In this document: piece by piece, positions 1 to 34,875 of the stretch
How positions within the stretch are numbered: position 1 is the stretch's first letter
How the letters are laid out: the number at the start of each line of letters is the position of its first letter
Assembly: GCA_017626305.1 (NCBI GenBank)
Contig: JAGAIW010000189.1
Span: 1-34,875 of the forward strand
From: Clostridia bacterium
Lineage (GTDB): Bacteria > Bacillota > Clostridia > Christensenellales > Borkfalkiaceae
Reading direction: 5' to 3'
Length of the DNA: 34,875 nt
Made by a program: the position numbers and the translations under genes
The notes under the pieces: model-generated
What the model was told of the DNA's origin: nothing
What the model saw: the letters and a program-made list of their open reading frames with translations, nothing else
Databases searched by the model: none

Positions 1-2401
1 CTTCAATAATCTTTTCAAGCATAGTATCGTCTAAATTATACGGCGGATATACGGCAATCGAGTCGCCTGAATGAATACCCGTACGTTCGATATGCTGCAT
101 GATACCGGGGATAAGGACGTCCTTTCCGTCGGAAATGGCGTCTACTTCAAGCTCCGTACCCATAAGATATTTATCGCAAAGCACGGGGTTTTCAATCCCC
201 TGCGCTAAAATAACGTCCATATACCGACATACGTCTTCTTGGGTGAAGGCTATCGTCATGTTTTGCCCGCCGATAACGTACGAAGGACGGAGCAGTACGG
301 GATATTCCAGCTTTTCCGCCGCCGCCAACGCTTCGTCTTTGGTCATTACGGTAATTGCTTTCGGACGGGGAATGGAATATTTTTCCAAGAGAGCCTCAAA
401 ACGTTCTCTATCTTCCGCGGCGTCTACGCTGTCCGCTGACGTACCCAAAATGCGAATACCATGCGTAGCGAAGTACGAACAAAGGTGAATTGCCGTTTGA
501 CCACCGAACGTGATGATAACGCCGTACGGTTTTTCAATATCGAGTACGTGTTGCACGTCTTCGGGCGTGAGCGGTTCAAAATATAATCTATCCGCCGTAT
601 CGAAGTCGGTAGAAACCGTTTCGGGATTATTATTGATAATGGCTACTTCATAGCCCAGTTCTTTCAACGTCCAAACACAATGCACGGACGAGTAGTCGAA
701 CTCGATACCCTGACCGATACGAATAGGTCCAGAACCGATAACGACAATGCGTTTTTTGTTGCTCTTTTTAACAAAAGGCGCGGCTTCGTCGTGCTCGTAC
801 GGATCTGCCGTAGAGTAGAAATACGGCGTCTTTGCAGGGAATTCCGCTGCGCAGGTATCTACCATTTTATAGCCGATTTTCTTCCTATACGGAATAGATT
901 GACCGCTAAGCGCGCTAATATCCTTATCCAAATAACCAAGTTTTTTGCCTTCTTCGTACAGCTCGCGCGTGAGCGGCTCGCTAGCAAGTCTTTCTTCGTA
1001 AGCAATCAGGTTTTTGAACTTATTCAAGAACCATCTATCTATTTTGGTGATTGCGTAGACTTCATCCACCGAAACGCCTTTTTTGAGCGCGGCGTATACG
1101 ACGAAAATGCGTTCGTCCGTTTGTTGAGAAAGTTTTTCGCGAAGTTCTTCCTTAGACGTGTGCATAAACTTCTTATAGTTCATAGTACTCGTCGAGATTT
1201 CCGCGCCACGAACGGCTTTCATAATCGCCATTTCAAACGACGTACCTATCGACATGACTTCCCCCGTCGCTTTCATTCTCGTACCGAGCTCGCGCTTGGC
1301 GTACAAGAATTTATCAAACGGCCATTTGGGCATTTTTACAACCAAATAGTCGATAGTCGGTTCAAAACAAGCGTACGTATTGCCCGTAACGTCGTTGACG
1401 ATTTCGTCAAGCGTATACCCAAGGGCAATTTTAGACGTCACCTTGGCAATCGGGAAACCCGTTGCCTTAGACGCAAGCGCAGAAGAACGACTTACGCGGG
1501 GATTGACTTCGATCACCGAATATTCAAAGGAATCGGGATTGAGCGCAAACTGTACGTTGCACCCCCCTTCAATGCCAAGCTCCGTAATAATCGCAAGCGC
1601 TGCGTTTCTAAGCATGCTATATTCTTTATTCGAGAGCGTAACTGCCGGCGCAACGACGATAGAATCGCCTGTGTGGATACCGACAGGGTCGACGTTTTCC
1701 ATGGAGCATACGGTAAGCACGTTGCCAGCGCTATCGCGCAAAACTTCAAATTCAATTTCTTTCCAGCCTGCAATATACTTTTCGATAAGCACTTGCGTAA
1801 TAGGCGAAAGCATAAGCCCGTTATGGGAAATTAAACGCAATTCTTCTTCGTTATACGCCACACCGCCGCCTGCGCCGCCAAGGGTGTAAGCAGGACGGAT
1901 AATGACAGGATACCCCAGTTTATTTGCAATCGCCACACATTCTTCAACGGTATACGCGATATCCGACGGAACGCAGGGCTGATTGATTTTTTCCATGGTT
2001 TGCTTGAAAAGCTCTCTATCTTCCGAACGGTCGATAGCGTCGAGCTTTGTGCCGATCAGCTTTACGCCGTGTTCTTCCAAAAAACCCGATTTGGCAAGCT
2101 TACAACCCATGGTAAGCCCCGTTTGTCCACCCAAGGACGCTAACAAGCTGTCAGGCTTTTCTTTAATGATAATACGCTTTAACGATTCTTCGGTAAGCGG
2201 TTCGAGATAAATTTCGTCTGCAAGTGCCTTATCCGTCATAATCGTAGCGGGATTGGAATTACACAAAACGACGTTTACCCCTTCGCTTTTCATAACACGG
2301 CAAGCTTGCGCGCCTGCGTAGTCAAACTCCGCGGCTTGTCCGATAACGATAGGACCTGAACCGATAACAAGTACCTTCTTTATATCTTTTCTCTTCGGCA
2401 T
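1..2401 (-). CDS. carB: Carbamoyl-phosphate synthase large subunit, 3' end cut by window edge
   Basis: This is the synthetase subunit that makes carbamoyl phosphate from bicarbonate, ammonia and two ATP, for pyrimidine and arginine synthesis. Reading from ATG at 2401 the frame stays open to base 1, giving about 800 residues of the usual ~1070. The missing C-terminus is the rest of the second ATP-grasp half and the allosteric domain. The N-terminus begins MPKRKDIKKVLVIGSGP. The internal repeat of that motif (RIVVIGSGPIRIGQG) falls near residue 550, as expected for the duplicated ATP-grasp architecture. The first-half ATP-grasp signature around IIRPAYTLGGAGGG is intact. It starts one base after the carA stop (TAA-T-ATG), with an AAAGGAG site inside the end of carA, so the two are translationally coupled. 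Confidence 0.97.
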   Translation of the reverse strand, partial: MPKRKDIKKVLVIGSGPIVIGQAAEFDYAGAQACRVMKSEGVNVVLCNSNPATIMTDKALADEIYLEPLTEESLKRIIIKEKPDSLLASLGGQTGLTMGCKLAKSGFLEEHGVKLIGTKLDAIDRSEDRELFKQTMEKINQPCVPSDIAYTVEECVAIANKLGYPVIIRPAYTLGGAGGGVAYNEEELRLISHNGLMLSPITQVLIEKYIAGWKEIEFEVLRDSAGNVLTVCSMENVDPVGIHTGDSIVVAPAVTLSNKEYSMLRNAALAIITELGIEGGCNVQFALNPDSFEYSVIEVNPRVSRSSALASKATGFPIAKVTSKIALGYTLDEIVNDVTGNTYACFEPTIDYLVVKMPKWPFDKFLYAKRELGTRMKATGEVMSIGTSFEMAIMKAVRGAEISTSTMNYKKFMHTSKEELREKLSQQTDERIFVVYAALKKGVSVDEVYAITKIDRWFLNKFKNLIAYEERLASEPLTRELYEEGKKLGYLDKDISALSGQSIPYRKKIGYKMVDTCAAEFPAKTPYFYSTADPYEHDEAAPFVKKSNKKRIVVIGSGPIRIGQGIEFDYSSVHCVWTLKELGYEVAIINNNPETVSTDFDTADRLYFEPLTPEDVQHVLDIEKPYGVIITFGGQTAIHLCSYFATHGIRILGTSADSVDAAEDRERFEALLEKYSIPRPKAITVMTKDEALAAAEKLEYPVLLRPSYVIGGQNMTIAFTQEDVCRYMDVILAQGIENPVLCDKYLMGTELEVDAISDGKDVLIPGIMQHIERTGIHSGDSIAVYPPYNLDDTMLEKIIE

Positions 2402-2402
2402 A

Positions 2403-3476
2403 TTAGTTCTCCTTTCCCATCATTGTAAAGAATTTATTATATACGGGATTTTCCGTATCCCCCGCAACGCACGATTCGGGCATAAACTGCACCGAAAACG
2501 CGTTTAAATCGTCATAATCTATCCCTTCGCAACTGTTATCGTTGACGTTTACAAAGCTGATTTTACCCGTTTGCAAGCTGTTTGATTTTACAACGTAATC
2601 GTGATTTTGCGTAGAGATATACACCTTGCCGTTTTGCGTATATTTTACAGGTTGATTGCTACCGCGGTGACCGCATTTTTGCTTTTGCGTATCCGCGCCA
2701 AGCGCCAGCGCCATCAACTGGTGACCTAAGCCTACGCCAAGCATGGGGATTTGACCAAACAGTTTCTTCAATTCGTCTATCACGGTAAGGAGCTGTTTCG
2801 CATCCCCCGGGCCGTCCCCGACCACCAAACCGTCTACGTTTAAGGATAAAATTTCGTTTGCCGTCGTTTCAACGGGCAAGGAAATTACCTTACAGCCTTG
2901 TTCTACAAGGCGTAAAATCGAGCTCTTCTTTGCGCCGAAGTTCCAGTAGGCAACGGCGTATTTTGCATTAGACTCGCCGTATTCTTGCACACCCTTGGGC
3001 GCAACGGCTTTTACGCAATCGGTAAGCGTATACGCAGCAAGCTTTTCCTTGGCAGATTTCGTCAAAGGTCTATCGCTGATTTTGGCGTTCATTGTACCTT
3101 CTTCACGTAAAATCTTCGTCAGTTCACGCGTGTCTACGTCGTAAATACCGACAACGCCCTGCTCTTTAAGATACGCGTCCAAAGTACCTTCCATACGGAA
3201 GTTAGACGGTTTGTCGCAAATTTCTCTTACGACGTACGCCGCAACGTGCGCCTTATCGCTTTCCGCGTCGCTTGCCATTACGCCGTAATTGCCGATTAAC
3301 GGAAAGGTTTGCACGACGATTTTACCATAGTTAGACGGATCGGTAAGCGTTTCCACGTAACCGACCATACCCGTCGAGAAAATCACTTCGCCCACAGCAG
3401 CGCCTTCCGCGCCAAAGCGCTTGCCTTTGAATACCTTACCGTTTGCCAACGTCAAATACACATTTTTTTCGTTCAT
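2403..3476 (-). CDS. carA: Carbamoyl-phosphate synthase small subunit with degenerate glutaminase site
   Basis: This is the CPSase small subunit, normally a glutamine amidotransferase passing ammonia to CarB. It has 357 residues, a normal length. The N-terminal CPSase_sm domain (about 1-150) is well kept. The C-terminal class I glutaminase fold (about 172-350) is recognisable by FGAK, GPGD, LGHQ, GHRG and TQNH. However, the nucleophile position in the G-x-C-x-G-H-Q elbow is Gly249 (codon GGC at 2730-2732, reading LGVGLGHQ). The His of the usual HPE is Met332 (QFMPE, codon at 2481-2483). The His of the usual NHPV is Gln275. The Glu of HPE is kept. By family knowledge this glutaminase should be inactive, so the enzyme would use free ammonia, as vertebrate CPS I does. 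First gene of the carAB operon, behind a leader attenuator. Confidence 0.95.
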   Translation of the reverse strand: MNEKNVYLTLANGKVFKGKRFGAEGAAVGEVIFSTGMVGYVETLTDPSNYGKIVVQTFPLIGNYGVMASDAESDKAHVAAYVVREICDKPSNFRMEGTLDAYLKEQGVVGIYDVDTRELTKILREEGTMNAKISDRPLTKSAKEKLAAYTLTDCVKAVAPKGVQEYGESNAKYAVAYWNFGAKKSSILRLVEQGCKVISLPVETTANEILSLNVDGLVVGDGPGDAKQLLTVIDELKKLFGQIPMLGVGLGHQLMALALGADTQKQKCGHRGSNQPVKYTQNGKVYISTQNHDYVVKSNSLQTGKISFVNVNDNSCEGIDYDDLNAFSVQFMPESCVAGDTENPVYNKFFTMMGKEN

Positions 3477-3518
3477 AAAAATACTGCCTTTATGTTAAAA
3501 TTGTTTTTTCATAAAAAG

Positions 3519-3546
3519 AAAGACTGATTTTCGAAAATCAGTCTTT
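3519..3546 (-). terminator. Candidate attenuator hairpin in the carAB leader
   Basis: This is a perfect 28-base palindrome with arms AAAGACTGATTTT and AAAATCAGTCTTT around CG. In the carAB transcript it is followed by CTTTTTATG, a short U-rich tract. It ends about 42 bases before the carA start. The stop codon of the leader peptide lies in its 5' arm, so a ribosome finishing that peptide would cover the arm and prevent the hairpin from forming. Confidence 0.65.
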
Positions 3547-3660
3547 GTTACAAACACTATCGATAATTGAAAAAGGAAAACGCGAGTTTGCGGGAATATT
3601 ACCCAACATCCCGTCGTATTGCAGCGTATTCATTTGTACGTTTGCTTTTACAAAAAACAT
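3538..3660 (-). CDS. Putative 40-residue carAB leader peptide
   Basis: ATG at 3660 is preceded by an AGGTG site six bases upstream, and the ORF begins about 18 bases after the predicted transcription start. It encodes 40 residues starting MFFVKANVQ and ending VCNKD. The TGA (3538-3540) sits inside the attenuator hairpin. Near its 3' end is a U-rich stretch encoding RFPFS, about 40 bases before the hairpin. The layout resembles the E. coli pyrBI leader, a 44-residue peptide with a U-rich pause region whose translation is coupled to UTP-sensitive pausing. There is one Arg codon only, so arginine-type attenuation is not suggested. No homology to a known protein is recognised. The role is inferred from position alone. 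Confidence 0.6.
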   Translation of the reverse strand: MFFVKANVQMNTLQYDGMLGNIPANSRFPFSIIDSVCNKD

Positions 3661-3684
3661 ACCGTTCACCTATCAATTTTTATT

Positions 3685-3713
3685 ATTATACCACAACGAG
3701 ATTTTTATGTCAA
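3685..3713 (-). promoter_or_regulatory. Consensus sigma-A promoter for carAB
   Basis: On the minus strand there is TTGACA (3708-3713), a 17-base spacer ending TGG, then TATAAT (3685-3690). Both hexamers match consensus exactly. The predicted start is near 3678, which gives a leader of about 200 bases before carA. Confidence 0.88.
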
Positions 3714-3770
3714 CTTCTCGACGTGTTTTTCGGGTGAATTTTACAAAAAAAATTTGCAAACGTTTCATGA

Positions 3771-3803
3771 AAAACGGCGTCGACCAACCGTCAACGCCGT
3801 TTT
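3771..3803 (-). terminator. Intrinsic terminator after the Gfo/Idh gene pair
   Basis: Arms AAAACGGCGTCGAC and GTCAACGCCGTTTT (one G-U pair) surround a 5-base loop. It ends a dozen bases after the stop of the gene at 3815-4654. On the minus transcript a short run of U follows the stem. It insulates that operon from the carAB promoter. Confidence 0.8.
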
Positions 3804-3814
3804 ATTCTTTTTCA

Positions 3815-4654
3815 TTAAAGCGTAGCCAACGCTTCCACCGCCCATTGACGAATTTTCATAACTTCCAACGTTTGCGCGGGGTCGAAACAATGTTTGCCCG
3901 TCGCGTAAAAACGTAAGATTTCTTCAATGAGTTTTCCAAAAAAGTCGGACGTCATTTTTTGGAAACCGCCCGTAACGCCGTCTTTGTTGGTGATCAGCGC
4001 GCCAAAGCCCGTGTTTTGCGCGTAAATCATTTGTCCTACACGATTATCCGCATACGTTACGTCGAAAATAATTTTATCAAACGACCGTTTCGCCGTTACG
4101 CCCGTTGCGCCGATACCCATGGTGCGGACGAGCATTTCCACTTGATGAATGATGTATTCTTCGGGATTTCCACCACCGCCCGTCGTCATTACGGCAAGAC
4201 TATTTTCTTTGCCGTCAAGTTCTTGCGAAAAACGCAAAGCGGAGCTAGTGAAAAATTTCGTGTTATACTTCGCCGCAATATCGAAAATTTCCTGCGCCGT
4301 CTTTAAATCAGGCGCAAACGTTTTGTCAATATAGGTATTTTTACCGCAAGGCAACGCTTGTTTTGCATAGCCTAAGTGCGTTTGCGGGTCGGACGGGGCA
4401 AGAATAAGCACGTAGTCGGACTTTTGGCAAAGTTCTTCTATGCTTGCGCAACGTTCTACGCCCATACGCTGACACCATTCGTCCGTCGTTTCGCCCGTTA
4501 CGGGGGATTTGTCCATTTCGCCCCATGCGTACGCTACGGTAAATTCTTCTTGGAGTTCTTCGCGTAAGCGCGCCGACGCGTTTTTAATCCATTCGGGATA
4601 GTTATTTGCGTGCCATTCGCTGATATAATAATCGATAAAGCCTATCTTTTTCAT
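3815..4654 (-). CDS. Gfo/Idh/MocA-like oxidoreductase with atypical N-terminus
   Basis: A 279-residue protein of the Gfo/Idh/MocA type. The middle of its Rossmann part is recognisable (YVLILAPSDPQTHLGYAKQAL, then a YIDKTFAPDL stretch in place of the usual EKP motif, keeping the Lys). The C-terminal half would be the substrate-binding beta-sheet domain. It is shorter than the family norm of 330-390. Its first strand reads MKKIGFIDYYISEWHANNYP instead of a glycine-rich G-x-G-x-x-G loop, so NAD(P) binding may be altered or lost. It lies 13 bases downstream of a canonical family member and shares its promoter. The substrate is unknown. Such pairs often act on sugars, inositols or sugar acids. Confidence 0.75.
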   Translation of the reverse strand: MKKIGFIDYYISEWHANNYPEWIKNASARLREELQEEFTVAYAWGEMDKSPVTGETTDEWCQRMGVERCASIEELCQKSDYVLILAPSDPQTHLGYAKQALPCGKNTYIDKTFAPDLKTAQEIFDIAAKYNTKFFTSSALRFSQELDGKENSLAVMTTGGGGNPEEYIIHQVEMLVRTMGIGATGVTAKRSFDKIIFDVTYADNRVGQMIYAQNTGFGALITNKDGVTGGFQKMTSDFFGKLIEEILRFYATGKHCFDPAQTLEVMKIRQWAVEALATL

Positions 4655-4667
4655 ACCTTTTCCCCCA

Positions 4668-5729
4668 TTAAAACTGCAATTCTTTTTTCTGCGCCGAAGA
4701 ATCGTACAATGCCTGCAAAAGTTTCATGCTTTCGAGAATACTGTCGATATTTCCCTTGGTCTTTTCGCCTGTTTTCAGCGACTGAATAAAGCCTTCGTCT
4801 TCGCAAAGGTATTGATTCGGGATTTCATGCGTGCTCTTTTCCGATTGCAACGTCGCGCCGTCCGTGAATACGAATTGACCGCCGTAGCTTAAACGCGCGC
4901 CGCCCTTATCGCCAAGGAAGTCGATAAACATTTCGGGTTCTTTAATGTTTTGCGCCCAAGCGCCGTTAAAGGATATGCTTGCTTTATCCGTACGGATATA
5001 ACCGCTGATATAATCGTCTACGTCGTTGACGCCGTTTTCGATATCCGCCGTATCTTCCGCCCACATGGATTCATATTTATACGATTTCATGTCTTTTGCC
5101 ATTTCGCAGTACGCGTCGCAGGTAACGTTTTTCAGCTTTGCACCGCCAAGGATATACAAAATCAAATCGAAGAAGTGGATACCCCAGTCGATAAGCACGC
5201 CGCCACCCGATTGCTTTTTATCGGTAAACGCACCGCCAAGACCGGGGATAGCACGGAAAGAACGGAAGGAACAGTATACGTGATAGATATTCCCGAATTT
5301 GCCGTCTTTGTTCATTTGTTCAAGAATTTCAACCGAACGGTTATAGCGGTTGCATACGCCGATATGTAAGATTTTTCCGTATTTGTCCGCTTGCTGTTTC
5401 ATCTCCAACGTTTTTTCGTAGTTGATTGCCACCGGCTTTTCGCAGAATACGTGCTTACCTGCTGCCAAAGCGTCCATAGTAATGGTATAATGCAAATCGT
5501 TAGGCGTGAGTACGAAAACCGCTTCCACTTCGGGGTCGTTAACGGCTACTTTATAATCCATAACGGTATTTTCAATAATCGGGAAATCTTCTTGAAGTTT
5601 TTCCGCTTTGCCAGGGATAATATCACAAGCGTATTTTACGCGAATACTATCCATTTTTGTAAATGCAGGAAGATGCGCATTTCTCGCAATTCTACCGCAA
5701 CCGATAACTGCTACTGTCGTTTTACCCAT
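4668..5729 (-). CDS. Gfo/Idh/MocA family NAD(P)-dependent oxidoreductase
   Basis: A 353-residue protein with an N-terminal Rossmann domain (VAVIGCGRIARNAHLPAF, residues about 6-23). The family signature GKHVFCEKPVA lies near residue 90-101, where the Lys is catalytic. The C-terminal GFO_IDH_MocA_C sheet domain includes GGGVLIDWGIHFFDL. Start ATG at 5729 follows AAGGAG. First gene of a two-gene operon with the shorter paralogue downstream. The family oxidises or reduces hydroxyls of cyclic sugars or polyols. The exact substrate cannot be told from sequence. Confidence 0.88.
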   Translation of the reverse strand: MGKTTVAVIGCGRIARNAHLPAFTKMDSIRVKYACDIIPGKAEKLQEDFPIIENTVMDYKVAVNDPEVEAVFVLTPNDLHYTITMDALAAGKHVFCEKPVAINYEKTLEMKQQADKYGKILHIGVCNRYNRSVEILEQMNKDGKFGNIYHVYCSFRSFRAIPGLGGAFTDKKQSGGGVLIDWGIHFFDLILYILGGAKLKNVTCDAYCEMAKDMKSYKYESMWAEDTADIENGVNDVDDYISGYIRTDKASISFNGAWAQNIKEPEMFIDFLGDKGGARLSYGGQFVFTDGATLQSEKSTHEIPNQYLCEDEGFIQSLKTGEKTKGNIDSILESMKLLQALYDSSAQKKELQF

Positions 5730-5776
5730 ATAAATATTCTCCTTATCGCCGACTTTTTTCGTCGGACTTCGGCAAT

Positions 5777-5805
5777 ATTATACCCTTTCTCTCTGACGTA
5801 GTCAA
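5777..5805 (-). promoter_or_regulatory. Promoter of the Gfo/Idh operon
   Basis: Minus strand TTGACT (5800-5805), 17-base spacer, TATAAT (5777-5782). The short leader carries a CCGAC / GTCGG hairpin (5749-5765) just before the AAGGAG ribosome site of the gene starting at 5729. Confidence 0.8.
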
Positions 5806-5890
5806 TAGCCGTACTTTATGTAAAATTTGTCATTTTTTTAGATTAAAACCAAACGACGCAAAAATTCGCCGTGAAAAAATATATTCTTTT

Positions 5891-6241
5891 TTATTTTAAC
5901 AATAAAAAATAATATCCGCAGGATAACATACAGCACGAACGCAGACTTTCGATATCTTCGTCGGTTAAATCGGAAAATCGTCCTTCGTTATCTTCCGCCC
6001 CCGTTATAACGATATTCCCGACAAGCATACGCCCGTCACGAGAAGAAAACACCGAAACAATAGGCGGTTGGCTTAGCCTATCCGCATCATAAAACACGCA
6101 AAACGGCTTACCAAAACAATAAAACGTCGTTTGTTTGAGCTCTCTTGCGTTCATCAATCGTCCCACCGCGCTAAGCGAGCTTTCCATTGTCATTTCTATG
6201 GGCGGTTTGCGTTCCCCTACGCCTAAAAAAAGTATTTTCAT
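5891..6241 (-). CDS. Small DUF3846-like protein of unknown function
   Basis: A 116-residue protein. It begins MKILFLGVGERKPPIEM and has a GNIVITG segment followed by an SDLTDEDIESL stretch, which recalls the DUF3846 layout (MKVLVVEPG start, late 'LTDEQ' helix). The similarity is by eye and moderate. It has no signal peptide, and the Cys-rich tail (SCCMLSCGYY) is unusual. It is divergent from an XRE regulator, and matching operator-like palindromes lie in the shared 128-base gap, so it is probably under that regulator's control. The ribosome site is weak (AGAG). Function unknown. Confidence 0.65.
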   Translation of the reverse strand: MKILFLGVGERKPPIEMTMESSLSAVGRLMNARELKQTTFYCFGKPFCVFYDADRLSQPPIVSVFSSRDGRMLVGNIVITGAEDNEGRFSDLTDEDIESLRSCCMLSCGYYFLLLK

Positions 6242-6259
6242 ATTTTTTCTCTTTTGTAA

Positions 6260-6294
6260 TATACTATTTCCACCGATTATTTCGGTATAGTATA
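6260..6294. promoter_or_regulatory. Nested inverted repeat, candidate XRE operator 1
   Basis: Inner palindrome ACCGA-N5-TCGGT (6272-6286) lies within an outer inverted repeat TATACTAT (6260-6267) / ATAGTATA (6287-6294). It spans the predicted start of the leftward promoter. The same ACCGA-N6-CGGT core recurs at 6332-6346. Confidence 0.55.
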
Positions 6295-6295
6295 T

Positions 6296-6324
6296 ATTTT
6301 ATACAAAATACTTCGGTTTGTCAA
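6296..6324 (-). promoter_or_regulatory. Leftward promoter of the DUF3846-like gene
   Basis: Minus strand TTGACA (6319-6324), 17-base spacer, TAAAAT (6296-6301). It is flanked on both sides by the two ACCGA-N6-CGGT palindromes, as expected for a repressed promoter. Confidence 0.65.
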
Positions 6325-6327
6325 TTC

Positions 6328-6350
6328 TTTTACCGAGATTTACGGTAAAA
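6328..6350. promoter_or_regulatory. Inverted repeat, candidate XRE operator 2
   Basis: TTTTACCG (6328-6335) and CGGTAAAA (6343-6350) are separated by 7 bases. It sits 20 bases before the XRE start codon and just upstream of the leftward -35, so it could serve autoregulation and control of the divergent gene. Confidence 0.6.
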
Positions 6351-6369
6351 TTAAGATAAGGAGAAAAGG

Positions 6370-6711
6370 ATGATTAAGCGATTAAAAGAATTACGTATGG
6401 AAAAAGGCTTAACACAAAACGCATTAGCGCAAAAGCTGAACATGACACAGCAAACGTATAGCGATTATGAAACGGGTAAAACCAACCCAAACGTAGAAAC
6501 GCTGATTGCGCTTGCGGATATTTTAGAGTGTTCTATTGATTATTTGGTTGGACGCGCCGACGACTTTGGGAGTATATCTTTTAAAGATTCAAGCGCTACT
6601 TTTTCTTTGGAAGAAACGCAGTTATTGCGTTCGTTTCGTAGACTTTCAAAAAATGAAAAGACGCAAGCAAACGAGTATTTGCAATTCCTTGCGCAACGTT
6701 ACGGAAAATAA
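6370..6711 (+). CDS. XRE-family helix-turn-helix transcriptional regulator
   Basis: A 113-residue DNA-binding repressor-type protein. The HTH_3 domain spans residues about 3-58 (LKELRMEKGLTQNALAQKLN, then QQTYSDYETGKTNPNVETL and LADILECSIDYLVGR). This is the classic lambda-Cro/Xre fold in which the second helix pair contacts DNA. The C-terminal ~50 residues are a short helical tail, probably for dimerisation. No protease or ligand domain is visible. ATG at 6370 follows AAGGAG by six bases. It is one of only two rightward genes here. The local targets are probably the paired palindromes upstream. Confidence 0.92.
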   Translation: MIKRLKELRMEKGLTQNALAQKLNMTQQTYSDYETGKTNPNVETLIALADILECSIDYLVGRADDFGSISFKDSSATFSLEETQLLRSFRRLSKNEKTQANEYLQFLAQRYGK

Positions 6712-6739
6712 CCGATAAACTGCATATTCATAAGAAAAC

Positions 6740-6759
6740 CCCCGCTCTTTGGAGCGGGG
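6740..6759. terminator. Bidirectional intrinsic terminator
   Basis: An 8-base GC-rich stem, CCCCGCTC / GAGCGGGG, with a 4-base loop. It sits between the converging XRE gene (stop 6711) and aspA (stop 6771). The U-tract is better on the minus strand (GGTTTTCTT) than on the plus strand. Confidence 0.85.
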
Positions 6760-6770
6760 ATTTATACGTT

Positions 6771-8147
6771 TTACGTCATAGCATACGGATTGAGAATTTT
6801 GGACAACGTTTCTTCGTCCATTAAGCCGTATTGCAATACCAAATCGCGAATGGGGATATTTTTCGCCAACGCTTCTTTGGCGATTTCGGCGGATTTTTTA
6901 TAGCCAAGATACGGACACAGCGCCGTTACGACGCCGACGCTACCGTAAACCAACGCTTCACAATGTTCCCTATTTGCCGTAATCCCGATAATACAATTTT
7001 CCGTCAGCGTTTTTATGGCGTTGGAAAGACAGATAATCGATTCAAATAATTTATAGAAAATAACCGGTTCAAAGGCATTGAGTTCTAATTGTCCGCCTTC
7101 GGCTGCCATAGCAATCGTCATGTCGTTTCCGATTACCAAGAACGCTACCTGTGAAACCACTTCGGGAATAACGGGATTGACTTTCCCCGGCATAATCGAC
7201 GAGCCGTTTTGCTTAGCCGGCAAAGTGATTTCGCCAAGACCCGTTCTCGGACCGCTGGACATTAAGCGCAGGTCGTTAGACATTTTGGATAAATTCACCG
7301 CGCATGCCTTTAAGCTGCCCGATACCGAAACGAAACCGTCCACGTTTTGCGTGGCGTCGATTAAATCTTCCGCTTTGAATAATTGCCTATTACATTCTTT
7401 GGAAAGTTCTTGGACGATATGTTCAAGGTATTCGCGTCCAACGTTTACCGAAGTACCGATTGCCGTACCACCAAGATTGACGATTTGCATTTCACGCAAA
7501 TCTTCTTGTATACGGTTACAATCGCGTTTGAAGGCGGACGCGTAGGCGTTAAATTCTTGCCCCAAACGAATAGGAACGGCGTCTTCCAACTGCGTTCTGC
7601 CCATTTTGATAATATCGTCAAATTCGGCGGCTTTCTTTTCAAGCTCGGCAATTAAAAGCTGTAAATGATTCAGCAGCGTATCCGTCAATTCCAACACCGT
7701 CAATTTTCCTGCCGTAGGAATGACGTCATTGGTTGATTGCGAATGGTTTACGTGGTCGTTAGGGTGGCACAAATACTCCCCTTTTTTGCCGCCTAAAAGC
7801 TCGGTTGCGCGGTTTGCCACCACTTCGTTTACGTTCATATTCACGCTTGTACCTGCGCCGCCTTGAATGGCGTCGGTGATAAAATCCGCTTGGTATTTCC
7901 CCGATAAAATTTCTTCACAAGCGTCAACGATTGCTTGGGCAATAGGCTTTTCCAGATAACCGTACTGACCGTTTACCATAGCCGCGACTTTTTTAATTTT
8001 CGTTACGTTTTTAATGAACGTACCGTTCATTCTCGTGCCTGTGATTTGAAAGTTCTCAAAGCCGCGTAAAGTTTGAACCCCGTAATACGCGTCTATCGGC
8101 ACGTCTAACTCGCCGATAGAATCGCTTTCTTTTCTCGTTTTTAACAT
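6771..8147 (-). CDS. aspA: Aspartate ammonia-lyase
   Basis: A 458-residue member of the aspartase/fumarase superfamily, cytoplasmic and tetrameric by family. It converts L-aspartate to fumarate and ammonia. Signature loop [15 protein letters not shown] is at residues 315-329. The V-I-P-E ending is aspartase-type, whereas fumarases have T-Q-C-E, as in the paralogue at 21014. Other hallmarks are GGAGTSVNMNVNEV (97-110), HSQSTNDVIPTA (135-146) and GRTQLEDAVP (183-192). Length and start are normal. GGAG lies upstream of the ATG. It is monocistronic with its own promoter and terminator. In context it can supply fumarate to the fumarate reductase encoded about 4 kb away. Confidence 0.95.
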   Translation of the reverse strand: MLKTRKESDSIGELDVPIDAYYGVQTLRGFENFQITGTRMNGTFIKNVTKIKKVAAMVNGQYGYLEKPIAQAIVDACEEILSGKYQADFITDAIQGGAGTSVNMNVNEVVANRATELLGGKKGEYLCHPNDHVNHSQSTNDVIPTAGKLTVLELTDTLLNHLQLLIAELEKKAAEFDDIIKMGRTQLEDAVPIRLGQEFNAYASAFKRDCNRIQEDLREMQIVNLGGTAIGTSVNVGREYLEHIVQELSKECNRQLFKAEDLIDATQNVDGFVSVSGSLKACAVNLSKMSNDLRLMSSGPRTGLGEITLPAKQNGSSIMPGKVNPVIPEVVSQVAFLVIGNDMTIAMAAEGGQLELNAFEPVIFYKLFESIICLSNAIKTLTENCIIGITANREHCEALVYGSVGVVTALCPYLGYKKSAEIAKEALAKNIPIRDLVLQYGLMDEETLSKILNPYAMT

Positions 8148-8188
8148 TTTTTCTCCTTGCGTATATAACTGATATTCTTCCCTAACTT

Positions 8189-8205
8189 CGTTTATAAAAT
8201 AAACG
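8189..8205. promoter_or_regulatory. Palindrome in the aspA leader, possible operator
   Basis: Perfect inverted repeat CGTTTAT-AAA-ATAAACG just downstream of the predicted aspA transcription start. It could be a repressor site or a weak RNA hairpin. No regulator is assigned. Confidence 0.4.
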
Positions 8206-8216
8206 CCGTCACGCTT

Positions 8217-8245
8217 ATTATATCACAAGAATATGCCGATTGCAA
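8217..8245 (-). promoter_or_regulatory. aspA promoter
   Basis: Minus strand TTGCAA (8240-8245), 17-base spacer, TATAAT (8217-8222). The predicted start is near 8210, with a 60-base leader. Confidence 0.8.
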
Positions 8246-8273
8246 CCCCTTTTTGAAAATTTATACGCACGAT

Positions 8274-9533
8274 TTAGCGTATATCAATGCCGATAAATGC
8301 CGCGTTGTCTTTTAAGGTTCGCTGCAACTGCTTTACGTCGATATCACGCACGCCGCATTGATTCTTAACGGCTAAACCGATTGCCGTTCCCGCCGCTTCT
8401 CCGATCGTGCAAACAGTAGGCATAATCCGATAAGACGCCTGTGCCCCATGATCCGAAGATATACATCTACCCGCCACAAGCATATTGTTCACCTTTTGCG
8501 GAATCAGACTGCGATAAGGAATGGTGTAAAACTCCGTTTCAGAAAAAGAGTAGATGCTTGTTCCCGTTCCTTCGGGATTATGGATATCAATATCGTAATT
8601 ACACGCCGCAATGGAATCGTCAAATTTGGTACACGCCTTGCAATCTTGCTCCGTCAATACGTAATCACCTACGATCATTCGGCTTTCCCTGACGCCGATT
8701 TCGGCTGCCGTCATCATTACATAGCTGTTTTCCAAGCCGCAATCGTGCTGTTTCATAAATTCGTAAATTTCATACACTTGCTTTCTTGCAATAATTTCGG
8801 CTTTTGTTACCTGTTCGGGTGAAGTCGGGTCCATCTTTACCACTCTCGTCGTGTTAAAATGGATTACGTTGGGAATAGGCGTCTTAAACGCAAGAATGTT
8901 TTCTCTCGGGTTGATAAACGCACCCTTTTCAAGCGCTTGCTTGTAGGCGGTGTTCAATTTACCATAGCTTGCCATGAACTTCTCCACGTCTACGTTTCCT
9001 AAACGGAAACAAAGGGTCATGGGCTGACACAAATGGTCGGATTCCCGTCCAAGCACCGTAGGACAATCGGCAAGATATGCAACCTGTGCGTCCCCCGTTG
9101 CGTCAATGAAATAATCCGCCGTTATCTCTACAACGCCGCTTTTCGTTGCAACGGATATCGATTGAATACTTCCCCCGTCTTTCTGAACGTTAAAAATATA
9201 TGCGTGAAAAAGCAGGTCTACATTTGCGTCGCAAACCATTTCGTTTAATATAAACTTCAATTCTTCTTCCAAAAAAGAAATACCGCTTACGGCGTTGCGT
9301 TCTTCCAGTTTTTTATGTATAGTTTTAAATAATCCCGCCGCCAAACTAGTACGCTCTCCGTTGATTTTTGCAGAAGTGGTCATAAACGGATTCACCAAAG
9401 CGTGTACCGCTACTCCACCAAGACAGTTCCCCTTTTCTACAATGAGCACCGCTGCGCCTTCGCGCGCTGCCGCAAGTGCCGCCGCCACACCAGCAAAACC
9501 GCCCCCGACGACGACTACGTCGTATTTTTTCAT
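8274..9533 (-). CDS. FAD-dependent oxidoreductase (FAD_oxidored type)
   Basis: A 419-residue flavoprotein. The N-terminal dinucleotide motif is YDVVVVGGGFAGVAAALAAA with a downstream LIVEKGNCLGG. The C-terminal FAD contact region reads NNMLVAGRCISSDHGAQASYR. Together these match the FAD-dependent oxidoreductase family PF12831, whose members are often of unknown substrate. The frame extends 48 codons further upstream, but I place the start at 9533. There ATG follows AAAAGGAG at good spacing, the Rossmann motif starts at residue 4, and the extension runs through the promoter. It is divergent from a PocR/AraC regulator with direct-repeat sites between them, so it is probably that regulator's target. 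The substrate is unknown. Confidence 0.85.
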   Translation of the reverse strand: MKKYDVVVVGGGFAGVAAALAAAREGAAVLIVEKGNCLGGVAVHALVNPFMTTSAKINGERTSLAAGLFKTIHKKLEERNAVSGISFLEEELKFILNEMVCDANVDLLFHAYIFNVQKDGGSIQSISVATKSGVVEITADYFIDATGDAQVAYLADCPTVLGRESDHLCQPMTLCFRLGNVDVEKFMASYGKLNTAYKQALEKGAFINPRENILAFKTPIPNVIHFNTTRVVKMDPTSPEQVTKAEIIARKQVYEIYEFMKQHDCGLENSYVMMTAAEIGVRESRMIVGDYVLTEQDCKACTKFDDSIAACNYDIDIHNPEGTGTSIYSFSETEFYTIPYRSLIPQKVNNMLVAGRCISSDHGAQASYRIMPTVCTIGEAAGTAIGLAVKNQCGVRDIDVKQLQRTLKDNAAFIGIDIR

Positions 9534-9554
9534 AGCAAATCTCCTTTTTGTTTT

Positions 9555-9583
9555 ATTATAACAGGCATAAAAGGATTTGTCTT
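9555..9583 (-). promoter_or_regulatory. Promoter of the FAD oxidoreductase, likely activator-dependent
   Basis: Minus strand AAGACA (9578-9583), a poor -35, then a 17-base spacer and an extended TGTTATAAT -10 (hexamer 9555-9560). A TTGTACAAA box overlaps the -35 edge, the geometry of an AraC-type activated promoter. Confidence 0.65.
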
Positions 9584-9612
9584 GTACAAATGATATAAAA
9601 GAGTTGCACAAA
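9582..9612. promoter_or_regulatory. Direct repeat TTGYACAAA, candidate AraC-type operator
   Basis: TTGTACAAA (9582-9590) and TTGCACAAA (9604-9612) are in the same orientation, 22 bases apart, about two helical turns. This is the usual arrangement for AraC-family proteins, which have two HTH motifs per monomer. Each copy overlaps one -35 of the two divergent promoters. Confidence 0.6.
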
Positions 9613-9632
9613 CTATACTTTTTTGATATAAT
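9604..9632 (+). promoter_or_regulatory. Promoter of the PocR/AraC regulator gene
   Basis: TTGCAC (9604-9609), 17-base spacer, TATAAT (9627-9632). The ribosome site is AAAAAGG, about 8 bases before ATG 9663. The -35 is contained in the second TTGYACAAA box, suggesting autoregulation. Confidence 0.78.
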
Positions 9633-9662
9633 CATGTAAAAAGATACAAAAAGGTACGTGCT

Positions 9663-10517
9663 ATGCAAAATCTTCAAACTTTAATAGAACAATTTGAAAA
9701 AAAGCGTAAAATCCATATCAGCATTGTTGACTTGGACGGAATACTGAGTACGCCGATTACAAGCATTGATTTTAAAAACGCCTTACATTCAAAAGAATTT
9801 TGCAATATCGCCAAATCGACTGAAAGTGGCTATCGTACGTGTTTACGTTGTAAGCTGCTCGCCAACACCAAAGCTCTTAAAAGTATGACCCCTTTTGTGG
9901 GACAATGCAGCTATGGATTGCAGGAAGCCGCTGTTCCTGTCGTTATAGAGAAAAGCGTTGCAGCAATCGTATACGTGGGGAATGCCGTTGTCGATACCGA
10001 ACAAACGAAAGCGCGTATACAAAAAACCTGCGAGCGTACCAAGGTTTCTCCTGCCGCACTTTTTCAACAGCTTAACGAATGTGAATGTATTCATGATTTA
10101 AACGAGCTGTATCAAATCGGCGATATCGTTGCCGAATATTTAAAACTGTTATATGATCGCGCGAAAAAAAACAAAAAGCAATTGCATTGGCTGGTTTCTT
10201 CCATGAAACTTTATGCCGATAAACGGTTTTGCTATAATCTTTCGTTAAAAGAGCTTGCGATTACCTATCAAAAAAACGAACAGTATCTCGGTAGACTTTT
10301 CAAAAAGCATATGGGCGTCAGTTTTCACGAATACTGCATGCAACTACGAATGAACAAGGCGGAAAAATTATTATTACAAGAAACGGATAAAGTTATTGAT
10401 ATCGCTTTTGAATGTGGATTTAATAATATTTCCTATTTCAACAGAACGTTTCGAGAAAAATACGGCGTTTCCCCCATTGAATACCGCAAAAAAAGCACCG
10501 ACTACCAAACCAAGTAA
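9663..10517 (+). CDS. AraC-family regulator with N-terminal PocR sensory domain
   Basis: A 284-residue transcription factor. Residues about 3-165 resemble the PocR ligand-binding domain: an opening amphipathic helix with HISIVDLDG, the Cys pair in CLRCK, and the GQCSYGLQEAAVPV and YVGNAV strands. Residues about 180-280 are an AraC-type double HTH ending in the signature VIDIAFECGFNNISYFNRTF and REKYGVSPIEYRK. PocR domains bind small hydrocarbon-like ligands (PocR itself controls propanediol use). The ligand here is unknown. It is divergent from the FAD oxidoreductase, which is its probable target. Confidence 0.88.
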   Translation: MQNLQTLIEQFEKKRKIHISIVDLDGILSTPITSIDFKNALHSKEFCNIAKSTESGYRTCLRCKLLANTKALKSMTPFVGQCSYGLQEAAVPVVIEKSVAAIVYVGNAVVDTEQTKARIQKTCERTKVSPAALFQQLNECECIHDLNELYQIGDIVAEYLKLLYDRAKKNKKQLHWLVSSMKLYADKRFCYNLSLKELAITYQKNEQYLGRLFKKHMGVSFHEYCMQLRMNKAEKLLLQETDKVIDIAFECGFNNISYFNRTFREKYGVSPIEYRKKSTDYQTK

Positions 10518-10549
10518 CGTACTTCTTTTTCTAACTCTTTGTATCTAAC

Positions 10550-10582
10550 AAAAAAGGATATGCACACCGCATATCCTTTTTT
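10550..10582. terminator. Bidirectional terminator between araC-type gene and tRNA-Ser
   Basis: Arms AAAAAAGGATATGC and GCATATCCTTTTTT surround a 5-base loop, with A and U runs on both sides. It would end both the rightward regulator gene (stop 10517) and the leftward tRNA gene (3' end 10584). Confidence 0.88.
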
Positions 10583-10583
10583 G

Positions 10584-10673
10584 TGGCGCAGAGAGTGGGA
10601 TTTGAACCCACGTATACATTCCTGCATAACACGATTTCGAATCGTGCGCGTTCAACCGCTCCGCCATCTCTGC
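10584..10673 (-). tRNA. tRNA-Ser(CGA)
   Basis: A 90-base class II tRNA. Acceptor stem GCAGAGA / TCTCTGC, discriminator G, genome-encoded CCA (10584-10586). Anticodon stem CACGA / TCGTG with loop TTCGAAA gives anticodon CGA (10637-10639), reading UCG. The long variable arm has a TATGC / GTATA stem, as expected for serine. The T-arm carries GGTTCAAATCC. Confidence 0.97.
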
Positions 10674-10686
10674 AAACAGCTTTTAT

Positions 10687-10715
10687 ATTATATACCATTC
10701 CCCATAAAAAAGCAA
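10687..10715 (-). promoter_or_regulatory. tRNA-Ser promoter
   Basis: Minus strand TTGCTT (10710-10715), 17-base spacer, TATAAT (10687-10692). The predicted start is about 7 bases upstream of the mature 5' end at 10673. Confidence 0.8.
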
Positions 10716-10737
10716 CTATTTTTTGCCTGATTTTATA

Positions 10738-10777
10738 AAAAAACTCTCGCCATATTACAATACAGCGAGAGTTTTTT
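10738..10777 (-). terminator. Terminator of the mdh-fum-hdr-flx-frd operon
   Basis: Arms AAAAAACTCTCGC (10738-10750) and GCGAGAGTTTTTT (10765-10777) surround a 14-base loop. The U-run follows on the minus transcript. It begins 3 bases after the stop of the exchanger gene at 10781. Confidence 0.88.
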
Positions 10778-10780
10778 CTT

Positions 10781-12139
10781 TTACATTAACGTAATCAAAA
10801 GCTGAGACGCGAGCACGACGAGTATCAATGCAATAGGATACGTCGACGCGTAAGCCGCAGCTACGTCGTCCGTTCCCGCCGTGGATATCAACGTACCAAG
10901 CGCGGGAGTAGACGTCATACCGCCCGTAATCGAACCAAGGCTGTTCAAAAGCGGCAGTTTCAAAACGTATTTACCAAGGACAAAGCCGACAAGCATGGGG
11001 AACACCGTCATGACTGCACCGCCGACAAAGCCCCAAATAACGATAGCTGCGCCCCCTGCGTTGGCAATTTCTTGCACCAAAGCAACGCCGCCTTCAAACC
11101 CTGCGCCAAGCAAGAACAATGCAAGTCCTAATTCACGCATTACTTTGAGCGTACCTTCCTTGACTTCTAAGGAAAGCTTGCCGAAATGTCCAAAGTGACC
11201 AAACACTAAGCACATGATCAGCACGCCGCCCGTCGTACCAAGCGAGAAACAAGGTCCACTATATCCTGCGCCCGTCAAGGGAATATTGATAGAACCAAGC
11301 AACAAACCTGCGATAATCGCAAGAGCGAACGGCATAAAGCCGAAGTCTTCGCAAGCAAAATATTTGGAATAATCTCTCTTTTCTTCCACGCCGCCAAGTC
11401 TTAACAGTTCGCGTTCTTTATTCATATCCGATTTCAAGAATTTCGGCATCAACTGTACAAACAATACAACGCCGACTACCCCGAACGGATACGCGATTGC
11501 GTGACCGAGCGTGATACGCGCAAGGTTTTCCGTCGCTGCGTCCTGTGCCGCCGAGAAACCAGGCGTAGACGTAAGCGCACCAGACAAAATTCCTGCCCAG
11601 TATTCAGGGCCGTATTCGGGCGTCAACAACGTGCAAAGCACCGCCACAAGCGTGCCCGATAAAATGATAACTGCACCAAGCAAAATATACGTTTTGAAGT
11701 TTTTCGCAAGGTTTTTAAAGAAGTTAGGTCCTGCGATAAAGCCTACTGCACCGACGAACATAATCAAACCGATATTTTGGATAGGTCCTTTCAAGTTTTT
11801 AACAACCGCAGCGTCCGTACCCGACATATAGAACGAACCAAGCAAGGGAACGTCCTTAAAATCGAGCGTGCAAAGCCAACCCAGTAAAATAGCCACAAGG
11901 AACACGCCTGCCGTGCCAAGCGATACGCCTTTAATATTGATACCGCCAAGTAAATAACCAAGCGCGAGAATGACGAACACCAGCGTAAACATAACGAACG
12001 TCGAACTAAATTTAAACGTACTCGACACGCCGTTTGCATTCATTGCGCTGATTGCGCACCATACGCCAACGCCGACTACGGCAACGATAGCAATCGCAAT
12101 CCAAAGCCATTTCAGGCTTTTTTTCTTTTCGTTCTCCAT
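10781..12139 (-). CDS. AspT/SucE-type (AAEx family) carboxylate exchanger or exporter
   Basis: A 452-residue integral membrane protein with about 11-12 hydrophobic segments in two repeated halves. Each half carries the AAEx duplication motif (GALTSTPGFSAAQDAA around residue 190; GGMTSTPALGTLIS around 410, then YASTYPIALILVVLA). The family includes AspT (aspartate:alanine exchange) and SucE (succinate export in Corynebacterium). The cytosolic loop between halves is only ~40 residues, with no TrkA_C domains, unlike AspT and YidE. As the last gene of the fumarate reductase operon it most likely exports succinate or exchanges it for aspartate, malate or fumarate. That substrate is inferred from context. 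Confidence 0.85.
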   Translation of the reverse strand: MENEKKKSLKWLWIAIAIVAVVGVGVWCAISAMNANGVSSTFKFSSTFVMFTLVFVILALGYLLGGINIKGVSLGTAGVFLVAILLGWLCTLDFKDVPLLGSFYMSGTDAAVVKNLKGPIQNIGLIMFVGAVGFIAGPNFFKNLAKNFKTYILLGAVIILSGTLVAVLCTLLTPEYGPEYWAGILSGALTSTPGFSAAQDAATENLARITLGHAIAYPFGVVGVVLFVQLMPKFLKSDMNKERELLRLGGVEEKRDYSKYFACEDFGFMPFALAIIAGLLLGSINIPLTGAGYSGPCFSLGTTGGVLIMCLVFGHFGHFGKLSLEVKEGTLKVMRELGLALFLLGAGFEGGVALVQEIANAGGAAIVIWGFVGGAVMTVFPMLVGFVLGKYVLKLPLLNSLGSITGGMTSTPALGTLISTAGTDDVAAAYASTYPIALILVVLASQLLITLM

Positions 12140-12164
12140 ATAAATCTCCTAATATACATACGGA

Positions 12165-12187
12165 AACGCACAGACGGGCTGTGCGTT
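12165..12187 (-). other. Intercistronic hairpin between frdA and the exchanger gene
   Basis: AACGCACAG / CTGTGCGTT, 9 perfect base pairs with a 5-base loop, in the only sizeable gap (76 bases) inside the operon. No U-tract follows, so it is not a good terminator. It may be a processing or stability element that sets the lower dose of the membrane protein. Confidence 0.5.
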
Positions 12188-12215
12188 GTCCGCTTATTTC
12201 ATCATTTTTCCGCTA

Positions 12216-13820
12216 TTAGTTTGCCTTTCTTCTATAATCGGGCAAAAGCTTGGGAGAAAGCGTTTCCGTTTGGATTCCTGCTTCGTCCAGTTCTTTTTCG
12301 AATTCGTCCACGTGTGCAAGCGTGAGTTCTTTGAGCTCTACACTCTTATACTTTTCACCTGCCTGTTGACCTGCGTTTCTACCGAATACGATAATATCCA
12401 ACAGCGAGTTACCCATCAATCTATTCGTACCGTGGATACCGCCGACCGCTTCGCCTGCAACGTACAGATTTTCAACGCACGTCATACCGTTTGCGCCGAT
12501 ATCCAAACCGCCGTTTTGATAATGCAGCGTGGGATAAATGAGAATGGGTTCTTTACGGATATCGATACCGTATTTACCGAACATACGGAGCATGGCAGGA
12601 ATACGTTTTTCGATAGTCCCTTCCCCATTGATGATATCAATGAGCGGCGTGTCCAGCCATACGCCTTCACCATCCGTCGTCTTGATACCGTTGCCGCGTT
12701 CTTTACATTCACGGATAATCGAAGACGCCGTAACGTCACGCGTTTCCAAAGAGTATACGAACGCTTCGCCGTTTTTATTAACGAGCTGCGCGCCAAGGGA
12801 ACGCACCTTTTCGGTTACGAGCGCACCGTAGATTTGCGTAGGTTCTGCCGCGCCCGTGGGATGGTATTGCAGCGTTTCGGGATAGAGAAGCTTTGCGCCT
12901 GCTCTGTACCCAAGCACAAGTCCGTCCGCCGTCGCGCCGTAGTGGTTGGACGTGGGGAAACCTTGATAGTGCAATCTACCAGCACCACCCGTTGCGATAA
13001 CGACCGTCTTTGCGCGAGCCACCATCACTTCTTTGGTTTCCATGTTCAAAAGCACAGCACCGGCAACCTTGCCGTCCGTATCTTTGATAAGTTCGATTGC
13101 AGCCGTGAAGTCCACTACCGTAATACCGCGGTTGAATACTTCGTCGCGGAGCGTACGCATGATTTCCGAGCCTGAATAGTCGCGGCAAGCGTGCATACGT
13201 TTTCTCGACGTACCGCCGCCGTGCGTGGTAACCATAGTACCGTCGGGCTCTTTATCGAACATAACGCCAAGGTTATTCAGCCACAAAATCGCTTCGGGAG
13301 CCTCGTTGACGAGCTTATACAAAAGCTCGGGTTTGTTCTTGAAGTGACCGCCGCCAAGCGCGTCCAAATAGTGTGTTGCGGGACTGTCGTTGGGTTTATC
13401 TGCCGCTTGGATACCGCCTTCTGCCATTGCCGTGTTTGCGTCGCCCAAACGAAGTTTGGTAACGATCATGACGTTTGCGCCGCGTTCATTCGCTTCGATT
13501 GCCGCGGACGAGCCTGCGCCGCCGCCACCGATAACGAGAACGTCTACGTCGTAGTCAATCTTCGTCAAATCGACGTTCATATCCTTTACGCGGGAATGAC
13601 CTTGCAGTAAATCGGCGAGCTCGTGCAGAACCTTTCCACCTTTATTTTTCCCAACTTTGAGTTCTTCATACGCAGAAGTGATATAATCAGGGTGAAAAGA
13701 CGCCAAAACCGCGTCTTTTTCTTCCGCCGTCATACGTACGTGCAGGTTTTCTCTACGGAAATCGCGCGATTCTTCTACTTTTTTCATAGATTCTAATTGT
13801 TCATCCGTATAATGATACAT
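12216..13820 (-). CDS. frdA: Fumarate reductase/succinate dehydrogenase-type flavoprotein subunit
   Basis: A 534-residue FAD subunit that would reduce fumarate to succinate in the cytoplasm. The FAD Rossmann motif VLVIGGGGAGSSAA starts near residue 94. The active-site region has H320 in YHPTG, the catalytic-type Arg361-Asp362 pair, His433 in TLHYQNGG and GIHGTNRLMGNSLLD (461-475). A typical SdhA/FrdA has its FAD motif near residue 10. Here about 90 extra N-terminal residues (including a FHPDY stretch and a GPNKG-like VGKNKGG) precede it and may dock partner subunits. Start ATG 13820 follows GGAG. Eleven bases separate it from frdB. No membrane-anchor subunit is encoded nearby. It is closest in character to soluble FrdA/TfrA proteins. 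Confidence 0.92.
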   Translation of the reverse strand: MYHYTDEQLESMKKVEESRDFRRENLHVRMTAEEKDAVLASFHPDYITSAYEELKVGKNKGGKVLHELADLLQGHSRVKDMNVDLTKIDYDVDVLVIGGGGAGSSAAIEANERGANVMIVTKLRLGDANTAMAEGGIQAADKPNDSPATHYLDALGGGHFKNKPELLYKLVNEAPEAILWLNNLGVMFDKEPDGTMVTTHGGGTSRKRMHACRDYSGSEIMRTLRDEVFNRGITVVDFTAAIELIKDTDGKVAGAVLLNMETKEVMVARAKTVVIATGGAGRLHYQGFPTSNHYGATADGLVLGYRAGAKLLYPETLQYHPTGAAEPTQIYGALVTEKVRSLGAQLVNKNGEAFVYSLETRDVTASSIIRECKERGNGIKTTDGEGVWLDTPLIDIINGEGTIEKRIPAMLRMFGKYGIDIRKEPILIYPTLHYQNGGLDIGANGMTCVENLYVAGEAVGGIHGTNRLMGNSLLDIIVFGRNAGQQAGEKYKSVELKELTLAHVDEFEKELDEAGIQTETLSPKLLPDYRRKAN

Positions 13821-13831
13821 GGCGATTCTCC

Positions 13832-14506
13832 TTATTTTTCGATTTCTCTATGGTTATAGAGATTTTTCTGTTCTTCAAGCGGCGTATTCATAATCGCTTC
13901 CAAAGCCGCTTTGCAATCGCCCGCGTCGATTTCGGCTACGCGGTTGATAAGGTGTTCCGTCTTAGGCGCAAGATATTTACCCGTCAAACGGCGCGTAAGC
14001 AACGCAACCTGCGGATGGGATATGCCTGCGGGACAACGGGAAGAACAAACGCCGCACATAACACAGTCAAAGCTTTCTTCCGCTGCTTTTTCGTATTCGC
14101 CGCGTTGCGCGTATGCGATATACTGCATAACGTTGAGTTCTTGCGTACAGCTCTTGGTGCAAGCGTTACAGCCGATACACGAATAAATTTCGGGATACAG
14201 CTGCATCATGATTTGCTGCGTAGGTTTGATTTGATTGATATCGTATACCTGTTTTACAAGCGGGAAGAAGGGCAACGTTGCTACGTACATACCTTCTTCT
14301 ACCTGTTGTTGACAGGCAAGGCAGGTTTTAAGTTCTTGCTGACCTTTAATGCGGTAAATCGTAGCGCAAGCGCCGCAAAAACCGTTTCTGCAACCGCAAC
14401 CGCGGACAAGCTGATAACCTGCATATTCCATTGCTTTCATAATCGTCAAACTTTCCGGCACTTGATAGCGTTTACCGAAAAGAAATACGTTTACCATTTT
14501 TTCCAT
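13832..14506 (-). CDS. frdB: Fumarate reductase iron-sulfur subunit (FrdB/SdhB/TfrB-like)
   Basis: A 224-residue electron-transfer subunit between the donor module and FrdA. The N-terminal [2Fe-2S] domain has GCGCRNGFCGAC (C37, C39, C44, C47) and CLAC (62-65). The C-terminal domain has two CxxCxxCxxxC motifs, CIGCNACTKSC (110-120) and CVMCGVCSSRCPAG (148-160). This is an extra full four-Cys set compared with SdhB, whose second site binds a [3Fe-4S]. The methanogen TfrB carries an HdrB-like CCG domain fused at its C-terminus. Here that part is absent, but a separate HdrB is encoded in the same operon. The GGAG site is rather far (14 bases) from ATG 14506. Confidence 0.92.
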   Translation of the reverse strand: MEKMVNVFLFGKRYQVPESLTIMKAMEYAGYQLVRGCGCRNGFCGACATIYRIKGQQELKTCLACQQQVEEGMYVATLPFFPLVKQVYDINQIKPTQQIMMQLYPEIYSCIGCNACTKSCTQELNVMQYIAYAQRGEYEKAAEESFDCVMCGVCSSRCPAGISHPQVALLTRRLTGKYLAPKTEHLINRVAEIDAGDCKAALEAIMNTPLEEQKNLYNHREIEK

Positions 14507-14524
14507 GTGTTTCTATTGTTCTCC

Positions 14525-15352
14525 TTAATATTCGTCGGGCAATTCATCCAGTTCCGTCATGCGGAATACGGGGCCGTCTTTACAAACGAATTTATCCCCT
14601 ACGTTACATCTGTCGCATTTGCCGACGCCGCACTTCATACGAAGTTCTAACGTCGTATACACGCGCGATTTATCAAAGCCAAGCTCTAACAATCCCGCTA
14701 AGGTGAATTTAATCATGATAGGCGGACCGCAAAGTACTGCCGTCATGTTGGGGTCAAGACCTAATTCTTTTACGTATGCAGGTACGAAACCGACGTGTCC
14801 GTCCCAGCCGTCTTGCGGTCTATCAATCGTCAGATATACTTCCGTGTTGGGTTCGTTCATCCATTCCGTTTGAATTTCTTCGATATCCACAAGGTCGTCC
14901 TTACTTCTCGCGCCGTATACGATAACCACTTTGCCGTAGTTATTACGGTAATGGCGAACGTAGTTGATAACGCTACGCAAAGGCGCAAGACCGATACCGC
15001 CTGCGATAAAGAGCAGGTCTTTACCCTTGAAGTCTTCTTCTACGGGGAAGTTTTTGCCGTAAGGACCGCGAACGGTGATTTGTTGACCAACTTCCATGGC
15101 GTGGAGCACTTCGGTAACGCAACCGCATTTTTTAATGGAAAATTCCATATAGTCCATATTCGTAGGCGACGACGTGATAGAGAACATACATTCCCCTACG
15201 CCGGGAACGGAAACCATAGCGCATTGTCCAGGCATGTGTTGGAACAGCTTTTTGCCGTCCGTGCCTACAACGCGGAAGGTTTTTACGTCAGGCGTATCCT
15301 TACGGATATCGGTGATGACGCCAACTTTCGGAATGAGAGTTTCTTCAATCAT
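14525..15352 (-). CDS. flxA: FlxA-like FAD/NAD(P)H oxidoreductase subunit
   Basis: A 275-residue ferredoxin-NADP reductase-fold protein, related to sulfhydrogenase gamma, AsrB and FlxA. It would oxidise NAD(P)H and pass electrons to Fe-S partners. The FAD-binding region includes MFSITSSP (56-63). The NAD(P) domain includes LLFIAGGIGLAPLRSV (113-128) and VLCGPPIM. The C-terminal [2Fe-2S] site uses C241, C246, C249 and C257. I place the start at 15352, where ATG follows GGGAGGT at proper spacing. That gives an 8-base overlap with the upstream gene, whose last codons contain the ribosome site. An alternative start at 15388 has no such site. Confidence 0.9.
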   Translation of the reverse strand: MIEETLIPKVGVITDIRKDTPDVKTFRVVGTDGKKLFQHMPGQCAMVSVPGVGECMFSITSSPTNMDYMEFSIKKCGCVTEVLHAMEVGQQITVRGPYGKNFPVEEDFKGKDLLFIAGGIGLAPLRSVINYVRHYRNNYGKVVIVYGARSKDDLVDIEEIQTEWMNEPNTEVYLTIDRPQDGWDGHVGFVPAYVKELGLDPNMTAVLCGPPIMIKFTLAGLLELGFDKSRVYTTLELRMKCGVGKCDRCNVGDKFVCKDGPVFRMTELDELPDEY

Positions 15353-16382
15353 TATTCTTACCTCCCAAGGTTTTGATGACTTTGACAATATTCAAGCGTT
15401 GGGGACATTTATTGACGCAACGCCCACAGCCTACGCACGAATACATGCCGTCGTTTTGCGAAGGATAGTACACGAGCTTGTGCATAAAGCGTTGACGGAA
15501 ACGCTGCATTTGGCTATTACGGCTATTCCCGTGCGCCATGAGCGTGAAATCCGCGTACATACAGGAATCCCAACAACGGTAACGAATGACGCCGTCGCGC
15601 GTTTTGAAATCGCGAATGTCAAAGCATTGACAGGTGGGACATACGAACGTACAAGTCCCACAGCCCAAGCAAGCTTCGCTCATTTTTTCCCATTCGGGAG
15701 CGTCGAAGAGTTCGTTTAAGTTTTCGGGTTGGAAACGGGACAAATCCAAGTTAGCATACGGCAAGCTTTCCAAAACGACTTTGGTCGTTTCCTGTTGCGC
15801 CGCTACTTCTTCTTCACCACCCTTTTCAAACAGCTCTTCTACCTGCGCGGTAAGGCTTTCACCCTTCTCGGTATTCGCTTGCCAGTACAAGTAATTTTCG
15901 TCAAGCCACGTGGTTACGTCGCCTTGGGGGGCAGTTGCGTCTATGCCGAATACACCGCAAAAACAGCTTTCTTCGGGCTTAGAGCAAGCCAACGTAACAA
16001 TCGTGGTGTTTTCTCTTCTGTTTTGATAATACGTATCTACGGGGTCAGCAAGGAATACTTTATCCAGCACTTCAATCGCTTTATAATCGCAAGCCTTCAC
16101 GCCGAACAGTACAAACGGTTTTCTTTCGTCAAAGCTTTCACGAACGTCGATAACTTCGATATTTTTGCCTTCCGTTTTAAATTTCATCATGTTTTCCGTT
16201 TGCGGGAAAAACATATTTTTAGGGGATTTTACCGTTTTCAACGTTTCCAAAGAAACTTCTTTGCCTTCGCTCCATACGCAATAGTTGACTTCACCCGCCT
16301 TTTTTACGGGCAAGAACAAACCTTGCGTTTGCGCGATTTTTGCATACAAATCGTTTAATCTTTCTTTTGCAATCTTTAACAT
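15345..16382 (-). CDS. flxB: FlxB-like iron-sulfur protein (sulfhydrogenase beta/AsrA type)
   Basis: A 345-residue 4Fe-4S dicluster protein. The N-terminal half contains FGVKACDYKAIEVLDKVF and a Cys set around CSKPEESCFCG. The C-terminal ferredoxin domain carries CLGCGTCTFVCPTCQCFD, a RYRCWDSC element and CVGCGRCVNKCP. This matches the beta subunit of sulfhydrogenases, AsrA and FlxB of the Desulfovibrio FlxABCD-HdrABC complex. It relays electrons between the NAD(P)H-oxidising subunit and the rest. It overlaps its neighbours on both sides (1 base and 8 bases), so stoichiometric co-translation is expected. Confidence 0.87.
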   Translation of the reverse strand: MLKIAKERLNDLYAKIAQTQGLFLPVKKAGEVNYCVWSEGKEVSLETLKTVKSPKNMFFPQTENMMKFKTEGKNIEVIDVRESFDERKPFVLFGVKACDYKAIEVLDKVFLADPVDTYYQNRRENTTIVTLACSKPEESCFCGVFGIDATAPQGDVTTWLDENYLYWQANTEKGESLTAQVEELFEKGGEEEVAAQQETTKVVLESLPYANLDLSRFQPENLNELFDAPEWEKMSEACLGCGTCTFVCPTCQCFDIRDFKTRDGVIRYRCWDSCMYADFTLMAHGNSRNSQMQRFRQRFMHKLVYYPSQNDGMYSCVGCGRCVNKCPQRLNIVKVIKTLGGKNND

Positions 16383-17359
16383 TATTTTGCCTCCCCGTTT
16401 ACAGCGTCGTTGGGTTCGATATCGCTTTCCGTATAAGACGTAAGCGGCGTTTTGCCTTCCGAAGTTTCCCCTGCTTGATATTCGCCGTAGTTGGTGTCGA
16501 TATCTTTAATAAACTTTCTATTCAAAAGGTGCAAAGGAATGTTTTGGGGACACACGCGCGAACATTCGCCGCAGTCCGTACAACGTCCCGATACGTGGAA
16601 TGCACGAATAACGTGGAAAAGCTGTTCTTCAAATTTATCGTCGTTTGCTTTTGCCGCGATACCCGAATTCGGGTTATCAAATACGCATTTTACGCACGAG
16701 CATGCAGGGCATACGTTACGGCAAGCGTTACAACGGATACACTTGGAAAGCTGTTCTCTCCAAAAAGCAAAACGTTCGTCGGGCGTCATATTTTCCAGCT
16801 TAACGACTTCCGCAAAGCGGTCTACTTCACGCGCGGGACGCTGATGAAGAATAATTTCTTCGTCCTTGACTTGGTGCGTTTTATTGCAGGTCGCGCATTT
16901 GGTAAGTACGACGTCGGGCTTATACAACGTTACGTTGCCGTACGGCGAAGAAACGTTTACGTCCTTATCCACTACTTCTACGCCCGTCACTACGGATACG
17001 CCTGCCGCTTTTATTTTTTCAATATCCAGCTTAGCCAGACATTCCACCGCGATAACATAGATTTTTTCTCTATCGATACGGTGTTCTTTAACGAGCTGGT
17101 TAAAGCTGTACGTATCGCAAGGCTTTAAAAATACAGCCGTTTTGCCTTCTTTTTTAGCAATTTGGATAAGATACTTGGAAAGGTTTGCTCCGCAAAAATA
17201 ATCGTATACAAACTCGTTTAATTCGTCTACCGTTTCAAAGGTGGCAGGAGAAGGGTCAAAGCAAAAATCCCCTTTCTTCCAACCGACGACGCGGGCAACT
17301 TCACCGCTTTCCAGCAACGCTTTCGCGCGTTCTTTCATTTTCAATTCTACTTCTTTCAT
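16382..17359 (-). CDS. flxC: FlxC-like iron-sulfur protein
   Basis: A 325-residue Fe-S protein. The N-terminal ~180 residues resemble coenzyme F420 hydrogenase beta-type folds (VFLKPCDTYSFNQLV, IYVIAVECLA, then KCATCNKTHQV). The ferredoxin-like C-terminal part has CIRCNACRNVCPACSCVKC and CTDCGECSRVCPQNIP. It fits the FlxC position of FlxABCD-HdrABC clusters and is paralogous in outline to the next gene. It starts one base after flxD ends. The assignment to FlxC rests on motif layout plus gene order, so the exact family name is less certain than the Fe-S content. Confidence 0.8.
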   Translation of the reverse strand: MKEVELKMKERAKALLESGEVARVVGWKKGDFCFDPSPATFETVDELNEFVYDYFCGANLSKYLIQIAKKEGKTAVFLKPCDTYSFNQLVKEHRIDREKIYVIAVECLAKLDIEKIKAAGVSVVTGVEVVDKDVNVSSPYGNVTLYKPDVVLTKCATCNKTHQVKDEEIILHQRPAREVDRFAEVVKLENMTPDERFAFWREQLSKCIRCNACRNVCPACSCVKCVFDNPNSGIAAKANDDKFEEQLFHVIRAFHVSGRCTDCGECSRVCPQNIPLHLLNRKFIKDIDTNYGEYQAGETSEGKTPLTSYTESDIEPNDAVNGEAK

Positions 17360-17360
17360 A

Positions 17361-17816
17361 TTATTCGCCCTCCTTTACGCGAAGGTCGGTCAAGCGTTTG
17401 TTTTCGCCTAAATCGGTTACCGTCTTAACGAAATCGTTCATAACGGCGGAGAAACGTGCGCCTTCTGCGGCGGATACCCATTCCAAACGGGTACGCTCCT
17501 TTTCAATACCGAGATAATTCAAAAAACTGTACAAGAGCGCCATTCTTCTTCTCGTATAGTAGTTACCCGTTACGTAGTGACAATCCCCGGGATGGCAACC
17601 GCAAAGGATGACACCGTCCGCGCCTTGTTGAAAGGCTTTGAGTACGAACGAAGGATTGACGCGGCACGAACAGGGTACGCGAATGATTTTAACGTTTGCC
17701 GGATACGTAAGACGGCTAGAACCCGCAAGGTCCGCACCTGCATACGAACACCAGTTACAGCAAAACGCAACGATATTGGGAACAAATTCTTTCTTTTCCG
17801 TGGTTACTTCTTGCAT
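17361..17816 (-). CDS. flxD: MvhD/FlxD-type delta subunit linking Flx to HdrA
   Basis: A 151-residue member of the methyl-viologen-reducing hydrogenase delta subunit family. MvhD/FlxD proteins carry a [2Fe-2S] cluster and hand electrons to HdrA in hydrogenase-Hdr and Flx-Hdr complexes. Visible ligands are CCNWCSYAGAD (residues ~19-29), VPCSCRVNP and ILCGCHPGDCHY. The length matches stand-alone members. The first 13 bases overlap the end of hdrA, so it is translationally coupled to its docking partner. Confidence 0.93.
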   Translation of the reverse strand: MQEVTTEKKEFVPNIVAFCCNWCSYAGADLAGSSRLTYPANVKIIRVPCSCRVNPSFVLKAFQQGADGVILCGCHPGDCHYVTGNYYTRRRMALLYSFLNYLGIEKERTRLEWVSAAEGARFSAVMNDFVKTVTDLGENKRLTDLRVKEGE

Positions 17817-19795
17817 ATTGCTTCTACCTCCGACATGATTTGTTTGGAGCTAAATCCCTTCAAGTCCATTGCGCCCGAAGGACAGGTTACCGTACAAGCA
17901 CCGCAGCCTTGACATACCGCAGGGTTGACGGACGCTACGCGACGAACTTCCGTTTTGCCGCCGCCGATACGGAATTCCTTATCCACGTACGTGATTGCGC
18001 CGTATGCGCAAACGTTGGCGCATTGACTGCAACCGTTACACATACTTTCGTCGGGAGTTGCTACGCAAGGGTTGGTCTTTAACTTATCCTTTACAAGCAA
18101 GCCGATAACCTTTGCCGCGCAAGCAGACGCCTGCGAAACCGTTTCGGGAATATCCTTAGGACCTTGACATACGCCTGCTAAATATACGCCTGCCGTGGGG
18201 CTTTCCACGGGACGAAGCTTGGCGTGCGATTCGGTAAGGAAGTTGTTCGTATCGATACTTGCGGTGAGCAAGGTAGCCACCTTTCTAACCGAAGGTTCGG
18301 GTTCGATTGCCGCCGCTAAAACGACAAGGTCGGATTCAATCGTTACCTGTTCGTTATCGATAAGGTTAGAACCTTGAACCATGAGTTTACCGTTTTCGTT
18401 GTATACCTTTCCGACCATACCTTTGATATAGTCTACGCCGTACTGTTCTACTGCGCGGCGGAAGAATTCGTCGTAGTTTTTCCCAGGGGTACGCACGTCG
18501 ATATAGAATACGTGTACTTCGGTGTCGGGATACTTTTCACGAATGAGCATGGCGTGTTTTGCCGTATACATACAGCAAATCTTAGAGCAGTACGGTTTTC
18601 CGCAACCGCTGGAATCACGCGAGCCGACGCATTGAATAAAGGTGATTACCTTCGGGTGCTTACCGTCGGAAGGACGGAGCAATACGCCGTTGGTAGGTCC
18701 TGCTGCGTTCATTAAACGTTCTAATTCCAAGGACGTAACGACGTCTTTATTATCGTTATAGCCGTATTCGTTAAAAGCATCTAAATCGATAGGTTTATAT
18801 CCCGTTGCAACGACGATTGCGCCGTATTGACGTTCGACGAACGTATCCTTTTGTTCGTAATCAATAGCGCCTACGCCGCAGAATTTTTGGCAGATACCGC
18901 ATTTGCCCGTTTTGAGCTTGATGCATTGTTCGGGGTCGATTACCGCTACGTTGGGGATTGCCTGCGCAAACGGAATGTAAATAGCAGGACGGGTATTCAA
19001 ATTCATATTGAAAGCGTTAAGACCTTTCTTGGAAGGACATTTTTCCATACAAACCTTACAGCCCGTACACTTGCTTTCGTCTACGTATCTTGCCTTACGG
19101 CGAATTTTTACGCTGAAATTACCAACGAAACCTTTCACGTCTTCGACTTCGGAATACGTGAGAATGTCGATTTTTTCGTGCTGCGCGCAGTCTACCATTT
19201 TGGGCGTGAGAATACAAGCGGAGCAATCGAGCGTGGGGAACGTTTTATCCAGCTGTGCCATTCTGCCGCCGATGGTTGCGTTCTTTTCCACAATGTCCAC
19301 TTCAAAGCCTGCGTCTGCGATATCCAAAGCCGCTTGGATACCCGCTATACCGCCGCCGATTACGAGCGCACGCTTGATAACGGGGCTTTCCCCTGCCATC
19401 AAAGGTGCGTTGAGTTTTACCTTTGCAATTGCCGTACGGACAAGAATGATTGCCTTTTCGGTGGCTTCGTCCATGTCCTTATGTATCCACGAACAATGTT
19501 CACGGATATTTGCAATTTCCACCATGTAGGGGTTCAAGCCTGCCGCTTCTGCCGTTTTACGGAAGGTGGCTTCGTGCATTCTCGGCGAACAAGCACCAAC
19601 GACGATACCCGTCAAGTTGTGTTCCTTGATCGCTTGCTTAATCAGCTGTTGTCCGTTTTCCGAACACATATACTGATAGTTAGCGGAGTAGACAACGCCC
19701 GGTTCGTTTTTCATTGCTTCCGCAACTTTTACAACGTCTACCGTCGCTGAAATATTACTGCCGCACCAACAGATAAAAACACCTATTCTTTGCAT
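17804..19795 (-). CDS. hdrA: Heterodisulfide reductase subunit A, flavin bifurcation centre
   Basis: A 663-residue flavoprotein. By family the single FAD of HdrA splits electron pairs between a high-potential and a low-potential branch. The order of parts is typical. An N-terminal domain has FICWCG and CSEN. The FAD motif ALVIGGGIAGIQAAL runs from about 143, with CSACILTPKM (191-200). An inserted ferredoxin has CTGCKVCMEKC (243-253) and CIKLKTGKCGICQKFC (291-306). A thioredoxin-reductase-like remainder follows. The C-terminal ferredoxin has CNGCSQCANVC and CQGCGACTVTC near 586 and 628, the usual ferredoxin-reducing end. It overlaps flxD by 13 bases. No hydrogenase or F420 subunit accompanies it, so NAD(P)H via FlxA is the likely donor. 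Confidence 0.95.
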   Translation of the reverse strand: MQRIGVFICWCGSNISATVDVVKVAEAMKNEPGVVYSANYQYMCSENGQQLIKQAIKEHNLTGIVVGACSPRMHEATFRKTAEAAGLNPYMVEIANIREHCSWIHKDMDEATEKAIILVRTAIAKVKLNAPLMAGESPVIKRALVIGGGIAGIQAALDIADAGFEVDIVEKNATIGGRMAQLDKTFPTLDCSACILTPKMVDCAQHEKIDILTYSEVEDVKGFVGNFSVKIRRKARYVDESKCTGCKVCMEKCPSKKGLNAFNMNLNTRPAIYIPFAQAIPNVAVIDPEQCIKLKTGKCGICQKFCGVGAIDYEQKDTFVERQYGAIVVATGYKPIDLDAFNEYGYNDNKDVVTSLELERLMNAAGPTNGVLLRPSDGKHPKVITFIQCVGSRDSSGCGKPYCSKICCMYTAKHAMLIREKYPDTEVHVFYIDVRTPGKNYDEFFRRAVEQYGVDYIKGMVGKVYNENGKLMVQGSNLIDNEQVTIESDLVVLAAAIEPEPSVRKVATLLTASIDTNNFLTESHAKLRPVESPTAGVYLAGVCQGPKDIPETVSQASACAAKVIGLLVKDKLKTNPCVATPDESMCNGCSQCANVCAYGAITYVDKEFRIGGGKTEVRRVASVNPAVCQGCGACTVTCPSGAMDLKGFSSKQIMSEVEAICKK

Positions 19796-19828
19796 TTTAT
19801 TTACTCTCTTTTTTTAGATTTTTCCTAA

Positions 19829-20215
19829 TTATTTGTTGTACTTTCTGTACGCGCTTACCAAAAGTTGCTGGGGAATGTATTCGTCCACGATAGGCGGAAT
19901 ATCTTCCGCTTTGATGCCGTTTGCGCCCTGTGCGCGCACTACCGTATCACGAACGGCTTCCACTACCGCCGCAGGCGCTACGCCGCGCGGACAGCGTTCT
20001 ACGCAAGCCATGCACGAAAGACAGTTCCAAATGGCGTTGCAAGCAAGCAGCTCGTCAATTTTACCTTGTCCAAGCATGGATACGAACTGATGGGGTTTGA
20101 TATCCATTTCCTTAAAAGCAGGACATCTACCCGAGCATTTGCCGCATTTCATGCACTTTCTTACGTCCGTGCCTGAAAGTCTGTTGAGATTTTCAATACG
20201 TTCGGTTTTCGTCAT
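19829..20215 (-). CDS. hdrC: Heterodisulfide reductase subunit C
   Basis: A 128-residue ferredoxin-like protein with two complete [4Fe-4S] motifs, CMKCGKCSGRCPAF (residues ~21-34) and CLSCMACVERCPRG (~66-79). Short stand-alone HdrC has this form. It carries electrons from HdrA to HdrB. Its start overlaps the hdrB stop (4 bases), the usual hdrBC coupling. There are no transmembrane segments, so this is the soluble HdrABC type rather than HdrDE. Confidence 0.93.
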   Translation of the reverse strand: MTKTERIENLNRLSGTDVRKCMKCGKCSGRCPAFKEMDIKPHQFVSMLGQGKIDELLACNAIWNCLSCMACVERCPRGVAPAAVVEAVRDTVVRAQGANGIKAEDIPPIVDEYIPQQLLVSAYRKYNK

Positions 20216-20991
20216 GCTTTCACCCCCAAAGCTTCCGCCAAAAGTTCGGTGAAGTATTTTACGGGAAGGATATTATCGCCGTTGACCTGCAAGTTATACA
20301 AACACAACGGGCAAGCGGTAATAACTTCTTCCGCACCTTTTTCTTTTGCGCTGGTAAGTACTTTACGGCTCTTCTGTTTAGGAAGTTCCGCATTTTTCAA
20401 GGATACGTACGCGCCGCAACATTCATTGCGGAAAGGATACGTTACGGGCGTGCCGCCGATTGCCTTGATAAAGTCTTCAATAATCGTGGGATTTTCGGGA
20501 TTATCAAACGCCATAACGCCGCTGGGACGGAGCAACAAACAACCGTAATACGCGCCAACCTTGCGGTTGATGGGATTGACGACTGCTTTTTTGATATTGT
20601 CAAAACCCACTACGTTTTTCAGCATTTCGAGATAGTGCAAAACTTCCGTTTCCCCTTTATAGGGGGCATCTAACTTCAAGTAGTTATTTGCTCGGAAACA
20701 AATATCCCCGTCCGCTTTCATATCTTCGTTAGTACGCTTAATCACGTTATGACACGCGGAGCACAGCGTCAACAATTTACCGCCGTGATGCTTGGCATAA
20801 TCAAGTGCGCGAACCGCCGAGAGCTTGGTTGCGATTTCATCCGTACCCGTAGGATACACCGCACCGCAACATTGCCAGTTTTCAATTTCTTCCATTTCTA
20901 CGCCCAAAGCCGTAGCGCAAAGACGTGCCGTTACGTCTAATTCTTTCGCTTTCGTTTTGAGCGTACAGCCGGGATAATAACTGATTTTCAT
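20212..20991 (-). CDS. hdrB: Heterodisulfide reductase subunit B with two intact CCG domains
   Basis: A 259-residue CCG-domain protein. Each repeat should hold a non-cubane [4Fe-4S] cluster that reduces a disulfide in methanogen HdrB. Both ligand sets are complete: C9, C41, C42, C77, C80, and C151, C191, C192, C227, C230. The same domain occurs in the C-terminus of methanogen TfrB and in SdhE of type-E succinate:quinone reductases, where it works beside FrdAB-like subunits. With frdAB in the same operon, its electron acceptor may be FrdB rather than a free disulfide. That acceptor is an inference. ATG 20991 follows AAAGGTAG. Confidence 0.94.
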   Translation of the reverse strand: MKISYYPGCTLKTKAKELDVTARLCATALGVEMEEIENWQCCGAVYPTGTDEIATKLSAVRALDYAKHHGGKLLTLCSACHNVIKRTNEDMKADGDICFRANNYLKLDAPYKGETEVLHYLEMLKNVVGFDNIKKAVVNPINRKVGAYYGCLLLRPSGVMAFDNPENPTIIEDFIKAIGGTPVTYPFRNECCGAYVSLKNAELPKQKSRKVLTSAKEKGAEEVITACPLCLYNLQVNGDNILPVKYFTELLAEALGVKA

Positions 20992-21013
20992 TTCTATACG
21001 CTACCTTTTATGA

Positions 21014-22390
21014 TTATTTTTGGGGATATGCCATTTCTTCGGGACGGAAGACTTCGTCAAATTTTTCCGCCGTCAAGAATCCCAAAGCTACGCATGCTTC
21101 TTTCAAGGAAATGTTTTCCTTATACGCTTTCTTTGCCGTCTTCGCCGCGTTTTCATAACCGATATACGGATTGAGCGCGGTAACAAGCATCAACGAATTA
21201 TACAGATTATGTTTCATTTTTTCCTTGTTCGCCTTGATACCCGTTACGCAGTTGCTTTCAAACGACGTAATGCCGTCGGCGAGCAATCTTGCCGATTGCA
21301 GGAAGTTATAAATAATGACGGGCATGAATACGTTGAGTTCAAAATTCCCCTGCGACGCGCCCATACCGACCGCAACGTCGTTTGCCATAACCTGTACGGC
21401 AACCATGGTGAGCGATTCGCATTGCGTGGGGTTGACTTTCCCCGGCATGATAGACGAACCGGGTTCGTTTTCGGGAATAAAGATTTCCCCAAGACCGTCG
21501 CGCGGACCGCTTGCCAGCCAACGTACGTCGTTGGCAATCTTCATTAAGTTACAAGCAAGCGCTTTTAACGCGCCGTGGGCAAACACGAGCTCGTCCTTGG
21601 ACGTAAGCGCGTGATATTTGTTTTCCGCCGTAACGAATTTCTTACCCGTCAAAGCGGATACCTGCGCCGCTACTTCTTCGGCAAAGCCTTTGGGGGCGTT
21701 CAAGCCCGTACCGACCGCCGTGCCGCCAAGCGCGAGTTCTTTCAATCCGTCCAAAGCAAGCGTAAGCTGCGCTTTGGTTTTTTCCACCATGTTTCTCCAA
21801 CCGCTAATCTCTTGCGAAAAAGCGATAGGAACGGCGTCTTGCAAGTGCGTTCTACCGCTCTTTACAATGCCTTCGTTTTCCTTTTCCAAACGAACGAGCG
21901 TTGCGATAAGCTTATCAATAGCAGGGAACAGCTTATCTTCGATAGCAATCACCGCCGCAATATGCATTGCCGTGGGGAAGGTATCGTTGGAGCTTTGACT
22001 CTTATTGATATCGTCGTTGGGGTGGAGAAGTTTTTTACCTGCGATTTCGTTACCGCGGTTGGCGATAACTTCGTTGGCGTTCATGTTCGATTGCGTGCCG
22101 CTGCCCGTTTGCCATACGACGAGCGGGAAGTGGGCGTTCAGCGAACCCGAAATAACTTCGTCGCAAGCCGCGCAAATGGCGTCTTTCTTTTCTTCGGGCA
22201 ATTTACCGAGTTTGCAGTTGGCAAGCGCCGCCGCTTTTTTCAAAATGCCAAATGCGTGCGTGATTTCACGGGGCATAACTTCGTCGCCGATACGGAAATT
22301 TTGGTAACTTCTTTGCGTTTGCGCCGCCCAGTATCTGTCGGCGGGGACTTGCATTTCCCCCATCGTGTCTTTTTCAATACGGTATTCCAT
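21014..22390 (-). CDS. fumC: Class II fumarate hydratase
   Basis: A 458-residue cytoplasmic, Fe-S-free fumarase converting malate to fumarate. The signature [15 protein letters not shown] (311-325) has the fumarase-type T-Q-C-E. Also present are [13 protein letters not shown] (96-108), [11 protein letters not shown] (131-141) and [10 protein letters not shown] (179-188). It has full length for the class. It sits 15 bases after the malate dehydrogenase-like gene and 22 bases before hdrB, so it provides the middle step of oxaloacetate to succinate. It is distinct from AspA at 6771 despite the shared fold. Confidence 0.96.
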
Positions 22391-22405
22391 GTTTCTTTTC
22401 TCCCG

Positions 22406-23356
22406 TTAAATTTCAATTTGGGCGATAACGCCTTTCAATACTTCCGCGCTATGACGCATTTTTTCCATTTCTTCGTCCGAAAGTCTAGGCGTAAGCGTGG
22501 TTACGATACCATCCTTACCGATAGCGCAAAGCGTGGAAAGAGCAACGTCGGAAATGCCGTATTCCCCTTCGAGTACCGTCGATACGGGCAAAATGGTATA
22601 CGCGCTGGAATAAATGCTGTTGACGATTTGCGTTACGCAAGCAGCAATACCGTAGAAGGTTGCGCCCTTACCTGCGATAATTTGACCGCCCGATTTTTTC
22701 ACGTATTCTTCTACTTCTTCGTGCGTGTACGGGGTAACCGTCAATTTTTCTCTATCCGTAAGCGTTTCTTCGTATTCTCCCAAAGGAATACCCGAAATGT
22801 CCGCCGTCGACCATGCAACGAACGAGCTGTCGCCGTGTTCCCCAAGCACGTACGCGTGTACCTGCTTTTGGTTGACCGAATACAGCTCGGAAAGACGGGT
22901 GCGCAAACGAATACTATCCAAGGTAGTACCCGTACCGATAACGCGGTTTCTGGGCACGCCCGTGATTTTACAGAAGACGTAGGTTAAAACGTCTACGGGA
23001 TTTGCAACGAATAAATACAATGCGTCAGGCGCATATTGAACGATTTGCGGAGCAATACTCTTCAAAATATTGACGTTGGTTTGCGTCAAATCAATACGGG
23101 ACTGACCAGGCTTTCTACCTACGCCCGAAGTGATGATGACGATATCCGAATCGGTTGCGTCTTCATACGTTCCGCAGTAAATTTTTACAGGGGAAAGATA
23201 AGGCGTCGATTGACGAATATCCAAAGCTTCGCCCTTCGCCTTTTCTACGTTGACGTCGATAAGAACGATCTCTGCAACCGAACCCGTAGCCACCAACGTA
23301 TACGCAACGGTTGCGCCTACTGAACCTGCGCCGATAATTGTAACTTTGTTTTTCAT
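22406..23356 (-). CDS. mdh: LDH-fold malate dehydrogenase (Arg at the specificity position)
   Basis: A 316-residue NAD-dependent 2-hydroxyacid dehydrogenase. Overall it looks like L-lactate dehydrogenase: IIGAGSVGATVAYTL (7-21), D34 for NAD, GTTLDSIRLR (143-152) and LGEHGDSSFVAWS (171-183, catalytic H174). The substrate loop reads GVGRKPGQSR (78-87). Arg81 therefore occupies the position of Gln102 in LDH numbering. Arg there is the hallmark of malate dehydrogenases, and the classic Q102R change turns Bacillus LDH into an MDH. As the first gene before fumC and frdAB, it most likely reduces oxaloacetate to malate. An automated annotation would probably call it ldh. ATG follows GGAG. Confidence 0.88.
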   Translation of the reverse strand: MKNKVTIIGAGSVGATVAYTLVATGSVAEIVLIDVNVEKAKGEALDIRQSTPYLSPVKIYCGTYEDATDSDIVIITSGVGRKPGQSRIDLTQTNVNILKSIAPQIVQYAPDALYLFVANPVDVLTYVFCKITGVPRNRVIGTGTTLDSIRLRTRLSELYSVNQKQVHAYVLGEHGDSSFVAWSTADISGIPLGEYEETLTDREKLTVTPYTHEEVEEYVKKSGGQIIAGKGATFYGIAACVTQIVNSIYSSAYTILPVSTVLEGEYGISDVALSTLCAIGKDGIVTTLTPRLSDEEMEKMRHSAEVLKGVIAQIEI

Positions 23357-23374
23357 AAATGTGTTCTCCGTTTT

Positions 23375-23390
23375 TTATAATCGTTTACAA
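23375..23390. promoter_or_regulatory. Possible Rex-like site in the mdh operon leader
   Basis: TTATAA-TCGT-TTACAA is an imperfect inverted repeat (one mismatch) between the promoter and the mdh start. It loosely resembles the TTGTTAA-N4-TTAACAA box of the NADH-sensing repressor Rex, which controls fermentation genes in many Clostridia. The match is weak. Confidence 0.25.
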
Positions 23391-23442
23391 ATTATTTTTT
23401 ACTTTGCATAAAAAGGACAAAATGCCCCACTCATACATAATC

Positions 23443-23471
23443 ATTATAACACAAAATCAGCAGAAGTACAA
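23443..23471 (-). promoter_or_regulatory. Promoter of the mdh-fumC-hdrBCA-flxDCBA-frdBA operon
   Basis: Minus strand TTGTAC (23466-23471), 17-base spacer, extended TGTTATAAT -10 (hexamer 23443-23448). The predicted start is near 23436, giving an 80-base leader. No other good promoter was seen inside the tightly packed genes downstream. Confidence 0.8.
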
Positions 23472-23545
23472 ATGAATGAACCGCCCGAACGTAAATTTCT
23501 ATTCGCTAAATCGATAAATTTTTATCTTTTTCGATAAAAATAAAA

Positions 23546-23564
23546 GACCCGTTATAAACGGGTC
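23546..23564 (-). terminator. Terminator of the DUF308 gene
   Basis: GACCCG / CGGGTC stem with a 7-base loop. On the minus transcript it is followed by TTTTATTTTTATC. It lies 20 bases after the stop at 23584. Confidence 0.8.
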
Positions 23565-23583
23565 AAAAAAAATATCGTTATGC

Positions 23584-24063
23584 TTAATCGTCGACAATGG
23601 CGTCGACAAGGAGCAATCCCCCTTCCAAAACGGTACAAATACCGCTGACGACAAATACCCAAGAAACCGTTTCGCCTTGATGGAAAAGCAGGAGCAAGCC
23701 GATTATCAAAAAGACGGCGGGCTTTGCATATTGACAAATCGTTTGCCAAAGCATAGCGCATTGTACGTGGCATTTGATTTTTTCGTAGAGCAATAATATT
23801 CCTGCGATAATCAAACCCGCCGCAACGACGTACAGCACGGCGCTGACGATTACCCAGCCGCAAACGACGACAAGTAGCCCTGCCACAAGCTTGACGACGG
23901 CGGGCGGTATAAGTTTATTGATAAGGTCCATAATCCCAAGCGCGATAAGTACGACGCCAAGCACGGTCATAAGTATACTGATAATTTGACCTTGTAATAC
24001 GATAAGCAGCACACCCAAAGCGATAGCCGATACAGCCGCTATGATTTTTTCCGTCTTTTTCAT
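23584..24063 (-). CDS. DUF308-type small membrane protein
   Basis: A 159-residue protein with about five to six hydrophobic segments in pairs, such as AIALGVLLIVL, ILMTVLGVVLIALGIMDL, AGLLVVVCGWVIV, YVVAAGLIIAGILLL and AVFLIIGLLLLF. The repeated short helices with G-x-x-x-G-like spacing and the IMDL loop resemble the DUF308/HdeD family of inner membrane proteins. Function is unknown. ATG 24063 follows AAGGAG. A TATAAT lies 14 bases before that site (24083-24088), but without a good -35. It is probably monocistronic, behind the structured region at 24113-24356. Confidence 0.7.
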   Translation of the reverse strand: MKKTEKIIAAVSAIALGVLLIVLQGQIISILMTVLGVVLIALGIMDLINKLIPPAVVKLVAGLLVVVCGWVIVSAVLYVVAAGLIIAGILLLYEKIKCHVQCAMLWQTICQYAKPAVFLIIGLLLLFHQGETVSWVFVVSGICTVLEGGLLLVDAIVDD

Positions 24064-24112
24064 ACATTACTCCTTGTTTTTATTATATGCAGTTTTGCGT
24101 TCCTTAAAAATA

Positions 24113-24135
24113 ACCGCGACGGTTGGCGTCGCGGT
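24113..24135 (-). terminator. Strong terminator ending the structured intergenic transcript
   Basis: ACCGCGAC / GTCGCGGT, 8 GC-rich pairs with a 7-base loop. On the minus strand it is followed by TATTTTTAAGG. It lies about 220 bases after the PfkB-type gene and 50 bases before the DUF308 gene, so it ends either a small RNA or a leader. Confidence 0.75.
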
Positions 24136-24356
24136 ACGTATTTAAAGTAAAGCGTTTGCAGTTATGCGGCTTTGCAACGAAGGTTGCAAAGCGCTTGTAA
24201 CCGTTTCTTCTTTCGCAGCCACCTTACTTTGCACGCAAACGCGGCGTCTTTTCCGACTTCCGCGGCGCAATAGAAAAATCACGGTATCCGCCGAAGGTTT
24301 TTTCCTTGTCAAGCAAGGCATATTGCATTATATGCAAATCTCTTACGAAAAAGTAC
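24136..24356 (-). ncRNA. Candidate structured RNA or leader of unknown class
   Basis: This stretch holds no gene but has several exact helices. One is a 10-base stem GCTTTGCAAC / GTTGCAAAGC with a GAAG loop (24169-24192). GCGTTTGC (24152-24159) pairs with GCAAACGC (24235-24242). AAAGTAA (24144-24150) pairs with TTACTTT (24224-24230), and that helix crosses the previous one. There is also CGCGG / CCGCG (24240-24264) and CCTTG / CAAGG (24304-24318). A palindrome TTGCAT-TAT-ATGCAA (24323-24337) contains a minus-strand TATAAT that could be its -10. It ends at the terminator at 24113. It does not match RNase P, tmRNA or SRP RNA motifs that I know. Confidence 0.4.
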
Positions 24357-25280
24357 TTAAATTTCCGTTACCCGCAAATTTGACAACACTTCCCCGAATT
24401 TTTCTTTGGTAAACGACGTCTGCCCCGTCGTCATGACGGTTGCCGTCCCCGCAGCAACGCCCGCGCGCAGAATTTCCGAAAGGGGCGCGTCTTCCTGTAA
24501 TTTGAGCGCCGCGGCGGCGACCATGCCGTCCCCTGCCCCTACCGTAGAATTGACGGCGACGTTCATGCTCTTACAATAATAATTGCGCGTACCGTCGGTG
24601 ATAATCGCGCCTTGTTTCCCAAGCGAAAGCAGTACGCGTTTTGCGCCGCGGTCTAAAAGCTCGTAGCAGCCCGTAAGCATATCCGCTTTATCCGTAAGAT
24701 GTCTGCCAAGGGTATTTTCCAGCTCGTCAATATTCGGTTTAACCAAATCGACGCCCGTTTCCATAGCGGAAAACAAACGCTGACCCACAGCGTCGATAAT
24801 TTTCAACGATTTTTCGTCTACCGCCCGCGCGAGCCTACCGTAATAGTCGGCAGTTACGCCGCGGGGCAATCCGCCTGAAAGAACGGTTACGTTGCTACGG
24901 GCAGAGAGCATACGCACCATGCCGAGCACTTCTTCTGCCTTTTCTTTGCTAATTTCTTCCCCGACGTCGTTGACTTCGGTGAGCATGGAACGGTTATCGA
25001 TAAATTTATAATTTTCCCGTACGCGACCTTTATTCCATACGAAAGTGAACGGAACGCCTTCTCTATTTAAAGCGTTTTCAAACATATACCCGTTTTCGTT
25101 ATACATTAAACCCGTTGCGTACGATTCGCCCCCAAGCCTTTTCACACCGATAGCCACGTTTAACGCCTTGCCGCCGAAAGATACCGTCTTGCTTTTTACT
25201 ACGTTGGTCTTACCAACGTTCAACGCGTCAAGCTCGATAGTAACGTCCGTGCAAGGACTCATACATACCGTTAATATCAT
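24357..25280 (-). CDS. PfkB-family kinase, 1-phosphofructokinase-like
   Basis: A 307-residue ribokinase-fold sugar-phosphate kinase. The N-terminal motif MILTVCMSPCTDVTIEL, the FGGKALNVAIGVKRLG stretch (residues ~35-50) and the ATP/catalytic motif NSTVGAGDGMVAAA (near 245, with Asp as the base) place it with the FruK/LacC group. It would phosphorylate fructose 1-phosphate or tagatose 6-phosphate. There are no PTS genes beside it, so the substrate is not fixed by context. It follows pfkA, but with a terminator and its own promoter between. ATG 25280 follows AAGGAG. Confidence 0.82.
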   Translation of the reverse strand: MILTVCMSPCTDVTIELDALNVGKTNVVKSKTVSFGGKALNVAIGVKRLGGESYATGLMYNENGYMFENALNREGVPFTFVWNKGRVRENYKFIDNRSMLTEVNDVGEEISKEKAEEVLGMVRMLSARSNVTVLSGGLPRGVTADYYGRLARAVDEKSLKIIDAVGQRLFSAMETGVDLVKPNIDELENTLGRHLTDKADMLTGCYELLDRGAKRVLLSLGKQGAIITDGTRNYYCKSMNVAVNSTVGAGDGMVAAAALKLQEDAPLSEILRAGVAAGTATVMTTGQTSFTKEKFGEVLSNLRVTEI

Positions 25281-25310
25281 TTTTTACTCCTTAATCATAT
25301 ACCCTTATAT

Positions 25311-25339
25311 ATTATATAACCAAAATTCGTGTTTTGCAA
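25311..25339 (-). promoter_or_regulatory. Promoter of the PfkB-family gene
   Basis: Minus strand TTGCAA (25334-25339), 17-base spacer, TATAAT (25311-25316). The leader is about 25 bases. Confidence 0.78.
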
Positions 25340-25399
25340 TACGTAAATGAAAAATTTTTATATATTTTTTGCAAAACGGACGCAAAAGCGCAAAAAGAA

Positions 25400-25423
25400 A
25401 GCCGCTACCTTTACGGAACGGCT
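25400..25423 (-). terminator. pfkA terminator
   Basis: AGCCG / CGGCT stem, extended by an internal CC / GG pairing. It is followed on the minus transcript by TTCTTTTTG and lies 19 bases after the pfkA stop. Confidence 0.72.
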
Positions 25424-25441
25424 CTTCTAACTTAGTCGTCG

Positions 25442-26404
25442 TTACATAGAAATCATTTGCAGCGTTTCATACAATTCGTAGTTGAACGTCTTTTTCATAG
25501 AAACGGCTTCGATAATATCCATATCGATAATTTTATTATTACGGATACCCACTACGCGGTTGCCGATACCGTCGTTAAGCAAGCGAACAGCTTTATTCCC
25601 AAACTGCGCTGCAAGCATTCTGTCCGCCATGGTAGGCGAACCGCCGCGCTGTACGTGTCCGATACAGGTAGGGCGTACCGAATATTCGGTAAATTCCTGT
25701 AACTGTTTAGCAAACTGATCTGCGCCCATAACGCCTTCCGCCACAACGATAATGTTGGAGTGTTTACCGTTTGCGCGCGAACGGTTGATGCGGGTTACGA
25801 TATCTTGCATATCAAACTGAATTTCGGGAACGACGATAATTTCCGCGCCCGAAGCAATACCGCTGTACAAAGCGATATCCCCACAATGTCTGCCCATTAC
25901 TTCTACGACGGAAACACGTTCGTGCGAAGTCATAGTATCGCGGAGCTTATTGATGATATCCAAGCAGGTATTTACCGCCGTATCAAAGCCCAACGTATAG
26001 TCGGTATATTCCAAGTCGTTATCAATCGTACCGGGGATACCGATAGTCGGCACACCGTACTCTTCCGTAAGCGCACGCGCGCCGCGGAATGAACCGTCGC
26101 CACCGATAACCACAAGCCCTTCAATGCCGTGTTTTTCCAACGTTTTCACCGCTTGGTCTTTGCCTTCCTTGGTCATCATTTCCAAGCAACGCGCCGTACG
26201 TAATTTCGTACCGCCGCATTGTACAATGTTGGAAACGCTACGCATTTCCATGGGAAGAACGTTATCTTCAATAAGACCTGCATAACCGCGTTCGATACCG
26301 AACACTTCCATACCAAAATATATACCCGAACGCACTACCGCGCGGATAGCTGCATTCATACCGGGGGCGTCGCCGCCGCTCGTTAATAAACCTATACGTT
26401 TCAT
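25442..26404 (-). CDS. pfkA: ATP-dependent 6-phosphofructokinase
   Basis: A 320-residue glycolytic enzyme making fructose 1,6-bisphosphate. Motifs are MKRIGLLTSGGDAPGMNAAI, VIGGDGSFRGA (the Gly of the ATP type, where PPi enzymes have Asp), GIPGTIDNDL with the catalytic Asp pair, VEVMGRHCG and GHVQRGGSPT. I start it at ATG 26404, where a GGTGAGGTG ribosome site precedes. An in-frame GTG at 26416 lies within that site and is rejected. It is downstream of dnaE, as in many Clostridia, but has its own promoter. Confidence 0.96.
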   Translation of the reverse strand: MKRIGLLTSGGDAPGMNAAIRAVVRSGIYFGMEVFGIERGYAGLIEDNVLPMEMRSVSNIVQCGGTKLRTARCLEMMTKEGKDQAVKTLEKHGIEGLVVIGGDGSFRGARALTEEYGVPTIGIPGTIDNDLEYTDYTLGFDTAVNTCLDIINKLRDTMTSHERVSVVEVMGRHCGDIALYSGIASGAEIIVVPEIQFDMQDIVTRINRSRANGKHSNIIVVAEGVMGADQFAKQLQEFTEYSVRPTCIGHVQRGGSPTMADRMLAAQFGNKAVRLLNDGIGNRVVGIRNNKIIDMDIIEAVSMKKTFNYELYETLQMISM

Positions 26405-26456
26405 ATTACACCTCACCCTTAGGCTTTCTTTCGTTTGTTTTTTTAGTCCACATAAT

Positions 26457-26484
26457 ATTATAGCACAACTTTTATAAAAAACAA
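26457..26484 (-). promoter_or_regulatory. pfkA promoter
   Basis: Minus strand TTGTTT (26479-26484), 16-base spacer, extended TGCTATAAT -10 (hexamer 26457-26462). It sits in the 122-base dnaE-pfkA gap. Confidence 0.72.
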
Positions 26485-26526
26485 CCGTTTTTACCCCTAT
26501 TTTTCATTTTTCGCAAAAATTCCCTT

Positions 26527-29500
26527 TTATACGAGCTTTATGCAGTCCGCAGCCAAGAATGCGTACAGTTCGGAAATCAGCGCTTTGTTTGGCGTTACCT
26601 TTTGCGAACACACCATTTTCTTTCCGTTGCGTACGAAAATAACGGTAGTGTCCCCTGCGTAGAAGGTGAGCGTTTCCATAAGCTCGTCCTGATCGGCTTC
26701 GTCCATGTCCGTTACGTTGAGCCATAAACGCTTTTCCGTTTCCGCTTTGGGCGCGGCTTTGGGGGCGGGCTTGCCGTCCTGCGGTTTTACAAACGACTTT
26801 TGCGCGTTATCTTCCAACGAAAACTCGTCGATACGTTCTACGATAATGACGGGAGCTTTTTCGTCGTCGATACTAATTTTACCTGTCAAAGAAACGACTT
26901 TGTCCGTCTCTAAAAAGCTACGCATTCTTTCGTATACCTTAGGGAAACATACGCACTCGATAGCTCCGTATAAATCTTCCACGGTAACGAACGCCATAAA
27001 CGCGCCGGAGCGGGTTTTTAATTTTTTAAATGCGGAAATCATACCGCCCATGGATACGGGCATGCCGTCGGATACTTCGTTATACGTTTTCACACCCGTT
27101 TCTTCGTCTTCGGTGAAGGCGTTGAGCATAGAGCAGTTGAACGTTTTATCCTTAAAGTACGGCAGGAATTTTTCAAACGGGTGTCCGCTGACGTACACGC
27201 CAAGCACCGATTTTTCCTTGGACAGTCTTTCCATGGTTTCGTACTCGGGAATATCGGGATAACGGATATCCATTTCCAGTTCTTCCAAGCCCCCGTCCAT
27301 GGTAAACAGCGAAAGCTGGTCTAAATTCGCCTGTTTATCTCTTGCGCCCGCGCGAGTAAGCGCTTCTTCGTAGACGGCGGCAAATTGCGAACGGGCATAC
27401 CCGAACGAATCGAACGCCCCTGCGTAAATCAAGCTTTCTACAATACGCTTATTGACGTATTTTGCGCAGCGTACGACAAAGTCGGCAAAGTCCTTAAACT
27501 GTCCGTTTTCTTCGCGTTCTTTGATAACCTTTTCAATGGCTTCTTGCCCTACGCCGCGGAGCGCGCCAAGCCCGATACGAAGTCCGTTGCCTTCTACCCA
27601 GAAAATATCCTTAGACTTATTGATATCGGGCGGAAGGACGTCGATATTCTTTTCCTTCATGTACATGATGTACTTGGAAATTTCTTCGATTTTATCAATA
27701 CGGTCGTTTAAGATGCCCGCTAAAAATTCTTTGGGATAGAAGTGCTTTAAGTACGCCGTACGGTACGCCACCACCGCGTACGCCGCGGCGTGCGATTTAT
27801 TGAACGCATAGGACGCAAAGCTTTCCATGTCCGCGAAAATCTTTGCCGCTACTTCGGCAGGAATACCCAGCGACGCGCAGCCCGTAATGCCGTCTTCGGG
27901 CGCACCGTAGATGAATTTATCCTTTTGTTCCATTAGCTCTTTTTTCTTCTTTTTCGCCATGGCGCGGCGGACAAGGTCGGCTTGTCCCAAAGAATACCCT
28001 GCAAGCTGTTGGAAAATCTGCATAACCTGTTCTTGGTAAATGATAACGCCGTACGAATTTTTCAAAATCGGTTCTAAGTAAGGCGTATCGTATACGATTT
28101 TTTCAGGATGGTGTTTATTTTCAATGTATTTGGGAATGAAGTCCATCGGACCGGGACGGTACAAGGAAATCCCTGCGATAAGATCTTCTAAGCAGTTGGG
28201 TTGCAAGTCACGCATGAATTTCTTCATGCCACCTTGTTCTAACTGGAACACCGCGTCGGTATCCCCCGACGAGATGAGCTGATAAGCTTCGGGGACGTCT
28301 ACCCCGATTTTATTAAAGTCAATGTCTATTCCTTGACCGATTTTGATATATTCCAGCGTGTTTTGAATATCGGTGAGCGTCGTCAACGCAAGGAAGTCCA
28401 TTTTCAGCATGCCGACGGCTTCGACTTCTTTCATATCGAACTGCGTAACGATATCTTCGCCGTTTCTCGCCAAAGGTACGTTATCCGAAAGCACCTTATT
28501 GCAAATAACGACGCCTGCGGCGTGTTCGGACGTGTTTTTGGGCATACCTTCCAACTTTAAGCCCATATCAATTACGCGACGGAGCTCGCCGTTGGTTTCG
28601 TATACTTCGATAAATTCCGAATTTTTCTTTTGCTTTTGTTCGGCGAGTTTCTTTTCGAGTTCGTGCCGTTTTTCTTCGTTTTCTTCCGCCGCAATTTGCT
28701 TTTCAAGCTTGGGTATCTTCAAGCCCAAAAGCTCGCCTATGGTGGATTTACCGTCCATGAGTTTTGCAACCTTATCCGTTTCGGAATAAGGAATACCCAT
28801 AACGCGCCCCACGTCTTTGATAACGGCGCGCGACGCAAGCGTACCGAACGTGACGATTTGCGCAACGTTTTCGGGATGATATTTTTGACGTACGTATTCA
28901 ATCGTTTCAATACGGCGTTTGGTACAAAAGTCGACGTCGAAGTCGGGCATGGATACACGGTCGGGATTTAAGAAACGTTCAAAAATCAGGTCGTATTTCA
29001 AGGGGTCGACGTCGGTGATACCGATAGAGTACGCCACGATACTGCCTACCCCCGAGCCACGTCCCGGGCCTACGGGGATACCGTGCAAGCGCGACCAGTT
29101 GATGTAATCCCAAACGATAAGGAAGTAGTCCGCAAAGCCCATTTTGATGATGATGCCAAGCTCGTACTCCACACGCTTTTTGATGTCTTCGGTGATATTT
29201 TCGTATCTCCCCGGCAAACCTTTCCACGTTAAGTTCGTCAAATATTCAGGCGACGTCGATCCGTCGTCGGGTTTGTACAAAGGAATCAGCGACGTATCGC
29301 GAATAGGGTCGCCCTTAGGCGTAAGGTCGAAAACGGGTTCTTCGATTTTATTCGCTATCACGCGTGTGTTGGTGATGGCTTCGGGCACGTAATGGAAAAG
29401 CTCTGCCATTTCGTCCCCCGATTTCATGTAAAATTCGTGCGTGTCGAACTTCATACGCTTGGGGTCGGCAAGCGTCTTTTTCGTTTGAATACAAAGCAAG

Positions 29501-30147
29501 ACGTCGTGCGCTTCCCAGTCGTCCTTTTCGATATAGTGCACGTCGTTGGTGGCGACAAGACCGATACTAAGCTCTCTCGCAATTTTAATCAAATCGGGCA
29601 AAACCTGCTTTTCTTCGGCTATGCCGTGGTCTTGGAGTTCAATGTAAAAATCGTCCCCAAAGACTTCTTTCATTTCCGCCGCCCATTTCTTCGCGCCTTC
29701 GTAATCGCCCTGCATTAACAAACGGGGCATTCTGCCTGCCAAGCACGCCGAAAGGCAAATGACCCCTTCGCTATATTTTTTGATATAATCGTAGCCGATA
29801 CGGGGCTTGCCATAAAAGCCGTCGATATACGAAAGGGAGTCTAATTTGACGATATTGCGATAGCCCGTTTTGTTTTTGGCAAGCAAAACGATATGTTCCG
29901 TCTTCGTACCAGGGCGGTGGTCGAAATGGTCGTCCGTGGCGTACAGCTCGCAACCGATAATGTATTTAATGCCTTTCTTTTGACATTCTTCGGCGAAATA
30001 CAGCGACGCAAACATATTGCCGTGGTCGGTTACCGCGCAAGCGTCGATATTGTTTTTTACCAAATAATCGACAAGATCGTCCACCTTCGCCGCGCCGTCT
30101 AAAAGACTATATTCCGTATGCAAATGTAAATGTATAAAATCCGTCAT
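26527..30147 (-). CDS. dnaE: DNA polymerase III alpha subunit (DnaE)
   Basis: A 1206-residue replicative-type polymerase. The N-terminal PHP domain keeps its metal-ligand motifs (FIHLHLHTEYSLLDGA, AVTDHGNMF, CLSACLAG, ATNDVHY), so it could be catalytic. The polymerase active site includes PVGPGRGSGVGS and MPDFDVDFC near residue 400. ISLYRPGPMDFIPKYI follows near 650. A helix-hairpin-helix region (GLRIGLGALRGVG) and an OB-fold (VSMGGMISAFKKLKTRSG) come after it. Length and domain order are those of bacterial DnaE1, and nothing is broken. It is 26 bases downstream of whiA, presumably co-transcribed. The ribosome site is weak (AAAGAG). Confidence 0.97.
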   Translation of the reverse strand: MTDFIHLHLHTEYSLLDGAAKVDDLVDYLVKNNIDACAVTDHGNMFASLYFAEECQKKGIKYIIGCELYATDDHFDHRPGTKTEHIVLLAKNKTGYRNIVKLDSLSYIDGFYGKPRIGYDYIKKYSEGVICLSACLAGRMPRLLMQGDYEGAKKWAAEMKEVFGDDFYIELQDHGIAEEKQVLPDLIKIARELSIGLVATNDVHYIEKDDWEAHDVLLCIQTKKTLADPKRMKFDTHEFYMKSGDEMAELFHYVPEAITNTRVIANKIEEPVFDLTPKGDPIRDTSLIPLYKPDDGSTSPEYLTNLTWKGLPGRYENITEDIKKRVEYELGIIIKMGFADYFLIVWDYINWSRLHGIPVGPGRGSGVGSIVAYSIGITDVDPLKYDLIFERFLNPDRVSMPDFDVDFCTKRRIETIEYVRQKYHPENVAQIVTFGTLASRAVIKDVGRVMGIPYSETDKVAKLMDGKSTIGELLGLKIPKLEKQIAAEENEEKRHELEKKLAEQKQKKNSEFIEVYETNGELRRVIDMGLKLEGMPKNTSEHAAGVVICNKVLSDNVPLARNGEDIVTQFDMKEVEAVGMLKMDFLALTTLTDIQNTLEYIKIGQGIDIDFNKIGVDVPEAYQLISSGDTDAVFQLEQGGMKKFMRDLQPNCLEDLIAGISLYRPGPMDFIPKYIENKHHPEKIVYDTPYLEPILKNSYGVIIYQEQVMQIFQQLAGYSLGQADLVRRAMAKKKKKELMEQKDKFIYGAPEDGITGCASLGIPAEVAAKIFADMESFASYAFNKSHAAAYAVVAYRTAYLKHFYPKEFLAGILNDRIDKIEEISKYIMYMKEKNIDVLPPDINKSKDIFWVEGNGLRIGLGALRGVGQEAIEKVIKEREENGQFKDFADFVVRCAKYVNKRIVESLIYAGAFDSFGYARSQFAAVYEEALTRAGARDKQANLDQLSLFTMDGGLEELEMDIRYPDIPEYETMERLSKEKSVLGVYVSGHPFEKFLPYFKDKTFNCSMLNAFTEDEETGVKTYNEVSDGMPVSMGGMISAFKKLKTRSGAFMAFVTVEDLYGAIECVCFPKVYERMRSFLETDKVVSLTGKISIDDEKAPVIIVERIDEFSLEDNAQKSFVKPQDGKPAPKAAPKAETEKRLWLNVTDMDEADQDELMETLTFYAGDTTVIFVRNGKKMVCSQKVTPNKALISELYAFLAADCIKLV

Positions 30148-30173
30148 AATCTCTTTATTCCGTTATATTTTTC

Positions 30174-31115
30174 TTATAATTCTTCCGCGATTTCCATAAG
30201 CCTACGCATACGGTGGTTTAGACAGCTTTTGCTGACGTCGAGTAAGTTAGAAAGTTCTTTTAAAGACATGGTCGGGTTGGCAAGCCGCGCTTTGGCAAGG
30301 GCAATAAGTTCGCTGCTCATATCCCGAAAATTTGTCTTTTCCTGTATGCTTTTGATGGCGACAACCTGTTTCACAGCCGCGATTGCCGATTTATCCGCGT
30401 TCCCCGAAAAACAGTTTTTCGCGCGGTTATCGTTATTCGACGCGTCCCGTTTTTGGATAAATTCCGTCAGCTTGTCCAAGGCGTGTTTTACGCCGATAAC
30501 GGCGAGAAAGTCGGAAATGACTTCTTTGCTTTTGATATACACCACCTGCGTTTCCTTTCGTTCGACTAGCTTGGCAATCAGTTCAAATTCGGAAAGTAAG
30601 TCGCAAAAATCCCGCGCCGTTTGTTTATCGGAAAAGACGATTTCCAAATGATACCCCACGTTTTTGCCGTCGACGGGGAGCGTGCAGCTACCACCGCCCA
30701 AAAACGCGCCCTTGATATACGCGATTTTTTGTCCGTCCGTTTTGACAAGCGAACGGGCTATCCCTTCTTTGATTTGTTTGCCGTCCCGCTTTAACAGCGC
30801 AAGCTCTTTTAAAATTTGCGGGGCGGCTTTTGGCGGGCATTGTAAAACGAGCTTGTCCCTACCGCTCATTTTATTCATGGTGGCGTGCGTCACGGAGAGC
30901 TCGCAAGAGAACACGGACGGGAATTCCGCCGTGAAAAATTCCGCTACGTTTTCCGTTTCGCTGACGAGAAAAAAGGTGGGCGTTCCGTCGGCTATCCCCA
31001 CGACGCCGCTAGTGCGGACAAAAGCGGAAAACGCGGCCTTTTTTTCGTCCACGTTTCCCTTTTTCCCGATTTTACGGGAGATGATTTCTTTTTTTATATC
31101 CGCAGTAAAGTTCAT
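30174..31115 (-). CDS. whiA: WhiA sporulation/cell-division regulator homologue
   Basis: A 313-residue protein of the WhiA family found across Gram-positives. The N-terminal LAGLIDADG-endonuclease-like fold includes MNFTADIKKEIISR and AFLGGGSCTLP. The C-terminal helix-turn-helix reads ARLANPTMSLKELSNLLDVS followed by KSCLNHRMRRL. I start it at 31115. The 21 extra upstream codons lie inside the PHP gene and lack a ribosome site. The PHP stop and this ATG are separated by one base (TAA-T-ATG), so translation is probably by coupling. In Bacillus WhiA affects division and chromosome segregation. Confidence 0.95.
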   Translation of the reverse strand: MNFTADIKKEIISRKIGKKGNVDEKKAAFSAFVRTSGVVGIADGTPTFFLVSETENVAEFFTAEFPSVFSCELSVTHATMNKMSGRDKLVLQCPPKAAPQILKELALLKRDGKQIKEGIARSLVKTDGQKIAYIKGAFLGGGSCTLPVDGKNVGYHLEIVFSDKQTARDFCDLLSEFELIAKLVERKETQVVYIKSKEVISDFLAVIGVKHALDKLTEFIQKRDASNNDNRAKNCFSGNADKSAIAAVKQVVAIKSIQEKTNFRDMSSELIALAKARLANPTMSLKELSNLLDVSKSCLNHRMRRLMEIAEEL

Positions 31116-31116
31116 A

Positions 31117-31893
31117 TTATAGGTGTTTCTTAAATTCCGCAAAACGGAAGTTCGGCAAACGTCCGTCGATATTATCAATTCTATCCATGGGGAAGTTCAG
31201 CCTTGCAAGCTGTTCTTCCACAAGCTTGGTATCCCCTACTCTACCCGCCGAGTGCGCGTCGGAGTTGACGATAAAACGCGCTTGCGTTTTTTGTACGATA
31301 TCGTTGAGCTGTTCGTCAGATAAATGAGATTTTTTAGAATTGAGTTCGATATACGTGCCGTAATCCGCTGCGACTTTCGCTACTTCTAACGGGTCGCAAG
31401 GACATTTGAAGTTGACGTGCGTAATCGCGTCGATAGGGTTCTTTTTAATAACGTTGATATACGCCTGCGTATTAGCGCGAATCAAGCGACGGGGTACGCG
31501 GGGCAACAAATTACGAGCAAACAGGTTTCCCCAGCCGTACGCCCACTTCCCCTTTTCGTGGTCATAAAAAATGAATACGTGGTTGCCACAAAGATAAATA
31601 TCAAAATCTTCGTAGTCCTTTTCCGTTAAGTCGGAATTACCCGATATGCCGTGGATATTCGCTTCAATACCGACAAGCACGCGGATACCGTATTCCTTCT
31701 CCGCCGCCGCACATTCCGCTTTATAAGACGGCATGTCTTTACGACGCAAACCGTACGCCACGTGCGAAAAGCCGTGGTCGGTAATAGCGATTTGCTGTAA
31801 ATTGAGCTCTTTTGCCCGACAAGCGTTTTCCGCTATCGTATTTTTGCCGTGCGAATACGGCGTATGGGTGTGATAGTCTGCCGTTAAAATCAC
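31117..31893 (-). CDS. PHP-domain metal-dependent hydrolase
   Basis: A 258-residue single-domain PHP phosphoesterase of the YcdX / histidinol-phosphatase-like type. Metal-binding motifs are complete: DYHTHTPYSHG (6-16), AITDHG, LVGIEANI, CGNHVF, AITHVNF and NSDAHS near the C-terminus. It is predicted to be a cytoplasmic phosphatase with a trinuclear metal site. The substrate is unknown. It lies between murB and whiA, as in many Clostridia. GGAG is present shortly upstream. Confidence 0.88.
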   Translation of the reverse strand: MILTADYHTHTPYSHGKNTIAENACRAKELNLQQIAITDHGFSHVAYGLRRKDMPSYKAECAAAEKEYGIRVLVGIEANIHGISGNSDLTEKDYEDFDIYLCGNHVFIFYDHEKGKWAYGWGNLFARNLLPRVPRRLIRANTQAYINVIKKNPIDAITHVNFKCPCDPLEVAKVAADYGTYIELNSKKSHLSDEQLNDIVQKTQARFIVNSDAHSAGRVGDTKLVEEQLARLNFPMDRIDNIDGRLPNFRFAEFKKHL

Positions 31894-31903
31894 TTTCGTA
31901 CTC

Positions 31904-32788
31904 CTATTGTATATATCTTATTTCTTCTTCTAACCGAATATTATATTGCGCTAAAACCGCGTTTTTCATGAACGTTATCAATGCGCGGATATCCGACGAC
32001 TTTGCGCCTAAATCGTTGATGATAAAGTTTGCGTGTTTTTCGGAAACGTGCGCGCCGCCGATACGTAATCCTTTTAAGCCCGCGCCTTCGATATATTTTC
32101 CCGCCGCGCCGTTTGGCGGATTTTTAAACACGCAACCCATGCTTTTACCTTTGGGCAGATGCGCGCGTTTTTGCATAAAATATTGCGTGCGCTTTACCAT
32201 TTCTTCTTCTTGCATTTCGGGTAAACGGAGCGTTCCGCCTAAAATGAGCAAATCTTCTTGCATGAATACGCTTTTTTTATATTCGTAGCGACATTCCAAC
32301 GGCGAAAGCGTAATAATTTTCTTCCCGTCGAATACCTTAACGCCACCGACCAAGGGTGCGATATATTCCCCTGCCGCGCCAGCGTTCATAAACAGCGCGC
32401 CGCCCATGGTGCAAGGAATTCCCGCAAAAAATTCCGCGCCGCCTAACCCGTACGTTTTGCAAAGGCGTAAAAACATGCCGCTGTTTACCCCTGCGCCTAC
32501 GTATAATCCCGTTGCCGCCGCTTGCGCGGAAAGTAAGCGCTTAGTGCTAATCAAAACGGCGTCTATATCGTTATCGGGCGGTAACACGTTGGTGAGATTG
32601 CCCACCGTGTAGTAGCGTATCCCGTCTACGCGCAAACGGGAAACGAGCTCGACAAGCTGTCCTTCCGTTTGGGGATAAAAGGCGTAACGCGCCTTGCCGC
32701 CGCAGCCTATCGAGCTATGGCGAGAAAACGGGAATGGCTTTTCATATGGAAAGGACGCGTAACCGTCCAAAAAACGTTTTTCCGTCAA
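31904..32788 (-). CDS. murB: UDP-N-acetylenolpyruvoylglucosamine reductase
   Basis: A 294-residue FAD/NADPH enzyme making UDP-MurNAc for peptidoglycan. Motifs are HSSIGCGGKA (FAD domain), YTVGNLTNVLPPD, GAEFFAGIPCTMGGALFMNAGA, KGKSMGCVFKNPP with the catalytic Ser region, and the final HANFIIN. The frame extends 19 codons further, but I choose TTG at 32788. An AGGAGAG site precedes it, and the protein then starts TEKRFLDGYASF. The TTG start and the crowded promoter (see 32797-32809) are unusual. It is the first gene of the murB-PHP-whiA-dnaE group. Confidence 0.93.
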   Translation of the reverse strand: MTEKRFLDGYASFPYEKPFPFSRHSSIGCGGKARYAFYPQTEGQLVELVSRLRVDGIRYYTVGNLTNVLPPDNDIDAVLISTKRLLSAQAAATGLYVGAGVNSGMFLRLCKTYGLGGAEFFAGIPCTMGGALFMNAGAAGEYIAPLVGGVKVFDGKKIITLSPLECRYEYKKSVFMQEDLLILGGTLRLPEMQEEEMVKRTQYFMQKRAHLPKGKSMGCVFKNPPNGAAGKYIEGAGLKGLRIGGAHVSEKHANFIINDLGAKSSDIRALITFMKNAVLAQYNIRLEEEIRYIQ

Positions 32789-32796
32789 AAGGGGTT

Positions 32797-32809
32797 CTCT
32801 CCTATTATA
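32797..32809 (-). promoter_or_regulatory. Overlapping -10-like element and ribosome site before murB
   Basis: TATAAT (32804-32809) is directly followed by AGGAGAG (32797-32803), then six bases and the TTG codon. If the hexamer were the true -10, transcription would start at the end of the ribosome site. The real promoter is therefore probably further upstream, or the mRNA is nearly leaderless. Confidence 0.45.
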
Positions 32810-32929
32810 GCATATTTTTTTGTATTTTGGAAGTATTTGCAACAAATTTTTTGCCGCAAGTTGATATTTTTTTCTACTTTATATATACTTTACCCTATGC
32901 CGACCCGCGTCCCGCTATGCATAAAAACA

Positions 32930-32968
32930 AAAAAAGCACCCGAGCCATTATAGCCCGAGCGCTTTTTT
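32930..32968 (-). terminator. Terminator after nagA
   Basis: AAAAAAGC / GCTTTTTT arms (32930-32937, 32961-32968) surround a GC-rich 23-base interior. On the minus transcript a TTTTTTTGTTTTT tract follows. It lies 26 bases after the nagA stop. Confidence 0.75.
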
Positions 32969-32993
32969 ATAAGAGGAAATAACTATGAGCAAA

Positions 32994-34142
32994 TTAAGCT
33001 TGATAAATAATTTCGCCGTCACGCACCGTCATAAGCACGTCGTAATTTTCATTCAGCACGACAAAGTCTGCCTTTTTTCCGACCTTAATGCTGCCCGTCT
33101 CGCCGTCGATACCCAACGTTTTCGCAGGGTTAATGGTTGCGTAGTCTACCGCTTGGGTAAACGGTACGCCAACCTTTTCTACGACGTTTTGAACAGCTCT
33201 GTTCATACGCAATACGCTACCTGCCAACGTGCCGTCTTCCAAACGCGCTTCGCCGTTTTTTACGTATACGACTTGACCGCCGAGTTCGCTGACGCCGTCA
33301 GGAACGCCCTTTGCGCGCATAGCGTCGGTGATAAGCGTGAGTTTATCCGCGGGCTTGTTTTTCACAAGTAATTTCATGGCGGGTACGGAAACGTGAATGG
33401 TGTCTGCTATCATTTCGCAGTTGAGCTCGTCGCAAAGCATAGCGCTACCCACCACACCGATTTCACGGTGATGTAACGCGGACTGCGCGTTATACGTATG
33501 GGTAACGTCCTTTGCGCCTGCCGCGATAGCCTTGACGATATCCGCATGCTTAGCGCCCGTATGACCGATAGACGCCACTACGCCGATATCCGACAAATGA
33601 CGGATAAGCGTTTCCGCGCCTTCCACTTCGGGGGCAAGCGTGACGATTTTGATGGCGTTGCCGCTGGCTTGATTATACGCGTCGAACACCGCCACGTCGG
33701 GCGTCGCTACGTATTCCAAAGGCTGCGCGCCTTTATGCGCCGCCGCAATAAACGGACCTTCTAAGTGGATACCAGCCACTCTTGCGCCCTGCTTGTTATT
33801 TGCCGCGCAATACGTTTTAACGGCTTGCATAGCTTTGGTAATATTTTCCACGCTTTGCGTCATGGTGGTGACAAGAAAGCTCGTCGTGCCTTCCGCCGCT
33901 ACGGTATTAGCAATCATAGCGATATCTTCCACCGTACCGTCCATGCCGTCCGAACCGCCTGCGCCGTGGATATGTTGGTCGATAAACCCGGGCAAAACGA
34001 TTGCGTTTTCGGGAAGTTCAATCACTTCTGCCGTTTTATCGGCGCAACGGGAGATTTTCTGGATTTTTTCGTCGAAACAAACCGTCGTCTTTTTCAAGCC
34101 TTCGCCTTCGACGTATACGGTTGCATTCTTAAAACATTTCAT
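32994..34142 (-). CDS. nagA: N-acetylglucosamine-6-phosphate deacetylase
   Basis: A 382-residue metal-dependent amidohydrolase removing acetate from GlcNAc-6-phosphate in amino-sugar use and cell-wall recycling. Motifs are LPGFIDQHIHGAGG (first metal-ligand strand), GIHLEGPFIAAAHKGA, SIGHTGA, THTYNAQSALHHRE and LITDAMRAKG with the catalytic Asp. I start at ATG 34142, which follows AAGGAG. The 17-codon upstream extension has no ribosome site. It lies 19 bases after the ROK-type gene, so both form an operon for GlcNAc catabolism. nagB is not in view. Confidence 0.94.
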   Translation of the reverse strand: MKCFKNATVYVEGEGLKKTTVCFDEKIQKISRCADKTAEVIELPENAIVLPGFIDQHIHGAGGSDGMDGTVEDIAMIANTVAAEGTTSFLVTTMTQSVENITKAMQAVKTYCAANNKQGARVAGIHLEGPFIAAAHKGAQPLEYVATPDVAVFDAYNQASGNAIKIVTLAPEVEGAETLIRHLSDIGVVASIGHTGAKHADIVKAIAAGAKDVTHTYNAQSALHHREIGVVGSAMLCDELNCEMIADTIHVSVPAMKLLVKNKPADKLTLITDAMRAKGVPDGVSELGGQVVYVKNGEARLEDGTLAGSVLRMNRAVQNVVEKVGVPFTQAVDYATINPAKTLGIDGETGSIKVGKKADFVVLNENYDVLMTVRDGEIIYQA

Positions 34143-34161
34143 ACGTATTGACTCCTTTTCA

Positions 34162-34875
34162 TTATTTGTTTGCAGGTAAGGACGCCGCCGCAATACTTTG
34201 CCCTACGCGTCTATTCTTTTCGTCGGGCAAACCGATATCCAGCGCTGCAAATTCGGGATAGTCCTGCGCAAGCACTTCTTTACAGGTTGCCAAAATAATA
34301 TCGCCGCCTTTGCCGCCCATAACGCGACCAAGCAAAAGCATGTGCTTGATATCGTAGAACATAGCGTAGAACGGAATGGTATGCGCAAGATAAATACCGA
34401 TATCGGTATAAATTTGTTTCGCAAGCTCGTCACCGTTGTCCATCATGGCTTGAACGACTTTAAGCTTTTGCGCAGGCGTTAAGCCTTCTTCAAAGGTGTA
34501 ACCGCCGTATTCCGCAAGCTTGATAACCGCGTCCTGCGAGAAGTATTTACAGCCGACGCCAAAGTCCCCGCTCCATTCGTCTTGCATAGCGTTTTCGTTG
34601 AAGTCTACGGGTGCAAACGCAAGCTCGGAAAGCCAACCGTTGATGCCGCCGTCGGTGTTGATGTAGCCTACCGCTTCGCTCGTACCCATAGCGATACCCA
34701 ACACGCCGTTGTCTTCCAAATCGATAGCACCTGCCAAAGCGGTAACGTCACCGTCGTTGGCTACTTCCAAAGGAATTTCCTTGCCGTATTCTTTGCTCAT
34801 TTCCTTGGCTACGTTGATGTACATATTCTTTACATAATCGCCGTATTTGCTCTTGTCTACTTTAATGAACAAAGA
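34162..34875 (-). CDS. ROK-family sugar kinase-like protein, 5' end outside window
   Basis: The C-terminal ~237 residues of a ROK/ASKHA-fold protein. VANDGDVTALAGA (Asp as the likely catalytic base region) and LGIAMGTSEAVGYI (phosphate-loop-like) mark the ATPase/sugar kinase fold. The typical ROK zinc motif C-x-C-G-x-x-G-C is not clearly present; only GVGCKYFSQ is seen. The frame is open at the right edge, so the N-terminus is missing. Placed directly before nagA, it may phosphorylate N-acetylglucosamine or a related amino sugar. That is an inference from the neighbour. Confidence 0.8.
   Translation of the reverse strand, partial: SLFIKVDKSKYGDYVKNMYINVAKEMSKEYGKEIPLEVANDGDVTALAGAIDLEDNGVLGIAMGTSEAVGYINTDGGINGWLSELAFAPVDFNENAMQDEWSGDFGVGCKYFSQDAVIKLAEYGGYTFEEGLTPAQKLKVVQAMMDNGDELAKQIYTDIGIYLAHTIPFYAMFYDIKHMLLLGRVMGGKGGDIILATCKEVLAQDYPEFAALDIGLPDEKNRRVGQSIAAASLPANK

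Follow-up and report, generated by a model that had tools for sequence, protein, structure and literature searches.

Several described systems resemble the locus studied here. Among them is the 'succinate operon' of Pseudoclostridium thermosuccinogenes (CDQ83_RS03365-RS03315), which the accessible text of PMC7282089 (2020) already reads as fumarate-linked ferredoxin reduction, citing a 2019 preprint (10.20944/preprints201912.0288.v1). The same text reports an approximately 4-fold rise under CO2 limitation, with significance not for every subunit, and there the fumarate-dependent ferredoxin reduction was assumed rather than measured. The FlxABCD-HdrABC complex of Desulfovibrio vulgaris is an NADH-linked Hdr with DsrC as the proposed acceptor (Ramos 2015, as cited in the accessible literature). 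For tubeworm symbionts and Thioflavicoccus, direct electron shuttling was proposed in a tfrAB-flxABCD-hdrABC-korABCD cluster, in which the tfrAB expression pattern was unlike that of the remaining genes (accessible text of PMC6315080 and PMC11636981). For HdrA2B2C2 of Methanosarcina acetivorans, bifurcation was reported with F420H2 as the donor and CoM-S-S-CoB as the acceptor (PMC5296606, accessible text).

We analyzed a stretch of 34,875 nucleotides from a Clostridia bacterium, probably a gut bacterium, referred to as the window. Its operon shares with that of P. thermosuccinogenes one run of fumarase, hdrABC, flxABCD, two fumarate reductase genes, and a possible succinate transporter, as compared by gene content. 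However, mdh is not among the operon genes named in the accessible text, whereas the window operon has it, and P. thermosuccinogenes has Rnf and Ech, whereas the genome of the window matched neither. The composition and the bifurcation hypothesis are not new, being in print for P. thermosuccinogenes. The original prediction named no characterized complex of this composition as known to it, which stands only for the biochemistry: the literature searched, in which subscription papers were sparse and bioRxiv preprints absent, gave no biochemical proof of an Hdr-Flx-Frd complex.

The seven subunit types of the D. vulgaris complex are present in one cluster, as judged by family match rather than by Desulfovibrio sequence; however, FrdBA is attached to them and the genome of the window gave no DsrC match. 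The tubeworm symbiont and Thioflavicoccus cluster likewise mixes fumarate reductase genes with Flx-Hdr but differs, in the accessible reports, by its rTCA cycle setting, korABCD, Rnf, pntAB, and the TfrAB type of reductase. The HdrA2 model of the M. acetivorans type spans the window HdrA plus FlxD, although the F420H2 and CoM-S-S-CoB described in the accessible report differ from the NADH and fumarate proposed here. In the thiol:fumarate reductase TfrAB, the CCG domain is fused in TfrB, whereas the window HdrB is separate, matching positions 262-485 of the TfrB model, and FrdB gave no CCG domain match.

Operon layout and subunits

All 12 genes of the original prediction were found where it had placed them, on the minus strand, in the order mdh-fumC-hdrBCA-flxDCBA-frdBA-exchanger (Table 1). 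Its account of the spacing also agreed with our coordinates: gaps do not exceed 33 bases except before the last gene, and the five overlapping or touching ends comprise four overlaps and one gap of 1 base. The flxB/flxA overlap presumes the TTG start of flxA and would be smaller with a later start; the true start may lie downstream of the TTG.

The claim of a single promoter and terminator held for the terminator, whose folding energy was compared with 200 shuffles; its hairpin is absent from the output of a simple terminator/promoter scan. One promoter for the whole operon is plausible rather than firm, because the TATAAT lacks a good -35 and the scan upstream of mdh on the minus strand gave only 9-of-12 matches, at other places than 23448-23443. 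The scan returned 33 promoter-like sites against 20.1 expected from shuffles, which is no evidence of function.

Table 1. Features of the operon in transcription order; a negative gap is an overlap.
Feature	Coordinates	Strand	Length (aa)	Gap to next gene (bases)	Description	Basis
possible -10 box	23443..23448	-			perfect TATAAT upstream of mdh	weak -35
mdh	22406..23356	-	316	15	LDH-like malate dehydrogenase	PF00056/PF02866 (Ldh_1)
fumC	21014..22390	-	458	22	class II fumarase	TIGR00979, 730 bits (cut-off 665)
hdrB	20212..20991	-	259	-4	two intact CCG motifs	PF02754; motifs 9-80, 151-230
hdrC	19829..20215	-	128	33	two 4Fe-4S motifs	domain matches
hdrA	17804..19795	-	663	-13	FAD and 4Fe-4S clusters	NF040770 HdrA2, 5odc HdrA
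flxD	17361..17816	-	151	1	MvhD/FlpD family	PF02662
flxC	16382..17359	-	325	-1	two 4Fe-4S motifs	domain matches
flxB	15345..16382	-	345	-44	sulfhydrogenase-beta/AsrA-like	PF17179; 9nez_B
flxA	14525..15388	-	287	18	FAD/NAD(P)H-binding entry subunit, TTG start	PF00175, PF00970, PF10418; 9nez_C
frdB	13832..14506	-	224	11	2Fe-2S domain (Fer2) and two 4Fe-4S motifs	domain/motif matches
frdA	12216..13820	-	534	76	fumarate reductase flavoprotein	PF00890 (FAD_binding_2) at 93-473
exchanger	10781..12139	-	452		Asp-Al_Ex family exchanger	PF06826
intrinsic terminator	10737..10778	-			3' of exchanger; hairpin and U run	-23.5 kcal/mol, z -8.1

The mdh product passed the cut-offs of two NCBIfam models, L-lactate dehydrogenase (340 bits, cut-off 304) and the malate dehydrogenase subfamily (290 bits, cut-off 283). 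The first score prompted a lactate dehydrogenase assignment, which was dropped given R81 at the specificity position; Arg occupies it in 46/46 homologues compared, and we take it to be the mark of malate dehydrogenase. Among the best 80 of 583 relatives, 62 loci extend 2.5 kb or more downstream, and in 49 of these the exchanger is the gene directly after frdA. It is probably a C4-dicarboxylate exporter/exchanger, a substrate that we infer.

Only homologues whose alignment covered 90% of the query entered the counts of residue conservation. Most cluster-ligand Cys and all four tested FrdA catalytic residues were conserved. HdrA residues 3-660 align with 5odc HdrA (695 bits) with the cluster Cys kept, and its 27 chosen Cys are conserved in 56/59 homologues, the remaining three deviating at C101 only. 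Its NF040770 score of 800 bits is under the cut-off of 1100, which is for the fused protein; FlxD aligns to positions 640-774 of this HdrA2 model, so that the two proteins jointly cover it. HdrB, aligned with solved HdrB chains, has ten Cys conserved in 60/60 homologues, and HdrC has eight in 58/58. HdrA has the FAD site and cluster Cys, and HdrB the two CCG motifs, expected of a bifurcating HdrABC. The closest solved chains to FlxC are formate dehydrogenase beta subunits, such as 7bkb_E, from an entry that also contains HdrA, and the 9nez matches characterize FlxA and FlxB as NAD(P)H-type entry subunits.

The top PDB matches of FrdB, RnfC and SdhB, are weak, and its C39, C44, C47, and C65, together with both 4Fe-4S sets, are conserved in 75/75 and 19/19 homologues. 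FrdA has a conserved N-terminal extension of about 90 residues and no Succ_DH_flav_C match. Its H320, R361, H433, and R467, the catalytic fumarate-site residues (His/Arg/His/Arg) of complex II (SQR/QFR) flavoproteins, are conserved in 80/80 (the best of 583 relatives) and 20/20 homologues. The top NCBIfam matches were TfrA, SdhA, and NadB, and all of the 25 matches listed were under their cut-offs. L-aspartate oxidase (NAD synthesis) was rejected due to the NadB scores, the operon, the FrdB partner, and the neighbors of FrdA elsewhere: fumarase and malic enzyme (L061), succinate-CoA ligase (L070 and L074), and pyruvate carboxylase (L068).

Conserved linkage and the FrdA tree

The original prediction could be checked by the synteny of hdrBCA-flx-frdBA in other genomes. 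We examined the best 80 of 583 relatives; P. thermosuccinogenes is not among them, and the 80 loci sample one side of the family because they are the best-scoring ones. In 60 loci, mostly Clostridia metagenome bins, the sequence reaches 7.5 kb or more upstream of frdA, and 59 of these have the order hdrB-hdrC-hdrA-flxD-flxC-flxB-flxA-frdB-frdA. The sixtieth (L124) likewise has the nine genes, with the HdrA match split into two pieces. The nine-gene arrangement is genuine and is shared by relatives.

Outside the main clade, two further orders were found, both with Hdr-Flx complete: hdrCBA-flxDCBA-frdBA in L073, and frdBA-hdrBCA-flxDCBA in L060 and L066. The FrdA tree had 34 rows, made of 21 alignment rows and 13 named loci hand-picked from the best 80 of 583; the 21-row alignment excludes L079, which has an internal TAG in its FrdA frame. 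The three gene orders sit at separate places of this tree, in which the Hdr-Flx label must change three or more times along branches with good support; the labels of the short loci L029 and L076 were given from FlxA alone or FlxA and a piece of FlxB.

Among 20 hand-picked loci, mostly one per family, 9 showed no Hdr gene in the vicinity of FrdBA. On these neighborhoods, FrdBA is a movable core and can probably work without Hdr. The association of FrdBA with Hdr-Flx in three gene orders at separate tree places, with FrdBA as the movable part, is what this comparison adds. The predicted tie between Hdr-Flx and a soluble FrdBA is supported by the conserved linkage in three gene orders, and the predicted fumarate reductase by the conserved FrdA catalytic residues.

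Proposed reaction and its alternatives

A soluble, quinone-free NADH:fumarate reductase with electron bifurcation and direct wiring from HdrBC to FrdB is the reading that we consider rather likely, and bifurcation by such an enzyme is probable. The operon would encode the reductive steps that lead from oxaloacetate to succinate: Mdh would give malate, FumC fumarate, and a soluble assembly of nine proteins would reduce the fumarate, the succinate then being exported by the exchanger. NADH electrons would enter at FlxA and reach the HdrA flavin by way of FlxB, FlxC, and FlxD. From there, one electron would take the high-potential route through HdrC, HdrB, FrdB, and FrdA to fumarate, and the other would reach ferredoxin via the HdrA ferredoxin domains. 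The net reaction would be 2 NADH + fumarate + oxidized ferredoxin to succinate + reduced ferredoxin, requiring neither quinone nor membrane anchor. We infer that HdrBC contacts FrdB physically, with NADH as the donor and ferredoxin as the second product. The energetics are feasible, as predicted: the computed balance is -18 to -49 kJ per fumarate, assuming -280 to -320 mV for NADH and -420 to -500 mV for ferredoxin. The reading is further favored by the linkage of the nine genes and the two further orders, the conserved FrdA and HdrA residues, the joint match of HdrA and FlxD to HdrA2, whose Methanosarcina complex bifurcates, the NAD(P)H-type FlxA and FlxB, and the CO2-limitation response of the P. 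thermosuccinogenes operon.

The genome of the window is 95% complete in 189 contigs; absences are therefore relative, and the searches began with a screen in which weak candidates may be lost, one of them scoring at most three candidates per genome. Neither an SdhC-type anchor, searched for with the Sdh_cyt model alone rather than E. coli-type FrdC/FrdD models, nor UbiA, for quinone, was matched in this genome. A membrane fumarate reductase of the complex II type was thus rejected, in agreement with the predicted quinone-free enzyme. A dedicated DsrC-type acceptor for Hdr, which would have spoken against the prediction, was rejected likewise, the genome giving no match; among 31 genomes, only G015 had one, below the cut-off and with a stop inside.

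The assertion that the complex conserves energy from fumarate fared worse. No Rnf and no complex I/Ech large subunit was matched in this genome, and Rnf was found in 0/37 genomes of the genus against 17/24 other genomes of the order. Extra reduced ferredoxin would thus be left without a known ion pump, which disfavors bifurcation. Of the two partners suggested for a check, Rnf was not matched and hydrogenase was: the only [FeFe] hydrogenase found is of the three-gene HydABC type (other NiFe hydrogenases lay outside the search), and its NCBIfam name describes an enzyme that takes NADH only. In a simple electron balance, bifurcation is difficult to accommodate in this setting, more so if this hydrogenase is NADH-only.

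These findings lend some weight to confurcation, in which NADH and reduced ferredoxin both deliver electrons to fumarate. This would let bacteria that lack Rnf and Ech dispose of reduced ferredoxin and is the reverse of the published P. thermosuccinogenes proposal. A PFOR-type gene in the genome would supply the ferredoxin. Of four fumarate reductase modes tried, 1:1 confurcation alone balanced the formate-free conversion of glucose to acetate, succinate, and H2 when the sole sink was a hydrogenase using NADH and ferredoxin 1:1. Ethanol, lactate, Nfn, and biosynthesis do not enter this balance, and PFL lay outside the genome search. However, energy would be wasted, and Rnf is present in 3/5 other-family genomes with a FrdA orthologue. 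We regard confurcation as unlikely, although the sequence is compatible with ferredoxin being either made or used.

The same net reaction could also run through a small thiol/disulfide carrier between HdrB and FrdBA, as in thiol:fumarate reductase. Intact CCG motifs are required for disulfide chemistry, and both HdrB motifs are intact in 60/60 homologues; however, these clusters could just conduct electrons, the TfrB model, matched here by HdrB, has a CCG domain that FrdB lacks, and DsrC was not matched in the genome. Such a carrier appears doubtful. Similarly improbable is a plain NADH:fumarate reductase with HdrA as a mere electron conductor. HdrABCMvhDMetFV of Moorella, another Hdr complex, works without ferredoxin reduction (cited in the accessible text of PMC8578096), but the tested HdrA cluster ligands are conserved and the drop of about 350 mV would go unused. 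That Hdr-Flx and FrdBA are merely co-transcribed with separate partners, as the picked loci without a nearby Hdr gene might suggest, is highly improbable given the strict order in the main clade, the three linked gene orders, and the single HdrA (E up to 1e-5) and FrdA (E up to 1e-30) matches in the genome.

Overall, the original interpretation is partly supported, and the bifurcating NADH:fumarate reductase remains our preferred reading. Many Clostridia bins carry the arrangement, and record titles (best 80 of 583) place a sizeable share of them in the guts of ruminants, deer, and chickens, a setting in which succinate and H2 serve as exchange metabolites. That confurcation is the ferredoxin outlet of gut bacteria lacking Rnf, Ech, and quinone, with FrdBA as a plug-in core for varied donor modules in Bacillota, is a tentative and unlikely extension. 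Since no Rnf was found in the genus, the fate of ferredoxin becomes a clean, testable question. If the published proposal is true, fumarate would power the reduction of ferredoxin by a soluble system that needs neither quinone nor membrane.

Layout and conservation of the operon

The product of the operon is best read as a soluble NADH:fumarate reductase, which is probably bifurcating (2 NADH + fumarate + oxidised ferredoxin to succinate + reduced ferredoxin). The predicted order of the 12 genes was confirmed on the minus strand, with gaps of 33 bases or less throughout, except for 76 bases before the exchanger. Of the promoter and terminator proposed to bracket them, the terminator was recovered as a hairpin 3' of the exchanger (-23.5 kcal/mol, z -8.1 by folding), and the promoter is plausible. 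Three protein-coding genes lie immediately outside the operon, and aspartate may be a second source of fumarate via the aspartase-like neighbour.

Features of the window and of FrdA-bearing loci (L) in other genomes
Feature	Position	Strand	Basis or content
mdh, fumC, hdrB, hdrC, hdrA, flxD, flxC, flxB, flxA, frdB, frdA, Asp-Al_Ex exchanger (in this order)	window 23356 down to 10781	minus	gene and domain calls
tRNA-Ser (CGA)	window 10584-10673	minus	directly beyond the terminator hairpin
AraC/PocR-type regulator, divergent	window 9663-10517	plus	family match
FAD_oxidored protein	window 8274-9677	minus	family match
aspartase-like gene	window 6771-8147	minus	over aspartate ammonia-lyase subfamily model, under aspA equivalog cut-off
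L063	8462-14016		FMN_bind/4Fe-4S protein, multihaem NapC/cytochrome c7-like protein and proteins without family match beside FrdBA
L070	6178-9794		homologous FMN-type protein (by clustering) and succinate-CoA ligase beside FrdBA
L071	3845-5482		second FrdA copy of genome G151, no FrdB adjoining

GTDB species genomes were scanned with a 21-row FrdA alignment, which gave at least 591 pattern matches and at least 583 relatives, and the best 80 were used. By title, nearly all of these 80 are metagenome bins (Clostridia, Oscillospiraceae, Lachnospiraceae and similar labels), many from ruminant or deer gut and some from chicken. Among these best 80 of at least 583, the suggested search for hdrBCA-flx-frdBA synteny found it conserved. 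Sequence upstream of frdA reaches 7.5 kb or more at 60 loci, and 59 of these have the nine core genes in order, the sole departure being an HdrA match in two parts (L124). Within the same 80, the upstream sequence reaches 9.9 kb or more at 57 loci; fumC directly precedes hdrB at 46 of them, and mdh-fumC precedes the core at 37. Where the sequence extends 2.5 kb or more downstream, the exchanger comes after frdA at 49 of 62 loci. One operon (L152) comes from a contig assigned to uncultured Treponema, probably through a binning or labelling error, given that its FrdA shares 74% identity with the query.

Across the phylum, an FrdA match at E <=1e-90 was obtained in 39 of 398 sampled genomes, including the window's own. 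The orthologue occurs in 32 of 37 genomes of the genus (own counted; two short pieces, one split) and in 5 of 24 from other families of the order (one with an inner stop); in six more genomes of the order, the only matches are at 30-36% identity.

Subunit features

Domain search placed FAD_binding_2 at FrdA residues 93-473 and gave no match to Succ_DH_flav_C. Alignment of 21 sequences from 20 genomes revealed a 90-residue N-terminal extension containing invariant residues. H320, R361, H433 and R467, which we take to be the fumarate-site residues, are kept at all of the best 80 loci of at least 583 relatives and at 20/20 loci of a second genome set. Where E. coli SdhA has the His that links FAD, FrdA aligns an Asn. 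By domain and motif searches, FrdB carries a single 2Fe-2S domain together with two 4Fe-4S motifs; its third cluster is therefore predicted to differ from the 3Fe-4S cluster of SdhB.

Among the best 80 of at least 583 relatives, both CCG motifs of HdrB are kept in 60/60 homologues, and all 27 chosen Cys of HdrA in 56 of 59, the other three differing at C101 only. HdrA residues 3-660 scored 695 bits against the HdrA chain of 5odc, a methanogen complex of solved structure. In comparisons with solved chains, FlxA is similar to the gamma subunit and FlxB to the beta subunit of sulfhydrogenase. The chains similar to FlxC are beta subunits of formate dehydrogenase, for example 7bkb_E, whose entry includes HdrA as well. 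From these likenesses, donor swapping on the HdrA-MvhD part would be a known theme.

Electron balance and published counterparts

The genome to which the window belongs has a size of 2.55 Mb and is 95% complete; it has one match each for FrdA, HdrA and a PFOR-type gene. Sdh_cyt, DsrC, UbiA, Rnf and Complex1_49kDa (which takes in Ech besides complex I) were not found in this 95% complete genome. Two of these negatives, Sdh_cyt and DsrC, concern the separate anchor and the dsrC-like Hdr acceptor that were named as refuting the proposal. Across 31 genomes for each model, Sdh_cyt and DsrC each had a single match, under the cut-off and with a stop inside (G016 and G015), and UbiA had one over the cut-off, in a genome of another family (G042). 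Rnf was found in 0/37 genomes of the genus, whereas 17 of 24 genomes from the rest of the order have it, among them three of the five with an FrdA orthologue. In the window's genome, the suggested search for rnf or hydrogenase returned only the latter: one [FeFe] hydrogenase in a three-gene HydA/NuoF/NuoE-like cluster, its HydA over the cut-off of the NCBIfam 'NADH-dependent [FeFe] hydrogenase, group A6'.

Bifurcation is energetically allowed, as the balance calculated over assumed potentials is -18 to -49 kJ per fumarate. The proposed conservation of energy from fumarate is not supported: with neither Rnf nor Ech found in the window's genome, this step has no known pump there. We drew up a simple sugar balance omitting ethanol, lactate, Nfn and biosynthesis. 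With a hydrogenase using NADH and ferredoxin 1:1 as the sole sink, the number of PFL turnovers required per succinate is three for a bifurcating enzyme, one for a plain NADH enzyme and zero for a confurcating enzyme (NADH + reduced ferredoxin to fumarate); a ferredoxin-only enzyme cannot balance. With an NADH-only hydrogenase and a bifurcating enzyme, the ferredoxin reduced by PFOR has no outlet unless PFL supplies all acetyl-CoA. On this simple balance, confurcation is a reasonable rival, though not the favourite; bifurcation is the preferred reading.

PMC7282089 describes a 'succinate operon' of P. thermosuccinogenes that encodes fumarase, Flx-Hdr and fumarate reductase along with a possible transporter, all with counterparts in the window operon. 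It was about 4-fold up under CO2 limitation, significance not being reached for every subunit, and coupling of its fumarate reductase to ferredoxin reduction was assumed. For tubeworm symbionts, PMC6315080 and PMC11636981 propose that Flx-Hdr hands electrons to TfrAB. Going by these three sources, the window operon therefore belongs to an already described, still unproven kind of system. The original remark that no characterised complex of this composition is known holds as to biochemistry in the literature searched, but the arrangement and the proposal were already published (PMC7282089).

FrdBA neighbourhoods

We compared 20 hand-picked FrdBA loci, mostly one per family. FrdB adjoins FrdA in 19, and the Hdr-Flx set is complete in seven: four with the window's gene order, all from its taxonomic order (L075, L077, L078 and L079), one with hdrCBA-flxDCBA-frdBA (L073), and two with frdBA-hdrBCA-flxDCBA (L060 and L066). 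The set is broken off in flxB by the contig end at L076; L065 and L074 carry HdrABC and FlxD, with FlxA and FlxB not found nearby, and L064 carries HdrBC only. No Hdr genes were found near FrdBA in the remaining nine, seven of which were traced farther downstream with no match (L068 just to the contig end); absence is less sure for L068, L061 (ending 2.2 kb downstream) and L072 (ending 1.3 kb upstream). FrdBA neighbours fumarase AB and malic enzyme at L061, and pyruvate carboxylase at L068. In two families (L063 and L070), it stands beside a different gene set sharing an FMN_bind and 4Fe-4S protein, which may be an alternative donor to FrdBA.

On a 34-row FrdA tree, the 'Hdr-Flx' label has to change four times, and well-supported branches force at least three of these changes; 0/500 shuffles were as low, a figure that near-copies favour. 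Losses could lie behind part of this scattered distribution. Together, the neighbourhoods of the picked loci and the label changes support FrdBA as a fumarate reductase core repeatedly tied to Hdr modules.
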